DNA from: Bdellovibrio bacteriovorus HD100
Lineage (GTDB): Bacteria > Bdellovibrionota > Bdellovibrionia > Bdellovibrionales > Bdellovibrionaceae
Reading direction: 5' to 3'
DNA: 64,000 nucleotides
Assembly: GCF_000196175.1 (NCBI RefSeq)
Contig: NC_005363.1
Location: 2,790,001 to 2,854,000 of the forward strand
Below the pieces are notes generated by a model. It was not told the origin of the DNA, made no database searches, and saw nothing but the letters and a program-made list of their open reading frames with translations. Positions 1 to 64,000 of the stretch are shown piece by piece (position 1 is the first letter of the stretch; the number at the start of each line of letters is the position of its first letter). The translations under genes were made by a program, and so were the position numbers.

Positions 1-165
1 GCCACCAACGAAGTCACTCTGTGGATGGGGAATCCTGACTTTACAGGCCATCGCGACGGTCCTATGCCTGATGCTCTGCTCTTAAAACCCATCCAGCCGC
101 ACTTCACTCCAGAGGGAATGTACATCTCCAGCGGTGACCATTACAATGTGCGATTGGCTAAATAA
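1..165 (+). CDS. 3' end of an unknown protein (partial)
   Basis: An open frame enters from the left edge in frame 1 and ends at TAA 163-165, giving the last 54 residues of a protein that starts outside the window. The tail (ending SSGDHYNVRLAK) has no motif I recognise. It is polar, without a membrane segment. Continuous frame and codon use like the neighbours are the only support. Function is unknown. Confidence 0.55.
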   Translation, partial: ATNEVTLWMGNPDFTGHRDGPMPDALLLKPIQPHFTPEGMYISSGDHYNVRLAK

Positions 166-249
166 GATGCAACTTCGACTTAAATAAACTTATCCAGCAC
201 ACCGTTAGCAATCTAAATACTGTCTGTAACTTGGCAAAACCAAAGAGTT

Positions 250-921
250 GTGCCTAAACTCTTTTATATGCAGTCTTCATCCGGGCTCAGTCGTCATGCA
301 CGTTTTAAAATTCTGAGCGAGAACATCAGTGCACTTATCGAAGAAGAAGGACTTTTGGTGCGCCCTTATGGGCACGCCACCCTGCCTTACTTCAATCTCC
401 TCACCGCTGAAGAGCAAGAGCAGGTTCTACGAGACATCCTGATTTACTTTCAAGTCTGCACCGACGTGAAATCCCAGAACGGCAGTTTGAAGGACACCCG
501 ATTGTTCACGGAAAAAGCCATCCATCGTCTGGGCGTCAGCGTGGATCCGTTTATTCTGGAACAAATTCAGCCCCATCACCTGATTGAAATCTACACGCAG
601 GCGCAAACTCAGATCTTCCGCAGTCTGAAATTCTTTGAAGTATGCAGCTATTCACTTGAAGACCTTTATTGCCGCAAATGGTATCATCTGTACCAGCGCT
701 CTCCGGAGGATCAGGAAAAACTCGAGTCAGACATCGGACTTTTCTATTCGCAAAGTCCGATGCGCACTTTAAAGGCGACCGCCCCGGAACACACCATCCG
801 CGCAACCACTTCATTGGAAAGAAACGAAATCATTACGCAAATTCTGTGGCTCAGTCCCTTGTTTTCCAACACCAAGGCGGATTCCTATATTCTGGCAGTG
901 GTAACAAGCCGACTTCCATAA
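250..921 (+). CDS. Hypothetical cytoplasmic protein, 223 aa
   Basis: A GTG-started frame encodes a soluble protein with no signal peptide or membrane span. It has a His/Tyr-rich middle (HHLIEIYTQAQTQ; CRKWYHLYQ) that I cannot match to a family. The start is uncertain: GTG 250 has only a weak AAAGAG upstream, and ATG 268 is an alternative. It lies 28 bp before the solute-binding-like gene, whose own strong ribosome site follows its stop, so co-transcription is possible. Function unknown. Confidence 0.6.
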   Translation: MPKLFYMQSSSGLSRHARFKILSENISALIEEEGLLVRPYGHATLPYFNLLTAEEQEQVLRDILIYFQVCTDVKSQNGSLKDTRLFTEKAIHRLGVSVDPFILEQIQPHHLIEIYTQAQTQIFRSLKFFEVCSYSLEDLYCRKWYHLYQRSPEDQEKLESDIGLFYSQSPMRTLKATAPEHTIRATTSLERNEIITQILWLSPLFSNTKADSYILAVVTSRLP

Positions 922-949
922 TATATAAAATACTTCCGGAGGAATTCCC

Positions 950-1714
950 ATGGCGGTTATAATGAGGATGCTTATTTTAGCGCTGTTCCTGTCTGCGAAC
1001 ACATCTCATGCGACCAGCAAAACTACCATCACCCTCATCACTCATGAGGCTCCCCCTTATATGGCCGAAGCCCTGCCCGACAAGGGGGCTATTTTCTTCG
1101 CTCTTGCCAAGGTACTAAAGAAAGGCGGCTATGAGCTGAATGTGGTCTTTGCCCCCTCTTGGGTCCGGGCAAAAATGAAGGCGCAGACCGACCCGTTGAT
1201 CGATGGTTATGCCCCCTATCGCGCCATTGAAAACGCCGATCTCTTCGAGTTTTCAGAATACAATCTTGAAAGCCCCTGGGTCTTGGCCGAGCGAAAAGAC
1301 CATCCCATTGAATGGAACAAAGTGCAGGACTTGAGCAAATACGTGGCCGGAAATGTGCAAGGAGTCGAACTTCGCCCCGGAGTCAAAGAGCTGGCCGATC
1401 AGGGCAAACTGAAAATTGAAACGACCACCACCCAGAACAACAACATTCTGAAACTGGCGACCAAAAGAGTGGACTATATATTTTCAGATGCGTTTGTTTT
1501 TCGTTATTTGCTGGCCACCGACCCGAAGCTGAAAAAGTATCGAAACAAGCTGCAGATCAACTCCAAACCCATCGTCATTGAACGCTATGGGGTGGCCCTT
1601 AAAAAAACCAAAAACTCGGCAAAAATTATCAAGCTGATCAATGAGGGTTCGGACGAATTCAAGAAGCACATCGAAGACTATCTTCGTCAGATTGAAAAGG
1701 AAAAAACGCCTTAA
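950..1714 (+). CDS. Periplasmic solute-binding-like protein (SBP_bac_3 type)
   Basis: This 254-residue protein begins 8 bases after a GGAGG ribosome site, which fixes ATG 950. An N-terminal hydrophobic signal peptide (about residues 1-23, ending SHAT) is followed by the pattern THEAPPYMAE near residue 30, which resembles the first strand and ligand loop of family-3 extracellular solute-binding domains. Length fits that fold. No permease or ATPase gene lies beside it, so it may be an orphan binding protein or a sensor-type protein rather than part of an ABC importer. The ligand cannot be told from sequence alone. Confidence 0.7.
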   Translation: MAVIMRMLILALFLSANTSHATSKTTITLITHEAPPYMAEALPDKGAIFFALAKVLKKGGYELNVVFAPSWVRAKMKAQTDPLIDGYAPYRAIENADLFEFSEYNLESPWVLAERKDHPIEWNKVQDLSKYVAGNVQGVELRPGVKELADQGKLKIETTTTQNNNILKLATKRVDYIFSDAFVFRYLLATDPKLKKYRNKLQINSKPIVIERYGVALKKTKNSAKIIKLINEGSDEFKKHIEDYLRQIEKEKTP

Positions 1715-1723
1715 TAGGCATTT

Positions 1724-2062
1724 CTATTCTTGGTCGTCTTGTTCATTTTGGTCCTCAGAGGGGACCGGAGCAGAAGAGTTTTTTAGTTCCTCCAGCGCCA
1801 TTTCCGCGCGGGTCTTATAGCCCTTCTTGCTATTGCAGTCCTTGCAGGATGGAACGCAGTTGTTCTTGTTGGATTTGCCGCCGCGGGCAATCGGAATCAG
1901 GTGATCCATTGTGAGATCGGCCGGTTTGAAACGCTTACCGCAGTGATAGCACAGACCTTTGCCCAGTTCCTGCTTCCACCATTGGCTTTGGCGAAGCTCC
2001 CGGGCCTTGGCTTTTTCACGTTTTTGATGCTCCGGAGGAGCGGCCGAAAAGAAGTAATCCAT
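1724..2062 (-). CDS. HNH endonuclease family protein
   Basis: The 112-residue product has a CYHCGKRF zinc knuckle near the middle, then TMDHLIPIARGGKSNKNN and a second CxxC in PSCKDCNSKKG. This is the order seen in HNH nucleases with a four-cysteine structural zinc site: the His of DHLIP and the Asn of NNC are the catalytic-type residues. I chose ATG 2062 because AGAGGCGG lies directly before it; the frame could be extended to 2146 but has no ribosome site there. Single gene, convergent with the gene at 950. DNA target and role are unknown. Such small HNH proteins occur both in mobile elements and as chromosomal nucleases, and nothing mobile is seen nearby. Confidence 0.85.
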   Translation of the reverse strand: MDYFFSAAPPEHQKREKAKARELRQSQWWKQELGKGLCYHCGKRFKPADLTMDHLIPIARGGKSNKNNCVPSCKDCNSKKGYKTRAEMALEELKNSSAPVPSEDQNEQDDQE

Positions 2063-2172
2063 CCGCCTCTTTATAACGTATGAAACTGGACCTCGCAAGC
2101 CCCCGCCCGAACTCAATTTTAGGGCCCTTTCAACCGATATAAGCATGTGATTTCTTTAAGGAGTGGGATTTT

Positions 2173-3315
2173 ATGTCTGTAAAAACCTTTAAAAAAGGCG
2201 AAGTGATCTATAAAGACGGCGATAAAATTACGGCCGTTTATCTGATCCAATCCGGTGGTGCGAATCAATGTTTGATCCGCGGGAAAAAGACCATCGACCT
2301 TTTCCAGTTGGGTTCTTCTCACATTCTTGGTGATCAGGTGATTCTGGGGCAAGCCACTCACCCCACGTCTGCGGTTGCGACCACTGAAACCAAGGTGCTG
2401 GAAATTCCGGTTGAAACCCTGAAGCAACAATACGAAGGCGCCCCACAGATGCTGAAGGTGATCATCAAGTCCCTAGCAGACCGCCTTCGTCTGGCGATGA
2501 ATGATGTTCGTTCCAGTAAAATGGAAAAAGATTCGTCCCCTTGCCCTGAAGATCAGGTCGCCAAGGTGTACGGCGCGGTCTTCCACACCGCCAATCACAA
2601 AGGTGACAGATCCCAGGCCGGTCGCGTGATTGTGGACTGGAACATGATGAAGCAATACTGCCAGCGCGTGATGGGGGATTCCCCGAAACGCATCGAGCAG
2701 GCTATCAACATTCTGGTGAAGCTGAAGCTGGCGTTGTATGAAATGGGCAAAGACCCGACAAATCCGGATGGACCGGAGGAAATCCAGAAGGTTCACTTCC
2801 TGGATCTGGGCCTGGTCGAAAGCTTCTTTGAATTCTATCAGTACTACTATTTCAAAGGCGGAAGATCCGACCTTTTGAAGGTCGATGAACTGTGCATGCA
2901 GATGCTGGGCGCGATCCTGAAGCTGTCCGAAAATGAACAGCCGGACCGTTTTGGTATCGTCGGTGTTGATTTCGCCAAGTTCAGCGAATTCTGCAAAGAG
3001 GAAATCGGCATCAACCTGAACAACGACCACTTTGCCCGTCTGGAAGGCAAAGGTGTCTTCATGAAACGCAAAAACGCCGGTTCAGGCGTGGTCCTGCAAT
3101 TTGAAGTCAAAGAGTTCCGCTCGATCCTGCAAAGCTGGAAGATGCTGCGCGAGATTGAAAAATGGAACGAAAAAGGCTTCGTCGACATGGACGAAAAAGA
3201 AGAAAAGCCGAAGAAAAAATCCAGTGGTCCGTCCTGCCCTGCGTGCAGTGTCGAGGTTCAGGCCGGAGCCAAGTTCTGCCACGAGTGTGGACATAAGATG
3301 ACAGCGGCGGCGTAA
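2173..3315 (+). CDS. Cyclic-nucleotide-binding-fold protein with C-terminal zinc ribbon
   Basis: Residues 1-110 form a CRP-type cNMP-binding fold (FKKGEVIYKDGD, then ILGDQVILG and a beta-strand ending LEIP). The phosphate-binding cassette is atypical: where cAMP receptors have an Arg (RSA), this has HPTSAVA, so classical cAMP binding is doubtful. The middle (130-330) is helical and unassigned. It is followed by a Lys-rich linker and a C-terminal zinc ribbon (CPAC near 355 and CHEC near 368). No obvious CRP-type DNA-binding helix-turn-helix is seen. The strong AAGGAG ribosome site confirms ATG 2173. Its stop is one base before the PilZ gene, so the two are surely co-transcribed and probably work in one signalling path. 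Confidence 0.8.
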   Translation: MSVKTFKKGEVIYKDGDKITAVYLIQSGGANQCLIRGKKTIDLFQLGSSHILGDQVILGQATHPTSAVATTETKVLEIPVETLKQQYEGAPQMLKVIIKSLADRLRLAMNDVRSSKMEKDSSPCPEDQVAKVYGAVFHTANHKGDRSQAGRVIVDWNMMKQYCQRVMGDSPKRIEQAINILVKLKLALYEMGKDPTNPDGPEEIQKVHFLDLGLVESFFEFYQYYYFKGGRSDLLKVDELCMQMLGAILKLSENEQPDRFGIVGVDFAKFSEFCKEEIGINLNNDHFARLEGKGVFMKRKNAGSGVVLQFEVKEFRSILQSWKMLREIEKWNEKGFVDMDEKEEKPKKKSSGPSCPACSVEVQAGAKFCHECGHKMTAAA

Positions 3316-3316
3316 A

Positions 3317-4003
3317 ATGAGTGAATCTCTGATCGTTTTCAAAGCCATTCATAATGAAGCTGAAAAACAGAACCTGCTGCAGCGTCTGGTGAACAGCAAT
3401 GAGTCGATTGTCCTGAGGGACAAATTCGATCGCAGCATCACCCTTCGCACCATGGGCGTGAACGACAAACTGCAGATCAAATGTCACCCCCCGGAATCCA
3501 CAGCCATGAACACAGAGGATTCCGCCAGGTTCACCGCCAGCTTTTCAATCAAAGGTGAAAAATACCTGTTTGAAACCCATCCGGTGATCAACGACAACAA
3601 TGTCACCCTGACGGTCCTGAATCTGTTCCATCTTCAAAAAAGAAAAAACTATCGCTATGTGATTCCGTCGGACTATTCCGCTGAGTTTGTGGTGACTTAC
3701 CTGAATCAGTCCGTGTGTTCACACACCTGCCGTCTGCTGGATCTTTCCACCGAAGGCTGCGCTGTGGAAATCCCTCAGACCGAAGCTGATCTGCACCTTG
3801 AAGATCTTGTGGAAGCCGAAATCTTCCTGGGCGACCGCGACCCGATCGTCGTTCAGGGGCTGATTAAAAACATCCGTGTCAAAAATGACGAGACCCTGGT
3901 TTTAGGCGTGGAGTTCAACCACATGGCCAATGCCAGCGAGGGTAAGATTGTGGCCTCCCTCACCGACTTGCAACGCGATATCTATTTCCGTCGTACGGGT
4001 TAA
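3317..4003 (+). CDS. PilZ domain protein (c-di-GMP receptor)
   Basis: The 228-residue protein carries both PilZ signature elements: RKNYR near residue 112 (RxxxR) and DLSTEGC near 142 ([D/N]xSxxG). PilZ domains with both bind cyclic di-GMP. The N-terminal 100 residues resemble a YcgR-N-like beta domain but I cannot be sure. It starts one base after the stop of the cNMP-fold gene. PilZ proteins typically alter motility, surface attachment or exopolysaccharide output; the target here is unknown. It is convergent with the DUF4337-like gene, whose stop overlaps its own by four bases. Confidence 0.88.
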   Translation: MSESLIVFKAIHNEAEKQNLLQRLVNSNESIVLRDKFDRSITLRTMGVNDKLQIKCHPPESTAMNTEDSARFTASFSIKGEKYLFETHPVINDNNVTLTVLNLFHLQKRKNYRYVIPSDYSAEFVVTYLNQSVCSHTCRLLDLSTEGCAVEIPQTEADLHLEDLVEAEIFLGDRDPIVVQGLIKNIRVKNDETLVLGVEFNHMANASEGKIVASLTDLQRDIYFRRTG

Positions 4004-4608
4004 GCCACACCCAGATAGGCCCACAGGGAAATCCCCGTGCCGACCATTCCCAAGATACACATGCCTGCAAAAAACACGTTTTGCAGGCTTTCTTTTTTCA
4101 GGATCAAGCTCATCGCCCCCAGCACCAGGCACAACTGGAAGAACAAACTGGACATATCAAAGCGGTCCCCGGCAACCGACAGCGTCGCCAGATGGGATTC
4201 CATTTCCTGGGCGCCGATAATTTTGCCCAGCTCGCCATTGATGTCCTGAACCCAGTTGTCCTGCCCCACGGTCTGAGACCCGCGAAGGATTTCATTTTTT
4301 TCTTTTTTATAGCGCAGAATGCGTTTCTGCAAAGTGACCAGATGATTGTCGATGGCCTTTTCAGTTCCCGGCTTCAAAGCTCCGGCCTGTTTCAGGCTTT
4401 CCAGCAGGGACTTTTCCCCTTCGACCAGCGTTTCTTTCACACTTTTCGACTGGTACCACATGTAAGCTGCGGCTTTTTCATTGGTTCCGATAATCTCATC
4501 ATCCCCGTACTTGCCCGCAACCAGATCACTCACCGCCATGACCGCGGCAAAAACAGCGATCACAACACCACAACGAATTTCAAAATTAGAAGAATTATCG
4601 TCTGACAT
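4000..4608 (-). CDS. DUF4337-like membrane protein
   Basis: 202 residues: a transmembrane helix near 14-32 (VVIAVFAAVMAVSDLVAG), a long helical soluble stretch with NEKAAAYMWYQSKSVKE, then two C-terminal helices (about 148-166 and 178-198). The motif around W and YQSKS, and the one-plus-two helix layout, match what I know of DUF4337 proteins. Function of that family is not established. Monocistronic by layout, convergent with the PilZ gene and divergent from the CBS gene. Confidence 0.75.
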   Translation of the reverse strand: MSDDNSSNFEIRCGVVIAVFAAVMAVSDLVAGKYGDDEIIGTNEKAAAYMWYQSKSVKETLVEGEKSLLESLKQAGALKPGTEKAIDNHLVTLQKRILRYKKEKNEILRGSQTVGQDNWVQDINGELGKIIGAQEMESHLATLSVAGDRFDMSSLFFQLCLVLGAMSLILKKESLQNVFFAGMCILGMVGTGISLWAYLGVA

Positions 4609-4735
4609 GACGAAAGATTTAAAAGCATCCTCTCTGTGTCAGTCAACTTTTTCTTGCCCCTTGAAATGACAAAATACACCGCTGCCTTTTCGGCAAAAGA
4701 AATATCATAGGGACTCAACCAAAAAGGAGTTTCCC

Positions 4736-5149
4736 ATGAAAGTAAAAGACGTCATGCATGAACGCGCAGAATATATCAACCGGGACCGCACGGTGCGCGA
4801 AGCCGCCGAAATGATGGCTCGGGGGGATTACGGCTGCCTGCCCATCGAGGAAAACGACCGGATGATAGGCATGATCACCGACCGCGATATCACCCTGCGC
4901 GTGGTCGCCAAAGGGTTGGATCCGAACGTCACCAAAGTCAGCGAATGCATGAGCAAGGGAATTGAATATTGCTTTGAGGAGGACAACCTGCTGGATGTCG
5001 GCGAAATGATGGCATCCCAGAAGATCCGTCGCATGCCGGTGATCAACGATAAAAAAAGACTGGTGGGAATGCTCAGCCTGGGGGACATCGCCAGCAAGGC
5101 GCGGGACCAGAGCCTGTCCCACGAAATCCTGTCCCATGTTTCCCATTAG
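4736..5149 (+). CDS. Two-CBS-domain protein
   Basis: 137 residues made of two tandem CBS domains: one begins VKDVMHERAEYINRDRTVRE and contains GMITDRDITLRVVA; the second has the repeat-typical RRMPVINDKKRLVGMLSL and GDIA. CBS pairs bind adenosyl ligands (AMP, ATP, SAM, NAD) and regulate partner enzymes. As a stand-alone module its partner is unknown. ATG 4736 follows AAAAAGGAG with ideal spacing. Its stop sits one base before the stop of the opposite-strand sulfatase gene. Confidence 0.9.
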   Translation: MKVKDVMHERAEYINRDRTVREAAEMMARGDYGCLPIEENDRMIGMITDRDITLRVVAKGLDPNVTKVSECMSKGIEYCFEEDNLLDVGEMMASQKIRRMPVINDKKRLVGMLSLGDIASKARDQSLSHEILSHVSH

Positions 5150-5150
5150 A

Positions 5151-7103
5151 CTATTTTGAAGGATAATAAAGCTTATTGTCCCACATGCCTTCGTTGAAGT
5201 ACTGGATGGTGGCTTTAAGCTTTTTTTCCAGCGCATGCCGGCGTGGTGAAGTCCCGGGCTGCTCCGCCGGGATCTCGTGCTCGGTCGCGCGGTCAGCCAT
5301 GGCAAACATTTGCGGGGGGCCCTGCCCGGGCGTCCAGCGCAGGAAATAGTCTTTTGCAAACAGCAGATAGCGGCCGTCGATGAAGTTCACGGCCGTCTTG
5401 TCACCCGGGACGAAAATGGAACTTCCCAGGTAGTTCTGATCCTTGTCTGAAATTCCCAGGAAATCCAACACCGTCGGCAGAATATCGATCTGCTGCACGA
5501 CCATCTTCGTGTCCACTTGCGGGAACTTAAAGCCCGGGTGATACAGGAACAGTGGAATGCGATAGCTCCCCTGTTCGTTTTCAAATTCGGGACGGTAGTG
5601 CATGGAGGCGTGGTCCGCTGTCACAATGAACAGCGTGTTTTTGAACCACGGTTTTTTCTCGGCCTCGGTAAAGAATTTTTCCAGGGCAAAATCGGTGTAT
5701 TCAACCGTTTTCAGGATCTCAATCGGGCCTTCCTTGAAGCGCTCCTTATACTGTGGCGGAATCTTGTACGGCTGATGCGAGCTCAGCGTGAACACCGAAG
5801 TCATAAACGGCTGCGGCAGCTGATCGACCTGGGTCAGCATCCATTGCAGAAACGGTTCATCCCAAATGCCCCAGACACCGTCATCATCGGCAACATTGCC
5901 GTATTCGCGCGCACCGAAATACTTTTCCACCCCGGCACTTTGCATGAAGGAATCAAAGTACATGGTTCCATTGTGCCCGCCATGGAAAAAGCTGGTGGAA
6001 TATTTGGCTGGTGCCAGCAGTGTGCCCAGGCCCAGGAAATAGTTCGAGGTAAAATGCGAGGAAATGAACGGCTCGTTCATCAACGCCGGGATGCCACCCA
6101 TGATCGCCCCGACCCCTTCGATAGAGCGGCGGCCATTGGCATAGGCGTTTTCAAAGCTGAGTGATTTGGCTTTTAAAGAATCCAAAAACGGAGTGTAGGA
6201 CTTTCCGTTCACCGGTCCGATGTATTCTTCACCGAAGCTTTCCAGAATGATGATCACCACATTCTGGGGGGCTTTCGGGCGGCGGCCTTCCATCAGGGAA
6301 CCACGCAAAGAACCATTCAGCAAAGACAGCATTTCGTGTTTGTCGTCGAAATACTTGTCTTTGCTAAGGCCCTTGGCGCCGTAGCTTTTGATAAAAGTGA
6401 AAGTGGAATTCAGCACCAGATTGTTCAACAGCGGCGCGGTAAAGACATTGGCATTCACAAAGCTGACGGGTTTGGCCTGAAGCCCGCCACGGATACCGAT
6501 CACAGAAATTGCCAGCGCCACGAAGCAAAGGAAGCCATGGGCCAGCCACAGCTTGGCTTTTTCTTTTCCGCCGTTCGCACTCCACTGCAGTTTTTCAAAA
6601 CCTGACAGCGTCACTTTGCGCACCAGAAGAACAAACAACAGCACAATCAATGAGTTCACCAAAAACAGCAGCCAGTAGCTGCTGACGAAGTTCCAGACTT
6701 TGCCGGGGATCTCATTGACCACAAACAAGCTGTCAAAAGTGAAACGACGACCCACAAAATTGATGAACTCAGTATCCCCCAAGTTCAGAATCAAAAACGG
6801 CACCTGCAATAAACTGAAAATCACCCAGGTCTTCGTGGCCCAAATCCCGTTCCAGGCCCGTGGCCACGGCACAAAAGCCAGCAAAATCAAAGGAGCACTC
6901 AAGGTCAGAATGGCTGCCACATCAAAGCGCAGACCCACAATAAAGGACCACAAAATGTCCTGAACGGGTTTGTTTTTGAATAAACTCCAATTCCAAATAA
7001 GGAACTCGGCCCTTGCGAAGAAATAGAAGAGCACAGTCAGCAATACCAGAGAGAATATCTTAATCAGGCGATAGGACGGTCCAAACATGAAGCCATAGTA
7101 CAC
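5151..7103 (-). CDS. LTA synthase-like / phosphoglycerol transferase family membrane sulfatase
   Basis: The N-terminal third has about five transmembrane helices. A large extracytoplasmic alkaline-phosphatase-superfamily domain follows, with VVIIILESFGEEYIG (metal-binding Glu), ANGRRSIEGVGAIMGG (position of the LtaS nucleophile, here Ser rather than Thr as far as I can align by eye), FHGGHNGTMYFD and VTADHASMHY (metal-binding Asp-His). In Gram-negative bacteria such enzymes transfer phosphoglycerol or phosphoethanolamine to envelope glycans or lipids. The start is unclear: GTG 7103 or ATG 7088. A strong GGAGG lies before an out-of-frame ATG at 7119 that reads only three codons (see findings). 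Confidence 0.85.
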   Translation of the reverse strand: MYYGFMFGPSYRLIKIFSLVLLTVLFYFFARAEFLIWNWSLFKNKPVQDILWSFIVGLRFDVAAILTLSAPLILLAFVPWPRAWNGIWATKTWVIFSLLQVPFLILNLGDTEFINFVGRRFTFDSLFVVNEIPGKVWNFVSSYWLLFLVNSLIVLLFVLLVRKVTLSGFEKLQWSANGGKEKAKLWLAHGFLCFVALAISVIGIRGGLQAKPVSFVNANVFTAPLLNNLVLNSTFTFIKSYGAKGLSKDKYFDDKHEMLSLLNGSLRGSLMEGRRPKAPQNVVIIILESFGEEYIGPVNGKSYTPFLDSLKAKSLSFENAYANGRRSIEGVGAIMGGIPALMNEPFISSHFTSNYFLGLGTLLAPAKYSTSFFHGGHNGTMYFDSFMQSAGVEKYFGAREYGNVADDDGVWGIWDEPFLQWMLTQVDQLPQPFMTSVFTLSSHQPYKIPPQYKERFKEGPIEILKTVEYTDFALEKFFTEAEKKPWFKNTLFIVTADHASMHYRPEFENEQGSYRIPLFLYHPGFKFPQVDTKMVVQQIDILPTVLDFLGISDKDQNYLGSSIFVPGDKTAVNFIDGRYLLFAKDYFLRWTPGQGPPQMFAMADRATEHEIPAEQPGTSPRRHALEKKLKATIQYFNEGMWDNKLYYPSK

Positions 7104-7139
7104 TGGCTTAGCGCGTCATTCAATCCTCCTACACCAAAG

Positions 7140-7182
7140 CTTCGGCTGGCAGGTCCGCCTTTTCGGCCTGCCAAGGCGAAGG
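7140..7182. repeat. GC-rich imperfect hairpin between divergent genes
   Basis: CTTCGGCTGGCAGG pairs imperfectly with CCTGCCAAGGCGAAG around a short loop. It sits between the divergent sulfatase and bolA genes. No T-tract follows in either direction, so it is not an ordinary terminator. It could be a REP-like palindrome present elsewhere in the genome. Confidence 0.4.
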
Positions 7183-7220
7183 CTGGACAGAGAAGGGCCC
7201 CTCTGCTAGTTTCCCCTTCT

Positions 7221-7451
7221 ATGACAGCAGAACAAATGAAAGAACGTTTAGAGAAGCATTATCCTCAATCCACGATCGAAGTTTTCGATCTGACCGGAAC
7301 TCAGGATCACTGGGAAGTGTTCGTGGAAAGCACTGTATTTGCCGGCATGACCCGCATTCAGCAGCACCAGAACGTCATGGCTTGCTTTGGTCCAGAATTG
7401 AAGACCGGAGAGGTTCATGCCCTTTCAATCAAGACTAAGATTAAATCATAA
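7221..7451 (+). CDS. bolA: BolA family protein
   Basis: 76 residues with the BolA/IbaG pattern: N-terminal MKERLEKHYPQSTIEVFDLTG, an HWEVFVES strand, and a C-terminal QHQNVMACFGPELKTGEVHALSIKT (invariant His in HALS). BolA proteins pair with monothiol glutaredoxins to hold or hand over [2Fe-2S] clusters. The next gene, 14 bp downstream, is exactly such a CGFS glutaredoxin, which makes the assignment firm. The symbol is generic; it could be the IbaG-type paralogue. Confidence 0.93.
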   Translation: MTAEQMKERLEKHYPQSTIEVFDLTGTQDHWEVFVESTVFAGMTRIQQHQNVMACFGPELKTGEVHALSIKTKIKS

Positions 7452-7465
7452 AAAGGACCGTAAAA

Positions 7466-7771
7466 ATGGCAACGACTCACGAAAGAATTGATCAGATTGT
7501 TAAAGGTAACAAAATCGTATTGTTCATGAAAGGGACTCAACAGTTCCCTATGTGCGGATTCTCTGCTCGTGCATGCGCAATCCTTCAGGATATGGGCGTT
7601 CAGTTCCACGATGTGAACGTACTTGATGACGACGAAATCCGTCAGGGCATCAAAGAGTACGGCAACTGGCCGACAATTCCACAGCTTTACATCAACCACC
7701 AGTTGGTTGGCGGCAGCGACATCATGATGGAAATGTACCAGTCCGGCGAACTTCAGGAACTTCTGAAGTAG
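7466..7771 (+). CDS. grxD: Monothiol glutaredoxin Grx4 family
   Basis: 101 residues, the normal length of a single-domain monothiol glutaredoxin. The active site is CGFS (MCGFSARA near residue 30), with the glutathione-binding WPTIPQLYINHQLVGGSDIM (TIP cis-proline and GGSD). It coordinates a [2Fe-2S] cluster with glutathione and BolA for iron-sulfur trafficking in the cytoplasm. It lies between bolA and a DUF2892 gene, the latter starting one base after its stop, so the three form one unit. Confidence 0.95.
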   Translation: MATTHERIDQIVKGNKIVLFMKGTQQFPMCGFSARACAILQDMGVQFHDVNVLDDDEIRQGIKEYGNWPTIPQLYINHQLVGGSDIMMEMYQSGELQELLK

Positions 7772-7772
7772 T

Positions 7773-7979
7773 ATGAGATGCAATGTCGCCCTGTGGGACC
7801 GCATTCTAAGATTTCTGTTCGGCGTGGGTTTGACCGCTTACGCTGTGGCAGGCGGTCCTTTCTGGGCGTACATTGGGGTCTATGGTCTGATCACGGCCGC
7901 TTGGGGCTTGTGTCCCGTCTATGCTTTCTTTAGAATCAGAACTCTGAAAGATTATCACCGCCCGATCAACGAAGAATAG
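7773..7979 (+). CDS. DUF2892 (YgaP-like) small inner-membrane protein
   Basis: 68 residues with MRCNVALWDRILRF at the start, two transmembrane helices (about 11-28 and 31-50) and a final GLCPVYAFFRIRT with the conserved Cys-Pro. This is the DUF2892 pattern, known as the membrane half of YgaP. No rhodanese domain is attached. Its ATG is one base beyond the glutaredoxin stop, so translation is coupled. A membrane partner for the redox or iron-sulfur pair upstream is a reasonable guess only. Confidence 0.85.
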   Translation: MRCNVALWDRILRFLFGVGLTAYAVAGGPFWAYIGVYGLITAAWGLCPVYAFFRIRTLKDYHRPINEE

Positions 7980-7990
7980 GATTGTAGCAC

Positions 7991-9376
7991 ATGTCCACCA
8001 CAGCTCTCCGCGACCTTGAAAGCATCTTGAAGAAAGACCAAATCAAAACCGACGAAGAGAGTCTGAAATACTGGGGCCGGGACTGGACAACCTATTTCGA
8101 CATCAAAGCCAGCGCCATTGTTTTCCCTCACTCCACCGCTGATGTGGTTGCGCTGGTCCAATGGGCCCGTCAAAACAAAATTGCTCTGATCCCTTCCGGA
8201 GGCCGCACAGGTCTTTCCGGCGCCGCAGTCGCCACCAACGGCGAAGTGGTCGTGTCTTTTGATCAAATGAACAAAATCAAAGAGTTCAATTCCGTGGATC
8301 AAACCGTGGTGATTGAACCGGGTGTCGTGACTGAAGCTTTGCAACAGTTTGCGCATTCCAAACAGCTTTTCTATCCGGTGGATTTTGCAGCCCGCGGATC
8401 TTCCCAGATGGGTGGCAACATCGCGACCAACGCCGGCGGCATCAAAGTCGTTCGTTACGGCCTGACTCGTGACTGGGTTGTCGGACTGACGGTGGTGACC
8501 GGCACCGGGGACGTCCTGGAGCTGAACAACGGCCTGGTGAAAAATGCCACCGGCTATGATCTGCGCCACCTGTTCATCGGCTCTGAAGGAACTTTGGGCT
8601 TTATCACCGAAGCGACCATCAAGCTTGCTGCCAATCCCCCGCCAATGAATGTTTTGGTGATGGGTGTGACCGGCCTGGATGCTGTGATGAAGATCTTTGC
8701 GGAATTCAAAACGAAAACTCCGCTGGTGGCGTTTGAGATGTTCTCGGACAAAGCTTTGCGCAAGGTTTTGGACAGCACGGGTTTGTCGGCTCCGCTGGCG
8801 ACCGAGTGCCCGTTCTATGTTCTGGCGGAAGTTGAAACCCGCAATGAACAGGACCAGGAACATGCTTTGGGTGTGTTTGAAAAGTGCCTGGAAGAAGGCT
8901 GGGTTCTGGACGGCGTGATTTCCCAGTCCGAAGTTCAAGCCAAGACCTTCTGGAGATACCGCGAGGACATCTCTGAATCTTTGGCGAAATATTCCCCGTA
9001 CAAAAACGACATCGCGGTGGCGATTTCCAAAGTGCCGCCATTCATGGAAGACCTGGACCAGGTCCTGTCCAAAGCTTATCCGAACTGGGAAGTGGTCTGG
9101 TTCGGCCACATTGGCGACGGGAATCTGCACATCAATATCCTGCGCCCCGAGGGCATGACCAAGGAAGAATTCGTCAAGGAATGCCGCAAGGTCGACGTGA
9201 TGGTCTTTGATGCGGTTAAAAAGTACAAAGGATCCATCTCGGCTGAACACGGTGTGGGCCTGACCAAAAAGACCTTCCTGAATTACACTCGCTCGGAAGC
9301 TGAAATCCAGCTTATGCGCGGGATTAAGAAAGTCTTCGACCCGGACAACATCATCAATCCGGGCAAAGTTATCTAG
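7991..9376 (+). CDS. FAD-linked oxidase (D-2-hydroxyacid dehydrogenase / GlcD type)
   Basis: 461 residues. The VAO-type FAD-binding domain shows IPSGGRTGLSGAAVA near 70 and GGNIATNAGGIKVVRYG near 140. The FAD-oxidase C-terminal domain has the metal/substrate histidines in WFGHIGDGNLHINI near 372 and SAEHGVGLTKK near 417. This arrangement is shared by D-lactate dehydrogenase, glycolate oxidase GlcD and D-2-hydroxyglutarate dehydrogenase. Since SerA lies about 3 kb on, a D-2-hydroxyglutarate role (clearing a SerA side product) is possible but not shown. It follows the DUF2892 gene by 11 bp. Confidence 0.9.
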   Translation: MSTTALRDLESILKKDQIKTDEESLKYWGRDWTTYFDIKASAIVFPHSTADVVALVQWARQNKIALIPSGGRTGLSGAAVATNGEVVVSFDQMNKIKEFNSVDQTVVIEPGVVTEALQQFAHSKQLFYPVDFAARGSSQMGGNIATNAGGIKVVRYGLTRDWVVGLTVVTGTGDVLELNNGLVKNATGYDLRHLFIGSEGTLGFITEATIKLAANPPPMNVLVMGVTGLDAVMKIFAEFKTKTPLVAFEMFSDKALRKVLDSTGLSAPLATECPFYVLAEVETRNEQDQEHALGVFEKCLEEGWVLDGVISQSEVQAKTFWRYREDISESLAKYSPYKNDIAVAISKVPPFMEDLDQVLSKAYPNWEVVWFGHIGDGNLHINILRPEGMTKEEFVKECRKVDVMVFDAVKKYKGSISAEHGVGLTKKTFLNYTRSEAEIQLMRGIKKVFDPDNIINPGKVI

Positions 9377-9437
9377 ACCCACCCTAGGACCTGCACCCAT
9401 GGCTCTTTCCCGTCTGCACTGATAGACTGAAAGGGCT

Positions 9438-12236
9438 GTGCGTAAGTTTATACTTCTTCTATTTTTGTTGTGCGTTTCGTGTACCAAACCGTTAGGTGAG
9501 GAAGATCCGTTGAATCAACCTTCAACGGAAGCTCCGGGCGCATTCAATCTTGCGACCATTCAGCGTTTTGATTCACAGTTGCTAGTTTCCTGGAGCACCT
9601 CCAAGGGCGCCTCTTCTTACGAATTAAAATACGGAACTGCTGCTGGCACTTACACAAACTCCATCAAAGCCAGCAAATCCCCGGTCGTGATTGAAAGCGG
9701 ACTTGTGCCGGGCACGACTTACTATTTCCGCGTCACGGCCAGCAATGACATCGGCACGGTGGATTCCACTTCTGAAAAAAGTTATCCGTACATGGGTGCG
9801 CCCGGCGCCTTTGAGTTGCAGACTGTGATTCCAGGAAACACCGAAGTGACGCTGACCTGGGACGCCAGCCCGGAAGCTTCGTCCTACACCGTGATGTACG
9901 GCACCAGCGCCGGCAACATCACCACCTCGGCCGGAACCTCGCTGACCACGGCAAAGACCATCACTGCCCTGACCAACGGCACGACCTACCACTTCTCGGT
10001 CACCGCGAAAAATGCCGCCGGCACAGCCACATCCACGAACACCCTGAGCGCCACACCCAGCCCTCCGCCGTCCGCCCCTCTGAACCTGACGGCGACGGCA
10101 GACTCCAGCAAATGCACCCTTACTTGGGGAGCACCGACAACTGGAACGGCTCCCTTCCTGTACACCGTCCGTCGCATCACCAGCCCCACCACTGACGTTG
10201 CAGTTTGTACCGACACACCCCTTCTGACTTGCGAAGAAACCATTGCTGCTGGCACTTACGAATACACAGTGGAGGCCACCAACACCTCTGGCACCGGGAC
10301 CAAATCCAGCGCCGTGTCGTGTGCTGTGGGCCTGCCGGGATCTTTTCAGATGCTGACGGCTTCTCCGGGCAATGGAACCGTGGCACTGACCTGGGAAGCC
10401 AGCAATCTTGCCACTGCTTACACCGTTCGTTACGGCACCAGTGCCGGTGATATTTCCACTGTCGCTTCGGCGGCCGCCACTTCGCCGTACACGGTGACTG
10501 GCCTGACGAACATGGTTCCTTATCACTTCTCGGTGACGGCGACCAATGCGCAGGGATCAAAAATTTCCACCAACACACTCAGCGCCACTCCGAACATTCC
10601 TCCGACAGTGCCACTGACTCCGACGGTGACAGTTCCCGAGGTTGGCAAATGCACCTTGAACTGGATGCCCCCGGCCAGCGGTGCCCCACCCATCACCTAC
10701 ACCGTTCGCCGCATTGTGAATCCAAGTGTGAATGTTGTTATTTGTGAAAACATATCAACCAGAACCTGCTCGGAAGAAGGCCTCTCCGGCGGGACTTACA
10801 ACTACACTATCGAAGCGATCAATTCAGTGGGCACGGGCCCTGCCACCAGCAACATCGCCTGCAGTCTTGCCGCGCCGGCGGCCGTTACACTTTCTTCGAT
10901 TACAGGTGGCAGTATTGGCAACAAAAAGATCACACTCACCTGGACTGGCGGAAGTGGCTCAAACTCATTCACGGTTAAATATGGCACCACGAATCCACCC
11001 ACAACTGTGGCTTCCACCTCTGCCACCTCACCGTACATTGTCGAAAACCTGACCAACGGCACCCTTTACTATTTCCGCGCTGAAGCCGTAAATGCCTATG
11101 GGACGACCGCCTCTGCAAGCCAGTCAGCCACTCCTGTCAGCACGCAGCCGAACATCACGATACAAGGCCCGGCATTGGCAGTAAACACAGCCTTTAATGC
11201 CGTTACTTTTGGTGACACCTACACCAGAAAATTCACCATTGCGGACCCGGATCCTGAAGATACCATTGACTGCAGTGGCACCTCTGCGACCAGCTCAAAC
11301 ACCGGAGTCATACCCAACGGAAATATCTCCATGGGTGGCTCAGGATTGAACTGCTCTGTTTCAATTGCATCCAGCCCCGGAATCTATGGACAATCCGGTA
11401 TCCTGCTGAATGCCACTGACGGCCAAGCGACCCGCACTCTGAACATCAGCATGCAGGCCCTGCCGACTCCGAGCCGAATCTACTCCTGGAGAAAACGTGG
11501 CAACTATTCTGGCCCGGCACTGACGGTTCGTCGCATCTCCGACAATAACACCACTGACATCTATTTTGATTCGCATGGAATGGTCGACCCGTATTTAACA
11601 ACCTTTGCTGGCACGACCGGGCGTTTGGTGACATGGTACGACCAGGGTTCTCAGGGAAAACACGCCTACCAGACCGATCCAAATCGCCAGCCCGTTGTCA
11701 CCCTGTCCGGCGGAATCCTGCGCATCACAGCCGACGGTGTTGATGATTCCATGATTGTTCCTGATTTTCCGACGCCAACTGCGATGACGGTTTATACACA
11801 TTTTACCTTTACCACCCAGGCGACTGCAGCTTCACTTTTGTCATTTGGAAAAAAAGAGGCCCTGGGGCTGGAAGGGTTTGAAATTGGTCGCACGGCCGGA
11901 GGTGCCTGGACAGTCACTTCGGCACTGAACTCCTCCACACTAGAAACCACCAACGGCCCTGCCTTGAGCACAAGCTCGCCTGGCCAGGCGATGATACTGA
12001 ATACTGGTGGGTCGGCGAAAAGAAATCTGATCACTTCCACGGCAACAACAGCAACCCCAACGACCTCAACAGGAACTCTATCGGGTTACGAGCCTTCCAC
12101 AAATACGGATGCCTATCTTTTCTCAGGCGGAACGTCGGGGACGAATTTGCCAATCAAAGGCTACATAAGAGAACTCCTGATTTTTGATCAGGAGCTTTCC
12201 ACTTCAGAAGTCAAAGCACTGACGACTCAGAACTAG
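9438..12236 (+). CDS. Large fibronectin type III lipoprotein with LamG-like C-terminus
   Basis: 932 residues, GTG start after GAAAGGGCT. A lipobox (LLLFLLCVSC, Cys near 16) marks an outer-membrane or surface lipoprotein. About six fibronectin type III repeats fill residues 30-575 (recurring APGAF..., YELKYGTSAG, LTNGTTYHFSVTA). A Cys-containing Ig/cadherin-like segment follows (about 580-690). The last 230 residues contain GPALTVRRISDNNTTDIYF and RLVTWYDQGSQGKHAYQTD, the hallmark of the concanavalin-like catalytic domain of arabinofuranosidase B, used here more likely for sugar binding. Two of the FN3 repeats carry extra Cys pairs. Probable adhesin or glycan-binding surface protein. Its stop overlaps the stop of serA. 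Confidence 0.85.
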   Translation: MRKFILLLFLLCVSCTKPLGEEDPLNQPSTEAPGAFNLATIQRFDSQLLVSWSTSKGASSYELKYGTAAGTYTNSIKASKSPVVIESGLVPGTTYYFRVTASNDIGTVDSTSEKSYPYMGAPGAFELQTVIPGNTEVTLTWDASPEASSYTVMYGTSAGNITTSAGTSLTTAKTITALTNGTTYHFSVTAKNAAGTATSTNTLSATPSPPPSAPLNLTATADSSKCTLTWGAPTTGTAPFLYTVRRITSPTTDVAVCTDTPLLTCEETIAAGTYEYTVEATNTSGTGTKSSAVSCAVGLPGSFQMLTASPGNGTVALTWEASNLATAYTVRYGTSAGDISTVASAAATSPYTVTGLTNMVPYHFSVTATNAQGSKISTNTLSATPNIPPTVPLTPTVTVPEVGKCTLNWMPPASGAPPITYTVRRIVNPSVNVVICENISTRTCSEEGLSGGTYNYTIEAINSVGTGPATSNIACSLAAPAAVTLSSITGGSIGNKKITLTWTGGSGSNSFTVKYGTTNPPTTVASTSATSPYIVENLTNGTLYYFRAEAVNAYGTTASASQSATPVSTQPNITIQGPALAVNTAFNAVTFGDTYTRKFTIADPDPEDTIDCSGTSATSSNTGVIPNGNISMGGSGLNCSVSIASSPGIYGQSGILLNATDGQATRTLNISMQALPTPSRIYSWRKRGNYSGPALTVRRISDNNTTDIYFDSHGMVDPYLTTFAGTTGRLVTWYDQGSQGKHAYQTDPNRQPVVTLSGGILRITADGVDDSMIVPDFPTPTAMTVYTHFTFTTQATAASLLSFGKKEALGLEGFEIGRTAGGAWTVTSALNSSTLETTNGPALSTSSPGQAMILNTGGSAKRNLITSTATTATPTTSTGTLSGYEPSTNTDAYLFSGGTSGTNLPIKGYIRELLIFDQELSTSEVKALTTQN

Positions 12237-13438
12237 TAAACCACGCGTGTGCGGATGGAACGGGAAAGTTTCTCGATATCCGCCGCCAGTGTGTGCGCCT
12301 GACTTGAATGCAAGTCCATGACCAGATAACCGATCTTTTCATCCGTCGACAGATACTGACCTTCGATATTCGCACCGGCTTTGGAAATCAAGCCGTTGAT
12401 TTCACCCAAGACACCCGGCTCATTGCGGTGCACGTTCAAAATACGGGATGTCCCTTGCTTCACGGGCAGATCCACATTCGGGAAATTCACCGCCCCCGGC
12501 GAAGAACCGATTTTCAGATAACGACGGAAGCTTTCCGCCACTTCAAGGCCGATGGCATACTGGGCTTCTTCCGTGCTGCCCGCGATGTGCGGAGTCAGAA
12601 TCACGTTGGGAATTCCCTGCAATGGGGATTTGAATTTTTCTTTGTTCGATGCCGGCTCTTCCGGAAACACGTCGATCGCACAACCCGCCAGATGTTTTTC
12701 CTGAAGGGACTTCACCAGATCGTCAATCACCACCACGGTGCCACGGCTGGCGTTGATCAGGAAGCTGCCTTTTTTCATCATCGACAGTTCACGGGCGCCA
12801 ATCATGTCTTTGGTTTCCGGAGTTTCAGGCACGTGCAATGTCACAAAGTCTGAACTGCGCAAAAGATCTTCCAGCGAGTTCTGTACCATGGCATTCCCCA
12901 GTGGAAGTTTCTTCAGCACATCATAGAACAGCACTTTCAAGCCCATGGATTCAGCCAGAATGCTGACCTGACTTCCGATGTGACCATAACCCACGATCCC
13001 CAATGTTTTGCCACGGACTTCTTTCGAACCCACGGCAGACTTCACCCACTCGCCCAAATGAGCTTGGGTGTTTCGGTCGCCCAGTTGACGGGACAATGAA
13101 ATCATTTCCGCAATGACCAGTTCCGCCACGGAACGAGTGTTAGAATGAGGAGCATTGAACACCGGAATACCCCGCTCGCGCGCGGTCAGAAGGTCCACTT
13201 GATTTGTTCCAATACAGAAGCAGCCAATGGTGACCAGATGCTTGTTGGAATCCAGAACTTTTTTGGTGACTTCCGTTTTAGAACGGATCCCCAGCACATC
13301 ATAGTTCGGAAGAATTTTCAGCAGTTCGTCCTCGGAAGGAGCATGTGTGATAAGATCGACTTTGTAGCCTTCTTCCTCCAGCCTTTCCTTCGCAACGGTG
13401 TGAATGTTTTCAACCAACAAGATTCTTTGAGCGCTCAT
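12233..13438 (-). CDS. serA: D-3-phosphoglycerate dehydrogenase
   Basis: 401 residues, E. coli-type length. Residues 100-300 hold the NAD-binding domain (LGIVGYGHIGSQVSILAES; FLINASRGTVVVIDDL; the catalytic His in LTPHIAGSTEEAQ). The C-terminal 70 residues form an ACT domain (ILNVHRNEPGVLGEINGLI) for serine feedback. It oxidises 3-phosphoglycerate in the first step of serine synthesis. Monocistronic, convergent with the FN3 lipoprotein gene (four-base overlap) and divergent from the sigma-54 regulator gene. Confidence 0.95.
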   Translation of the reverse strand: MSAQRILLVENIHTVAKERLEEEGYKVDLITHAPSEDELLKILPNYDVLGIRSKTEVTKKVLDSNKHLVTIGCFCIGTNQVDLLTARERGIPVFNAPHSNTRSVAELVIAEMISLSRQLGDRNTQAHLGEWVKSAVGSKEVRGKTLGIVGYGHIGSQVSILAESMGLKVLFYDVLKKLPLGNAMVQNSLEDLLRSSDFVTLHVPETPETKDMIGARELSMMKKGSFLINASRGTVVVIDDLVKSLQEKHLAGCAIDVFPEEPASNKEKFKSPLQGIPNVILTPHIAGSTEEAQYAIGLEVAESFRRYLKIGSSPGAVNFPNVDLPVKQGTSRILNVHRNEPGVLGEINGLISKAGANIEGQYLSTDEKIGYLVMDLHSSQAHTLAADIEKLSRSIRTRVVY

Positions 13439-13548
13439 AGGGCCTCCACTAGAAAATGGTAACTCTGTTCCCGTCCTTCGTCACTATTCACGGTGACGAG
13501 GCGTGCTAATGATGGCTAATTAAGGGCCGTGGGGTATGCTAAAGTCCT

Positions 13549-14907
13549 ATGGCAACAACTCGAGTATTCTCTCTACTTATCGTCGATGATGATCCACTGA
13601 TTCATCAGTCGTTGAAGCTGTCCCTGCCGAACCATTGGAAGGTTTTCTCAGCTCCCACTTTGGAAGCCATTCAGTACGAGCGTTTTTATCATGCGGCTTT
13701 CGTCGATATGCATTTGGAGCCGGGCTCTACCAAAGCCGTGGGCCCGACGGTGATCGAAAAACTGGTCAAGCACAACAATCAACTGGAAGTCGTCGCGATG
13801 TCCGGGGACCTGAGCCGTCCCCTGATGGAAAGCTGTCTGAAAGCCGGCGCCCAAAGATTTTTAGCCAAGCCCCTGATGCCGGAAGAAATTCTGCTGGTGC
13901 TGGAAAAAATCGAAGCCCTGTGGGATCTGCGCAGTGTGGACCCTGCTGCCAACCGCAAATCCACGCGTTGGGTGGGAACGTCCCAAGCTTCACAAAAAAT
14001 CAAAAAACGCATCGCCGATCTGCGGGGTGAAACCAGCCCTGTTCTGATCGAGGGTGAAACCGGCTGCGGTAAGGAAGTTGTTTCCCGCCTGCTGCATGAA
14101 CAAGAAGGCGAACGCCCGTTCATCGCGGTGAACGTCGCCAGCATCCCCGAAAATCTTTTTGAATCCGAAATGTTTGGTCATATCAAAGGCGCCTTCACGG
14201 GCGCGGACCAAAATAAAGTGGGTCTGACTGAAGCGGCCCACGGTGGTGATTTGTTCCTGGATGAAATCGAGGCTCTGCCTCTGACCCAGCAGGCAAAACT
14301 TTTGCGCTTCCTGGAAACCGGTGAAGTTCGCAAAGTCGGCGCGAAAGAAACAACACAGGTGAAAACCCGCGTGATCGTGGCCAGCAACAAACCGCTGGAA
14401 AAAATGGTCGCCGCCGGAGAATTCCGCGAAGACCTTTTGTACCGTCTGGCGTCCCAGCGCATTCAGCTGACTCCGCTGCGGGACCGCCTTGAAGACATCA
14501 ACGAACTGGCCGCGCACTTCCTGGATGCGGAACGCCCGCGCCGTAACAAGTCTTTCACTGAAGACGGACTGGAAGCTTTGAAAAAGTACAACTGGCCCGG
14601 AAACGTGCGTGAGCTAAAACGCGTGTGCGAACAGCTAAGCCTGACTTCGCCACTGCCTTTTATTCGCGGCGAAGATGTGGCGGCCTGGCTGAAGCCGGCA
14701 GCGACTGCGCCCAGCGCCCCGTCTTACACAGTCATTGATTTCAACAAAGGTTTAAACAATCTGGTCGAGGAATTTGAAGCCCACGCCATCAAGACCTGCC
14801 TGAAACAGACCACGGACATTGAAGAGGCTGCGCGCGTCTTGCAAATATCGCGTTCCAGCCTTTACAAGAAAATCAAAGACTACAAAATTGAAGAGGAACC
14901 TTCGTAA
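13549..14907 (+). CDS. Sigma-54-dependent response regulator (NtrC family)
   Basis: 452 residues. A receiver domain (1-125) has the acidic pair DDD 13-15, phospho-acceptor Asp53 (FVDMHL) and Lys in LAKPLMP. The AAA+ domain shows Walker A (GETGCGKE), the sigma-54 contact loop GAFTGA, Walker B (GGDLFLDEIEAL) and the R-finger region. A Fis-type helix-turn-helix ends the protein (EEAARVLQISRSSLYKKI). It activates RpoN promoters upon phosphorylation; no histidine kinase gene is adjacent. Its TAA shares one base with the ATG of cdsA, so it heads a five-gene operon of envelope-lipid genes, an unusual arrangement for an NtrC-type activator. Confidence 0.95.
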   Translation: MATTRVFSLLIVDDDPLIHQSLKLSLPNHWKVFSAPTLEAIQYERFYHAAFVDMHLEPGSTKAVGPTVIEKLVKHNNQLEVVAMSGDLSRPLMESCLKAGAQRFLAKPLMPEEILLVLEKIEALWDLRSVDPAANRKSTRWVGTSQASQKIKKRIADLRGETSPVLIEGETGCGKEVVSRLLHEQEGERPFIAVNVASIPENLFESEMFGHIKGAFTGADQNKVGLTEAAHGGDLFLDEIEALPLTQQAKLLRFLETGEVRKVGAKETTQVKTRVIVASNKPLEKMVAAGEFREDLLYRLASQRIQLTPLRDRLEDINELAAHFLDAERPRRNKSFTEDGLEALKKYNWPGNVRELKRVCEQLSLTSPLPFIRGEDVAAWLKPAATAPSAPSYTVIDFNKGLNNLVEEFEAHAIKTCLKQTTDIEEAARVLQISRSSLYKKIKDYKIEEEPS

Positions 14908-15851
14908 TGGATTTTTTTGCTCTGGATCTTCCCATCCGCATTGCCATGCCAACGGCCTGGGAAAACCACATTTACCGCCAGACAGTTCTGATCGTTCTGT
15001 CGATCATCTTTGCTTCGGGCCTGATCGTCTTTTTCTTCCGTCAGAAGAACTATTACTTCGTTCAATCCTGGGCCAGCATCAAATCCTGGCTGATTGCCGC
15101 GCCACTGATGTTCCTTGCCATGGGGATGCCGGAACCTTGGCCCTTGGTGGCCCTGACCGCTCTGGCCATTCTGGGGGCGAAGATCTTCTTCCAGATCATG
15201 GGGATGTTCCATCGCAGTTACTTCGTGATGATTTGTTACGCCGGCATTATCGGATTGGGTATCTGTGCATGGTATGACCGTCTGGATGTCTATAATGCCA
15301 TGCCAATGGTGGTGCTGGGGCTTTCCTGCCTGGTGCCTTTGGTGAAAAACTCTTACAAGCGCATGATTCAGTATATATCCCTGACCTTGCTGGCATTTAT
15401 TTTCTTGGGCTGGTCGTTCATGCACTTGGGTTTGATTATGAAAATGCCGAACGGCGTTTTCCAGGTGATGTACCTGGTGATCCTGACTGAGTTCTGCGAC
15501 AACACCAACTTGGCCGTCAGCCGTTATATTGGCGGCTGGAAAATGTTCCCGGGCATCAACCCACGCCGTACCGTCGGCAGTACCATTGTGTCAGCCCTGC
15601 TGACGCTGTTCCTGGCGGGCTGTATGCGCTTCTTGTTGCCGGATGGCTCTGAGAAGTACTGGTTGGCTTCAGGTTTGGTTGCATCTATGGGTGGTTTCGT
15701 CGGGGATTACCTGATGACGGTGGTTCGTCGTGATGCCGGCATGAAAACCGTGGGGCCGTTCATCATCGGCCGTGGTGACTTCCTTCACCGCATGGACCGT
15801 CTGATCTTTGTTGCCCCGATTTATTATTACGTGATGACGGTAATTCTATGA
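14907..15851 (+). CDS. cdsA: Phosphatidate cytidylyltransferase
   Basis: 314 residues with about eight transmembrane helices. Near the C-terminus is the family signature in slightly diverged form: GDYLMTVVRRDAGMKTVGPFI followed by GRGDFLHRMDRLIF, matching the KRxxxxKD...HGGxxDRxD pattern. It makes CDP-diacylglycerol from phosphatidate and CTP in the inner membrane. Starts inside the stop codon of the sigma-54 regulator and overlaps plsC by four bases (ATGA), so all three are translationally coupled. It may be a second, regulated CdsA copy; the rest of the genome would be needed to tell. Confidence 0.9.
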   Translation: MDFFALDLPIRIAMPTAWENHIYRQTVLIVLSIIFASGLIVFFFRQKNYYFVQSWASIKSWLIAAPLMFLAMGMPEPWPLVALTALAILGAKIFFQIMGMFHRSYFVMICYAGIIGLGICAWYDRLDVYNAMPMVVLGLSCLVPLVKNSYKRMIQYISLTLLAFIFLGWSFMHLGLIMKMPNGVFQVMYLVILTEFCDNTNLAVSRYIGGWKMFPGINPRRTVGSTIVSALLTLFLAGCMRFLLPDGSEKYWLASGLVASMGGFVGDYLMTVVRRDAGMKTVGPFIIGRGDFLHRMDRLIFVAPIYYYVMTVIL

Positions 15852-16618
15852 AGGACTGGAACTACGAAAACGAACAGTGGACCAAGCTTCCCACTTATCT
15901 GAAGCATCTGCCGCTTTTCACCCGCCACATTGACCTGTTCAGTGTGTGCATGCGTTTTCTGTGGTCTGTGATCCTGAAGAACATCCTGTACAAGTTCTAT
16001 ATCCGCCTGGAAGTCCGCGGCACCCCGTTTGCGGAAATTTACAGAACCCAGCCGAAACTGATCATTATCAGCAACCACGCCAGTCACCTGGATGCGGTGT
16101 CCATCGCCGCCTCCATTCCAAGACGTTACTGGCTGAATCTGTACATCGCGGCGGCGAAGGATTATTTCTTCAGCAACCCGGTGTTCATGTTCTTTTCCCA
16201 GCACTGCCTGGGTGCGATTCCGATTGACCGCAAAGACCGTAAGGGTGAGGCGATCAATCTGATTCTGAAACTTCTGACAGAGCTGCCACGCATGTGGCTG
16301 ATCATCTTCCCGGAAGGCACCCGCTCCAAAGACGGTAAGATTCAGGAATTTAAACGGGGCGTTTCTATTTTTTCGGAACGCACCCAAACACCATTGCTGT
16401 TCACCTATTTGGATGGCGTGATGGAACTTTGGCCCAAGGGTCAATCCATGCCCCGCCCGGGAAAACTGATCCTGCACGTAGGTCCGGTTCATCCCCCAGG
16501 TCCGATCCAAGAGGTGTATGCTGCTTATAAGAGCTGGGTTCTGACAATCAACCCAGATGCTTTCCCAGCCGTTCCCGTGGAGGAAAAACCCCATGAGCCA
16601 GACAACGATTCAAATTGA
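15848..16618 (+). CDS. plsC: 1-acyl-sn-glycerol-3-phosphate acyltransferase (PlsC family)
   Basis: 256 residues. The HX4D catalytic motif is in ISNHASHLDAVS near 75, and the substrate motif is FPEGTRSKDGK near 154. Further blocks (IPIDRKDR; hydrophobic N-terminal segment) complete the LPLAT/PlsC pattern. It acylates lysophosphatidate to phosphatidate, the direct substrate of CdsA encoded just upstream, which supports the call. Overlaps cdsA by ATGA and runs 26 bases past the start of the metallo-beta-lactamase-fold gene. Confidence 0.92.
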   Translation: MKDWNYENEQWTKLPTYLKHLPLFTRHIDLFSVCMRFLWSVILKNILYKFYIRLEVRGTPFAEIYRTQPKLIIISNHASHLDAVSIAASIPRRYWLNLYIAAAKDYFFSNPVFMFFSQHCLGAIPIDRKDRKGEAINLILKLLTELPRMWLIIFPEGTRSKDGKIQEFKRGVSIFSERTQTPLLFTYLDGVMELWPKGQSMPRPGKLILHVGPVHPPGPIQEVYAAYKSWVLTINPDAFPAVPVEEKPHEPDNDSN

Positions 16619-17498
16619 AAACAAGAAGCTGAAAATCGGGCCCTATGAAGTGTGCCCGATCCCCACAGGCCTTTTCGGCCTGGATGGTGGTGCGATGTTC
16701 GGCACAGTTCCCAAAGTCCTTTGGGAAAGAAGCAATCCCCCGGATGAAAAGAACCGCATTTCCATGGAAGCCCGCGGTTTGCTGCTGAAGTCCCCCGGTT
16801 GCAACATCCTGATCGACACCGGCAATGGTGGCGACTTTGTCGCCAAGTACGGCGAAAAAATGGGCAGCAAATTTGCGGACCTGTTCAATATTCATTCTGA
16901 CGGACCTTCTTTGTTGAAGTCCTTGGATTTCCACGGCCTGAAGCCGGAAGACGTTCACCACGTCATTCTGACTCACCTGCATTTTGATCATGCGGGCGGC
17001 GCCACCACCGAGAAAAATGGCAAGCTTGTGCCGACATTCCCGAATGCAAAATACTGGGTGCAAAAAGGCAACCTTGAAACCGCCAGTCATCCCAACGTGC
17101 GCGAAAAAGCCAGCTACTATGCTGCGAATTTTCAGCCGTTGCTTGATGCGGGTGTTCTGAACATCATGGACGGCGCCAAAGACAACTTCCTGCCGGGTAT
17201 TTCCGCGATCATCAGCAACGGCCACACCCAGGCGCAGCAGGTGGTGAAAGTCACCGACGGCGCAACGACCTTGCTTTACTGTGGCGACATGGTTCCCACC
17301 AGCACTCACGTGAAACTGCCGTGGGTGATGGGTTACGACCTGCACCCCCTGACACTGATCGAAGAAAAACAAAAGTATCTAGGTGAAGCGGCCGACCAAT
17401 CATGGTATCTTTTCTTTGAGCACGATCCTTACTGCGATGCTGCTCAGATCGAAAGACAAGGAAACGACTTTGCCGTTAAAACGAGATTTTGGCTTTAA
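16593..17498 (+). CDS. Metallo-beta-lactamase-fold hydrolase
   Basis: 301 residues from ATG 16593, preceded by GTGGAGG inside the end of plsC. The zinc site is THLHFDHAGG (HxHxDH), followed by a His in SNGHTQAQ and Asp in YCGDMVP. The layout resembles AHL-lactonase/AttM-like and related MBL proteins. The substrate is unknown; a lipid or lactone is conceivable given the operon. It overlaps both neighbours, which argues for one transcript. Confidence 0.88.
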   Translation: MSQTTIQIENKKLKIGPYEVCPIPTGLFGLDGGAMFGTVPKVLWERSNPPDEKNRISMEARGLLLKSPGCNILIDTGNGGDFVAKYGEKMGSKFADLFNIHSDGPSLLKSLDFHGLKPEDVHHVILTHLHFDHAGGATTEKNGKLVPTFPNAKYWVQKGNLETASHPNVREKASYYAANFQPLLDAGVLNIMDGAKDNFLPGISAIISNGHTQAQQVVKVTDGATTLLYCGDMVPTSTHVKLPWVMGYDLHPLTLIEEKQKYLGEAADQSWYLFFEHDPYCDAAQIERQGNDFAVKTRFWL

Positions 17499-18282
17499 AA
17501 GACTGTGGAGCGTACTGAAGGACACCGTCCAGCAGATGCGCGATGGCGAGCTGCAACTGGTGGCCGCCTCCCTGTCTTTTTCAACCGCTCTGGCCCTGGT
17601 CCCTTTCATCGCCGTTGTTCTGGCGACCTTTCAGTCCATCGGGGGCCTTGAGGCCTTTTACCCTAAAGTCGAAGCTTTGTTGCTTTCCAATATGAAGGAA
17701 GCTGCCGGCAGCGGTTTCACGAAAATGATGAAAGTCGTTTTAAAGAATGTGAACGCCGGCAAACTTGGAACTGCGGGTGCCGTGTTCCTGTTCATCACAT
17801 CCATCCGTCTGATCCATGACATGGAAGTCGGCATTCACCGCGTGTGGAACCAGCGTAACACCAGACCCTTTTACAAGCGCCTGATCTATCATTGGGGCCT
17901 TGTCCTGGCGATCCCCGTGTTCCTTGCGATCTATGTGGGCTTTACTTCCTTGGAGCAGTTTCAGTTCGTTCACCGCGTGATTCCAGCAACAGTTTCAAAC
18001 TCTCTGGTGCTGGTTGGGACTCTGTTCCTGGTTTACAAAATGGTGCCGGATGTGCGCGTACGCGCCAAGGCGGCGTTCATCAGCTCATTGTTAGCCTCTG
18101 TGACCCTGTTCGGAGTTCACAAAGGCTACGTGCTTCTGGCTAAAAAGTTCTTTGCTTACAACAAGCTTTACGGCTCATTCGCGGCCCTGCCCCTGTTACT
18201 GCTATGGATTCTGACCTTGTGGTACGTGATTCTGGGCGGCGTCGCTTTGTGCGCCAGCCTGCAAAAGCGTCACGTGGCCTAA
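17437..18282 (+). CDS. YihY/virulence factor BrkB family membrane protein
   Basis: 281 residues from ATG 17437 (62-base overlap with the MBL gene; a TTG at about 17470 behind AAGGAAA is an alternative start). The N-terminal MRDGELQLVAASLSFSTALALVPF is the YihY/BrkB hallmark. Six or so membrane helices follow, with VFLFITSIRLIHDMEVGIHRVWN and a C-terminal YGSFAALPLLLLWILTLWYVIL. Formerly called RNase BN, but the family is a transporter-like membrane protein of unsettled function. Last gene of the sigma-54 regulator operon. Confidence 0.9.
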   Translation: MLLRSKDKETTLPLKRDFGFKRLWSVLKDTVQQMRDGELQLVAASLSFSTALALVPFIAVVLATFQSIGGLEAFYPKVEALLLSNMKEAAGSGFTKMMKVVLKNVNAGKLGTAGAVFLFITSIRLIHDMEVGIHRVWNQRNTRPFYKRLIYHWGLVLAIPVFLAIYVGFTSLEQFQFVHRVIPATVSNSLVLVGTLFLVYKMVPDVRVRAKAAFISSLLASVTLFGVHKGYVLLAKKFFAYNKLYGSFAALPLLLLWILTLWYVILGGVALCASLQKRHVA

Positions 18283-18395
18283 GGGAAATCCCCGCCCCAC
18301 AATGAAACAGCCACGCGATAGTTCATTTTTCTTTGCGAACGCAAAATGGAAAGTGCGGTATTAAGGCCACCTCAAAAGGCACCGAAATCTAGACC

Positions 18396-19361
18396 ATGAA
18401 AGATCACCCGTGGAAACTGCTGAAGAAGTCAGATGGAAACACTCTGATCACGGTTCTGATAGGGCTGGGGCTGACGACTTTGATCGCCTTGAGTTTGGCT
18501 GATGTTTTCGCAGGCGCCTTTAAAACAAACAGGTCCATCACCCAAGCTGTTGAGGCCGAGCAGATTACAAATCTAATTCAATTATCGATGTCAAAGAAAG
18601 AGGCCTGTGAACAAGCCCTGTTACTGGATGCCGCCGGAACTCCACTTCCCTCGCGCACAGTCACTGAGATCAAAAGTTCCTTTTCTTTGACGGATTTAAG
18701 AATTCCCCAGGCCAGCGGCGGCAGTGTTTCGTTAGTTAAATCCCTGACGGATGCCGACTGCCAGCTGCCGCAGAATGCGGGGGCATGCAATGGAACCGTC
18801 GTTTCTAAAATCGAAGTTCGTCCCAAAAAAGATCCTGCAGGCAATGATATTTCTTCTATATCAAGTGACTTTCTAATTGGTGAGATTGCCGTGACCTATC
18901 GCAAGACCGGAGCCGTCACCGGAGCCTCAACCCTTACCCGTACCATCCCAATAGGCTTCAACGTAGACCCAGCCACTCAAAAAATCATTTCTTGTCAGGC
19001 CGGAGGTGGATCTACCACCGTGCAAATTCCGGGGGCCAATCAACCCACCAACTCCAACCCCAAACGTCGATGTGCAGCTGCTATTTACGCCGATCGTCCT
19101 TGGGCAAAAGAAAGATTATATTGTAAAACGCGTTGGGGTGGCGTTGCGGTGCTTTCCTGGGCTGGCGATAATTTAAAGGGACTGTCTAATTCGATTGCTT
19201 ATTCCTCTCCGCATGGGGATAAACCGATGACTATCATTTACGATTCCTCGAGCGGGGCATTTCGGGATGCTCAGTGGGCCGATGATGGAGATGCTGAATC
19301 CTGCGTGGGAAAAAACTTAAAGGAAGTCGCTGTGGATGCAGAAAATCAGTGTGTGGATTAA
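18396..19361 (+). CDS. Type IV pilin-like / pseudopilin-like exported protein
   Basis: 321 residues. The N-terminus has a short basic leader ending in Gly14, then NTLITVLIGLGLTTLIALSL, the prepilin-peptidase pattern with one long hydrophobic helix. The conserved Glu5 of mature major pilins is Thr here, as in some minor pseudopilins. The ectodomain (40-321) has paired cysteines (CEQALL, CQLPQNAGAC, CQAG, CVGK) and no family I recognise. No pilus assembly gene is adjacent. Could be a minor pilin or secretion pseudopilin carrying a large globular domain. Confidence 0.7.
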   Translation: MKDHPWKLLKKSDGNTLITVLIGLGLTTLIALSLADVFAGAFKTNRSITQAVEAEQITNLIQLSMSKKEACEQALLLDAAGTPLPSRTVTEIKSSFSLTDLRIPQASGGSVSLVKSLTDADCQLPQNAGACNGTVVSKIEVRPKKDPAGNDISSISSDFLIGEIAVTYRKTGAVTGASTLTRTIPIGFNVDPATQKIISCQAGGGSTTVQIPGANQPTNSNPKRRCAAAIYADRPWAKERLYCKTRWGGVAVLSWAGDNLKGLSNSIAYSSPHGDKPMTIIYDSSSGAFRDAQWADDGDAESCVGKNLKEVAVDAENQCVD

Positions 19362-19529
19362 ACTCGTCAACCCGGCCCAATATCCACATTTATCCATGTG
19401 CGCCCTAATTTCATCCGAAAACCTTGTTAAAATACGCAGATCCTAGTCTGGTCGCCAGGGGCTGGGTTGAATATTCTAAAAAAGAAGACTTGGAGCCACT
19501 GAGTTCACCCAATTTGAAAGGGGGCTTTT

Positions 19530-20093
19530 ATGGCGCGCATACTCATCGTCTACGAATCAAAATACGGTCAAACAGAAAAAATCTCTCGCTTCATTGCCGA
19601 TAAAATGAAAGCTCGCGGACACAGTGTGGACCTTCTGGAGGCTCACGCCAAGAGCACAGACCTGTCTCACTATCGAACTATCATTGTCGGAGGCCCCGTC
19701 TATGCCAATGGCTATCCTCGGGCTTTAAGCAAATGGGTAAGAAATCATTCCGGTGATTTAAATATCAAACCGACTGCGTTCTTTTCGGTTTGTTTGGGGG
19801 TTATGCAGAAGGATCAAACCGTCCAAAGAAGTGAAGCCAGAATCGTGCAAGGCTTCTTCCGCAAAACAAATTGGCTGCCAAAGAAGTGGGCGATCTTTGC
19901 CGGAGCGCTGAATTATTCGCGCTACGGATGGTTCACAAAAAGAATCATGCACACCATCGCGAAACGATCTGGCGCTGACACGGATTGGAACCGGGACTAC
20001 GAATACACAGATTGGAAAGAGGTTTCCCAATTTGCCGACGATGTTCTCGCAATACAAAACGAAGAACCCATGAATATGAATCTCGTATTTTAA
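19530..20093 (+). CDS. HemG-like flavodoxin-domain protein
   Basis: 187 residues. The start ARILIVYESKYGQTEKISRFIA is the FMN-phosphate loop of flavodoxins; GGPVYANGYPRALSKWV and FFSVCLGVMQKD are typical of menaquinone-dependent protoporphyrinogen IX dehydrogenase HemG and its relatives, as is WAIFAGALNYSRYGWFTKRIM. It probably oxidises protoporphyrinogen or acts as a general flavodoxin-like reductase. GAAAGGGGGC precedes ATG 19530. Single gene, followed by the tRNA on the opposite strand. Confidence 0.82.
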   Translation: MARILIVYESKYGQTEKISRFIADKMKARGHSVDLLEAHAKSTDLSHYRTIIVGGPVYANGYPRALSKWVRNHSGDLNIKPTAFFSVCLGVMQKDQTVQRSEARIVQGFFRKTNWLPKKWAIFAGALNYSRYGWFTKRIMHTIAKRSGADTDWNRDYEYTDWKEVSQFADDVLAIQNEEPMNMNLVF

Positions 20094-20117
20094 TACAGGA
20101 AGCTGAGATGATGAAAA

Positions 20118-20194
20118 TGGTGATTCCGGTACGACTCGAACGTACGACCCTCTCCTTAGAAGGGAGATGCTCTATCCAGCTGAGCTACGGAACC
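20118..20194 (-). tRNA. tRNA-Arg (anticodon UCU)
   Basis: The minus strand folds into a complete cloverleaf of 77 nt: acceptor GGTTCCG with CGGAATC (one G-U pair), D arm with AGCTCAGCTGGATAGAGC, anticodon stem TCTCC/GGAGA with loop CTTCTAA (anticodon TCT), T arm containing GTTCGAGTC, and an encoded CCA end at 20118. Loop position 34-36 gives Arg, codons AGA/AGG. A good promoter lies 26 bases upstream. Confidence 0.97.
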
Positions 20195-20219
20195 ACGGTC
20201 TCACTTGAAGTGAGGTTCC

Positions 20220-20248
20220 TTTATAGGGGTTTTACCCCGTGTTTTCAA
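20220..20248 (-). promoter_or_regulatory. Sigma-70-type promoter of the tRNA-Arg gene
   Basis: On the minus strand TTGAAA (20248-20243), a 17-base spacer and TATAAA (20225-20220) lie about 26 bases before the tRNA 5' end. The spacer contains a GGGG...CCCC inverted repeat. Confidence 0.75.
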
Positions 20249-20385
20249 GCACTTCTTTGGGCTTTCGGACTGTGGGGAATACTTTCCCCCCATCCAACAA
20301 GGCCCGACAAGGGCTTTGCGCTAATTTCTAATTTTATAGAAATATCAATAGCTTAAGCCAAAACCCAAGAATTCTTCTTTTCTGA

Positions 20386-21612
20386 TCAGCGAGCCGCCAA
20401 CAGACAGATTTTTTCCGCCAGTTCATAGGACTTCACAAAGGAAGGAATTGGCAGGAACTCGTATTTGGAGTGAAAATTCAAAGCGCCGGTGAAGAAATTC
20501 GGAGTCAAAATTCCCTTCGCGGAAAGTGCCGCCCCATCCGTCCCGCCACGCATGGGGATGACTTTGGGTTCTACGCCGATTTCCTTTAGTCCCGCAAAAA
20601 TCAGATCAATCGCACGGCGGTCCTCGCCGATCGCTGAACTGATATTGCTGTAGGTGTCGGTGATCTTCAGTTGCACCCGGGCTGTCGGGTACTTGGCTTG
20701 AATCGATTCCGTGGCCTTTTGCATCTGCTCTTTTCGTCTCGCAAACGAGTTCAGATCGAAGTCCCGAATGGATGCCGTCAGTTTGGCTTCCTGTTGAGTC
20801 GCCATCATCCCGTTAAACCAGATATACCCCTCACGACCGGCGGTGTTTTCCGGCGTTTCAGCTCGATCAAAAAGTCCCATAAAATCCTGAGCCATCAGAA
20901 TCGGATTTACCAGAACACCTTTGGCCGACATCGGATGAGCGGTCACTCCGGTGAAAGTCATGTCAGCCGTCGCGGCGTTGAAGTTTTCATAAACCACCTC
21001 ACCCAATTCACAGCAATCAATGGTGTAGGCAAAGTCCACATCAAACCGGGACAGATCCATTGCTTTAGCCCCCAGCAGGCCAATTTCTTCATCGGGCACA
21101 AAGGCCACCACGATGTCGCCATACTGCTGGTCCTTACGCAGGTTCGCCAGCAAGGTCATCACCACACTGACGGCGGCTTTGTTGTCAGCCCCCAGAACAC
21201 TGGTGCCATCGCTGAAGATAATGTCCTGCCCCTGGTACGGAAGAATCTCGGGGTGTTCAGAAACTTTAAGATAGATGTTCTCTTTTTTATTCAGACAAAC
21301 ATCTTCGCCGGTGAATTTCAGAATCTGCGGATGAATATGCGGGCTCAGTCCAACATCCACGGTGTCAATATGAGTTATGAAACCGATGCGCGGGCCGCCC
21401 TTTTTGGTTCCCGGCTTCACGGCTGTGACTGTGGCTTTTTGATCAACCACAATATTCTGCAAACCAAGGTCTTTCAGTTCCTGCGCAAGAAGTTCCGCAA
21501 GCTTTTGCTGCCCCGGAGTGCTGGGCAAAACCAGGGCATTGTCATCACTTTGTGAGCTGACTGCCAGATAACGAAAGAAACGATCGACCAGTTGTTTTTC
21601 AATTTGTTTCAT
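20386..21612 (-). CDS. pepT: Peptidase T (tripeptide aminopeptidase)
   Basis: 408 residues from ATG 21612, the usual PepT length; the frame reads on to 21756 but lacks homology-like sequence there. M20 zinc-peptidase motifs are in order: GFITHIDTVDV (metal His and catalytic Asp), VLGADNKAAVSV (bridging Asp), VPDEEIGLLGA (catalytic Glu and metal Glu), YTIDCCELGEV (metal Asp), and GGTDGAALSAKG near the C-terminus. It releases N-terminal residues from tripeptides in the cytoplasm, useful to an organism living on digested prey protein. Divergent from the beta-trefoil gene. Confidence 0.95.
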   Translation of the reverse strand: MKQIEKQLVDRFFRYLAVSSQSDDNALVLPSTPGQQKLAELLAQELKDLGLQNIVVDQKATVTAVKPGTKKGGPRIGFITHIDTVDVGLSPHIHPQILKFTGEDVCLNKKENIYLKVSEHPEILPYQGQDIIFSDGTSVLGADNKAAVSVVMTLLANLRKDQQYGDIVVAFVPDEEIGLLGAKAMDLSRFDVDFAYTIDCCELGEVVYENFNAATADMTFTGVTAHPMSAKGVLVNPILMAQDFMGLFDRAETPENTAGREGYIWFNGMMATQQEAKLTASIRDFDLNSFARRKEQMQKATESIQAKYPTARVQLKITDTYSNISSAIGEDRRAIDLIFAGLKEIGVEPKVIPMRGGTDGAALSAKGILTPNFFTGALNFHSKYEFLPIPSFVKSYELAEKICLLAAR

Positions 21613-21746
21613 ATGCCGCCATTTTGACACAGGACTCGACCGAGCCGAAGCATTATCTCGACATTTTCCCCAGGTAAATATTGAAACCCCGTTCGGCCTG
21701 CTATGAGCTAGAACCTGGCGGTCATGGATGACCCAAGGAGAAGCCA

Positions 21747-22247
21747 ATGAAAACAAAACTTATTCTTTCCGTGTTTTTGTTTGTGGGTATGGCGGCGACT
21801 TCAGCACAGGCCTGCAACGCCCCGATTTCATGTGTGATCAAAACTTATCTCGGTAACTATGTCACTGCCGTCGGTGGTGGTGGGCGCATTACCGACGTCA
21901 TTCACACCGATGCGACCAAGGTGGGCTCGTGGGAGCGCTTTACCCTGGTGGATTCGTGCGATGGCAGCTCTGTTATCAACTATGGAATCAAAACGTCCAA
22001 AGGCTATTACCTGACAGCGGTTGGAGGAGGCGGTCGCATCACTGATGTAATCCATTCCGACGCCACACAATTGCAGGCTTGGGAAAAGTTCAAGCTGATC
22101 TCATTGGGGTATGGAGCCTATGCGATTCAAACCATCTCGGGTCACTATGTGACAGCCGTGGGTGGTGGCGGACGAATCACCGACACAATACACACCGATG
22201 CCACCCAAATTAGAAACTGGGAAAAATTCCGCTTTATCTGCCAATAA
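21747..22247 (+). CDS. Secreted triple-repeat protein, beta-trefoil/fascin-like
   Basis: 166 residues. Signal peptide 1-22 (ending AQA), then a disulfide-sized CNAPISC, then three near-identical repeats of about 45 residues, each built as G-Y/H-Y-V/L-TAVGGGGRITD-x-IH-x-DAT then W-E-(K/R)-F. Three such units with a conserved core are what a beta-trefoil (fascin, actin-crosslinking or ricin-B-like) needs. It has no other domain. Likely a secreted carbohydrate- or protein-binding lectin-like protein. The next secreted gene starts 12 bp downstream, so the two are probably exported together. Confidence 0.8.
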   Translation: MKTKLILSVFLFVGMAATSAQACNAPISCVIKTYLGNYVTAVGGGGRITDVIHTDATKVGSWERFTLVDSCDGSSVINYGIKTSKGYYLTAVGGGGRITDVIHSDATQLQAWEKFKLISLGYGAYAIQTISGHYVTAVGGGGRITDTIHTDATQIRNWEKFRFICQ

Positions 22248-22259
22248 CGGAGCACCAGC

Positions 22260-23558
22260 ATGAAGTTGATTTTGATATTGATCACAATCGCCCTTCTCGG
22301 CTCACCGGGACAGGCGGCTGTCTGGACCGACACCAACCAATGGTCGGCAGAATGGGAAAACCAATACTCGGCCTGGGTGAAAAGTGAGTGGAACAGATAC
22401 TTCTTTTCACGCAGGCTTTTGCCCAACGGACAGGCCAATCCCTACTATGGCCTGCGCGTGGATTGCGCCGACGCTGTTTATTCCATGCGCTTGATCTTTG
22501 CGTATGAACACCGGCTGCCTTTTGTCATTAAGGATCCGACTTATTCCAGTTCGCGGATCTCAAACAAAATGAGCCGCTGGGACCGGCTGCGCGAAATCGA
22601 ACGCGTGCGCAGCTTCCTGCTTTATGTGCATGAAACCACCAGCACTCGGTCTTTGCCCGGGGACACCTATCCAGTTGCCATCAGTCGCAAGACGATCCGC
22701 TCTGGCGGGATTCTTGCGACCACCGCGGTCAACCACCACTCTTGGACCGTCAAAGAGATTCTGCCCGTCGGAGTTCCCTATCTTGTTTACAACTCGGTGG
22801 TAGGGTCCCACTCTGGATTCACAATGCAGGAAAGAAAGTCCTGGCCCAATGCCAACTGGGTCTTTGAAGGGAACTACAGTTCATCCAGCGGGGCGGGATT
22901 CCGCGCCTGGCGTCCGATTGCAAGCCTGAACCGACCGGTATGGGAAGTTCCGGGTTACAGCACCGAACAGTTCCAGATTTCATTGCAAAAATGGACGAAG
23001 ACTCTGCAGTCCCGTCTGGCCACCCAGCAAGAGGGTGACACCGAAATGGTCAGCCGCCTGGTTGACAACGTCTGCGTGGGCTTTAAAGACCGGGTTTCCT
23101 ATGTCAACGAAGCCCTGTCTTACAAACGCCAATACCCTTCTTGCATGTCGTATGAGGCCTTTGACATTTACTCCTCCCCCAGCCGGGATGAACGCATTTT
23201 CGATGATCTGATGCTGCTTAGACGCTCGTACAAGGAAATCCTGCAGCGCAATTCCGGCAGAGATCTGACATCTGAACAAAAGGACCAACTGGCAAAGATC
23301 TTTCCTTATATAAATCAAAGCCCCGCCAGCGAAGCCCGCCAGATGCCCGCTCAGAACATCACCGAAGATTCCGTCTGTGTGGTGAACTATCTTGCCAGTC
23401 GCAGTATGGATATGGCCGAATTCAAACGCCGGCTGTTTTTAGGCTGGCTTTCGAACAACCCCAATGAGCGCGGTGAATACCGCTGGGGCGTGCTGCGAGG
23501 CCCGTCGGATCACGCACGCTACTGTCCGTCCTGGGGTGGCTGGTCCCCGAGCCTGTGA
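22260..23558 (+). CDS. Secreted protein, possible NlpC/P60-like cysteine peptidase
   Basis: 432 residues with a clear signal peptide (1-19, ending QAA). A Cys69 in YYGLRVDCADAVY at the head of a helix and His159-His160 in GGILATTAVNHHSWTVKEI are spaced like the Cys...His pair of NlpC/P60 peptidases (DCSGF ... HVGIY). That is pattern reading by eye, so the family call is tentative. The C-terminal 230 residues have further Cys and no known domain. Co-transcribed with the beta-trefoil protein; together they might form a secreted wall-acting or prey-acting pair. Confidence 0.6.
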   Translation: MKLILILITIALLGSPGQAAVWTDTNQWSAEWENQYSAWVKSEWNRYFFSRRLLPNGQANPYYGLRVDCADAVYSMRLIFAYEHRLPFVIKDPTYSSSRISNKMSRWDRLREIERVRSFLLYVHETTSTRSLPGDTYPVAISRKTIRSGGILATTAVNHHSWTVKEILPVGVPYLVYNSVVGSHSGFTMQERKSWPNANWVFEGNYSSSSGAGFRAWRPIASLNRPVWEVPGYSTEQFQISLQKWTKTLQSRLATQQEGDTEMVSRLVDNVCVGFKDRVSYVNEALSYKRQYPSCMSYEAFDIYSSPSRDERIFDDLMLLRRSYKEILQRNSGRDLTSEQKDQLAKIFPYINQSPASEARQMPAQNITEDSVCVVNYLASRSMDMAEFKRRLFLGWLSNNPNERGEYRWGVLRGPSDHARYCPSWGGWSPSL

Positions 23559-23561
23559 CCG

Positions 23562-24374
23562 CTAACCTTTGACGGGGCCTTTGTGCAAATTGACGTTGAA
23601 TGAAATCACTTCGGTATTATAGCTGACATCGACTTCGTCCGCAGAGCGAATCGTCTGAAACAGCAGCTCAAGATGCGCCAGCAGGATATCACTTTGGCGC
23701 GGGGAGATTCGTTTGAAGAACGAACCGCGCTTGACTTTCTCCAGCTTAAAAAACGCCGCCCGTTCCTGGTCATAGACATCCAGCAGGGCGTAAATCTTTT
23801 TAATGGATTCCGTGCTGGCTTTGGGGAAGACAAACTCCGGGAAGGTCGCACTGAAAGCGCCGCCCTCTTCCATCAGCAGCTTTACGTCCTGCAAGTCCTG
23901 CAAAGCAGTCCCAAGATCCACAAAGCCATAGGCTTCGATCTGTGCTCTGGTCAATGGCGCCCGCGCCAAAGTCAGAAGCAAAAACAAAAAATAGTGATCG
24001 CGAGTCCTGCCCACTTTGGACACCTGTCGTTCGGTCAATTCCTGCTGGAAACCTTTTATGGAATTTTTTCCCGTGGCCCTGGACAACGGCCTCACTGCCG
24101 CATTCGGGGAAATAATACGGTCCATCTGCTTGGGGAAAAGCTCACGGCAATAGGCCGCAACCAATTCATCGCCATCCGCCTGAGGCAGCAATACCGCCAG
24201 TTGATTGATCACCTTGTCCGAAGGAGCAATCTGCCCGCCTTCGATCTTCATGTAATAGGAATAGTTGAAAACCAGGTCGGCCCGGCCCTCCAGGGCCATA
24301 TAGAAAGAACGGGCACTAAGATAGCCCATCTTTTTCCGGATTGATTTAAGGGTTCCACCGACTGTTTCAGCCAT
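23562..24374 (-). CDS. HTH-domain transcriptional regulator, unassigned family
   Basis: 270 residues from ATG 24374 (AAGAGAA upstream; the frame continues to 24449). Residues 1-75 look like a lambda-repressor-type helix-turn-helix (TLKSIRKKMGYLSARSFYMALEG, YYMKIEGGQIAPSDKVINQLAVLL). The remaining 190 residues are helical with a winged-helix-like TRAQIEAYGFVDLGTALQDL. This recalls the two-part regulators frequent in Bdellovibrio, but I cannot name the family. Ends 3 bp beyond the stop of the convergent secreted-peptidase-like gene. Confidence 0.7.
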   Translation of the reverse strand: MAETVGGTLKSIRKKMGYLSARSFYMALEGRADLVFNYSYYMKIEGGQIAPSDKVINQLAVLLPQADGDELVAAYCRELFPKQMDRIISPNAAVRPLSRATGKNSIKGFQQELTERQVSKVGRTRDHYFLFLLLTLARAPLTRAQIEAYGFVDLGTALQDLQDVKLLMEEGGAFSATFPEFVFPKASTESIKKIYALLDVYDQERAAFFKLEKVKRGSFFKRISPRQSDILLAHLELLFQTIRSADEVDVSYNTEVISFNVNLHKGPVKG

Positions 24375-24496
24375 GTTTCTCTTATCGGTAGAATGTCTAA
24401 AAATTTGAGAGATGCGCTGGCGTCTCATATTGAGATAGAAACTCAGCAATCAAAACGAACAGATCCCCGCGGGGATCCAATACATGGGGAATCACT

Positions 24497-24877
24497 ATGA
24501 AAAAGATGATGATTGCAATGGGGTTGCTGCTTTCTGCTCAAAATGTCTGGGCCTTGACTGACACCAAAGGGGTTCCATGTGAAGCCCGCGTGGCCCAGAT
24601 CACCAAGGCTTACTTCAATGTCGTGGACACCTCCAACCGCTTCGACTTTGTTGTGAGCAAAAAAGACAAGATCGAAGTGACATCCTATGATGTCATGACA
24701 CCGGGGTCCTACAATCAAGAGTATATTGCCGATCTGGTGATCAAGTTTGACCGCTCCAACTATCGTTCGCCGGAAAAAGATCAAAAAATCCGTCTTAAGC
24801 TGACCGGAGAATTCGACTGTGACTATCTCAAAGTCCGCAGTATCAAATCTCTGGGTGGCGTTGAGCGCGTCGACTGA
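24497..24877 (+). CDS. Small exported protein of unknown function
   Basis: 126 residues with a signal peptide (1-19, ending VWA) and two Cys in the mature part (VPCEAR and FDCDYLK), probably a disulfide. Beta-rich, no recognised domain. GGGGAATC precedes ATG 24497. Stands alone, divergent from the HTH regulator and followed by a terminator. Confidence 0.7.
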   Translation: MKKMMIAMGLLLSAQNVWALTDTKGVPCEARVAQITKAYFNVVDTSNRFDFVVSKKDKIEVTSYDVMTPGSYNQEYIADLVIKFDRSNYRSPEKDQKIRLKLTGEFDCDYLKVRSIKSLGGVERVD

Positions 24878-24890
24878 CCGAACATAAAAC

Positions 24891-24916
24891 AAGCCGGTTC
24901 CTGCGGGGGCCGGCTT
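24891..24916. terminator. Bidirectional hairpin between convergent genes
   Basis: AAGCCGG pairs with CCGGCTT around a 12-base loop, between the stops of the small exported protein (24877) and the LysR gene (24924). The T-tract is short (TTTAAT on the plus strand), so strength is uncertain. Confidence 0.6.
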
Positions 24917-24923
24917 TAATCCC

Positions 24924-25814
24924 TTACCAATTTTGCTTTTTTATCTCTGCCGACAGATAGTCAATGAACAGTCTCACTTGCGGAGCAATGAACTTTCGGT
25001 TGGTGAAAACGATATGCAGGCCGAATTCCGGCAAACTCCAATCAGACAGAACTTCGACCAGTCTCTTGGACTTAAGATGATCCTGCACCAGATACCTGGG
25101 CATCATTGTAATACCCAGATCCTGCGTGGCGGCCTCCAGCAACAAAAGTGTTTCGTTGGAACTGAAGGCGCTGGTGAACGAAAGCTCTTCTTGGCGGTCA
25201 CCTTTTCTTAAGGAAAGCTTTGAATTTTTAAAGTGATCGTGGGCCATCAGACGGTGCTTGCGCAGGTCTTCCACTTTGCGGGGGGTGCCTTTGGCTTTCA
25301 AATACTTGGGTGTGGCCACCAGACAGCTGTGACAGACTCCCAATTGCTTTGAGACAATTCCCGGATCCAGGCTGTTGGTGATGCGGATGGCGAAGTCCAC
25401 TTTCGATTCAATCAGATTGACCTGACGGTCGGTGACGACAAAATCAATCGAGATTTGAGGATAACGCTCCATGAACGGGGCAATCAGTTCGCGGTACTGT
25501 GACATAGCGAAGGAAACACTGGATGCGACACGAATCACACCTTTGGGTTCATCCAACGCAGATTTTGAGTTCACTTCGATATCAAAAGCGATGTCCTGAA
25601 TCTGCCGGCATTTTTCCAAGTACATTTCACCACTGGAAGTTAATGAGACGTTCCTTGTGGTTCTTTGCAACAAACTGGTGCCGACCCAGTCTTCCAAAAT
25701 CCCCACATAGCGCGTGACCATGGGCCGGGACATATTCAGATTGTCGGCCGCCTTGGTAAAGCTGCCCGTCTTGGCGACCTCTAAAAACACCTGTATTGCC
25801 GTTAATCTATCCAT
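24924..25814 (-). CDS. LysR family transcriptional regulator
   Basis: 296 residues. N-terminal winged helix: MDRLTAIQVFLEVAKTGSFTKAADNLNMS, the classic LysR recognition region (also RPMVTRYVGILEDWVGTSLLQR). A periplasmic-binding-like effector domain (90-296) follows. It is close in style to the DsdC/PtrR-like group common in proteobacteria. It is divergent from the NmrA oxidoreductase gene and has a T-N11-A palindrome directly at its own start, so it likely regulates itself and that gene. Confidence 0.93.
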   Translation of the reverse strand: MDRLTAIQVFLEVAKTGSFTKAADNLNMSRPMVTRYVGILEDWVGTSLLQRTTRNVSLTSSGEMYLEKCRQIQDIAFDIEVNSKSALDEPKGVIRVASSVSFAMSQYRELIAPFMERYPQISIDFVVTDRQVNLIESKVDFAIRITNSLDPGIVSKQLGVCHSCLVATPKYLKAKGTPRKVEDLRKHRLMAHDHFKNSKLSLRKGDRQEELSFTSAFSSNETLLLLEAATQDLGITMMPRYLVQDHLKSKRLVEVLSDWSLPEFGLHIVFTNRKFIAPQVRLFIDYLSAEIKKQNW

Positions 25815-25833
25815 TGTTTCAATATATGAAACA
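25815..25833. promoter_or_regulatory. Likely LysR operator (T-N11-A dyad)
   Basis: TGTTTCA-ATATA-TGAAACA is a perfect 7-bp inverted repeat with the T-N11-A core of LysR binding sites. It starts one base upstream of the lysR ATG, in the divergent intergenic region. Confidence 0.7.
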
Positions 25834-25917
25834 TTGTATTGCCAGCAAAGCTATTTATCTGAACAAATCAAGAAACTATACTGAGAACGTACCTAAACAC
25901 TTCCAAAGGGGTTTTCT

Positions 25918-26769
25918 ATGATTCTCGTTACAGGTGCTACTGGCCAACTGGGCCAACTGGTGATTCAATCTTTGCTTAAAAAAGTTCCCGCCTCTGAAAT
26001 TGCGGCCGCCGTTCGCAATGTGCAGAAAGCGCAAAACCTGAAAGACCTGGGCATTCAGGTTCGTGAAGCCGACTACAACAATCCCGAAGCCTGGACTGCA
26101 GCATTGAAGGGCATTCAAAAGGTTCTGCTGATCTCTGGCAGCGAAGTGGGTTCCCGCATCCAGCAGCACAAGGCCGTGATTGACGCCGCGAAAAAAGCCG
26201 GCACCGTCGAGCTTCTGGTTTACACCAGCTTGCTACGTGCTGACACGTCCCCACTGGTGCTGGGCCAGGAACACAAGGAAACCGAAAAAATGATTCAGGC
26301 CAGTGGCCTGCGCTATTCCCTGCTGCGAAACGGCTGGTACACAGAAAACTATGTCGGCTCGGCGAAGTCCGCGGTCGAGCATGGAGCCGTTCTGGGCGCC
26401 GCTCAGGATGGTCGCATTGCTTCGGCTTCGCGTGAAGATTACGCCGAAGCCGCGGCCCAAGTGCTGACCTTGCAAAATCCAAAAGCTGTCTATGAGCTGG
26501 CTGGTGACACCAGCTATTCCCTGAAGGAACTGGCGGCGGAGATTTCCAAACAGTCCGGCAAGGAAGTAAAATACAACAACCTTTCCGAGGCCGACTATAA
26601 AGCTTTCTTGATTCAAGTGGGTTTGCCTGAGGGATTCGCCGGGATTCTGGCACAGTCCGACTCTGCGGCAGCGCAAGGGGGCCTGTACGATGAAAGTCAT
26701 GAACTCAGTCAGCTGATTGGCAGAAAGACCACACCGCTGGCAGTCACACTGGCCGCCGCGTTGAAATAA
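25918..26769 (+). CDS. NmrA-like NAD(P)H-binding oxidoreductase (YtfG/QorB type)
   Basis: 283 residues. Rossmann start MILVTGATGQLGQLVIQSLL, then VREADYNNPEAW, LLISGSE, LVYTSLLRADTS and YSLLRNGWYTENYV; this order matches the NmrA/NAD(P)H:quinone oxidoreductase 2 (QorB) group. Cytosolic, about the usual length. Divergently paired with the LysR gene, a common arrangement for electrophile- or redox-responsive quinone reductases. AAAGGGG lies upstream of ATG 25918. Confidence 0.88.
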   Translation: MILVTGATGQLGQLVIQSLLKKVPASEIAAAVRNVQKAQNLKDLGIQVREADYNNPEAWTAALKGIQKVLLISGSEVGSRIQQHKAVIDAAKKAGTVELLVYTSLLRADTSPLVLGQEHKETEKMIQASGLRYSLLRNGWYTENYVGSAKSAVEHGAVLGAAQDGRIASASREDYAEAAAQVLTLQNPKAVYELAGDTSYSLKELAAEISKQSGKEVKYNNLSEADYKAFLIQVGLPEGFAGILAQSDSAAAQGGLYDESHELSQLIGRKTTPLAVTLAAALK

Positions 26770-26788
26770 AAAAGAGACCGTTATTAAA

Positions 26789-26823
26789 ATGAACAACCGG
26801 GACTTTAGGTCCCGGTTGTTCAT
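26789..26823. terminator. Strong bidirectional terminator
   Basis: A perfect 15-bp stem (26789-26803 with 26809-26823) around TTTAG, between the convergent NmrA-like gene and the gene ending at 26845. T-rich bases (CATCATCTTT) follow on the plus strand, and ATTTTAATAA on the minus strand. Confidence 0.8.
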
Positions 26824-26844
26824 CATCTTTGCTTGCAACACCTG

Positions 26845-28137
26845 TTAATAGAACATTGGGTGACCAAAGGTTTCTTCAGACAGAATGTTCAAGTAGCGCA
26901 TCGCCACCGCCTGCGGGAACTCGTTGTTCGAGTTGTATTTGGCCTGATACTCGACGATCAGCTGATACTTCTGCTCGATGTCCATCATTTTGACTTCCAC
27001 CTTTAAGGCCTGCTCGGCGATCATGAACGCGTAAGCACTCATATTCTTGTTGGTGTCTTTCAGGAAATCACCGTCTTTGCTGCCCACGTACATCTTGTAG
27101 TACTTGGTGCCCTCGGCGTCCGCTTCTCTGAAGGTCATGTTGGCCGCCGCCAGTTCTTTGCGATACTGATCCGGCGCATAGTCACGCACTTTGGCCATCA
27201 TGGTCGCAAACAGTGTGCGACCTCGGGCATCCGCAGGCATGGACTGATGCTTTTTGCTGAAGTCCATTGCCATTTTGATCAATTCCGCACTTGGGAATTT
27301 TCTGCACGGCAATTCATTCTGGATAGCTACAATCAGCATGTCATAGGTTCCGGTCAGAAGGCTCTTATAAGCTGGCTCGGATACACCGCCGCCACGAACC
27401 GCATTGTACTGATCAACAAAGAAGTTCATCAGAGTCAGAATATACGGCGTGGATGTGAAAGTGCCGCCGGTGTTCATGGTGGCGATAAAGTCCTTCACCT
27501 GATCACGCAGCTGATTGCCTGCAAACTTTTCCTGAACTGAACCTGGAGCTGCTGCTTCTGCACGACCCACCCACAACTGCACTGGATCCAGCTTGTCTTT
27601 CAAGAGCGCATCAAGATTGCGCTTGCAGGAAAATGCCGGAATGCGGGACCCCAGGGCCAGACGTGGCGCTTCTTTGGTCGAGAAGGCTTTGATTTCCAGG
27701 GCGGCCTCACCACCCATGGCTTCAGCCAGAACCTCGATCGCGACGATTCCAGTTTTTGTCTGGAAGATTTCGGAGCTGATTGGCGCCATCGGCTCATCAA
27801 CATTCACACCCATCAACTGACGAACCGGAACTTTTTCGTTCTTGTCCGTCACCAGTGACACAGAATAGATTTTCAAGCGTCCCAGTTTGGATTTTGCTTC
27901 GATTCTTACCAGCGGCAAAGTCTTGATCAAATCCAGACGGTACAAGTCCCCGCCTTTTTCCCGCGTCACCTGATCAATGCGCCCCACGCCCTCATACTGA
28001 GTTTCACCAGGAGGAGGAGTCGGCTCAGACGGCGGTGCCGGTGGCTTTGGAAGATCCGGCTTAGTGCCAACCTCGGGCGCCGCAAAGCTGATTTGCGCCC
28101 CTGCCAAAACGAACAAGAGTACTCTACTCAGTAACAT
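26845..28137 (-). CDS. Exported protein of unknown function, 430 aa
   Basis: From ATG 28137 (GAAAGGGG upstream). Signal peptide 1-19 (ending SFA), then a Pro-rich stretch (KPDLPKPPAPPSEPTPPPGE, about 26-45), a beta domain (50-165) with YEGVGRIDQVTREKGGDLYRL, and a helical C-terminal half. Two Cys (SCKRN, LPCRK) may bond. I do not recognise a family. It sits downstream of the L,D-transpeptidase gene on the same strand (84 bp gap), so a periplasmic or wall-related role is conceivable. Confidence 0.7.
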   Translation of the reverse strand: MLLSRVLLFVLAGAQISFAAPEVGTKPDLPKPPAPPSEPTPPPGETQYEGVGRIDQVTREKGGDLYRLDLIKTLPLVRIEAKSKLGRLKIYSVSLVTDKNEKVPVRQLMGVNVDEPMAPISSEIFQTKTGIVAIEVLAEAMGGEAALEIKAFSTKEAPRLALGSRIPAFSCKRNLDALLKDKLDPVQLWVGRAEAAAPGSVQEKFAGNQLRDQVKDFIATMNTGGTFTSTPYILTLMNFFVDQYNAVRGGGVSEPAYKSLLTGTYDMLIVAIQNELPCRKFPSAELIKMAMDFSKKHQSMPADARGRTLFATMMAKVRDYAPDQYRKELAAANMTFREADAEGTKYYKMYVGSKDGDFLKDTNKNMSAYAFMIAEQALKVEVKMMDIEQKYQLIVEYQAKYNSNNEFPQAVAMRYLNILSEETFGHPMFY

Positions 28138-28221
28138 TTTCGAACCCCTTTCACTATTGTGATTTTTCGTTGTTAAGTTTTCCTGCTTCTTTTTTGCTCC
28201 CACAGGAGCATGTATTCACAT

Positions 28222-29754
28222 CTAAAAACGTCCATCCAAGTGCCGCAGAACAGCCGGGTTCTGTCCGTAGATATCATCCACAAAGCGCACCACTTCGTCT
28301 GAATTCATCATCGAGGTCAAATAGGCCGTGTACACCGGCATGCGCTTGTAAGACGGCACCGGAATCTCGGTGGGTTTTGCCACCACCTCTCCAGGCCGGG
28401 CCATCATCGAAGCTATCGTCTGACGGTCCCATGGAGTGTCCTCCAGAAGGTATTCCGCCAGATCCAATGGTTTTTCCAGGCGCACACAACCGGAACTGAG
28501 CTGGCGCATCGGCGTATCAAACAACTCGCGCTGATTGGTATCATGCAGATAAATCGCAAAGCTGTTGGTCAAATCAAACTTCAACACCCCCAGGGCATTT
28601 CCCAGATGTGGAAGCTGCCGGATGATAATATCCGGGTCCACCGTACCAGCCGCAATCCCCTTCCAGTCAATCGTGGTCGGATCCACCTTGCGGCGGAAGC
28701 CACCAACCCACGCCTCATAATGGTGGGAGTCAAAGTACTCCCGAATCTGCTCACTGGTCAGATCCTTCAGATCGTTGACCTTGTCCTCATAAAAAATCGT
28801 CGGCGGCACCACCCAAAATGGATTGATGATCACGTTGACGATTTCATCCCGCATCGTCGGAGACTTGCGCGCCGGGCGTCCGTTGATGGTGCGGAAGCTC
28901 ATCACCCGGGGCCAGTCGGTCGACTGATCCATCATAATGAAATACGACATCGCCAGATTCACGAAGATGTACTTTTTCTCGAAATACTGTGGAAACCAGC
29001 GCATCTTTTCCATGTCCACCTGAATCTGGCGCACTCGGTCCATGCAAGACACACTCAGGAAAGACCAGACCTTGCCTTTGGGCGAAATTTCACCATCCGG
29101 TCGGATCCTCATATTCCACTGAATATCTGTCACAGCCTTCAACAGATCGCCATCAAAGCGATCATCCATGTTCCTCATCGTGTATCCCAACAGCGCCAGC
29201 CGGCTCTTGATCTCGCGAATCACCGGATGAATCGAATACAATCGCAAAGGTGTCGTCACCGGCACAATGTCCTGCCAGGTGCCATCGATACAGTGTGGAT
29301 AAATCTTCTGGATCGCCGCCTGCACACCTATATAAGGAGCGTTCTGCGGAGCCACCAGATCCACAAAGCTTTGGGCATTATTGCCCGCCGCCAATGCGAT
29401 CATCTGAAACTGTTTGGGCGTCAAAAAATCCCTTCGCACCAGCTTTACATCACGACCCGCATTCACCGGATCGACACTGCCAATTTGCAGGTCACGCAAC
29501 ATACGCAAAAACGCCTGGTTGGCCTGAGGGCGCAGAGTCTTTTCCAGATTCCCCCCGTTGCGATACAAAGTTTCCAGTCGATCATTCCAGTAAATTTTCG
29601 GGTTCAAACCATGCTTCCAGATTCCCAAAGCGGCCTGGCGCATTTCCGAAAGACTGAGTTGGCTTAATGCCGAGCTATAGTCAACGGCTGCGCTTGCGGT
29701 CGCGGAAACAAGCATAAATAAAGTAAGAACCAGTGACGACACTGCCACTCGCAT
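28222..29754 (-). CDS. L,D-transpeptidase, YcbB/LdtD-like
   Basis: 510 residues with a signal peptide (1-23). A peptidoglycan-binding-like region lies near 175-240 (IKSRLALLGY...FDGDLLKAVTDIQW). The YkuD catalytic domain (about 260-470) carries FAIYLHDTNQRELFD and the nucleophile motif RQLSSGCVRLEKP (HxxxxxxSxGCxR type). It forms or swaps 3-3 crosslinks or attaches proteins to peptidoglycan in the periplasm. AAGGAGGGA lies before ATG 29754. Predatory Bdellovibrio carry many L,D-transpeptidases for prey-wall and self-wall remodelling; this may be one. Confidence 0.93.
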   Translation of the reverse strand: MRVAVSSLVLTLFMLVSATASAAVDYSSALSQLSLSEMRQAALGIWKHGLNPKIYWNDRLETLYRNGGNLEKTLRPQANQAFLRMLRDLQIGSVDPVNAGRDVKLVRRDFLTPKQFQMIALAAGNNAQSFVDLVAPQNAPYIGVQAAIQKIYPHCIDGTWQDIVPVTTPLRLYSIHPVIREIKSRLALLGYTMRNMDDRFDGDLLKAVTDIQWNMRIRPDGEISPKGKVWSFLSVSCMDRVRQIQVDMEKMRWFPQYFEKKYIFVNLAMSYFIMMDQSTDWPRVMSFRTINGRPARKSPTMRDEIVNVIINPFWVVPPTIFYEDKVNDLKDLTSEQIREYFDSHHYEAWVGGFRRKVDPTTIDWKGIAAGTVDPDIIIRQLPHLGNALGVLKFDLTNSFAIYLHDTNQRELFDTPMRQLSSGCVRLEKPLDLAEYLLEDTPWDRQTIASMMARPGEVVAKPTEIPVPSYKRMPVYTAYLTSMMNSDEVVRFVDDIYGQNPAVLRHLDGRF

Positions 29755-29845
29755 GATGTATCCCTCCTTGGACGATCAAGTTGATAGGCTATTGATGCCG
29801 TTTGATTCTGAACGTTTTATTATTGGTTGCTAAAGAGAATATGAG

Positions 29846-29875
29846 TCAGTTGCCCAAAATCAGTGGGGCAACTGA
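29846..29875. repeat. Perfect 10-bp inverted repeat
   Basis: TCAGTTGCCC and GGGCAACTGA flank a 10-base loop, about 90 bp upstream of the L,D-transpeptidase start and 43 bp past the stop of the small gene at 29918. No T-tract follows, so it could be an operator or a transcript-stabilising hairpin rather than a terminator. Confidence 0.55.
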
Positions 29876-29917
29876 TGGATGCGTGGCGCTCAGCACGAGA
29901 TGCGGGCCGAAGCGAGG

Positions 29918-30118
29918 TTATTGCTCGGAGTTCTTCTGTGGACGCAGATCTTCCACCGAGGTTTTAGTCTCTCGAGGAACGGGCTTGCGGCGCGGTTCTT
30001 TTTCCTCGTAAAAGTCCCCTAGCAGACGGCGCATGGGCATTTCATCCATGGCCTTGAGGAAGTCATAAAATTGCACCACACGATTCTTCAGTTGATTGAG
30101 CTTTCGGATCATTCTCAC
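29918..30118 (-). CDS. Small charged protein, 66 aa
   Basis: A short frame with a good GAAGGGGTGAG ribosome site before ATG 30118. The product is highly charged (LGDFYEEKEPRRKPVPRETK), with a helical N-terminal half and a disordered C-terminal half. No family recognised. The ribosome site and codon pattern make it a likely real gene; it might act as a small regulator or adaptor. Confidence 0.55.
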   Translation of the reverse strand: MRMIRKLNQLKNRVVQFYDFLKAMDEMPMRRLLGDFYEEKEPRRKPVPRETKTSVEDLRPQKNSEQ

Positions 30119-30197
30119 CCCTTCACGGAAAGGAACGCCCTCTCAGTCTAACTGTCGCCAAGCAATTTCAGTGAATTACATCTGACAAGTCACAGGA

Positions 30198-30220
30198 TCT
30201 GGACTGCGCTCTGGTCCAGA
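30198..30220. repeat. Inverted repeat downstream of the 316-aa gene
   Basis: TCTGGAC and GTCCAGA around a 9-base loop lie about 40 bp beyond the stop at 30260 (minus strand). It may end that transcript, but no T-run is seen. Confidence 0.35.
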
Positions 30221-30259
30221 CGCGCAGCCAATTAAAAGTATACTTTGATTTGAGACGGA

Positions 30260-31210
30260 TCAAAGGCCGTAGTAATCAAAAACTCTACGCACAAAGAAGA
30301 ATTCACTTTCTTCCATATCCAGCGGATCCTCGGGCAGATACAGAGCATCTTCCTCTGAGTCGGCATGCATATTCTGAAGCTTGGCAGAAGCCATCTGCCA
30401 GTATCTCTCTTGCCACAAAGGATTCGTGACCCGGGTGAAAAGTTCACTCAGCTCAAGCCCGCGGCGAACGGCGTCCTTATTCATTTTCTTCTGTCCTGGA
30501 AGAACATAGTCCACGGCTTTAAGAATATCTTCGGGATTGATCATCTCCAAAAGATAGTAAGTGGAAACACAGAGCGCCAACAGATACTGGCGGTATTCGG
30601 CCTTGGACTTGTTCATCCATGCATCTTCACCGCCGGATCGATAAATGACTTTCATGCGCTCATAAGCCGGAGATAGTTTTTTACCCAGCTGATCGCCCAA
30701 AGCCAGATCCAGGGTGACCACCAGGCTTTCCGCAAAGTTCAGGTAGCGGCTGATGTCCCTTTGTTCCGTCGGTGCCGGAGGCAACAGACGCCAGATCACG
30801 CGGTGATTCTGCTCATGAAAAAGAGAGATTTCATTAAAACGCATCAGGGATCGAATTTCATCCAGAGGATCTGCCACCTCGTGATGAAAATCCCGGAACC
30901 ACACAAGCTCGGCGGCTGTCGGAGTGAACTCGATATTGTCCTTGAAAAGATCCTGAGCACTTAGCGAGCGCATGGTCGAACACACTCTGGCGGTGAAAGC
31001 ACCCCCTAAGGAAAGATAAAGCTCGCGGCTTTTACGATACACCGAGCTGGCATTGAGCATGGCGCCATCAAATGGATAGTCTTCCAACAGCACTTTTGTG
31101 TGCTTTCGGGACACAGGCTGCTCACCCAGGATTTGCAGATCCTTGACGAACTGATTGATCTCTTGTTGTGTTTCAGACACCGGCTTTTTAATACTTGTGC
31201 GTTTTGCCAT
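30260..31210 (-). CDS. Hypothetical cytoplasmic protein, 316 aa
   Basis: Lys-rich N-terminus (MAKRTSIKKPVSETQQE), no signal peptide or membrane span, mostly helical. Distinctive parts are FRDFHHEVADPLDEIRSL and FHEQNHRVIWRLLPP near the middle; the two His/Glu clusters could be a metal site but this is only a visual impression. No known family. Ribosome site is weak. Not overlapping any other gene and with normal codon use, so likely real. Confidence 0.65.
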   Translation of the reverse strand: MAKRTSIKKPVSETQQEINQFVKDLQILGEQPVSRKHTKVLLEDYPFDGAMLNASSVYRKSRELYLSLGGAFTARVCSTMRSLSAQDLFKDNIEFTPTAAELVWFRDFHHEVADPLDEIRSLMRFNEISLFHEQNHRVIWRLLPPAPTEQRDISRYLNFAESLVVTLDLALGDQLGKKLSPAYERMKVIYRSGGEDAWMNKSKAEYRQYLLALCVSTYYLLEMINPEDILKAVDYVLPGQKKMNKDAVRRGLELSELFTRVTNPLWQERYWQMASAKLQNMHADSEEDALYLPEDPLDMEESEFFFVRRVFDYYGL

Positions 31211-31247
31211 GAGGCTACATTAATGCAGCCCCTGGTCTATTTTCAAC

Positions 31248-31868
31248 TTAATGTAAAGGCGGCGTGCGAGAATCCTCGTCCCGGTCCCGCTTATAGCGAG
31301 GGCGATCGACGGATGTCACTTTTGAACTTTTCAAGCCGGCTTCGCGAAGTTCCTGTTGGACCTCTTTGATCGAAAGGCCCAGTCCGATGGTGGCGATACC
31401 CGCAGCCACCAGATCCACCCCCACCAGCGTTCCAATAGTCCAGAAGGCTGACACAGGGAACGTCGCCATAATCAATCCCCCCAAAAGAAGCGAAATCAAA
31501 CCACTGCCCGCGAACCAGCCCCAGCCCTGAGTACGCTCTGTCACCGCGCCAATAAATTTCGTCAGCCCACTGGCGATCAGCAGAAAGCTGACAGCCAAGG
31601 TCAACCCCAGAGTGTTTTCAATCGGATTTCGGGCAATCAAAGCCGCACACACCAAAGCCAGACATCCCAACCCCAAATGAGGCCAGAGCTGCCCGTCCTT
31701 GCGCCCTTGGATACCGTACACAATCTGTGCTACCCCCACGCAGAACAAAACCACCCCCAGGACCATCACCGAAGCCAGCGTAGCCGCCGAAGCAAACGCC
31801 AGAGCTGTGGCCCCCAGAATCAAATACACACTCCCCAAAAAAATAAGCTGAGTTGATATTCTTCTCAT
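31248..31868 (-). CDS. HdeD-like DUF308 membrane protein
   Basis: 206 residues with six predicted transmembrane helices up to about residue 170, including the repeated small-residue pattern FCVGVAQIVYGIQGRKDG and GASGL-like turns of the DUF308/HdeD family, followed by a basic cytosolic tail (SVDRPRYKRDRDEDS). HdeD in E. coli is linked to acid resistance; here the role is unknown. GGGAGGTCTGCG lies before ATG 31868. Confidence 0.82.
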   Translation of the reverse strand: MRRISTQLIFLGSVYLILGATALAFASAATLASVMVLGVVLFCVGVAQIVYGIQGRKDGQLWPHLGLGCLALVCAALIARNPIENTLGLTLAVSFLLIASGLTKFIGAVTERTQGWGWFAGSGLISLLLGGLIMATFPVSAFWTIGTLVGVDLVAAGIATIGLGLSIKEVQQELREAGLKSSKVTSVDRPRYKRDRDEDSRTPPLH

Positions 31869-32185
31869 CGCAGACCTCCCGCTTTTTTACTCAATATAAC
31901 AACGACAGGAGGAGCGGTATTGCAGATTGTTGACACTGTCGCCGGCTCAGGATCATGACCAGGACATTCGCTGCTTCCAAAAATGGAAACGGGCCCCGAC
32001 CCTTCGGCCAAGTCCCGTTTCGGACGATCCCTTTTGGAAAGAAAACTTAAAAGATACAAATTAAGAAAAATCCAAATTTGCGCTTCAACTCCAAAAGTAC
32101 CGTTTCATTTATAGTATAACTGAAAACCATCGGTGCAGTGATTGTGCTGCCAACAAGCACAGCTTTTTATCCAAGAAAACTCAGA
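31869..32185. other. 317-bp stretch without a convincing gene
   Basis: Holds the HdeD-like gene's ribosome site at its left end. A weak hairpin (TGTGCT/AGCACA, 32144-32162) is followed by CTTTTT on the plus strand, and there is an AT-rich block around 32045-32130. A 64-codon minus-strand frame (31865-32059) has no ribosome site and non-protein-like composition. I see no clear promoter. Confidence 0.5.
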
Positions 32186-34018
32186 TCAGACCTCATCCAC
32201 CTTTATACCTTCAGCGGCCATAATTCTCAGGGCGTTGGTCGTAGGACAAGGGCCCTGATTCAGATGATAGTGGAAAACCATTTTACCCGCGCTGTCGATA
32301 TCTTCGCGGAAGTGCAGATTCATCACGGAAGGACTGCTTTGCTCCAGCACGGTCAGCTCCAGATCATGGGTGGAAATAAACCCCAAAGAGGTCTTTTCAT
32401 TGGCCAGAGTCTGAATCACGGCGCGTGAACCAATTTGACGTTCCCGGTTGTTGGTGCCGCGGAAGATCTCATCAATCAAATAAAGCACCGGGGTGTCCGT
32501 GGCCGCCGTCAGCAAAATATCCCGCAGGCGACGAACTTCGGCATAGAAATAAGAATACCCATCCCGCAGGGAATCGCTGACCTCAATGCAAGTTTCCACT
32601 TTCATTGGCACGGTCTGATAGCTGTCGGCAAAAACAGGCGCCCCCATATTGGACAGAATCTGATTGATGCCCATGGTGCGCAGGAACGTCGACTTGCCTG
32701 ACATATTTGATCCAGTCAAAAGCCCCAGTGATTTACTGTGCGGGAATCCAAAATCATTGGCCACGGCCTTGTTGCGATCCAAAAGAGGATGGAAAACCTG
32801 CTTGCACTGAAGATTCATCGCACCACTCAGCACCGGATAAGTTTGTGTCTGATACTTATCAAAGATCAACAAAGATCCCAGAACTTCAAATTCAGAAAGC
32901 TCTTCCACACACTGCGGAAAGTCTTTCACCATTTTCTGGCGCAGACGCTCCAGAAAATAAACCGACGTCACTGTCCACGGCAGCATTGCATTCAGAATGA
33001 AGTGTAAAATGGGATTCGTTTGTGTTCCCACAAACCCCAGCACGGTATCAAGCTTCTGAGAGGTTCGAGAAGGGCGCACCTTATAAATCTGCCCGCACAG
33101 CTGCGCCAGGGCCGGACTGCTTTCACATTTTTTTTCAATGGCCAGAAACAGGGGCGCCAGCGCCGAAAGATGGTGGGACAGCCCTGTGCCTTGCATAAAC
33201 GCCCGCCCCACCGAACCCAGACTGAACAAGCTGAGCAATGGAAAGGCCGCAAACAAAAATGACGGCAAAGCTGTTTTTGTGGTGACGGCAAAAACCAAAG
33301 CAAGCACCGTCAGAACCCATAAGACGAGATTCGCCACAAGCAGCTTTATAAACTGCGGGCCGACGAACGAATTTTTCAAAAACTCCTGAATCTGCAAAGT
33401 GGAAAGATTCAGCTCGTTGGAATTGGCCTGAATCCCCAGGCGCGTAAAGAACCAGGCCTGCGGGCGAAGCGCTTGAATCTGCTGCTGTCTTTGTTGCAAC
33501 TGCTCCGAATTCAAAGGTCCGACACTCATCCAATGCAAAAGACGGCGCAAACCACCTTCCGAAAAAGTTTCATCCAGCACAGTCCACAGGGAGTGCGACC
33601 CAACCAACCCCAGATCGCGGATCATTGGATACTCTGCAGAAACTTCCTGAGCCTGCTTCCAACTTCTGCCGGACATCTGTCCCAGGCAGCGTTTTTTCTG
33701 GCGCACCACGAACTGCTGCAGTCTTTGTAAATGCTGCAGATGACGGGCGATATTTCGAGTCCGAACAACAAGATATATGAAAACCAACAGAACCACTGCC
33801 GGCACGGCAAATCCGGCTCGGGCCTCAGAATTCATTGACAGTGGAACCAAGCTGGCAAAGAAAAGAAGTCCGGCCATAAGACGCCCACTCTGATGACGTT
33901 GCAGTTTCGCCTGCCATCTGGCCAGCAGCAGATTCAAACGCTGCTCTTTACGGTGCAGGACCTGGGCGTTATTCAAAGACTTTGTCATAGTGCCGGAAAC
34001 GGATGCTGTGTCTGTCAT
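32186..34018 (-). CDS. Membrane-anchored MutS-like ATPase
   Basis: 610 residues. The C-terminal 200 residues are a MutS-family ATPase: Walker A TGSNMSGKSTFLRT near 430, Walker B VLYLIDEIFRGTNNRERQ near 510, and the following ISTHDLELT switch. The N-terminal mismatch-binding domain of MutS is absent. Instead there are hydrophobic segments near 50-85 and again near 225-265 (two pairs of helices), so the protein probably sits in the membrane. It belongs to the MutS-related group with unknown role, not to mismatch repair proper. Single gene, downstream of the DUF4382 lipoprotein gene's terminator. Confidence 0.85.
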   Translation of the reverse strand: MTDTASVSGTMTKSLNNAQVLHRKEQRLNLLLARWQAKLQRHQSGRLMAGLLFFASLVPLSMNSEARAGFAVPAVVLLVFIYLVVRTRNIARHLQHLQRLQQFVVRQKKRCLGQMSGRSWKQAQEVSAEYPMIRDLGLVGSHSLWTVLDETFSEGGLRRLLHWMSVGPLNSEQLQQRQQQIQALRPQAWFFTRLGIQANSNELNLSTLQIQEFLKNSFVGPQFIKLLVANLVLWVLTVLALVFAVTTKTALPSFLFAAFPLLSLFSLGSVGRAFMQGTGLSHHLSALAPLFLAIEKKCESSPALAQLCGQIYKVRPSRTSQKLDTVLGFVGTQTNPILHFILNAMLPWTVTSVYFLERLRQKMVKDFPQCVEELSEFEVLGSLLIFDKYQTQTYPVLSGAMNLQCKQVFHPLLDRNKAVANDFGFPHSKSLGLLTGSNMSGKSTFLRTMGINQILSNMGAPVFADSYQTVPMKVETCIEVSDSLRDGYSYFYAEVRRLRDILLTAATDTPVLYLIDEIFRGTNNRERQIGSRAVIQTLANEKTSLGFISTHDLELTVLEQSSPSVMNLHFREDIDSAGKMVFHYHLNQGPCPTTNALRIMAAEGIKVDEV

Positions 34019-34066
34019 GCCCTAATGATGCCGACCCCATTCCACACAGGCAACTCCAAAAGAAAA

Positions 34067-34092
34067 AACCCACCTTCCGAAGAAGGTGGGTT
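34067..34092 (-). terminator. Terminator of the DUF4382 lipoprotein gene
   Basis: Perfect 11-bp stem AACCCACCTTC/GAAGGTGGGTT with loop CGAA; on the minus strand it is followed by TTTTCTTTT. It separates the lipoprotein gene from the MutS-like gene. Confidence 0.88.
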
Positions 34093-34103
34093 CACACATA
34101 TTT

Positions 34104-35039
34104 TTACAAAAGCTGGCCCAGTTCATCTTGAGTCACAACCGGATAATCCTCGCCGTCGACAATCGGAGTATAATCCCAACCATCGTCCGCAGGATCATTC
34201 TGTTCCGGCTCAGTCACAAGTTCTTCTCCCTCAGAAGACTCACCACCGGAGACATCTCCGCTGCCAGTTTCTTCACCAACGCCTGGCTCCTCTGGTTGTT
34301 CAACAACAGGCTCTTCAACAACAGGTTCGGAAGGTTCTTCACCACTGCCACTGCCATTGTCTTCTCCACCAGAACCGGTGTCACCGCCGCCACTGCTGCC
34401 ATCACCACCACCGTTATCAACTGGAGGTTCCGGCTGCACAATCGGAGTTTTGTAAGCAGACTTCAGCTTCAGCACAGGTTTAAGCAGACATCCACCATTT
34501 CCCTGCACCACCACGGATTTCAGCGCATCGAAGTCCACCACAATATTGTAGTGATGACCGGCCTCAAACTGCACCTTATTGGTCAGAATGATCTTCACGC
34601 CTGTTTTCTGGGCACTGGGCGTTTTCAACTCGCAGATGGAATCATCGCCTTTCACTGCGTAATGCCCCGAGGGCTTAAGAACCAGCCGAATCTGCTGAAT
34701 GCGAATGCCCGCCGGAGCCTCCACATCCTGCAATGGCAGGGTCACCCCATTTTGCAGCTGCAACAAGTCCACCGGCCCCAGGCCCTTTGCCAGAATCAAC
34801 CTTCCAGCCTTGCCTGCTCCGGCGACCACAACTTCCATGTGGTCAATATCAACCACCACAGATTTGAGGTCCTTGTTGGGCGCATCCGTCAGATTGAAAC
34901 TGACGATAGCCTTTTCCGCGTTGCTTTGTCCCAGCCCAGAGGCTGACGAGTCTGACGGGGACTCTGACACTTTCTGACTGCAAGCGGCGATCACCACCAT
35001 CGCGCCCAGGCTTACGGTCTTCATGAACACATTTTTCAT
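34104..35039 (-). CDS. DUF4382 lipoprotein with acidic low-complexity tail
   Basis: 311 residues from ATG 35039, set by CAGGAGGGTAG. Lipobox VVIAAC gives lipidation at Cys about 19. Residues 45-190 are a DUF4382 domain (IVSFNLTDAPNKDLKSVVVDI near its start; GHHYNIVVDFDALKSVVV near its end). The tail (about 205-311) is rich in Glu, Pro, Gly and Ser (many EEP and GGGD-type repeats) and probably disordered, perhaps spanning the periplasm or cell surface. Function of DUF4382 is not known. Confidence 0.85.
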   Translation of the reverse strand: MKNVFMKTVSLGAMVVIAACSQKVSESPSDSSASGLGQSNAEKAIVSFNLTDAPNKDLKSVVVDIDHMEVVVAGAGKAGRLILAKGLGPVDLLQLQNGVTLPLQDVEAPAGIRIQQIRLVLKPSGHYAVKGDDSICELKTPSAQKTGVKIILTNKVQFEAGHHYNIVVDFDALKSVVVQGNGGCLLKPVLKLKSAYKTPIVQPEPPVDNGGGDGSSGGGDTGSGGEDNGSGSGEEPSEPVVEEPVVEQPEEPGVGEETGSGDVSGGESSEGEELVTEPEQNDPADDGWDYTPIVDGEDYPVVTQDELGQLL

Positions 35040-35299
35040 ACTACCCTCCTGGCAGAATCTTTCCCTCAATGTACACCCCACGGCCAAAAAATCCTAAATT
35101 GCCCGAAGTGGTCCATTCATTCTGGGAAGGCTGTCAATGACCTGGACAGTTTCTGGAACATTTAAGCCTTCCGTAGGAGTGAAGAAAATGCCCTCACTCT
35201 CCCCGGTGGATTTCGTAGATCCATTCACATTGCAACCTATCGTTTGCAAAGCGGAAGTTTTAGTCCTACTGTGGCCGCATTCAATGAATCGGAGACGCC

Positions 35300-36793
35300 A
35301 TGGCCCTTTTACTCGTGAGCATCTGTCTAGCCGCCGTCATCTTTTTGTATTTCAATAACAACCCTCTGAATCACTCGAAAAAATTTATCTTCAGGCGCTT
35401 CGTCAACTGGTTCCCCCTGGGCATGAGCTATGCTTTTCTATACATGGCCCGCTACAATCTGAATGTGTCAAAGAACGCCATGGGCGACATGATGACGAAA
35501 GAACAATTCGGGATCATCTTTGCCGCCGGAACCATCGTTTATGGTTTGTCCTTTCTGATCAACGGTCCCCTGGTCGACCGCATCGGCGGCAAAAAAGGCA
35601 TCATCATCGCCACCCTGGGTTCCGCGCTGATGAATCTGCTTATGGGCGGCGCCACATACCTCTATCTCATGGGCCGCCTGAAAACCAATATGGTTGTGGC
35701 CTTCTCGGTTTTGTATGCCTTAAACATGTTCTTCCAAAGTTATGGCGCGGTTTCCATCATCAAAGTGAAAGCCTATTGGTTCCATGTGCGGGAGCGCGGA
35801 GTCTTTGGCGCGATCTTCGGAACATTGATTTCATTCGGTGTCTATTTCGCCTTCGACTGGGGTCAGGCCATTGTTGATGCCTCCAAATTAAATCCGGAAG
35901 GACCGCGCACGGCCTTCCAGAATTTTATTCAGCACATCTTCGCCATTGATACCGGAGCCACCGATGCGACCTGGCTGGTCTTCACTATTCCGGCCTTCAT
36001 TCTGATCGTGTGGGCCCTGATCGACATGGTGCTCTTGAAAGACTCTCCGAAAGAGGCCAACTTCGACGAGCTGGACACGGCTGACGCTTCCTCCGGCGAT
36101 GACGACGACGTCAAAATCACCCTGGGCTTGATCTTCAAAAAGGTTTTTGCCAACCCCGTGATGATCACGATTGCTTTGGTGGACTTCACCTCAGGAGTAT
36201 TGCGCAACGGAATCATGCAGTGGTATCTGATCTTCGCCAATGAAACCAAAGAGACCAACCCTGCTTTCTATGCCGGATCTGAATTCTTTATCAAAAACTG
36301 GGGTCTGCTGCTGTGTCTGACCGGAGTTCTGGGTGGATTTATCGCAGGCCTTGTTTCAGACAGAATGTTCCAGTCCCGTCGCGGGCCTCCGGCGGCGATT
36401 AATAACTTCATCATGATTTTCCTTCTGATCGCGATGTGTTTCTTCCTGACTAAAAACCCCACCCTGTTCGGACTGTCTGCCGTGCTGATGACCCTGGCGG
36501 TGATCGGCGTGCATTCCCTGATGTCCGGGACTGCGGCGGCGGACTTTGGCGGAAAGAAAATGACGGCGACAGCTTCGGGTATTGTTGATGGCTGTGTTTA
36601 TCTGGGGTCCGGCCTGCAATCACTTTCCATTGGCTACCTGTCGGCTAAGAACTGGCACTACTGGCCCCTGTTCCTGATCCCTTTTGCGGCACTGGGATTG
36701 TTCCTGGCTTTGCGCATGTGGAAAGAGCTGCCGGAAGCCACCAAGAAGTACATTCTGGAAGTGGAAAAAGCGGAGGCCCTAAAACAGCATTGA
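35300..36793 (+). CDS. MFS transporter, organophosphate:phosphate antiporter (GlpT/UhpT) type
   Basis: 497 residues with about 12 membrane helices. After an extra N-terminal helix, FPLGMSYAFLYMARYNLNVSKN matches the first helix of OPA-family carriers, including the Tyr/Arg (MARYNLN) that binds phosphate in GlpT. GPLVDRIGGKKG is the MFS loop 2-3 motif. The substrate is probably a sugar phosphate or glycerol phosphate, relevant to uptake from prey cytosol. A central loop (200-255) is unusually long and acidic (DTADASSGDDDDVK). Single gene, no regulator adjacent. Confidence 0.88.
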   Translation: MALLLVSICLAAVIFLYFNNNPLNHSKKFIFRRFVNWFPLGMSYAFLYMARYNLNVSKNAMGDMMTKEQFGIIFAAGTIVYGLSFLINGPLVDRIGGKKGIIIATLGSALMNLLMGGATYLYLMGRLKTNMVVAFSVLYALNMFFQSYGAVSIIKVKAYWFHVRERGVFGAIFGTLISFGVYFAFDWGQAIVDASKLNPEGPRTAFQNFIQHIFAIDTGATDATWLVFTIPAFILIVWALIDMVLLKDSPKEANFDELDTADASSGDDDDVKITLGLIFKKVFANPVMITIALVDFTSGVLRNGIMQWYLIFANETKETNPAFYAGSEFFIKNWGLLLCLTGVLGGFIAGLVSDRMFQSRRGPPAAINNFIMIFLLIAMCFFLTKNPTLFGLSAVLMTLAVIGVHSLMSGTAAADFGGKKMTATASGIVDGCVYLGSGLQSLSIGYLSAKNWHYWPLFLIPFAALGLFLALRMWKELPEATKKYILEVEKAEALKQH

Positions 36794-36905
36794 CTCTCTG
36801 GTCCAAAGGCTCTTTTTGTTACCTTTGTGCTAGTGATTGTGAAGCCCGTCTCTGGTAAAAAGCTCTAAATTGTTCTATATTGAAGGCAGCAAAAGGAGCT
36901 TTATC

Positions 36906-37088
36906 ATGGAATTATGGTTTGTACTTGGATTTTTGGCAGTTGCCGGAATCTCCGTGATCATCTACTTCTGCCTTATGGTGTTCTTCCCTGAATGGGTTGG
37001 TATCACGGGCAAGATTGCCCTGCGTGCCGAACAAAGCCACCGCGAGGGTGAATCAGAAGACACTGGCAACACTCCTATCAAAGGCTAG
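36906..37088 (+). CDS. Small single-span membrane protein, 60 aa
   Basis: From ATG 36906, behind AAAAGGAGC. One transmembrane helix (about 3-27, LWFVLGFLAVAGISVIIYF) followed by FFPEWVGITGK and an acidic hydrophilic tail. No family recognised; found between the transporter and the AraC gene. Its TAG lies inside the terminator stem. Confidence 0.65.
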   Translation: MELWFVLGFLAVAGISVIIYFCLMVFFPEWVGITGKIALRAEQSHREGESEDTGNTPIKG

Positions 37089-37117
37089 GTCGCAGTTCTT
37101 GCGACCTAGTTGTTTTT
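37085..37117. terminator. Bidirectional terminator containing two stop codons
   Basis: A perfect 10-bp stem CTAGGTCGCA/TGCGACCTAG with loop GTTCT, then TTGTTTTTAT. The stem includes the TAG of the small membrane protein (37086-37088) and the TAG of the AraC gene on the other strand (37108-37106). Confidence 0.85.
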
Positions 37118-37963
37118 ATCCCTGAAGGCCCCCGGACTGAACCCGGTTTTCGCCTTAAAGAACCTGCTGAAATAATTCGGATCCTGGAAGCCCAAAGCAA
37201 GGCCCACTTCCGCAACAGGCATCGATGTATATCCCAGATAGCGCTGGGCTTCGAGCAAACAACGGTCATGAATCATCTCGCGAGCAGACTTTCCCAACAG
37301 ACGATGCACCCGCATCGTCAAAGCTTTGGGTGAGAGTCCCAGCGCTTTGGCATAGAATTCAACATTGTGCTGACGACTGAAATTCAATTCAATCAAACGC
37401 TCAAAGTTGCCGAGGAACGCCCCTTCACTTTTTTTGACCACTGTTCTGCCAGAAAGACGGAACAAGGACAGAATCAAAATATTCAAATGACTTTTCAGGG
37501 CGCTGACATACCCCTGATCCCGGGATAAAAACTCTTCACACATCTTTTCACAATAGAAATAGAACTCTTTTTGCTGAGCCGCTGAAGACAGCCTGAGGTG
37601 CCCTGGCAATTCATGCAGACTCTGAAACAGCTCCCGGTCCATCGCATCCAGATTCAATGACTCCACATAAAACTCGAGGACGTAACCCTTGGCCCCCTGC
37701 AGATCCCAACGGTGCACCTGCCCCGGTTTTACGACAAAGACCGACCCCGCCTTGATGGGATAAGTTTCAAAATCGATTTCGTGCTGACCTCTTCCTCCGG
37801 CCACAACAACGACCTGAAAGAAATCATGACGATGAGGAAAGGGCACCGCCGGTTTTACGCGACCCTCCAGACGCTCGGCGCGAATGTCACCCCGCTCAGC
37901 TTTGACCACTCCCAATGACTTCATGGGATGAAGTGTCTTTATCGGTCGAATCGCTTTCGGCAT
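37106..37963 (-). CDS. AraC family transcriptional regulator
   Basis: 285 residues. N-terminal cupin-type sensing domain (FPHRHDFFQVVVVAGGRGQHEID near 45; GSVFVVKPGQVHRWDL near 75). C-terminal double helix-turn-helix (YAKALGLSPKALTMRVHRLLGKS and VAEVGLALGFQDPNYFSRFFKAKTGFSPGAFR). It likely senses a small hydrophobic or sugar ligand. Divergent from the secreted protein gene at 38068, a plausible target. Confidence 0.93.
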   Translation of the reverse strand: MPKAIRPIKTLHPMKSLGVVKAERGDIRAERLEGRVKPAVPFPHRHDFFQVVVVAGGRGQHEIDFETYPIKAGSVFVVKPGQVHRWDLQGAKGYVLEFYVESLNLDAMDRELFQSLHELPGHLRLSSAAQQKEFYFYCEKMCEEFLSRDQGYVSALKSHLNILILSLFRLSGRTVVKKSEGAFLGNFERLIELNFSRQHNVEFYAKALGLSPKALTMRVHRLLGKSAREMIHDRCLLEAQRYLGYTSMPVAEVGLALGFQDPNYFSRFFKAKTGFSPGAFRDKNN

Positions 37964-38009
37964 GTCAAATCACCTCTCATTGTAAAACCTCACAGATCCG
38001 GGTTTTATT

Positions 38010-38039
38010 TTGTCCGTCTTATCATAACCCCGGTATAAA
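38010..38039 (+). promoter_or_regulatory. Possible sigma-70-type promoter
   Basis: TTGTCC (38010-38015), 18-base spacer, TATAAA (38034-38039), 28 bases before ATG 38068. The -35 is only a partial match. Confidence 0.5.
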
Positions 38040-38067
38040 AACTCATCAACCAATGGAGGGTATCACA

Positions 38068-38514
38068 ATGAAAAAGTATTTTTTATCTGCAGCCATGATC
38101 TTCAGCGCCGCCAGCCCCGCTTGGGCCGCCGAACTGACACCAGGAAATCTGGTGGGACGCTACAAAGTAGAGGCCCGCGCCGGGTTCCAGAAAGTTTATG
38201 CGAATTTCCGCGTCGTCAACACGACCGAATTCGAAGTCCAAAGAACATATCCCAATGGAAATGTGGATGAAGTCTGCAATGGCACTTTCAATCTGCTCAG
38301 CAGTGTAAAGTGGGATGAGGAGTTCCTGATGATGGCGGCAAAGAAGAGTTTCAAAGGCAGCTTCACCTGCCCGAGCGACCGCTCCAAAGAAGTCAGCTTT
38401 AACATCGACTTCGGCACCACGACAACGGAAGACCTGGCCCGCGGCACCAACGTGACAGTGACCAGTTCAATCGCACCCGGCATGCGCCTGAATGCCTACG
38501 TGAAAAAGCAGTAG
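38068..38514 (+). CDS. Small exported protein of unknown function, 148 aa
   Basis: The true start is ATG 38068 after ATGGAGGG; the longer frame is open by chance. Signal peptide 1-20 (ending AWA), then a beta-rich domain with two Cys (EVCNGTF and FTCPSDR) that may form a disulfide. No recognised family; lipocalin-like size. Divergent from the AraC regulator and followed by a strong terminator. Confidence 0.72.
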   Translation: MKKYFLSAAMIFSAASPAWAAELTPGNLVGRYKVEARAGFQKVYANFRVVNTTEFEVQRTYPNGNVDEVCNGTFNLLSSVKWDEEFLMMAAKKSFKGSFTCPSDRSKEVSFNIDFGTTTTEDLARGTNVTVTSSIAPGMRLNAYVKKQ

Positions 38515-38535
38515 GCTCAAAGATCCCAGAAATAA

Positions 38536-38566
38536 AAAAGGCGCCCTCTTTCGAGCGGCGCCTTTT
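38536..38566. terminator. Bidirectional terminator
   Basis: AAAAGGCGCC pairs with GGCGCCTTTT around an 11-base loop, with A-rich and T-rich flanks, between the convergent genes ending at 38514 and 38588. Confidence 0.9.
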
Positions 38567-38587
38567 CTTTTGGCTGTTTATAAAAAC

Positions 38588-39133
38588 TTAGATCGGAGTC
38601 ACTTCTGGTTCAGAGATCGCTTCGATATAAAGCTTATCCACACCGACCTGTACGCCGATACCTTTCAGAAGTTGCAAAGAGATATTCATCGCCAGTTGCG
38701 GCAATCCCACTTTCACAGCCGTGAACGCGCCCACACCACCGATGATGGCTGCCTCGCCCTGTGCCACCAGGTATTTACCCAGAATCACTTCCGGACTGGA
38801 GTTGAACAGGCTGATTTCTGAAGAGGCCCCTTTAAGTTTGAAGTAGCCGATTCCGGCTGTTGCGCCAATCCAATGATGCCCAATCGTCACCATCACATCT
38901 TGTCTGTAATGGGTTCCCTTGATGCTCTTACAATGAAGCGTCCCGTAAGCCACAGTTTTAAAATGGCCGACAATAACTTTGATACCCTTGGATGTCCCTT
39001 TAAAGGTCATACCGCAACCCCACAGGCGATTCCCCATGATACTGGCATCATTGTCCATGGTCACCGCATCCGTGTTGGCCTGGGCAAATGCTCCTGTCAG
39101 ACCGATCGCCAAAAATAGAATCAACTTTTTCAT
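38588..39133 (-). CDS. Exported protein of unknown function, 181 aa
   Basis: From ATG 39133, behind ACAAGGAGGAAG. Signal peptide 1-19 (ending AQA). The mature part has two Cys (LWGCGM, LHCKSI), Gly-rich beta strands and an Ala/Gly-rich segment (GEAAIIGGVGAFTAVKVGL), perhaps a small membrane-associated or beta-barrel-like fold. No known family. Convergent with the gene at 38068, whose size and signal are similar, but I see no sequence similarity between them. Confidence 0.7.
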   Translation of the reverse strand: MKKLILFLAIGLTGAFAQANTDAVTMDNDASIMGNRLWGCGMTFKGTSKGIKVIVGHFKTVAYGTLHCKSIKGTHYRQDVMVTIGHHWIGATAGIGYFKLKGASSEISLFNSSPEVILGKYLVAQGEAAIIGGVGAFTAVKVGLPQLAMNISLQLLKGIGVQVGVDKLYIEAISEPEVTPI

Positions 39134-39344
39134 ACTTTCTTCCTCCTTGTTTCGTACAATGAATTGTCCGCTGTTCTCTATTCGGAAGTAATTCGCGAAA
39201 CTAGGCAAGCTGTCAGACGAAACACATATCTTTACCGGCAAACACCTGCGTTTTTCCATACTTCCTCTGGTAACAGCATGCTGGACTCCTGTTGTCAGAC
39301 AGGATATTGTGATCTCTCACATTTAGTTACAATCCGGAGCACCT

Positions 39345-40475
39345 ATGATTGAAAACTGCAAGAACTGGCTTTCAAAAGATGTCCTTCCACTTTGGCTGAA
39401 CAAAGGGGTTGATTGGGAACGCGGTGGCTTTGTTGAATCCTTTTCTTTAGAGGGCGAACCTCAGGATGTTCCACGTCGTTCGATGGTTCAAGCCCGCCAG
39501 ATCTACAGTCTGCGCCTGGGTATGGAACTGGGCCTTTGCGATCAGCAGAAATCGCGCAAAGCCATTGAAATCGGCGCGGCAGCATTGATCCGCAATTACT
39601 CTTTGCCGTCCGGCGGTTTCATCCACTCTGCCACCAAGGAAGGCGAAGCCAAAAACACCACGCCGGATCTGTATGCCCAGGCTTTTGCGCTGTTTGGACT
39701 GGCGCACGCTTATGCCGTGAATCCACTTCCCGAGTACAAAGAGCGCTCCCGTCAACTGGTTCAATATCTTTACAACGAACGCCATCTGCCCCAGGGCGGC
39801 TTCACCGAACTGAGTGACAAAGGTGTGCAGTACGAAGCCAATCCGCACATGCACATGTTTGAATCTGCCGTTGCCTGGATGGCTGTTGACAGCGATCCCC
39901 TTTGGAAAAAGCTGGCCGACGAAATTCTGAATTTGTGTCTGACAAAATTCATTGATCCCAAATCCGGCACTTTGGCTGAACACTTCAATGCCGACTGGTC
40001 GCCGATTCTGGAAAATGGCAAATTTGTGTTTGAACCCGGCCACCAGTATGAGTGGGCGTGGCTGATGGGCCTTTACCAAGGCCTTACCGGCAAAGACCTG
40101 ACGGCCGTGCGTGAAAATCTGATTGTGCTCAGTGAAAAGCATGGCATCTGGTCGGAGCGCAAATCCGTGATTGATGAAGTGTGGAGTGATTTGTCAGCAA
40201 AAACGAAGACATCCCGTTTCTGGCCTCAGTGTGAACGCATCAAAGCGGTTCTGCAAATGGGTCTTGAAAAGAAAGACCAGCGTGCGCAGTATGCACAAGC
40301 TGCTGATGAAGCCATGGCGACATTGTTTAAATTCTTTGAGACCCCACAAAAAGGTCTGTGGTTTGATACCTGGCAGGAAAGCGGCGAATTCCGAATTCAG
40401 CCAGCCAAAGCCAGCTCACTTTATCACATCATCGGCGCCATCAACGAATACGTGCGCCTGCGCCCGCAGCTGTAA
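39345..40475 (+). CDS. N-acylglucosamine 2-epimerase / AGE family isomerase
   Basis: 376 residues, normal length for the alpha6/alpha6-barrel AGE family (370-400). Recognisable blocks: WERGGFVESF near 27, RSMVQARQIYSLRLGMELG near 47 and FEPGHQYEWAWLMGLYQGL near 228, which holds the catalytic His (GHQYEW); a second His-type block lies near 364 (SSLYHIIGAINEY). Substrates in the family are N-acylglucosamine, mannose or sulfoquinovose. ManC lies far downstream, so a mannose-related role is possible. Monocistronic, then the DUF1636-like gene on the other strand. Confidence 0.9.
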   Translation: MIENCKNWLSKDVLPLWLNKGVDWERGGFVESFSLEGEPQDVPRRSMVQARQIYSLRLGMELGLCDQQKSRKAIEIGAAALIRNYSLPSGGFIHSATKEGEAKNTTPDLYAQAFALFGLAHAYAVNPLPEYKERSRQLVQYLYNERHLPQGGFTELSDKGVQYEANPHMHMFESAVAWMAVDSDPLWKKLADEILNLCLTKFIDPKSGTLAEHFNADWSPILENGKFVFEPGHQYEWAWLMGLYQGLTGKDLTAVRENLIVLSEKHGIWSERKSVIDEVWSDLSAKTKTSRFWPQCERIKAVLQMGLEKKDQRAQYAQAADEAMATLFKFFETPQKGLWFDTWQESGEFRIQPAKASSLYHIIGAINEYVRLRPQL

Positions 40476-40482
40476 AGCAAAA

Positions 40483-40503
40483 ACCGCCCTGCCTAAGGGC
40501 GGT
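40483..40503 (-). terminator. Terminator for the DUF1636-like gene
   Basis: ACCGCCCT/AGGGCGGT stem with loop GCCTA; on the minus strand followed by TTTTGCTTT. The stem includes the stop codon of the minus-strand gene. Confidence 0.8.
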
Positions 40504-40774
40504 CTATTCTGATCAAAATATCCTCGACGATACTTTCCACCGACGATCCCCGGGTCATGCCCATGCGGTTCAGAACCACAATACTGAGTCTGTTTTCAGG
40601 ACAAAGCCTCATGCAGGAAACCGTACGCAGATTCCATTCCACATCCGGGCGGCGCGCCTTCAGTGCCTCTTGAACTTCGGCCAGAAAAAGTTTGCGGGAT
40701 TCCACAGCACTGTCAGCTCTGGATTCCGTCGATCTGGCTATGCACCCTGAACAAATTTCAACATTCTGCTTCAA
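40493..40774 (-). CDS. DUF1636-like thioredoxin-fold [2Fe-2S] protein
   Basis: 93 residues with EICSGCIAR near the N-terminus and VSCMRLCPENRLSIV near residue 55. Two Cys pairs in a CxxC ... CxxxC spacing are what thioredoxin-like ferredoxins and DUF1636 proteins show. Probably a small iron-sulfur or metal-binding protein in the cytoplasm. Divergent from the amidotransferase gene with a 44-bp gap, so they share a promoter region. Confidence 0.7.
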   Translation of the reverse strand: MKQNVEICSGCIARSTESRADSAVESRKLFLAEVQEALKARRPDVEWNLRTVSCMRLCPENRLSIVVLNRMGMTRGSSVESIVEDILIRIDRP

Positions 40775-40818
40775 AAAAATCGTCCCCTTTTGCCAAGTTT
40801 CTGACTATAGTGCGCCTC

Positions 40819-41484
40819 ATGCAAGATCTTCTTATTATCCAGCACGAAAATGACACTCCTCCGGGCACCGTTCTGCTTTGGGCGAAACAACAGGGACTAA
40901 AACCCCACGTCTGGAATATCGCCACCGAACCGGCTCCGTTCAAGCCTGAAGACATCAAGGCTTTGATCATTTGCGGCGGCACCATGGACACATTTGAAGA
41001 AGATCTGCACCCGTGGCTGATTGACGAAAAAGTCTTTATCAAAAAATGCGTGAAGCTGGGAATGCCGGTCTTCGGTCTTTGCCTGGGCAGCCAGTTGCTG
41101 GCGGAAGTTCTGGGCGGGCGCGTGTATGCTGCCGGCAAATGGGAAATCGGCTTCGTGCCGGTGACTATGAAAGATCAGACCACTCCGTACACGATGAACG
41201 TCTTTCACTGGCATCAGTGCACTTTCGATCTGCCTCCGGGCGGCGAGTTGATGGCGACAAATGACTTTTTCCCGAATCAGGCTTTCCGCTGGGGCACCCA
41301 TGTGGTGGCCACTCAGTTCCACCCCGAATCCACTTTGGAATGGATCCACGAGTGTGCTGATTCCGTGACACCGGAACACACGGGCCTGGTACAAACAAAA
41401 AAGGAGATGCTTGAAAGCATCTCCTTGCAACAGCCCATGCAGGACTGGTTCTTTAAAACTTTGACTCAATGGTACCAAGTCTAG
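40819..41484 (+). CDS. Class I glutamine amidotransferase-like protein
   Basis: 221 residues from ATG 40819 (the open frame extends upstream without protein-like sequence). Nucleophile elbow FGLCLGSQLLAEVLGG (Cys) and catalytic His in VATQFHPEST. The family is the stand-alone GATase used for substrates such as gamma-glutamyl compounds or GMP-synthase-like reactions. No synthase partner is adjacent, so the acceptor is unknown. Stop overlaps the next minus-strand gene's stop by four bases. Confidence 0.88.
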   Translation: MQDLLIIQHENDTPPGTVLLWAKQQGLKPHVWNIATEPAPFKPEDIKALIICGGTMDTFEEDLHPWLIDEKVFIKKCVKLGMPVFGLCLGSQLLAEVLGGRVYAAGKWEIGFVPVTMKDQTTPYTMNVFHWHQCTFDLPPGGELMATNDFFPNQAFRWGTHVVATQFHPESTLEWIHECADSVTPEHTGLVQTKKEMLESISLQQPMQDWFFKTLTQWYQV

Positions 41485-42812
41485 TGATTAAACACGCGGC
41501 CGCACAGTCGTGCCGCACCCGTTTCACGCTGCTTATCCATAGAAACCATTTTTAGGAATCCGTTATCCACTGACAGTAATTTATAGTCACGCGTGAAGTA
41601 ACCCATCTTGTGCTTCACTTTGGTTTCTGGATCTTCGTAGATACTGCGATCGATCACAGTGCGTGCAGGAATGTCCACACCTGTTTGACGTTTTACCTCA
41701 GCTTCAAATTCCGCAAAGAAGTCACGGCCCCACTTATCATAGCTGTCCGCCGAACTCTTGTCGTTGCGATAGTCGATCCAGCTTGGTGGCTTGTTACCAT
41801 GCAGGATTCCGACAGTCATACCCATGTCGCCCCTCATGATATTGCCCTTTTCCCAGATATCAATGATATCGGTGCGTTTGATGGCCTTGAAAAATTTCTC
41901 GTACAAATAAGAATCACCGAAATCGCGCAGAACGATTTTACCCGTCGGCTTGTTACGCTCATCCAGCTCCACCAGGAAGTTCTGAGAGTGCGGGGAATCA
42001 TAACGAATCCCGGTCGCCACAAAGAACTCTGCCAGCGCGCGCGCCAAAGGCTTATTGTAGTTTTCGTTCCAATAAGACGCCGGATCTGAAGAACCGTTGG
42101 CTTTTGCCAGCTCACGGCCCAGGTTTTCGTGCATGATCGAGAAGCCCGGAACATAGCGTTTGCCTGTGCCCGGAAGTTCTTCGTAAGAACGCACAATCAT
42201 ACCCATATCAAAACGTTTGATACCAAAAGCGATCGGTTCATCCAATACGATGGAATGCTGCAACGGCGGCTGCGACTTCAGACGCTCGATTACATAGTCA
42301 GAAATTTTACGGATCTGAGAAGCATCATCCCAGGTTTGTTTCTTGTCGGCCCAGTAGCCACCTGTCCGGTTCGTAGAAGTCTTCAAAGAAAACTCGGCCC
42401 CCGTCACAGGGTCCACCAGGATATAGCTGCGGGAAGCGGTCATATAACCTTCAAAATAGGCTTTCTTAACAGGCTCAATGCCGTTGCGAAGCAGGAATAC
42501 CCGAACCGCCTTTTCCCAACGGGTGTCCTCGGGGTTTAAAACCCAACGCACATATTTTTCGCCATCACGCTCAAAGGTCAAAGCTTTGACGTAATCGGCA
42601 TTGGCGTCAATCTTCAGATCGGCTTCCAGAATTCTGAGTGGAATTTCATAGTGGTGGATGACTTTCTTTTCATTGCTTCGTGTGGCCACCGCATTGGCCT
42701 TGGTTTCATACAAAACCAAGTCGCGCATCTCGTCGGTGATGGCCAGGGCAAGTTGAGACCACAGCATCGATGCAACAACAGCCGAGCCAACAAAAGTCTT
42801 GAATACTTTCAT
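41481..42812 (-). CDS. Large exported protein with a kinase/NIS-synthetase-like motif
   Basis: 443 residues from ATG 42812 (GTGGAGGATTTTGAG). Signal peptide 1-24 (ending ALA). Middle section has SPHSQNFLVELDERNKP then KIVLRDFGDSYLYEKFF, which resembles the HxQN ... RDF catalytic block of IucA/IucC-type siderophore synthetases and distantly of kinase-like folds. Only the motif is seen, and the protein is exported, so this is not a functional call. No family otherwise recognised. It follows the trypsin-like gene beyond a strong terminator, so it has its own promoter. Confidence 0.65.
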   Translation of the reverse strand: MKVFKTFVGSAVVASMLWSQLALAITDEMRDLVLYETKANAVATRSNEKKVIHHYEIPLRILEADLKIDANADYVKALTFERDGEKYVRWVLNPEDTRWEKAVRVFLLRNGIEPVKKAYFEGYMTASRSYILVDPVTGAEFSLKTSTNRTGGYWADKKQTWDDASQIRKISDYVIERLKSQPPLQHSIVLDEPIAFGIKRFDMGMIVRSYEELPGTGKRYVPGFSIMHENLGRELAKANGSSDPASYWNENYNKPLARALAEFFVATGIRYDSPHSQNFLVELDERNKPTGKIVLRDFGDSYLYEKFFKAIKRTDIIDIWEKGNIMRGDMGMTVGILHGNKPPSWIDYRNDKSSADSYDKWGRDFFAEFEAEVKRQTGVDIPARTVIDRSIYEDPETKVKHKMGYFTRDYKLLSVDNGFLKMVSMDKQRETGAARLCGRVFNH

Positions 42813-42882
42813 CTCAAAATCCTCCACGAATGGTTCGACAGTCAGGATTTCAAGTGTTGTTCCAACCCAAGCCTCAAAAAAA

Positions 42883-42910
42883 CGGGGGAACAGCTTTCAC
42901 TGTTCCCCCG
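42883..42910 (-). terminator. Strong terminator of the trypsin-like gene
   Basis: Perfect 11-bp stem CGGGGGAACAG/CTGTTCCCCCG with loop CTTTCA and TTTTTTT on the minus strand (also T-rich on the plus strand). Confidence 0.9.
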
Positions 42911-42963
42911 CAGAAGTTTTTTTGTTTTACAGATGTCAGATTCCTGACAGTCTCAGAATGAGA

Positions 42964-43860
42964 CTATCGCATTTTTGGCATCGTGGATTTGATCCAGTCA
43001 GCATAATAAACGGCGTTGGTGTAAACACCCACGCTGTCGCACAATGCACTGCCACGGCTGGTAACACCGAACAAATAAAGCTGCCCGTCTTGTTCCACGT
43101 AAGCCGGCCCGCCAGAATCCCCTGAACACGTGCCGTGACCTTTGGATTCATCCAGACGAACTTCAGTTTCTTGCACAGAAGAGATCGGCGCATCTGTTTC
43201 ACGCAGGATGCCGTCACCAAACATTTCAACTGTCATGCAGTGTTTCAGGTCTTCATCGCAGATCACTTCACCGTACTCCAGAGCCTCGTCCAGATTTTTG
43301 ACCTTTTTTGCATCTACCGGCTCAGTCACGACATCATTCACGCCATAACCCGCCAAATGCACCTTCAGACCACGACGAAGAATGCTGTCATCCTTCAAAA
43401 GCGGAACGGGCTTGTATCCCGGTGGCAAATCTCCACGGAATTTAATCAGAGCAATATCGCCGTAGTCGGTTTCTTTCTCTTCCTGCTCTTCAGGTTTGTA
43501 ACTGCCATGGATTTTATAGTCCGTGACCGAGCGGGTGTAGAGCTGAACAATGTCCTGCTCTCGGGCCGCCATCAGTTCATCCGCGTTAACACCGAAAACC
43601 AGGCGAATTTTGCCAGGCTTCAGGCCAATCACACAGTGTGCTGCCGTCAAAACATAGTTTTCAGCGATAATGGAACCCGTGCAGATGCCGTTATTTTGCA
43701 GGTCCATAATGGCCACGATACCTGATGCCACTTTAGAACCTTCAGCAACCAAAGTTCCGCCCATAATACCTGTGGAATCTTTGGAACCAACCTGAGGACG
43801 ATCAGAAAGTCCACAGGAAGCCAAAACAATGGCTACCAATGCCAATAGAATACGATTCAA
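42964..43860 (-). CDS. Trypsin-like serine protease, lipoprotein
   Basis: 298 residues using TTG 43860 as start: it follows GGGGGAGGCACAT perfectly and gives a signal with lipobox LASC (Cys16). An upstream ATG frame to 43947 would bury that. Activation-site-like IMGGTLV, catalytic His75 in VLTAAHC, Asp in YGDIALIKF, and Ser in GTCSGDSGGPAYV complete the chymotrypsin triad. Four or more Cys fit disulfides. It would be anchored to the outer or inner membrane facing the periplasm or outside, consistent with a role in prey digestion or defence. Confidence 0.92.
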   Translation of the reverse strand: MNRILLALVAIVLASCGLSDRPQVGSKDSTGIMGGTLVAEGSKVASGIVAIMDLQNNGICTGSIIAENYVLTAAHCVIGLKPGKIRLVFGVNADELMAAREQDIVQLYTRSVTDYKIHGSYKPEEQEEKETDYGDIALIKFRGDLPPGYKPVPLLKDDSILRRGLKVHLAGYGVNDVVTEPVDAKKVKNLDEALEYGEVICDEDLKHCMTVEMFGDGILRETDAPISSVQETEVRLDESKGHGTCSGDSGGPAYVEQDGQLYLFGVTSRGSALCDSVGVYTNAVYYADWIKSTMPKMR

Positions 43861-43986
43861 ATGTGCCTCCCCCAAAAGAGCGGCTCTTATATGTAGGACC
43901 TTACCAAACGGCAACACTTTTTTAAAAAAAGGCGAGGTGCCCGACATGTTCTTGAGTTCTCCCTATGAAAGAATAAAATTCAGGGT

Positions 43987-45504
43987 ATGAAAAACTTTTA
44001 CCAAGACGGCCCCCAGCTTTCGAACACCTTCCGCTCCGATGAAGCTCTTCAGAAGATCCTGAAGTCCCTGTTACCTGCTGACGCCCAGAAAGTGGCACTT
44101 CCTCACCTTGAACACCTGGGTGAACGAGCTGTCACCGACATGCTGACTTGGGCCCAAGAAGCTGAATCCCAGCCGCCGGTTCACGTGCCTTTTGACCCAT
44201 GGGGTCGAAGAATCGATGACATCAAGACGTCGCACGGCTGGAAGGCCCTGGAAAAAGTCGCGGCGGAAGAAGGCATTGTAGCCACCGCTTATGACCGACG
44301 CTTTGGCGCCGCCTCTCGCGTATATCAAATGGCACTGCTGTATCTTTATTCTCCAAGCTCGGCGATCTTTTCTTGCCCGCTGGCGATGACCGATGGAGCC
44401 GCCCGTGCGCTGGAGCTTTACGCTGACGCCGATTTAAAAGCCCGTGTCCTGCCTCATCTGCTGTCCCGTGATCCCAAAACCTTTTGGACTGCGGGCCAAT
44501 GGATGACAGAAAGAACCGGCGGTTCTGATGTCAGTGGCACTTCCACCGATGCGCACCCCTTCACCGGCACCAGCGAGTTTGGCGCGACCCATTCCCTGCA
44601 TGGGACCAAGTGGTTTACTTCGGCGACAACGTCACAGATGGCGCTGACTCTGGCTCGTCCTGACGGGGCGGCCCCTGGGTCCCGCGGTTTAAGTTTGTTC
44701 TTCCTGGAGCTTCGCAATGACAAAGGCGAACTGAATCATATTCAGATTCACCGCCTAAAAGACAAGCTGGGCACCAAGGCCCTGCCAACGGCGGAACTGA
44801 GCCTGCAGGGAACACCGGCCCGCATGATCGGCGGCGTGGGCGAGGGTGTGAAACGCATAGCCAGCGTTTTAAATATCACCCGTATCTACAATTCCATCTG
44901 CGCTGTCGGTCACATACGACGCGCACTGGATCTGGCTCAGGATTACTCCGGAAAACGCCAGGCCTTTGGCAAACTGCTGAAAGACCACCCCCTGCACAAA
45001 TCAACCTTGGATTCGCTGGAAGCAGACTTCCGCAAATGCATCGCTTTTAGCTTCTTTGTGGCAAATCTTCTGGGACAAGAAGAAGTCGGCGAAGCCTCCG
45101 CCTCTGAAAAAATTCTGCTGCGGGTCCTGACACCGATTCTGAAACTTTATACCGCCAAAAAGTCCATTCATATTTCCAGTGAGGTCGTCGAGATGTTCGG
45201 CGGCGCAGGTTATGTGGAAGACACCGGCATTCCCCGCCTGCTGCGTGATGCTCAGGTTTTCTCTATCTGGGAAGGCACCACCAACGTGCTGTCTTTGGAC
45301 ATGCTGCGCGCCTTTGAAAAAGATCAGGCCGGCCAGATTCTGGAGCAGTTCCTGGTTCTGAATGAGGCGGGCTCTGAAGAGCTGGTTCGCCTGCAAAAGC
45401 TTCTGACCCTGAGTGGGGAACAAAAAGAGCAACATGCCCGGGAAATCGCGTTCCTGATCGGCAACGCCGTGGCCCGTATCGCTATGAAGAAGTATTCTTT
45501 ATAG
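43987..45504 (+). CDS. Acyl-CoA dehydrogenase, AidB-like
   Basis: 505 residues, longer than classic ACADs (380-400) and like AidB and its relatives. FAD/substrate motifs: WTAGQWMTERTGGSDVSGT near 165, HGTKWFTSATT near 207, and the C-terminal FGGAGYVEDTGIPRLLRDAQ and IWEGTTNVLSLDML, typical of AidB/ACAD C-terminal helices. It oxidises an acyl-CoA or, as in AidB, protects against alkylation; the choice is open. Single gene, then the unusual secreted cluster on the opposite strand. Confidence 0.9.
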   Translation: MKNFYQDGPQLSNTFRSDEALQKILKSLLPADAQKVALPHLEHLGERAVTDMLTWAQEAESQPPVHVPFDPWGRRIDDIKTSHGWKALEKVAAEEGIVATAYDRRFGAASRVYQMALLYLYSPSSAIFSCPLAMTDGAARALELYADADLKARVLPHLLSRDPKTFWTAGQWMTERTGGSDVSGTSTDAHPFTGTSEFGATHSLHGTKWFTSATTSQMALTLARPDGAAPGSRGLSLFFLELRNDKGELNHIQIHRLKDKLGTKALPTAELSLQGTPARMIGGVGEGVKRIASVLNITRIYNSICAVGHIRRALDLAQDYSGKRQAFGKLLKDHPLHKSTLDSLEADFRKCIAFSFFVANLLGQEEVGEASASEKILLRVLTPILKLYTAKKSIHISSEVVEMFGGAGYVEDTGIPRLLRDAQVFSIWEGTTNVLSLDMLRAFEKDQAGQILEQFLVLNEAGSEELVRLQKLLTLSGEQKEQHAREIAFLIGNAVARIAMKKYSL

Positions 45505-45531
45505 TTCGCAGCTGTCCTTGGTCCTTTGGGA

Positions 45532-46410
45532 TTAAGGGCAGCTTCCTTGTTTGCACACGCGGATCTTCCCAGTGAAATTGCCACTGGAGTGCTTTGGATC
45601 TCGCTTTAGCTTTGCACCACTTTTTTCGCGGAACTTGAATTCAAAAACACAAAATCTTGGAACCTGCGAGCTGTCCTGATTTAAAATCAGCTCTTCCTTT
45701 ACAAAGCGAACAGCATCACCACTATTTGCCCCGGCGCCATAAAACAGGGTTTCATAGCTGCTGTCATCTTCAACACGTCCTGAGGGAGGGGCGGTGTCGC
45801 TTTTCTTCCGGGGTTGAGTATGATTGCCACGGTCACGTTGGTCGCAGACATACGCGAAGCTGACTTCATCCAGGGCCCTGCCATAGTTTGATCCCGCCAG
45901 GGAAACATCCAGACGGTACTTTCCTTCGGACAAGTCCTGTACCTGCTCATCCTTGCTGGTTTTTTGCTTCAGCAATTCTTCCGGGCCCGCGTAACAGAAA
46001 GTCACGGCATACTCGGCCCCCAGGGACTCACTTCCCAACGCGATATCAATATTGCGAAGCTGGTTGCCAAAAGAGTCTGTGGACGGAACAAGGCTGTCCC
46101 ACTCGGGACCTCCTGCCACGCTTTGAACTTTGCCATTTTTGGTCTCTGCCACCAGCAGATCCCCATGATTTGATTTGCTACGACAGACACAGGCAGCATC
46201 CCCAGGCTTGATGTTTTCAGGATGGCAGACTTCCCCTGTGGAAAGGCTGAAGCACTCCTGCTCGCTGCCCGTTGAAACATGTCGAATACGGGCGTTACAG
46301 GCATAAAGCTGCTCGCCGGTTACACTGTCCACCACAGTCTGAATGTCCGTGGTGGTCCCTGATGCGGAAATAACGATGAAAACACTGAATAAAAACACCA
46401 GGAGCTTCAT
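45532..46410 (-). CDS. Exported Cys-rich protein, unknown (cluster gene 7)
   Basis: 292 residues, signal peptide 1-18. The mature part has the pattern YACNARIRHVS, then C...C.C (ECFSLSTGEVCHPE; ACVCRSK), then a segment NIDIALGSESLGAEYAVTFCYAG. The same sequence order (PCNAGL ... CVCTTS ... LGSELYNAKYFVDICYRG) occurs in the 369-aa protein of this cluster (48044-49153), so they are probably distant paralogues. No known family. Starts 3 bp after the stop of the 530-aa gene and is last in the run. AAAGGTAAGAC precedes its ATG. Confidence 0.75.
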   Translation of the reverse strand: MKLLVFLFSVFIVISASGTTTDIQTVVDSVTGEQLYACNARIRHVSTGSEQECFSLSTGEVCHPENIKPGDAACVCRSKSNHGDLLVAETKNGKVQSVAGGPEWDSLVPSTDSFGNQLRNIDIALGSESLGAEYAVTFCYAGPEELLKQKTSKDEQVQDLSEGKYRLDVSLAGSNYGRALDEVSFAYVCDQRDRGNHTQPRKKSDTAPPSGRVEDDSSYETLFYGAGANSGDAVRFVKEELILNQDSSQVPRFCVFEFKFREKSGAKLKRDPKHSSGNFTGKIRVCKQGSCP

Positions 46411-46413
46411 GTC

Positions 46414-48006
46414 TTACCTTTCACAGCGCAGACTTGGGAAGTCCCCTGACTGCATAGGATAACTTTTAAAGACCGGCGAATTCTTCTGCATCCGGACATC
46501 TGTCAGCTCAACATTTCCACCCGCAGGCTCCATGGTGGCCGTGAATTCCAGGACCAAACGCTGATGAAACTTACTTTTCCCCAGGCGCATGCAATTTGCG
46601 CCATCCGCGCAGGCACGGTCGTAATAAGGCGGCCAGACGGTCGAGGCGATAAGCCCTTCCAGACCCTCCATGGTTTGGGACAGACTGACAGTCTGATTGT
46701 TGCTGTGAAGACCGCCCATTCCTGCAAACGTCGGAATGATGCCCAAATCTCCCAATGTGGAGATGGCAGGAATGACATCCACACCGACGGTGGCGCCTTC
46801 AGTGTCAAACAGACGCACCAGCATCTGCTTTAGACCGTTCAAATAAATCGCATAGTCGTCCGTCGGATCCTGAAATGTCGCCACCAGACGATACTTGGCA
46901 CCAGCTTGGAAAAGGCGATCCGGAATACGATAACTGACACCCTTCATCACGCCTTGCCAATTCGGAGGCACCAGCCCCCCGTCCCACCATTCTTCAATCA
47001 GCTCTGGGCGGGCTGATTCACGCAGGCGGAACAACTCAACCTGGCCCACGAAAGGTTGCATAAAGTTGGAGGAACTGGAACAGGTGACACCCGCACATGA
47101 ACGGTCCGCTATATTTGACACCAGGAAGGAAAGATCAATCTGAGTCCTGTCTTCGCGGGAGCGAATAAACACGGGTCCCCAGTCACCATCCACCGTATAA
47201 CTGGTCGTGAAACGAGGCACCCCAGCGCCAAAGTCTTCGGACAAGGGCAAAAGCCCGGGTTTAGGAGTGATACTAATATGAACAGGACGGCTGCCGACGT
47301 GGCGAACATCCGTTGTGGTCCCGGAATCATCTCCGGTCACAAGAGTGTCGAGGTTGGCATAGATGTCCTGAGCCTCAATGCCCATGGCATCAAGATAGGA
47401 TGGATCCAGACATTCTTTTTTTAGAAGTGGCTGGACCGCATAGTCATTTTGCGCACGAATTTTAACAAAGCACATGCTTCCACGCATCAGTACAGCACTG
47501 CTATCGATACGGGTGACTTCGCAGAAAGGTTGCTTTTCATTTACAACCAAAGCACCACCACGGGTGTCGGCGACACGCAGGTCTATACAGCTGCGCAGGA
47601 ATTTATACTGTCGCTCAAAGTTATCTTTGGTCACTTGCGGCTTGAATGAAGAAATAGATCTGGAATTTTGCAACTGACAAGAGCCTGGATCATAGGAATT
47701 GAAGATATAACTGTCTTTGACTTCGGAAGATGCGCCCCATTGGACAGCCCCCAGGGACAACATCAGAAAACGACCCGCTTCTTCCTGGCACTTCACCACG
47801 CGAGAACCCGTGATCGTTTCTTGTCCTTTATAATCCCCCCAAGAGTTCGTCTCGGGGGAAATATTGATTTGAATTTTGTCTTCATTTTCAACGATGCAGG
47901 CAGCACGGCCCCAGGGCCCGGCCAGCATTATTGTAAGACCCAAAAGGAGAGACAGGTGTCCCCTGCTTCCATGGCGTTTTGACGCTTTAACTTCCACATT
48001 CAACAT
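46414..48006 (-). CDS. Exported protein, unknown, 530 aa (cluster gene 6)
   Basis: The N-terminus has a long positively charged stretch (KASKRHGSRGHLSL) and then a hydrophobic signal segment (LLLGLTIMLAGPWGRAA), so export is likely with cleavage near 36. The mature protein has many Cys (VKCQEEAG, SCIDLR, PFCEVTR, MCFVKIR, KECLDPS, RACADGANCMRLG) and beta-rich repeats. No family recognised. The ribosome site AAGGGAGATAGGT lies before ATG 48006. 37 bp after the 369-aa gene, 3 bp before the 292-aa gene. Confidence 0.72.
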   Translation of the reverse strand: MLNVEVKASKRHGSRGHLSLLLGLTIMLAGPWGRAACIVENEDKIQINISPETNSWGDYKGQETITGSRVVKCQEEAGRFLMLSLGAVQWGASSEVKDSYIFNSYDPGSCQLQNSRSISSFKPQVTKDNFERQYKFLRSCIDLRVADTRGGALVVNEKQPFCEVTRIDSSAVLMRGSMCFVKIRAQNDYAVQPLLKKECLDPSYLDAMGIEAQDIYANLDTLVTGDDSGTTTDVRHVGSRPVHISITPKPGLLPLSEDFGAGVPRFTTSYTVDGDWGPVFIRSREDRTQIDLSFLVSNIADRSCAGVTCSSSSNFMQPFVGQVELFRLRESARPELIEEWWDGGLVPPNWQGVMKGVSYRIPDRLFQAGAKYRLVATFQDPTDDYAIYLNGLKQMLVRLFDTEGATVGVDVIPAISTLGDLGIIPTFAGMGGLHSNNQTVSLSQTMEGLEGLIASTVWPPYYDRACADGANCMRLGKSKFHQRLVLEFTATMEPAGGNVELTDVRMQKNSPVFKSYPMQSGDFPSLRCER

Positions 48007-48043
48007 ACCTATCTCCCTTTTTAAATTCAGAACCTATGACTAA

Positions 48044-49153
48044 TTAGTGACAGTCTTTGCAACCGTTTTCCAAATGAGCCATTTCAACTTTTGTGTGAGT
48101 GCAGATATCTGCACCATGCTTTTGCCATTTTCTGTGTTTGCCGTATTTGCTCAAACCGTCTTTTTCCTCAAACACATAACGGATTTTGCAGTACTTCGCC
48201 GCGCCACCTTTGTAGTCCAGCTCTTTGTATTGCTTGTCGATGATCTTCTTGAATGTAGAAGAATTTGCCGTCCAGGAATCAGACTCATACTCGTAGTCTG
48301 TGTACGTTGGGTTGAAGTTGGTCAGGAAATAGTCGTTAAACTGTGGCACGTAGTGCAGTTTATCGTCTTCATCTTTACAGTAACCTTCTTCACAAGATCT
48401 GTCTTGGGTATTACAGATGATGTAAGCCTTCATTTTCAGATCAGCAAGATCGCTGTAGCCATCGCCTTGAACTTTCAGACCGTAGTCTGTCACAGAAGCT
48501 TCAGCAAGAAGGTTCCATTTGGTTTCGAAGTGGCTGTAGTCGATCTGAGATCCACGATAGCAGATATCAACGAAGTACTTGGCATTGTAAAGCTCACTGC
48601 CCAGGTTGAAGGAAAGCTTTTCCAAAACCTTGTGGTAAGCTGTTTTTTCGTCAAACAACTTGTTGAAAGTCGTGCCAGAGCCGGAAACCACATCTGTGTG
48701 TGGATCCACGGAATCACCCCAAGGTCTCCAGTTCGCATGGAAATAGTTTCCATTTTTGCGGCCTTTGGACGTCGTGCACACGCAGTTGTTTTTATCATCT
48801 TCCTTGCCGCCACCTGGACCACCATGGCCAGGTCCACCGTGACCACCGGACCAAGTCATGAATTCAGGAAGTACAGATTTTGGTTTTGGACCGTGATGAT
48901 CATCCTTTTCCTCTTCACCACCTTTACAATCCAAACCCACGCAATCTCCAGAGCACTTCTCATGAGTGATTGCAGTGTAACACGCGACTTTGTCGCCTTC
49001 ATGTGGATCATGAGTGGTCAAACCAGCATTACACGGATAGATACTAGGACCTGAGCTGTTGACTCGGAAGCTGTAAGTAACCTGGATGGCGTTTGCCTGC
49101 ATTGCCATCAGGGTGACGGCTGTCGTAGCCATCGCTGTGAACAAACGTTTCAT
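48044..49153 (-). CDS. Exported Cys/His-rich protein, unknown, 369 aa (cluster gene 5)
   Basis: Signal peptide 1-22 (ending ANA). N-terminal Cys pattern PCNAGL...CYTAITHEKCSGDCVGLDC, then an acidic-histidine-glycine insert (EEEKDDHHGPKP, then GGHGGPGHGGPGGGK) that looks like a metal-binding or flexible loop, then CVCTTS and YFVDICYRG. The C-terminus ends NGCKDCH. It resembles the 292-aa protein at 45532 outside the insert. AAGGAGACAAC lies before ATG 49153. Likely extracytoplasmic with disulfides; no family recognised. Confidence 0.75.
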   Translation of the reverse strand: MKRLFTAMATTAVTLMAMQANAIQVTYSFRVNSSGPSIYPCNAGLTTHDPHEGDKVACYTAITHEKCSGDCVGLDCKGGEEEKDDHHGPKPKSVLPEFMTWSGGHGGPGHGGPGGGKEDDKNNCVCTTSKGRKNGNYFHANWRPWGDSVDPHTDVVSGSGTTFNKLFDEKTAYHKVLEKLSFNLGSELYNAKYFVDICYRGSQIDYSHFETKWNLLAEASVTDYGLKVQGDGYSDLADLKMKAYIICNTQDRSCEEGYCKDEDDKLHYVPQFNDYFLTNFNPTYTDYEYESDSWTANSSTFKKIIDKQYKELDYKGGAAKYCKIRYVFEEKDGLSKYGKHRKWQKHGADICTHTKVEMAHLENGCKDCH

Positions 49154-49199
49154 GTTGTCTCCTTCCCATTTAAGGGTGTTGTTGTAATAAACTGAAAAA

Positions 49200-49802
49200 T
49201 CAGTTCAGTTTAAAAATAATAGGTGCACTCAAAGGACGATTTCCGATGCCAGGCTGACGAGGCTGAACCTCGAAAGCGGAGGTCTGTCCGGCATTGTTGC
49301 GGCAAAGCACATAGCTAAGCGCCATCGGCTGATGAACTTCATCCAGTTTCACGGCCAGCAAGGCTGACTCGGCCGCGTCCCCACAGAAGGCGCCAAGCTC
49401 TTTGGCAAAAGCTTCACCACCAACGGGCGTGTAATAGTTAAAAACACTCTTAATATCCAAAAGAACATACCTCTCAGTTCCCAGATACTTCACAAGAACC
49501 TGCCGGTCGTTCAGCTCTTGAGAGATCGCATAGGTCTTGGAAATCTCTGTGAACAACTGCCGCAGCAGCGGAGAGGTCGTACCCGCGCAGTTGCGACAGT
49601 AAGGCTCTGGACGCTGACAGGCCGTCGGGTTCTGGCACAAGCTTTGGCAGTGTGACGACGTAGCGGTTTCACAGCTGATTTTCGTCATCTTCACATACTG
49701 ACCGCCGGGCTGTTTTACGTAGCCACTTTCCACCAGGAAGGCCGATGCCGGCACAGTCAGAAGCACTATCGAAGTCAATAGAAGAACCGTCCACTTTTTC
49801 AC
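49200..49802 (-). CDS. Exported Cys-rich protein, unknown, 200 aa (cluster gene 4)
   Basis: Starts with GTG 49802, which shares its G with the TAG stop of the 908-aa gene (TAGTG), so translation is coupled. Signal peptide 1-21 (ending ASA). A dense cysteine cluster SCETATSSHCQSLCQNPTACQRPEPYCRNC (in pieces of four to five Cys) follows, then a helical domain and a final beta stretch with YVLCRN. The first 60 mature residues look like a small disulfide knot. No family recognised. Confidence 0.75.
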   Translation of the reverse strand: MKKWTVLLLTSIVLLTVPASAFLVESGYVKQPGGQYVKMTKISCETATSSHCQSLCQNPTACQRPEPYCRNCAGTTSPLLRQLFTEISKTYAISQELNDRQVLVKYLGTERYVLLDIKSVFNYYTPVGGEAFAKELGAFCGDAAESALLAVKLDEVHQPMALSYVLCRNNAGQTSAFEVQPRQPGIGNRPLSAPIIFKLN

Positions 49803-52528
49803 TAGAAGCCCCAGAAGTTATGGCCGATGGTTTGACGGCAATCTTTGCTCATGCCGTACATGCCCCCGAACTTTTCATATGTTTTGAACTTTTTCCCATC
49901 TTCAGAACAGCTGTACTTCACACGCACTTTGCCATTGCAATAGTCCGACTGAATGATCACTGCCGATGAAGGTGTCGTGTTACCGTTGGCATCGGTCAGC
50001 TCTTCCATTTCCAGATGTTTCACTTTCTTCCCAGTGTATCTCTCGAAATAGTCAGCGGCCTTCGCAGCACAGATGTTCTGATAGCAGCCAACACCCGCCG
50101 CCAGTTGATCCACGCAATGATCTGGAATGCCACCATAGCGCTTGTAGGTCTCGACCACCCTGTTTACATCCACTTCCTGCAGTCGAGGGATATTGACTTT
50201 GTCTTTCTTGGCCGTGATATAGCGATGGATACTGCGGAAAAGATAAACGCCCAATTTGATCGGATTCAGAGGCATGCCACCACTGGATACGGAGGCACCG
50301 CCTGCCACGCCCACGAAGTTGATAGAACAGCCTCCGCAATAGGACTTGCTTACTGGAGGAGTGCTGACCATATCCCCTGGAGAACGACCCACGACATCGC
50401 CACCATCGCGAATTTTGCAATAGTTCACGGAAATTCCGTTAAAGGCATAGAAGCTAAAGTCCTTGGCACTGTTGGGAGCAATGGACACCGCACAGGGGGC
50501 TCCCATCAAAGGACCGAAGTCCGCCAGCAGAGCGACCTCCATTTTTTCCTTTTGAATCTTCGGATCAAACTTCACCGCACCGTTTTTAATAAGCGCATTC
50601 AAACTGGTCACTTTGGGTGGTCGGAAGTCCACATCAATGTACAAAGGCAGCGCGTTCCAACCGAACAGCGCGGTGCTGGCCAGATCAGCCATCAGGCGCT
50701 TGTTAGCCCGACGTGTCTGAAACCAAGGATCATAAACCTTACAAGCCTTCAAATCAGCATAGGGATTGAACACATCCGGAGTCGACACTGTGGAATTGAC
50801 AGGCAAAAACGCATCCGCGTATTTTGCAACTGCGTACAGGTCGACCATAGATTTTATAAGCTTGCGCGAACAATCGATGGCCGAAGCGCAAATTGAATTG
50901 CCCGGCTCACTGACACGGGTTGCATCCCACACCAGCAAGGGCGCACCAAACTTCATCGGCTGCACATCCGCAGCGGCAATCGTCGCAGGAGGCGGAAGCT
51001 GAAGTAATTCCCGAGCCCACGCGTGGAAGCCATTTTTATTAACAGTGTAACCGGTGGCATTCCAGACTTTTTCACGCTCAAGGCTGTCACAGAAAGAAAC
51101 GATGTTTTCAGCGACTTTATCAAAGTAACGAGTTGCATCGGCCAACTGGACCTGCGAGCCCTGGAATGAGCGCTGCATGACCTCCAGCTGCTGAACCTTG
51201 TCGATCCCGGTTTTCATAAAGTCCAGTCGCTGATCACCTGCCAAGCGAGCCTCGGTGCAAAGATAGTAAAGCTCATCACGATGCTGGTTGGAATAGGTCT
51301 TGGCAAAGGCCAGTGGACGCACAAACTCTGTCAGCTCCGCCGGAGTCATGGCCCCGCCAATGATATTTAGGAACTGGATGGCACTCTGAACACGGTTCTT
51401 CATCGAACCCCGCGCAGTCACATAGTTCTTGCGGAAGTTTTCAACCCAGTCAGACGCATCATCATAACTGCGGGTTCCCAGGAAATCGTCATTTACATCC
51501 CGGGGTCCACGATTCAACACGTCGTCTTCGGGACCTTTCGGAACTTCTTTACGATGTTCAGTTTCATCGCCATCGGGCCGAGCCAGTTCACGGATGCTGT
51601 TCATCGAAAGAGTGGCAGCATCACACTCGGGCTTTTCAATACTTTTACACCCGTTGGGGATCATCATGATGGATTCTTCAAGAGCAATGGAACGGAACAT
51701 CTGGCCGTACTCAGGCGCCACTTGAAGTGGGATATTGGAATATCTCCAGGCAAAGGAAAGATAGATTTTCACACTGTTCCAGAAATCGAACCCTACGCGG
51801 CCGAATTCAACGGACCGAGGAATTTTCAAATCAAGCTGAATGATGGAATTACGCGAATCCAGCGTCGCATCAGCACTTTCACAGTCCGTGATGTACTTGT
51901 CCCTGGCAATAGCGGCCTGAGCCACAGACAACAAGACTGACTTGTCGACCTCAACAGAGTTCAACTGTTCCTGAAGTGCTGAAAATCTTTTGACATAAAA
52001 GCAGGCCACACGATCGACCTTTTTCATGGACATGAAGTGACTGCCATTGAACTTATCAAGACTTTCCCAGCGCAGACCGGCCCCTTCCGAGTTGTCCCAG
52101 ATTCTGGAAAGATAACCGTTCAGCTCGGGGCAATAGGTTTTGTTCTGGCATTTTTCGGCAATGGCGTTATATCCGGTCAAGGTGGACGTCTTAAGGTTGG
52201 TCGGAAGCAGCGGAAGCTGCCCGGCCATTAGCTTATTCATGATCACTTTGGTCAGGCGGGTCACGGCAATACGAAACTGCTGCATGCCCTCTGCACTCAT
52301 TGCTTCCGCATTCGAGCCAATATTTTTACCCAGGGAATACACAAGCTTCCCGGCATTGTATCCGTCCACCACAATAAAGGCGGACTCTGTGGGAACTTCA
52401 GAGTCTACGGCACATTGCGCACGATTGGTAATTCTCAACTTGTTCAGCTGAACCGGAGTTGACGTCGCCTGCGCATCTGCGCCCGATGCCATCATCCAGA
52501 TCACCGCCATCAATATCACTTTGCCCAT
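49802..52528 (-). CDS. Large exported protein, unknown, 908 aa (cluster gene 3)
   Basis: ATG 52528 is favoured: GAAGGAAGCAGGG lies directly upstream, and a signal peptide (1-20, ending DAQA) follows. The protein has about 20 Cys spread along its length (AQCAVD, EKCQNKTYCPE, YCGGCSINF, DHCVDQ, VGCYQNICAAK, KVRVKYSCSEDGK). There is a helical middle region (about 330-480) with many charged residues and a Gly-rich patch near 760 (GVAGGASVSSGGMPLNP). I recognise no family; the size suggests a structural or secretion-scaffold component. 27-bp gap from the 175-aa gene. Confidence 0.75.
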   Translation of the reverse strand: MGKVILMAVIWMMASGADAQATSTPVQLNKLRITNRAQCAVDSEVPTESAFIVVDGYNAGKLVYSLGKNIGSNAEAMSAEGMQQFRIAVTRLTKVIMNKLMAGQLPLLPTNLKTSTLTGYNAIAEKCQNKTYCPELNGYLSRIWDNSEGAGLRWESLDKFNGSHFMSMKKVDRVACFYVKRFSALQEQLNSVEVDKSVLLSVAQAAIARDKYITDCESADATLDSRNSIIQLDLKIPRSVEFGRVGFDFWNSVKIYLSFAWRYSNIPLQVAPEYGQMFRSIALEESIMMIPNGCKSIEKPECDAATLSMNSIRELARPDGDETEHRKEVPKGPEDDVLNRGPRDVNDDFLGTRSYDDASDWVENFRKNYVTARGSMKNRVQSAIQFLNIIGGAMTPAELTEFVRPLAFAKTYSNQHRDELYYLCTEARLAGDQRLDFMKTGIDKVQQLEVMQRSFQGSQVQLADATRYFDKVAENIVSFCDSLEREKVWNATGYTVNKNGFHAWARELLQLPPPATIAAADVQPMKFGAPLLVWDATRVSEPGNSICASAIDCSRKLIKSMVDLYAVAKYADAFLPVNSTVSTPDVFNPYADLKACKVYDPWFQTRRANKRLMADLASTALFGWNALPLYIDVDFRPPKVTSLNALIKNGAVKFDPKIQKEKMEVALLADFGPLMGAPCAVSIAPNSAKDFSFYAFNGISVNYCKIRDGGDVVGRSPGDMVSTPPVSKSYCGGCSINFVGVAGGASVSSGGMPLNPIKLGVYLFRSIHRYITAKKDKVNIPRLQEVDVNRVVETYKRYGGIPDHCVDQLAAGVGCYQNICAAKAADYFERYTGKKVKHLEMEELTDANGNTTPSSAVIIQSDYCNGKVRVKYSCSEDGKKFKTYEKFGGMYGMSKDCRQTIGHNFWGF

Positions 52529-52555
52529 AGACCCTGCTTCCTTCATCTAAAATCT

Positions 52556-53083
52556 CTAGTTAAGACCACTGCTGCACGTGCTGACTTTGTTCAGCATCGT
52601 TGTATAGAACAACACGACCGTCTGATCAGCCGGAGAGAAGTTTCTTTTCACGGAGCCGTCAGAGTTCACCATGTTGTACAGATAAGTATTCACGAAACGA
52701 TAGACTGCCGGAGTCACCAGAAGATTGGAGCGGCATTTGTAGTTCTTGTAAGTCACGGTGATGCTGGCATAACCGTTGTTGTCATTGCCGTTGTCATAGT
52801 CACCGATATAGATCGTGTCACCATCACCACCGTTGGCACGGCCATAACCAACCTGGAACTGCACAGTCCATCCCGAACCACTGCTGTCCTGACCTACGAT
52901 TTTACAAAGATTGCCAGAGCAGGCGATTGCCATTTCATTCTCAATCTTTTTCTGCAACTCAGCTTCAGAGTACTGAGGCAGCGGTCGTGGATCAAACTCA
53001 CCCGTGCCATCATCAAATTCATTCGCAGTCGCCTGGAAGGCTGTTGCCACCAATACCGCTGCAAGAAGCGCCTTGAGTTTCAT
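52556..53083 (-). CDS. Exported protein, unknown, 175 aa (cluster gene 2)
   Basis: Signal peptide 1-20 (ending ATA). Acidic start of the mature chain (NEFDDGTGEFDPRPLPQYSE), a probable disulfide in CSGNLCKIV, and a Gly/Asp/Asn-rich strand (GRANGGDGDTIYIGDYDNGNDN) reminiscent of a calcium-type or surface repeat. Two more Cys (CRSNLL, STCSSGLN). No family. First gene of the downstream run, transcribed after the terminator of the collagen-like gene, so a promoter should lie in 53084-53242. Confidence 0.72.
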   Translation of the reverse strand: MKLKALLAAVLVATAFQATANEFDDGTGEFDPRPLPQYSEAELQKKIENEMAIACSGNLCKIVGQDSSGSGWTVQFQVGYGRANGGDGDTIYIGDYDNGNDNNGYASITVTYKNYKCRSNLLVTPAVYRFVNTYLYNMVNSDGSVKRNFSPADQTVVLFYTTMLNKVSTCSSGLN

Positions 53084-53242
53084 ACTTCACCTCGCCTTTC
53101 ATTTTCCTTTTCCGTTTCCATGATTGGAAATTTTTTAGTGCGAGATCATTTCTACCAACGTGCCAAAAGCGTATTCAAACTACAGATCAGCAATTAAACA
53201 GAATGTAATTATCGTTCGCAGATGTTCGGCGAAAAAAAAGAA

Positions 53243-53270
53243 AAGGCCGCTGGTGTTCACCAACGGCCTT
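53243..53270 (-). terminator. Terminator of the (GNN)n gene
   Basis: AAGGCCG-C-TGGTG pairs with CACCA-A-CGGCCTT around a 2-base loop; TTTTCTTTT follows on the minus strand. It lies between the stop at 53298 and the next gene's start at 53083. Confidence 0.85.
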
Positions 53271-53297
53271 TAGCGAGAACACTTCTCTAACCAGGGG

Positions 53298-56200
53298 TTA
53301 GAAAGTGACTGGCATCATGTGAGGAATTTTCCCAGCGTCGGAATTTCCGATGATCATACCACGCACTTTGGAGTGACGAGTGGCTGGCTGGAATGGAAGT
53401 CCTTTGTAGTTCGGAGATTGAACTGCCGGCACCCAACGGCCGGAACCATTCACCATCCATTCGCGGAAGTACATGTTGATGTGAGTACCTTCAACCAAGT
53501 AGTCGATTGTGGTGCCCGCACCCGCAATGGCCATCGCCGCACGGAATGTGAACAGATTCTCTGCCATGCCTTCACCGAAGCTGCCGTATGCAGCCGCAAA
53601 GGCCTTAGGATCGGAGTTCATCGTTTTGTACATGGTTTTCAAAGCATAGTACATTTTGCTTGCTGCTTCGGCCGTTTTCTTGGTCGTGACGTTCACGCAA
53701 GAGCCAGGAAGACGTGCCCCACCATCCATCAAACACAGATCGTAAGGATCGTTGCGCTCGTTGAAGTAAGAGTAAATCTGATCCGTGGACTTGTCGATGA
53801 AGGCGTCCTGACTCATGGTCTGCGCCGCTCTCATCAGTCTCATGGTGTTTTCGTCACTGAAGTTCACGTTGAATTCAATGCCTGTATAACCAAGATCTGC
53901 ATCTGGAACGCCCACCATCAGGGAATCCAGGCCGGTCTTTTTAACCAGAGCATAGATACCGGATCTTAGACGTTTGCCATTGGAGCTTTCATGCTTGAAG
54001 GCATAGGAATAAGTACCGAACATGCTTTCCATGCGCGCCTTGCTGTCCCAGTTTTGAACAGAGTACTTGGCACCATAGAACATGAAGTCTTTTTCTTTAT
54101 GCTTGAACCAGAAGCGGCTGTCTTCGGAATCAGAGTAGATACCGTAGTGAACAACAGCGGTGTTGCGGTCCAAATGCATTTCAGATGTGGTGTAAGAGTT
54201 GATCTTACCTTTGCTGTACGTTTTGTCCCAAATGATTGGCAAAGCCAAAGATTTGCTGACAACACGGCCCGTCGCCACGGATCTGAATGTTTCAACCTTA
54301 ACAACTGGTGCACGCTCAACCAAGTTTCTTGGTTTGTCGGCTGACAATGTCTCTGACGCCAAAACGTTCCCGCGGATCACGTCTTCGTAGGCTTTACGGC
54401 CGGTGTCGGTCGTCAAGTCAAACAGGAACGAGAATCCGTCGTCTGAAGATCTGAACTCACTCAAGCTCAGGGTCAGGATGGATACGTTGGTGAACATAGA
54501 GAAGCTGTTCAGCTTACCTTTGGACATTTTTACGTAAGCACGGTCAGAGCCGACTTTTTCCACGTAAGTTTCCCAAGTACCGTTCGCCAGCTTCGCAACC
54601 CCTGCGCCCACCGGACCGAAGCCCGCGCCTGCAGAGAAGATGATTCCACCGTGACCGATGTAAGTGATGCTGTCACCCGGATCCCAAGTGTCAAGATCGG
54701 CAGCATCCTTAGGAACAGACCAGCGACCACCCATATTACGGGCTTTGTCCAGAGTGCTCACATAGCGAACAGACTCTGTCTCTTTACCCATGATTGGCAG
54801 AACGCCGACATAACCCCAGAAGTGCTGACGCAAACCTGTGGCATTGTCGAACCAGAAGCGCACTTGCGCACCCAGCCCCACTTCGATCGCGCCGTAAACG
54901 GTTTTTTGGAAACCATCACGATAATCGCCATAGATCAGAGTATCGGAAGTTGGACGGTAGTCGTACTTCACAATAGAGCTTGGCTGCACGTTTCTGAAGT
55001 GTGGAGTCAGATTCACGATGTACTGACCATAATCGAAGCTCAGGTGGAACAGAGGCTTCAATTTGGCTCTGAGTTTGTTTTTCTCTTCTTCTTTGAATCC
55101 AGTGGAGCTGGAGGACGTCGCAGTGGACTCTCCGGTCGTGGACGTAGAAGTAGAGGATGATGAAGAACTGGAGGACGACGTCACTTCACCTGTTGTGGAC
55201 GTCGTCACAGAAGTGGACGTTGCCGTCGTCACTGTGGTTGACGTGTCTGGATTGTAAGTGGTTGCAGTTGAAGTCGGTCCGTATGTACTAGTGCTTGGAC
55301 CATAAGTCGTCGCAGTAGTGTATCCAGTTGAATAGCCGGTCGATGTATAACCAGTTGATGTATAACCAGTTGACGTATAACCGGTCGTGTAGCCCGTTGA
55401 GTAACCAGTCGTATAGCCCGTAGTATATCCTGTGCTATAGCCGGTGGTGCTACCTTTATGGCCATTGTGCCCATTGTGGCCGTTATTTCCGTTGTTTCCG
55501 TTGTTTCCGTTGTTTCCGTTGTTTCCGTTGTTTCCGTTGTTTCCGTTGTTTCCGTTGTTCCCGTTGTTCCCGTTATTCCCGTTATTTCCGTTATTTCCGT
55601 TATTTCCGTTGTTTCCGTTGTTCCCGTTATTTCCGTTATTTCCGTTATTTCCGTTATTTCCGTTGTTTCCGTTGTTCCCGTTATTTCCGTTATTTCCGTT
55701 ATTCCCGTTGTTCCCGTTGTTCCCGTTATTCCCGTTATTCCCGTTATTCCCGTTATTCCCGTTATTCCCGTTATTTCCGTTATTTCCGTTATTCCCGTTA
55801 TTCCCGTTATTCCCGTTATTTCCGTTATTTCCGTAAGAACCATTACTGCCTTTGGTTCCGTTCGTGCCGTAATTACCGTTATTACCGTTGTTACCGTTAT
55901 TACCGTTATTTACGTTATTACCGTTATTACCGTTATTTACGTTATTACCGTTATTACCGTTGTTGCCATTATTTACATTGTTGCCGTTATTACCGTTGTT
56001 GCCATTATTTACATTGTTGCCGTTGTTGCCGTTGTTACCAAGAACCCCGTTGTTTCCCAGTACAGCATTATTGCCGTTGTTGCCATTGTTGCCATTATTA
56101 CCGTTGTTACCATTATTGCCATTATTGCCGTTATTACCTAGAACCCCGTTACTACCGATAATTCCGTTATTACCGTTGTTACCGTTGTTGCCATTGTTGC

Positions 56201-56390
56201 CATTATTACCGTTGTTACCAATGGCCTGAATAACCTTGGAGTTAAGATTTACGAATCCTCCGCGGCCCCCAACTTCAACTACTTGTGTGTCTTTCTTGAC
56301 GGTATTATTTGCCGGTTTATTCGCAAACGCTACGTTTGCAATCATCGACATACCCGCCAGGAAAATCACTTTCCCTGACATCCCACCCAT
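53298..56390 (-). CDS. Secreted collagen-like (Gly-Asn-Asn)n protein, 1030 aa (cluster gene 1)
   Basis: ATG 56390 follows AAGGAGAACGTA; signal peptide 1-23 (ending AFA). Residues about 59-311 are almost pure Gly-X-X tripeptides with X = Asn, about 84 units; Gly is kept in phase, with four Val and one Ala substitutions at Gly positions. Residues about 312-365 are [14 protein letters not shown] repeats; about 366-435 are Ser/Thr-rich (TSTSTTGE, a run of nine Ser). The last 595 residues are a globular part rich in Tyr/Gly/Phe ([19 protein letters not shown]) with only two Cys (DLCLMDG, SCVNV). No proline in the GNN domain, so a true collagen triple helix or a polyproline-II bundle are both possible. 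Own terminator, so a separate transcript. Confidence 0.88.
55300..55455 (-). repeat. TGY/STG repeat region (Thr-Gly-Tyr linker)
   Basis: Repeated codons for T-G-Y-S/T form a run of about a dozen copies between the GNN domain and the Ser/Thr-rich linker; copies differ mainly by synonymous changes. Confidence 0.8.
55457..56216 (-). repeat. Full Gly-X-X coding region with degenerate flank
   Basis: The perfect 9-bp array is flanked on its 5' coding side (55833-56216) by a diverged region with units for NNV, VLG, SNG, TNG and TKG. Four GTA (Val) codons there lie 27, 36 and 36 bp apart, i.e. a 12-residue supra-repeat [12 protein letters not shown]. On the 3' coding side HNG units (55457-55481) close the domain. 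Confidence 0.85.
55482..55832 (-). repeat. Perfect 9-bp tandem array, 39 units, inside the GNN gene
   Basis: On the plus strand the unit is GTT[G/A]TT[T/C]CC, repeated 39 times without a gap or frame change. Only two positions vary. Higher-order order is visible: blocks such as C-A-A-A-A-B (54 bp) recur. Each unit codes Asn-Asn-Gly on the minus strand, so copy-number changes keep the frame. Confidence 0.95.
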
Positions 56391-56706
56391 TACGTTCTCC
56401 TTTTTTGCAGCCTTCGCCCGCGACAATGGAAAACAATCCACCGCTGCAGACAATGACCGGTTTAATTTTTCTTCGAGCTGACAGAATTTTTAGAACGCAG
56501 AAAATATTTTTGACACTTAAATAAATCATAATTTCAGCCATTTAATTGACACTCCAGAAATGTGTTATCCAACACTTCAATTTCCGTACTGCCTCGGGCT
56601 TATAAGCGGATAACTTGCAAAAGCGTAAAGAACTATTCCAAGAATTCTATGTTAAGAACCATATCCAATAATTTTTTAAGGAAACTTCACCCAGAGGAGA
56701 AAAGCG
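56391..56706. other. 316-bp divergent intergenic region
   Basis: Between the GNN gene (minus) and the first DUF5819-like gene (plus). It holds the strong ribosome sites of both genes at its ends and AT-rich DNA in 56460-56660. TTGACA occurs twice on the plus strand (about 56509 and 56546), but neither has a well-spaced -10. No ORF or RNA gene is convincing. It must contain the promoters of both directions. Confidence 0.6.
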
Positions 56707-57321
56707 ATGAAACTGAAAGAAAAGCTGAAGTTTGCGTTCAATCAGTCAAAAAAAATCATCATAATGACCTTCTTTACTCTGAATGTCGGCATCATGGTCG
56801 TCGATGGACTGCCGGACCAGAGCAAACTTGGCGAAAAATTCATGTCACTTGTGAAGCGTTATCAGGCCTTGGTGATGCTTTATCAGCCCTGGGCGATGTT
56901 TGCCCCGAACCCGATGAATACCAACGCATTCATAGAAGCAGACCTTAAGTTTGACGACGGCTCAACGGGCGTCTGGAAAATGCCACGTCCTCTGATTATT
57001 AAGGGCCCCCGCAAAGTTCTGACCGGAGACCGATATCGGCTGCTGGGACAAGAAACTCTGCTGCCCAATCAAAATGAGCTGGTGTGGTTTGATGTTTCAC
57101 GATTTGTCACCCGGGAAGTAATGCTTGCAGAAAGCGCCGGAAAAAACCGCATCCTTAAAGAGATCACTTTTAAAAGATATCAAAGCCGAGTCACGCCTCC
57201 ACCAGAAGCCCCCATGATCCCGCATGGAACTCTTAGCAACAAATACGATATTGAAACAATCTTCGTCTATACACCGACATTTGAAAGGATCCGCCATGAA
57301 GCTACGAACAATCACCAATAG
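56707..57321 (+). CDS. DUF5819-like HTTM partner protein, copy 1
   Basis: 204 residues, ATG 56707 behind CAGAGGAG. N-terminal basic stretch and one transmembrane helix (about 17-33), then the conserved YQPWAMFAPNPMNTNAFIE, ELVWFDVSRFVTREV and a C-terminal IPHGTLSNKYDIETIFVY. The QPWxMFAPNP block is typical of the small membrane-anchored proteins encoded next to HTTM genes. Overlaps the HTTM gene by 26 bases. Paralogue of the gene at 59212. Confidence 0.82.
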   Translation: MKLKEKLKFAFNQSKKIIIMTFFTLNVGIMVVDGLPDQSKLGEKFMSLVKRYQALVMLYQPWAMFAPNPMNTNAFIEADLKFDDGSTGVWKMPRPLIIKGPRKVLTGDRYRLLGQETLLPNQNELVWFDVSRFVTREVMLAESAGKNRILKEITFKRYQSRVTPPPEAPMIPHGTLSNKYDIETIFVYTPTFERIRHEATNNHQ

Positions 57322-58234
57322 CATTGACGAGTTTCTTTTCAAACCGCAGCCCGTCTACAGCGTCGCCCTTTTGCGAATTGGCCTGGGCCTGCTTTTGTTG
57401 TTCAACTGGCTGATGATCTATACGGACCTGGAGATTCTCTTCGGACCTGATGGGATTGTTTCACTGCAGACTGCACAACAATACGGAAACCCACTGCGCT
57501 TTTCCTTATTTGACTACATGCCGAACACGTACAAAGTCACAGCCACACTTGCCTTCGTGCATCTGCTGGCGGTCCTAGCTTTGACCTTCGGCGCGTGGAC
57601 AAGGACGTCCATTCTTATAGCCTTTATCACGTTAATTTCTTTTCATCACCGCAATGGCTTTATCATGAACAGCGCTGACTCTGTTTTAAGGGTTTTTCTG
57701 TTTCTGCTCTTGTTCACGCCGTGTGCCGACGCCTTTTCTGTGGACCGCTGGAGACTCCGCCTGAAAGGAAAGGCACCTGAAGTTCCTGCCGAAAAGGCCC
57801 CTTGGGCCTTGCGGATGATTCAGATTCAGTTCTGTATCATCTATATCGCCACGGTTCTTTTCAAAATCAAAGGGGATCGCTGGGTGGACGGCACCGCGGT
57901 CTATATCGCCACCCGTCTAGACGACTTTGTCCGGTTCGAACTGCCCCTTCTGAACAGCATGGTTCTGATCAAATGCATTACTTGGTCAACTTTGTTGGTT
58001 GAGTTCGCCCTGGGAACTCTGGTGTGGGTGAAAGAGCTGCGCTATTGGGTCCTTCTTGCCGGCGTCGGTCTGCATTTGGGAATTGAGTTCACCATGTCCA
58101 TTCCGGTTTTTGAATGGGCCATGATCGTAGTGATGATCAGTATGGTAGACTCCCGGGATATCGAACGGTGGATCGAAAGACTTCAAGAACACCGAAAAGC
58201 CACAACAAACCTTCCAGAGTCAGCAGTTTCATAG
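57296..58234 (+). CDS. HTTM / vitamin-K-dependent gamma-carboxylase-like membrane protein, copy 1
   Basis: 312 residues from ATG 57296 (AAAGGATCC). Seven to eight membrane helices. ISFHHRNGFIMNSADSVLR and CIIYIATVLFKIKGDRWVDG align with the HTTM catalytic region; the Lys before DRWVDG corresponds in position to the active-site Lys of GGCX (visual alignment). HTTM proteins carboxylate Glu or act on other carbon-acid substrates; the substrate here is unknown. It is coupled to the DUF5819-like gene and faces a second copy of the same module. Confidence 0.85.
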   Translation: MKLRTITNSIDEFLFKPQPVYSVALLRIGLGLLLLFNWLMIYTDLEILFGPDGIVSLQTAQQYGNPLRFSLFDYMPNTYKVTATLAFVHLLAVLALTFGAWTRTSILIAFITLISFHHRNGFIMNSADSVLRVFLFLLLFTPCADAFSVDRWRLRLKGKAPEVPAEKAPWALRMIQIQFCIIYIATVLFKIKGDRWVDGTAVYIATRLDDFVRFELPLLNSMVLIKCITWSTLLVEFALGTLVWVKELRYWVLLAGVGLHLGIEFTMSIPVFEWAMIVVMISMVDSRDIERWIERLQEHRKATTNLPESAVS

Positions 58235-58246
58235 AATCCAGATACA

Positions 58247-58276
58247 AAAAAAGCCGCTGTCACCAGCGGCTTTTTT
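58247..58276. terminator. Bidirectional terminator between the two HTTM modules
   Basis: AAAAAAGCCGCTG, loop TCAC, CAGCGGCTTTTTT: perfect stem with A-run and T-run, serving both convergent genes ending at 58234 and 58281. Confidence 0.95.
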
Positions 58277-58280
58277 GTTT

Positions 58281-59234
58281 TTACTTGGCTTTAGCCATTA
58301 TCTGCGGATGCCAGGACAGCATACTTGAAAACAACTTTCCCTCTTTCGCCAGAGTCAGCCAATCTTTCAAATCCTTCGGGTCCACCATGCAAATCATTGT
58401 GATAATCATGATCCATTCAAACATCGGGATATTCATCGAAAGCTCAATACCCAAATGCAGACCTATTCCCGCCAGAATCACCCAGTAACGCAGCTCCCGA
58501 ATCCAGATCAGCGTCCCCAATGCCAACTCCACTGCCAGGGTCGACCAGGTCAAGAATTTGATGACCGCAAGATTATTTAAAAGTCCCAACGGCATTCGCA
58601 CAAACTCGTCAAGACGAGTGGCAGTATAAACGGCTGTCCCGTCCGCCCACAGCGGACCCTTCATCTTGAACATCACAGTCGCGATATAGATGATGCTGAA
58701 TTGAATCTGCATTAGACGCAGACCCCAGGGGGCCTTTTCCAATGGCTCTGCCGGCGCCAGGCCCTGCCGCACCTTCCACCAGCGATCCACCGACAGCCAG
58801 TCCCCACAAGGGGTCAGGAACAAAAGAAATAGGAAGTTGCGAATCACGATATCCGAACTGTTCAAAACAAAGACATTGCGGTTGTGGAACGAAATCAGGG
58901 TGAAAAATGCCACAGCAATTGAGGTGCGGGTAAAGATCCCCAGCAGGACCCCCATCACCGCCCCCAGATGAACCAGTGCCAGCAACGCCGGCACCCGCGG
59001 ATCTGGCGGCAGCAGTTCAAACAGACTGAAGCGGAACGCCCCGCCCATCTTCAAAGAAGTCTCCAAAGAAAAGATGCCCTCCACACCCCAGAACGTGTCC
59101 AGATGGCTCCAAACCATGATCCAATTGATCAACAGAACCACTCCGAACAAAACTCTCAGCAGCGCCACAGTGTGCACGGGCTGGGGTTTAAAAAAGAAGT
59201 CATTCAAACCACTAGTGAGAGTTGCTAGCTTCAT
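58281..59234 (-). CDS. HTTM / gamma-carboxylase-like membrane protein, copy 2
   Basis: 317 residues from ATG 59234 (CGGAGGACC). The same layout as copy 1: MKLATLTSGLNDFFFKPQPVH at the start, FHNRNVFVLNSSD, and IIYIATVMFKMKGPLWADGTAV. Similarity is high through most of the length, lower in the first loop and the tail. Overlaps its DUF5819-like partner by 23 bases, mirroring the plus-strand pair (26 bases). Confidence 0.85.
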   Translation of the reverse strand: MKLATLTSGLNDFFFKPQPVHTVALLRVLFGVVLLINWIMVWSHLDTFWGVEGIFSLETSLKMGGAFRFSLFELLPPDPRVPALLALVHLGAVMGVLLGIFTRTSIAVAFFTLISFHNRNVFVLNSSDIVIRNFLFLLFLTPCGDWLSVDRWWKVRQGLAPAEPLEKAPWGLRLMQIQFSIIYIATVMFKMKGPLWADGTAVYTATRLDEFVRMPLGLLNNLAVIKFLTWSTLAVELALGTLIWIRELRYWVILAGIGLHLGIELSMNIPMFEWIMIITMICMVDPKDLKDWLTLAKEGKLFSSMLSWHPQIMAKAK

Positions 59235-59787
59235 AACGAGGTCCTCCGGTGGGTTTAAAGTGGAATACACTTTCGCTGCTGTAAGCAGTGCTCAGCTGTC
59301 CATGAGGGATAAACACCTGGGTCGGCGGCTGAACGACGTTGGTGTGGCGATAGAAGTAAAGCTGTTCAAATTCGCGCTTGCGACCGAGTTGTTCAAGTTT
59401 GGCCACTTCACGCGCCACATAGCGGGAAAGATCAAACCAAAGCTCTGATTTTTCCATCGGCAACAGATTGTCCTGCTGGTACTTGCGATAGCGTTCACCG
59501 GCGGTGAATCGATCCCAGCTGTCCAGCTGTGACGCCCGCGGGAAGGTCCACTGTTCTGTTGAACCATCTTTGAATGTAATCGTCGCGGTTAAATAAGAAT
59601 TTATCGACGCCGGATTGGGTGCAAACATGCTCCAGGGCTGATCCAGGCCAAAGAAAACCTGATACGGTGAAAGAGCCTGCAGAATGCGATCACCGACAGC
59701 GCTCCGGTCTGGCAAGGCTGACGTGACCACCATCACGATGTGCCCCATAATAAAGGCTGAAATCAGAACTTTCTTGAGTGCCGCCAT
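59212..59787 (-). CDS. DUF5819-like HTTM partner protein, copy 2
   Basis: 191 residues, N-terminal membrane helix (about 6-22), then LDQPWSMFAPNPASINSYL, SELWFDLSRYVAREV and VFIPHGQLSTAYSSESVF, each matching the copy-1 protein. GGGGGGTTCGCC precedes ATG 59787. First gene of the minus-strand pair. Confidence 0.82.
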   Translation of the reverse strand: MAALKKVLISAFIMGHIVMVVTSALPDRSAVGDRILQALSPYQVFFGLDQPWSMFAPNPASINSYLTATITFKDGSTEQWTFPRASQLDSWDRFTAGERYRKYQQDNLLPMEKSELWFDLSRYVAREVAKLEQLGRKREFEQLYFYRHTNVVQPPTQVFIPHGQLSTAYSSESVFHFKPTGGPRYEASNSH

Positions 59788-59919
59788 GGCGAACCCCCCT
59801 GTTGTTGTTGACCAACATCAGGGTTTATCCGAGGCTCCCCGCCTTACACAACAGCATTCACCTTCATCTTAATTAAGAATTCATCAGCTAGATTTCAGCA
59901 CTTTAAGATTACTCAAAAA

Positions 59920-60177
59920 CTACTTCTTTTTACTGTCACTTTTGATCTCAACAGAATCAGCGGCCATTGTGTATTCAACGGTCACCTTCTGACCGACCTT
60001 TAAATCCCCCATCACCTTGGTGTTTGGGTTTCTTTCAATCTCCCAGCGGTCGTTGCCTTTTTGAACGATGATACGAGAATCAGAAAGCTCTACAATCGGA
60101 CCCGTCACCTGATAGGTCTTGGCAGCAAAAGCATTCATCGAAAGCAGCAAAGCACCCAGCAAAACCATGTTTTTCAT
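59920..60177 (-). CDS. Small exported OB-fold-like protein, 85 aa
   Basis: Signal peptide 1-18 (ending AFA), then a short beta domain (YQVTGPIVELSDSRIIVQKG, DRWEIERN, GQKVTVEYTM) that looks like an OB-fold or DUF5666-type module, with a Lys-rich end. Function unknown. Single gene; 132 bp from the HTTM module. Confidence 0.72.
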   Translation of the reverse strand: MKNMVLLGALLLSMNAFAAKTYQVTGPIVELSDSRIIVQKGNDRWEIERNPNTKVMGDLKVGQKVTVEYTMAADSVEIKSDSKKK

Positions 60178-60456
60178 ATCAGTTCCTTGAATAAGGTGTG
60201 TTTGATTACTATTAAAATCAGTCTTGGAAAAATCTCAAATGTGAACCATTAAAAGTGCCTAAGAACAGAGAAAGTGGAGCTATTCTGGAACGCCACCGAA
60301 CAGGCGTCAATTTTATAGACAGGGGGACTTTTAACGGCACCTTCCACGGGCTCATCTCAAATTTAGGACACTGAAACAGTCAAAAACGCTGGCACATGCC
60401 TTGTAAGGAAGGTTCATGGAATTATTGAATGCTCCCGTAATTGAAAGTTGGAAATC

Positions 60457-61329
60457 ATGAAGAAAATTGCAACCGCCCTCTTGATCACCTTCGTAGGACT
60501 TCAGAGTTTTGCTGAAAGCCTTTATGACAAAAAGATCAAAGACGTTCGTCTTTATGACATTTTTAAAAAAGAAGGCGTGCCAGAGGCGGCTTTGCAAAGA
60601 ACTTTCGAATTCCTGGATGTTAATTCCGGCAAAACCATCAAGGTCAAAGCCAAAATTCGTGGTCGCGAAAAGACCTATATGAGCACCCGCGATGTGACGA
60701 TCAAGTCTGACTTTGTAGCGGTCATTGATTTCTCAAAACCTTCCAGCCAAAGACGCCTTTACATCATGAACATGCAGACGGGTGCCGTGACCAAACACTT
60801 CGTGGCCCACGGTAAGGGTTCGGGCGTGAATATCGCGGCAAAGTTCTCTAACATCGACGGTTCCAAGATGTCCTCCCTGGGTCTGTATCTGGGCGGAAAC
60901 ACCTACTATGGAGGTCATGGCGAGTCTTTGAATCTGTACGGCTTGGAAGCTTCCAACAGCAATGCGGCTGAACGTGACATTGTCGTTCATGCTGCCAGCT
61001 ACGTTTCTGAAGACTACGTAAAAAGCCAAGGCCGTTTGGGCCGCAGCTGGGGTTGCCCGGCAGTTGCTCCCGGCATTATCAAAAGAATGCTCAACAACTT
61101 TAAAGACGGCGGCTTGGTGTACGCTTACCACAAGGATCTGACAGCAAGCACACTAAAAGACCCCACCCTGCAAGTCGTGCAAGAGCACGTGGAAGAAGAA
61201 GACATTGATCTTCCGGAAGAAGAGGAGAGCGTTCGCAAAAACCCAACGGCGGCTACTCCAAAAACCAACAGCCTGCCAACCGGAATCGCCGAAGTTCAAT
61301 CGGTTCCACTGGAACAATCCAGAGACTAA
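60457..61329 (+). CDS. Murein L,D-transpeptidase-family protein (YkuD_2 type)
   Basis: 290 residues from ATG 60457 (GTTGGAAATC upstream; TTG 60448 is possible). Signal peptide 1-20 (ending SFA). FVAHGKGSGVNIAAKFSN, LYGLEASNSNAAERDIVVHAA and GRLGRSWGCPAVAPGI match the catalytic-domain family of L,D-transpeptidase-like proteins, with Cys in SWGCP and His in VVHAA. A Glu/Asp-rich C-terminal tail (EEEDIDLPEEEESV) is probably disordered. It acts on peptidoglycan in the periplasm; the second such enzyme in the window. Confidence 0.88.
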   Translation: MKKIATALLITFVGLQSFAESLYDKKIKDVRLYDIFKKEGVPEAALQRTFEFLDVNSGKTIKVKAKIRGREKTYMSTRDVTIKSDFVAVIDFSKPSSQRRLYIMNMQTGAVTKHFVAHGKGSGVNIAAKFSNIDGSKMSSLGLYLGGNTYYGGHGESLNLYGLEASNSNAAERDIVVHAASYVSEDYVKSQGRLGRSWGCPAVAPGIIKRMLNNFKDGGLVYAYHKDLTASTLKDPTLQVVQEHVEEEDIDLPEEEESVRKNPTAATPKTNSLPTGIAEVQSVPLEQSRD

Positions 61330-61335
61330 AAAACA

Positions 61336-61359
61336 AAAGGGCTGCAAACGCAGCCCTTT
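61336..61359. terminator. Bidirectional terminator
   Basis: AAAGGGCTGC/GCAGCCCTTT perfect 10-bp stem with loop AAAC; CTTTTTT follows on the plus strand, and TTGTTTTTT on the minus strand. Between the convergent genes ending at 61329 and 61395. Confidence 0.93.
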
Positions 61360-61394
61360 CTTTTTTCCTAAATCCAATCTCAAATTTCCAATAT

Positions 61395-62789
61395 CTAATT
61401 TCTACTGTAGTCGTCCTGGTAGCGGACGATATCATCTTCCCCAAAGTAAGTTCCCAGTTGAACCTCCACAAACTCCAGCATTTCACTGGAATTGTTGCGC
61501 ATGCGGTGCTTCGCCCCCAACGGGATGTGAACGTGACTGCCAGCCTTCACCGGAATCACCTGATCATTTAAAACCACTTCGCCGGACCCCTGAGTGATCG
61601 TCCAATGTTCCTCACGTTTGGCGTGAGACTGATACGACAACTGGGAATGCGGATTCACACGGATGATTTTGGATTTAAAGTTTTCGGTGTCCTTCAGAAT
61701 TTCGAAGTACCCCCAAGGGCGATACTCATAGACATGCTCTTTCACCAGCGGGGACTTGGCTTGAGTCAAAGTCTCTACCACATGGCGCACATCCTGGGAC
61801 TGGCCTTTTTTTACCAGCATCAGGGCATCCTTGGTATCCACAACAATCACGTCTTCCAAACCAATCATAGAGTAGTTCTTGGTCGGTTCGCCAAAGACGA
61901 AATTATCCTTTCCTTTGACATTGATGATGTCCTGACCTTTTTGCAAGGCGGCCACAGCATCCCAGGAACCCACGTCACTCCAGCCAAAATCCGCTGGCAC
62001 ACAAGCCAGCTCAGCTTCGCTCAGCTTTTCCATGATCGCATAGTCGATGGAAATGCTTTGCACCTGCGCGTAAATGTCTCCCAGATTAGAAGCATCGGCC
62101 TTCAGCGCGGAAATCTGATTCCACAAAGTCGGCTGATGTTTTTCAAACAAACTGGCCATGTGAGAAACTTTGAAAACAAAGATCCCGGCATTCCAGCTGA
62201 AGCCACCTTGAGAGATAAATTCTTCGGCTTTTTTCAGATCCGGCTTTTCATGGAACTTCACCACAGAATAAGCCTTCAATCCCGCCTGATCCTTCAAGCT
62301 GGTTGTCTTGGTCTGAATATAACCGTAACCAGTCTCTGGATAAGATGGTGTGATCCCCAATGTGACCACACGGTTTTCTTTCGCCACCGCAGAGGCAAAT
62401 TCCACAACTTTCAGAAATGCATCTTCTTTGGTGATCAGGTGATCTGACGGGAAGACCCCGACGATCTCGTCCCCTTTTCCCTGATCCAGCAAAAGCTTGC
62501 ACAGAGCTGCCACGGCCGGCGCGGTGTTTTTGCCCACAGGCTCGTAAACAACCTTAACGGCTTCGCCTTGGTTGGCGCCATCGCCTTGGTTGGCCTTCAG
62601 GTTTAGTTCGGTCAACGTCTGCAGGGCCTTGGAGGTTACAATCCATGGGCTTCCCATACGCAAACATCTTTTCAGGGTCAGAGTCTGTAAAGGCTCCCCG
62701 AAAATGTCGCAAAACTGTTTGGGCATCTGCTGACGGGATACGGGCCACAATCGTGTTCCGCTTCCTCCCGATAATATAACCGGTATCAA
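61395..62789 (-). CDS. manC: Mannose-1-phosphate guanylyltransferase / mannose-6-phosphate isomerase
   Basis: 464 residues, the two-domain ManC/CpsB length. Nucleotidyltransferase domain: PVILSGGSGTRLWPVSRQQMPKQF at the start, FPSDHLI near 115 and EKPDLKKAEEFI near 180. C-terminal type II phosphomannose-isomerase cupin: YRPWGYFEILKD near 355, QLSYQSHAKREEHW near 383 and FVEVQLGTYFGEDDIVR near the end. It makes GDP-mannose for LPS, capsule or glycoprotein glycans. Divergent from the flippase-like gene. Confidence 0.95.
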   Translation of the reverse strand: MIPVILSGGSGTRLWPVSRQQMPKQFCDIFGEPLQTLTLKRCLRMGSPWIVTSKALQTLTELNLKANQGDGANQGEAVKVVYEPVGKNTAPAVAALCKLLLDQGKGDEIVGVFPSDHLITKEDAFLKVVEFASAVAKENRVVTLGITPSYPETGYGYIQTKTTSLKDQAGLKAYSVVKFHEKPDLKKAEEFISQGGFSWNAGIFVFKVSHMASLFEKHQPTLWNQISALKADASNLGDIYAQVQSISIDYAIMEKLSEAELACVPADFGWSDVGSWDAVAALQKGQDIINVKGKDNFVFGEPTKNYSMIGLEDVIVVDTKDALMLVKKGQSQDVRHVVETLTQAKSPLVKEHVYEYRPWGYFEILKDTENFKSKIIRVNPHSQLSYQSHAKREEHWTITQGSGEVVLNDQVIPVKAGSHVHIPLGAKHRMRNNSSEMLEFVEVQLGTYFGEDDIVRYQDDYSRN

Positions 62790-62995
62790 AACTACCTCCG
62801 AGATCAGTCCTCAATCTATATCACCAAAGGCAGTTTATGAGTAATTAAGACCTTACAATGGCTCAATTCGTCAAAAAACTGAGGCTTTTTAGCTGCTTAA
62901 AAGCCCGCTTCAAATCGAATTAAAGCCCCCCTAAATCTTTGCACACCCTGACTTCGAGGTAGAGTTCTGCACCGATTTCAAGTAAGACAGTCACC

Positions 62996-63991
62996 ATGGT
63001 TAAACACACCAAAAAGCTTTTGGTTCAGTCCACTAAGATTCTTTTTTCGGCCGGCATCATTTACTGGCTGATCCAATCCGGAAAGCTGAACTTCTCTGCA
63101 CTTAAAAACCTGCTGACACCGACCACGGCGTCTGTGGCATTGCTTTTGGTTTTGCTGAACCTGTTCCTGGCCAGCGAAAGATGGCGCACCCTGATCCGTT
63201 CCCAGGGCATGAGCGCTGGCCCCTTGAAAGTCTTTAAGCTCAGCCTGATCGGGTCGTTCTTTAACTTTGCCATGCCTGGCGGGGTCGGTGGCGATGTCAT
63301 CAAGGCTTACTATCTCACCCGGGCCAATCCCGGCTCCAAAGTCATTGCCGTGACCAGCGTCCTGATGGACCGGGTTCTGGGTTTGTTTGCCATGGTGCTG
63401 TTGGCGCTGTTGGTGATGCTTTATGATCTGAACCACATCATGACCATCCCGACCCTGACGACCCTGTTCTGGTTCATTCTGTCCCTGTTCTTTGCGTTCG
63501 TGATCGCGCTGGCACTGATCTTTTCCCAAAAGATCTATGAAACCTCCCTGCTTAAGCGAGTCATCCATAAGCTGCCTTTGTCCGAAAAGTTCATGAAGCT
63601 TTATGAAAGCATGCATCTTTATGGCAAGGACGGAAAACGCTTCATGCTGGTGCTGTTCCTAAGCCTTCTGTCCCAGGGCTGCTCGATTGTGTTTTTGATC
63701 ATTGCTGGTAATGCGGCCGGCTTCACAGAAGTTGCGGCGAAAACCTATTTCCTGGTGGCGCCACTGGGATACATGGCGACGGCGATCCCGATCTCGCCTG
63801 CCGGTGTGGGTGTCGGTCAGGCGGCGTTCTATTTCCTGTTTAATATCTATAACGGATCAACATCTGAAGTGGGTCCGACTGTGATAACGGCCTTCCAGGT
63901 CACCACCTTTGTGGTGAGCTTGCTGGGCGCCTTCTTCTATCTGCGCATCAAAGAACGTGTGGATGCCTCCACACTAGAGGACCTGGGCTAA
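62996..63991 (+). CDS. YbhN/AglD-type flippase-like membrane protein
   Basis: 331 residues with about eight membrane helices. LNLFLASERWRTLIRSQG near 60, FFNFAMPGGVGGDVIKAYYL near 90 and the final IPISPAGVGVGQAAFYFLF match the lysylphosphatidylglycerol-synthase transmembrane region / YbhN family. These are linked to lipid or polyprenol-linked glycan movement. With manC divergent beside it, a role in mannose-containing envelope glycan is a reasonable inference. The stop is TAA at 63989-63991, just inside the window. Confidence 0.85.
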   Translation: MVKHTKKLLVQSTKILFSAGIIYWLIQSGKLNFSALKNLLTPTTASVALLLVLLNLFLASERWRTLIRSQGMSAGPLKVFKLSLIGSFFNFAMPGGVGGDVIKAYYLTRANPGSKVIAVTSVLMDRVLGLFAMVLLALLVMLYDLNHIMTIPTLTTLFWFILSLFFAFVIALALIFSQKIYETSLLKRVIHKLPLSEKFMKLYESMHLYGKDGKRFMLVLFLSLLSQGCSIVFLIIAGNAAGFTEVAAKTYFLVAPLGYMATAIPISPAGVGVGQAAFYFLFNIYNGSTSEVGPTVITAFQVTTFVVSLLGAFFYLRIKERVDASTLEDLG

Positions 63992-64000
63992 ATTAAAGCG

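Follow-up and report, generated by a model that had tools for sequence, protein, structure and literature searches.

The six genes described here, A–F of Bdellovibrio bacteriovorus HD100, probably encode one exported, disulfide-braced heteromeric extracytoplasmic complex particular to the Bdellovibrionota, with A–E as its core and F as a further member; we arrive at this reading from the joint inheritance of the genes, their export signals as predicted from sequence, the cysteines they keep, the constraint under which they evolve and the occurrence of two copies in the HD100 genome. We regard the module as categorically new, because nothing was found that matches it in sequence or clearly in structure, and the open main texts searched do not mention it. 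It may represent a new class of bacterial extracytoplasmic complex. Bdellovibrio serves as a model for predation and is a candidate for use as a living antibiotic, yet many of its predator genes are nameless; the module offers a bounded target: five core genes, two HD100 copies, conserved cysteines and an exchangeable part.

The six-gene run and its second copy

The run lies in the window, the 64,000-nucleotide stretch of HD100 DNA analyzed here, with the following features:

53083-52556, minus strand: gene A, first of the run, 175 aa, predicted export, 4 conserved cysteines (from the ORF and the family alignment)
52546-49802, minus strand: gene B, 914 aa, predicted export, 22 cysteines; largest and most conserved core protein, mostly helical by prediction
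49802-49200, minus strand: gene C, 200 aa, GTG start, predicted export, 8 conserved cysteines
49153-48044, minus strand: gene D, 369 aa, predicted export, cysteine-rich; in the exchangeable D-E-F block
48006-46414, minus strand: gene E, 530 aa, predicted export, 12 conserved cysteines; predicted tandem Ig-like beta-sandwich, exchangeable block
46410-45532, minus strand: gene F, 292 aa, predicted export; diverged paralogue of D, exchangeable block
53271-53242, minus strand: terminator-like hairpin with a T run, between the GNN gene and A

Lettered in transcription order, the six closely spaced ORFs are separated from A to F by 9, −1 (one base common to B and C), 46, 37 and 3 bases, and their coordinates, strand, order and gaps agree with the initial annotation, which had reported a tight single-strand run with signal peptides on all six products. 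The latter claim likewise stands as far as hydropathy, the sole measure used, can tell: each protein begins with a signal-peptide-like hydrophobic segment, and none has a further transmembrane-like stretch past its N-terminus by the same measure. On inspection, the N-termini of A, C, D and F resemble ordinary signal peptides and not the prepilins of type IV pilus or minor-pilin operons with their short leader and conserved hydrophobic start. The module includes neither a surface anchor nor an outer-membrane barrel nor a dedicated exporter, and no FliA-type promoter was seen by eye upstream of A.

The initial annotation had also placed the GNN gene just upstream of the run, behind a terminator. 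A terminator-like hairpin is indeed found there, in a region where such sites are no more frequent than in shuffled sequence, but apart from HD100 the GNN gene holds this position in no more than the three closest copy-1 relatives and is therefore a neighbor rather than a part of the module. The GNN-repeat protein itself (53298-56453, minus strand; Pfam Collagen) measures 1051, 973 and 941 aa among close species, whereas its alignable part of 599 residues is 98-99% identical, pointing to a repeat tract of changing length. Beyond it, at 56707-58234 (plus strand) and 58281-59787 (minus strand), stand two gene pairs that are related to one another and oppositely oriented; each codes for a small exported-looking protein and a membrane protein that we take to be HTTM/VKGC-like. 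Elsewhere in the window, an exported-looking protein with a BD_b_sandwich domain (PF18820) is encoded at 26845-28203 on the minus strand. The gene adjoining the run on its other side (43987-45504) can be identified as Bd2924, because its product aligns from end to end with PDB chain 6sd8_X ("Probable acyl-CoA dehydrogenase", 505 residues) and B. bacteriovorus Bd2924 has been described as a 505-residue acyl-CoA dehydrogenase (ACAD) related to AidB and ACDH-11 (PMC6851490).

Searched against the HD100 genome at E ≤ 1, B finds itself and a single other relative, 46% identical, at 713.8-716.5 kb. This second B belongs to a full second copy of the module (locus L033, 708-717 kb), in which A, B, C, D, E and F follow in the same order as in copy 1 and are accompanied by a further gene, G (398 aa), and by a 133-aa gene; a weak BLAST link had made the latter a candidate relative of A and was dropped when profiles gave it no support. 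Copy 2 adjoins the RpoE-like sigma gene bd0743, for which a published RT-PCR primer (PMC3464611) falls exactly within the locus, and an FHA-GGDEF gene close by, as expected for dgcB (Bd0742). By profile, the E-family genes of HD100 are confined to these two loci, and the same holds for the D family.

The six genes of the run stood as first described, but F does not constitute a family of its own: as judged from its sequence it is a diverged paralogue of D, since the D profile matches F at E 4e-16 and copy-2 D matches F by blastp at E 1.7e-10. A further D-F profile score was discarded, as the F set contained D sequences.

The cysteine richness on which the initial annotation had remarked is not a chance of composition, because homologues keep the number of cysteines in A (4), B (22), C (8) and E (12); D keeps about ten. 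Across 73 B sequences, cysteine makes up 99-100% of 18 of the 22 cysteine columns and 98% of two more; C826 (85%) and C880 (61%) are less well kept, and the conservation persists at B identities down to ~22%. That A, B, C and E each have an even number, together with the export signals and the conservation, points to disulfides.

Distribution of the module and searches for relatives

Of the 369 genomes of the phylum, 75 carry B, and these represent 30 of the 182 genera; the order has it in 33 of 141 genomes and the genus in 17 of 24. The seven same-genus genomes that do without it argue that the module is not needed for predation in general and that its role depends on niche or prey. Across the 72 B-bearing loci examined, 64, drawn from many genera of the Bdellovibrionota, have A–E together in a span of 5.6-9.2 kb. 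Contig ends cut six of the remaining eight; in another, L105, E is cut at the end of the stretch and A may lie beyond; the last, L037, carries at 7150-9918 an orphan B (54% identical) with none of A, C, D and E in its vicinity; its genome, G010, has two full modules in addition.

The orthologues are hence not scattered independently in related genomes, an outcome that would have spoken against the initial annotation, and the co-occurrence it proposed to look for is pronounced: a D profile scan finds D in 70 of 359 genomes, 68 of which also have B against 14.6 expected (Fisher p 1.8e-62 over the 359 genomes, relatedness ignored). Because the genomes are related, we consider the persistence of gene adjacency the better argument: the complete loci display 19 gene-order forms, sometimes with A-D-E divergent from B-C, and B is followed by C in all 64. 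Together with the second full copy and the conserved cysteines, this co-location, co-occurrence and B-C adjacency support the earlier proposal of putative disulfide-bonded extracytoplasmic parts of one assembly.

Outside the phylum, absence of the module is only suggested, because the scan of ~85,000 species used one short pattern and missed many phylum loci that the profile found. It returned 22 relatives; where the titles name a group, it is Bdellovibrio, Bdellovibrionaceae, Bdellovibrionales, Bacteriovoracaceae or Oligoflexia, and two remain unplaced ("Proteobacteria bacterium" and "bacterium"). Viral contigs and plasmids yielded no B relative.

A seventh gene, G, belongs to many module copies and not to copy 1. 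This Cys/His gene is adjacent in 23 of the 64 complete loci and absent from the other 41, and HD100 has three such genes: one beside copy 2, one at G000:2666066-2667349, and one in the window itself:

22260..23558, plus strand: G-type gene, 432 aa, unlinked to the run and tied to copy 1 only by family

The last directly follows a gene for a 166-aa exported-looking protein with three AVGGGGRITD.IHTDAT repeats (both genes at 21747-23558, plus strand). Twelve G members share an invariant C69, within a DCAD motif, and an invariant H160. Four members match part of DUF4846 (PF16138), the only domain matched (E 1.6e-4 to 6e-3), a likeness that concerns gene G only and whose scores of 17-22 bits fall under the 37-bit cut-off; the HD100 members have no such match, nor was an NlpC/P60 match found for G. 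The invariant Cys and His and the weak DUF4846 matches make it likely, from sequence, that G is a papain-like enzyme.

The verdict of no recognizable family, reached earlier from the letters and translations, withstood database searches: Pfam holds no family for the six proteins or their family members, NCBIfam and PHROGs give nothing above chance for A–F, and PADLOC has no match. When profiles of families A, B, C, D, E and G were compared with solved structures, all matches were at chance level. A clear match to a known pilus or secretion system, named at the outset as a possible refutation, was looked for and did not appear: the usher Pfam model is not among the matches of the six proteins or their family members, and B, as the only large protein, is predicted to be mainly helical. 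For the mating-pair proteins of F-type conjugation, the TraN, TraU and TraH models match no member of the A–E alignments at E up to 0.05-0.1, which leaves room for very remote homology. In the literature, nearly all locus tags (one or two excepted) from Bd2923 to Bd2935 and from Bd0744 to Bd0754 were looked for, and only Bd2924 and Bd0745 are named in the open Bdellovibrio main texts found; those texts contain no published description of the module.

Allelic exchange of D-E-F

Between HD100 and a close species (G009), protein identity falls along the run, from 94% and 93% in A and B to 75% in C, 56% in D, 43% in E and 40% in F, and returns to 93% in the flanking Bd2924. Nucleotide identity is 82-95% in Bd2924, drops to ~50-57% over F and E, and is back at 84% by the C end of D; the edges of the D-E-F mosaic are sharp. 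G009 and a further species, G006, are alike throughout, and in D-E-F it is not HD100 but the more distant G010 that both resemble more. The B tree supports an HD100+G009+G006 clade at 100, whereas the D and E trees reject it (p-AU 1e-83 and 9e-6, respectively, from quick trees and for a clade picked after the identities had been seen). On the simplest reading, D-E-F of HD100 is a foreign-looking allelic block, another allele having been received by the HD100 lineage; phage pressure or neutral recombination could also account for the polymorphism. As a separate observation, G009 and G006 are ~98% identical in and beside D (loci L034/L035; window ~47.9-48.6 kb) but ~86% in the flanks, an indication that the two species exchanged D recently.

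Wherever dN/dS can be computed, all module genes in both copies give values of 0.005-0.10, with no sign of gene-wide positive selection. All are under purifying selection, and both copies look functional.

Proposed assembly and comparison with known systems

We propose that the module proteins would be exported by Sec to the oxidizing periplasm and fold there with disulfides, that B and C (and A) would assemble into a conserved base, and that this base would carry D, F and E as outward, exchangeable subunits facing a variable outside, be it prey, surfaces or phages. G would act as an accessory processing or cross-linking enzyme, and the proteins might cross the outer membrane by type II secretion or in vesicles, or they might not cross it. 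Most likely the complex is displayed beyond the predator's outer membrane and serves to bind prey or surfaces, because close species differ in D-E-F as a block whereas A and B stay conserved; we grant this use about half of the confidence that we place in the complex itself. The lack of an anchor, barrel or exporter in the module, the orphan B of L037 and the want of gene-wide positive selection count against the proposal. Put in full, and still tentatively, the module may be a phylum-specific extracellular machine of five core disulfide-rich families, a predator surface organelle whose prey- or surface-binding D-E-F half is swapped between species, and the exchange would then point to a possible seat of specificity.

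That the complex instead resides in the periplasm of the predator, or is released into that of the prey, and remodels the envelope or the cell wall, G serving as its peptidase or amidase, strikes us as unlikely. The Sec-type signals, the lack of an outer-membrane exporter at the locus and the invariant Cys and His of a G adjacent in over a third of complete loci would fit such a role, yet G is missing from most complete loci, the Pfam searches recognized no enzyme family in A–E, and an allelic exchange limited to D-E-F is more easily explained for exposed parts.

Structure prediction bears on a second alternative, less probable again, in which D, F and E are Ig-like subunits that polymerize by strand exchange on a B/C platform into a pilus- or fiber-like structure, as a derived relative of chaperone-usher systems. 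The beta-rich E model (pLDDT 81, pTM 0.79) predicts tandem Ig-like sandwiches, which define a fold class and not a function; its structural matches, all weak, are led by WxLIP 9i25_C (Z 10.1, rmsd 7.2, 237 residues aligned), followed by pilus chaperones (Z 7-8.3, rmsd 4.6-7.4) and pilin domains (Z about 7), and Foldseek matches to viral proteins were disregarded for their very low TM-scores. D and F, moreover, have a beta-strand-like stretch directly after the signal peptide. Against a fiber, the E values (Z 7-10, rmsd 4-7) lie close to those for unrelated sandwich proteins and within the range of common sandwich matches, no module protein matches an usher or pilin family, and E, unlike pilins, conserves 12 cysteines. 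Should D, E and F nonetheless prove to be fimbrial relatives, the module would become a form of an already known kind. The mostly helical B model is of moderate quality (pLDDT 73, pTM 0.64, 22 sequences), too low for a claim of a new fold; Foldseek finds nothing in the PDB with E<1, and VIA gives a best Z of 6.3 over 74 residues. Least probable is a matrix or coat, in which the secreted proteins build a layer, a plug or a wall like that of a cyst, with disulfides, and perhaps G, providing the cross-links: the many conserved cysteines and the collagen-like GNN neighbor of copy 1 would suit it, but GNN is not kept beside other copies, and five distinct families with one gene each suggest a defined complex over a repeated coat protein.

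Among known systems, the module invites comparison with the chaperone-usher pili (Csu, CFA/I, type 1), whose chaperones and pilin domains share a weak Ig-like resemblance with E, whereas the module has no usher or pilin match, cysteine-rich subunits and a large helical B. The WxL/WxLIP proteins of Enterococcus are likewise Ig-like exported proteins on a bacterial surface and give the weak structural match to E, but the E family has no WxL/WxLIP match in Pfam and no sequence relation was found, the host of the module is Gram-negative, and E carries its 12 conserved cysteines; to our knowledge, nothing like B, A and C is known from WxL loci. Within Bdellovibrio, the Bd2209-2212 and Bd2723-2726 operons (PMC12034629) are similarly duplicated and mostly hypothetical, with one protein of ~900-1000 aa; they differ in including pilin-like proteins, and the HD100 search with B reaches only B and copy 2. 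Finally, the MAT (mosaic adhesive trimeric) fibers of Bdellovibrio (PMC10769870) are also exported, with variable parts thought to face the prey, but these are trimeric with one gene each, whereas the module brings together five to seven unrelated genes in one locus.
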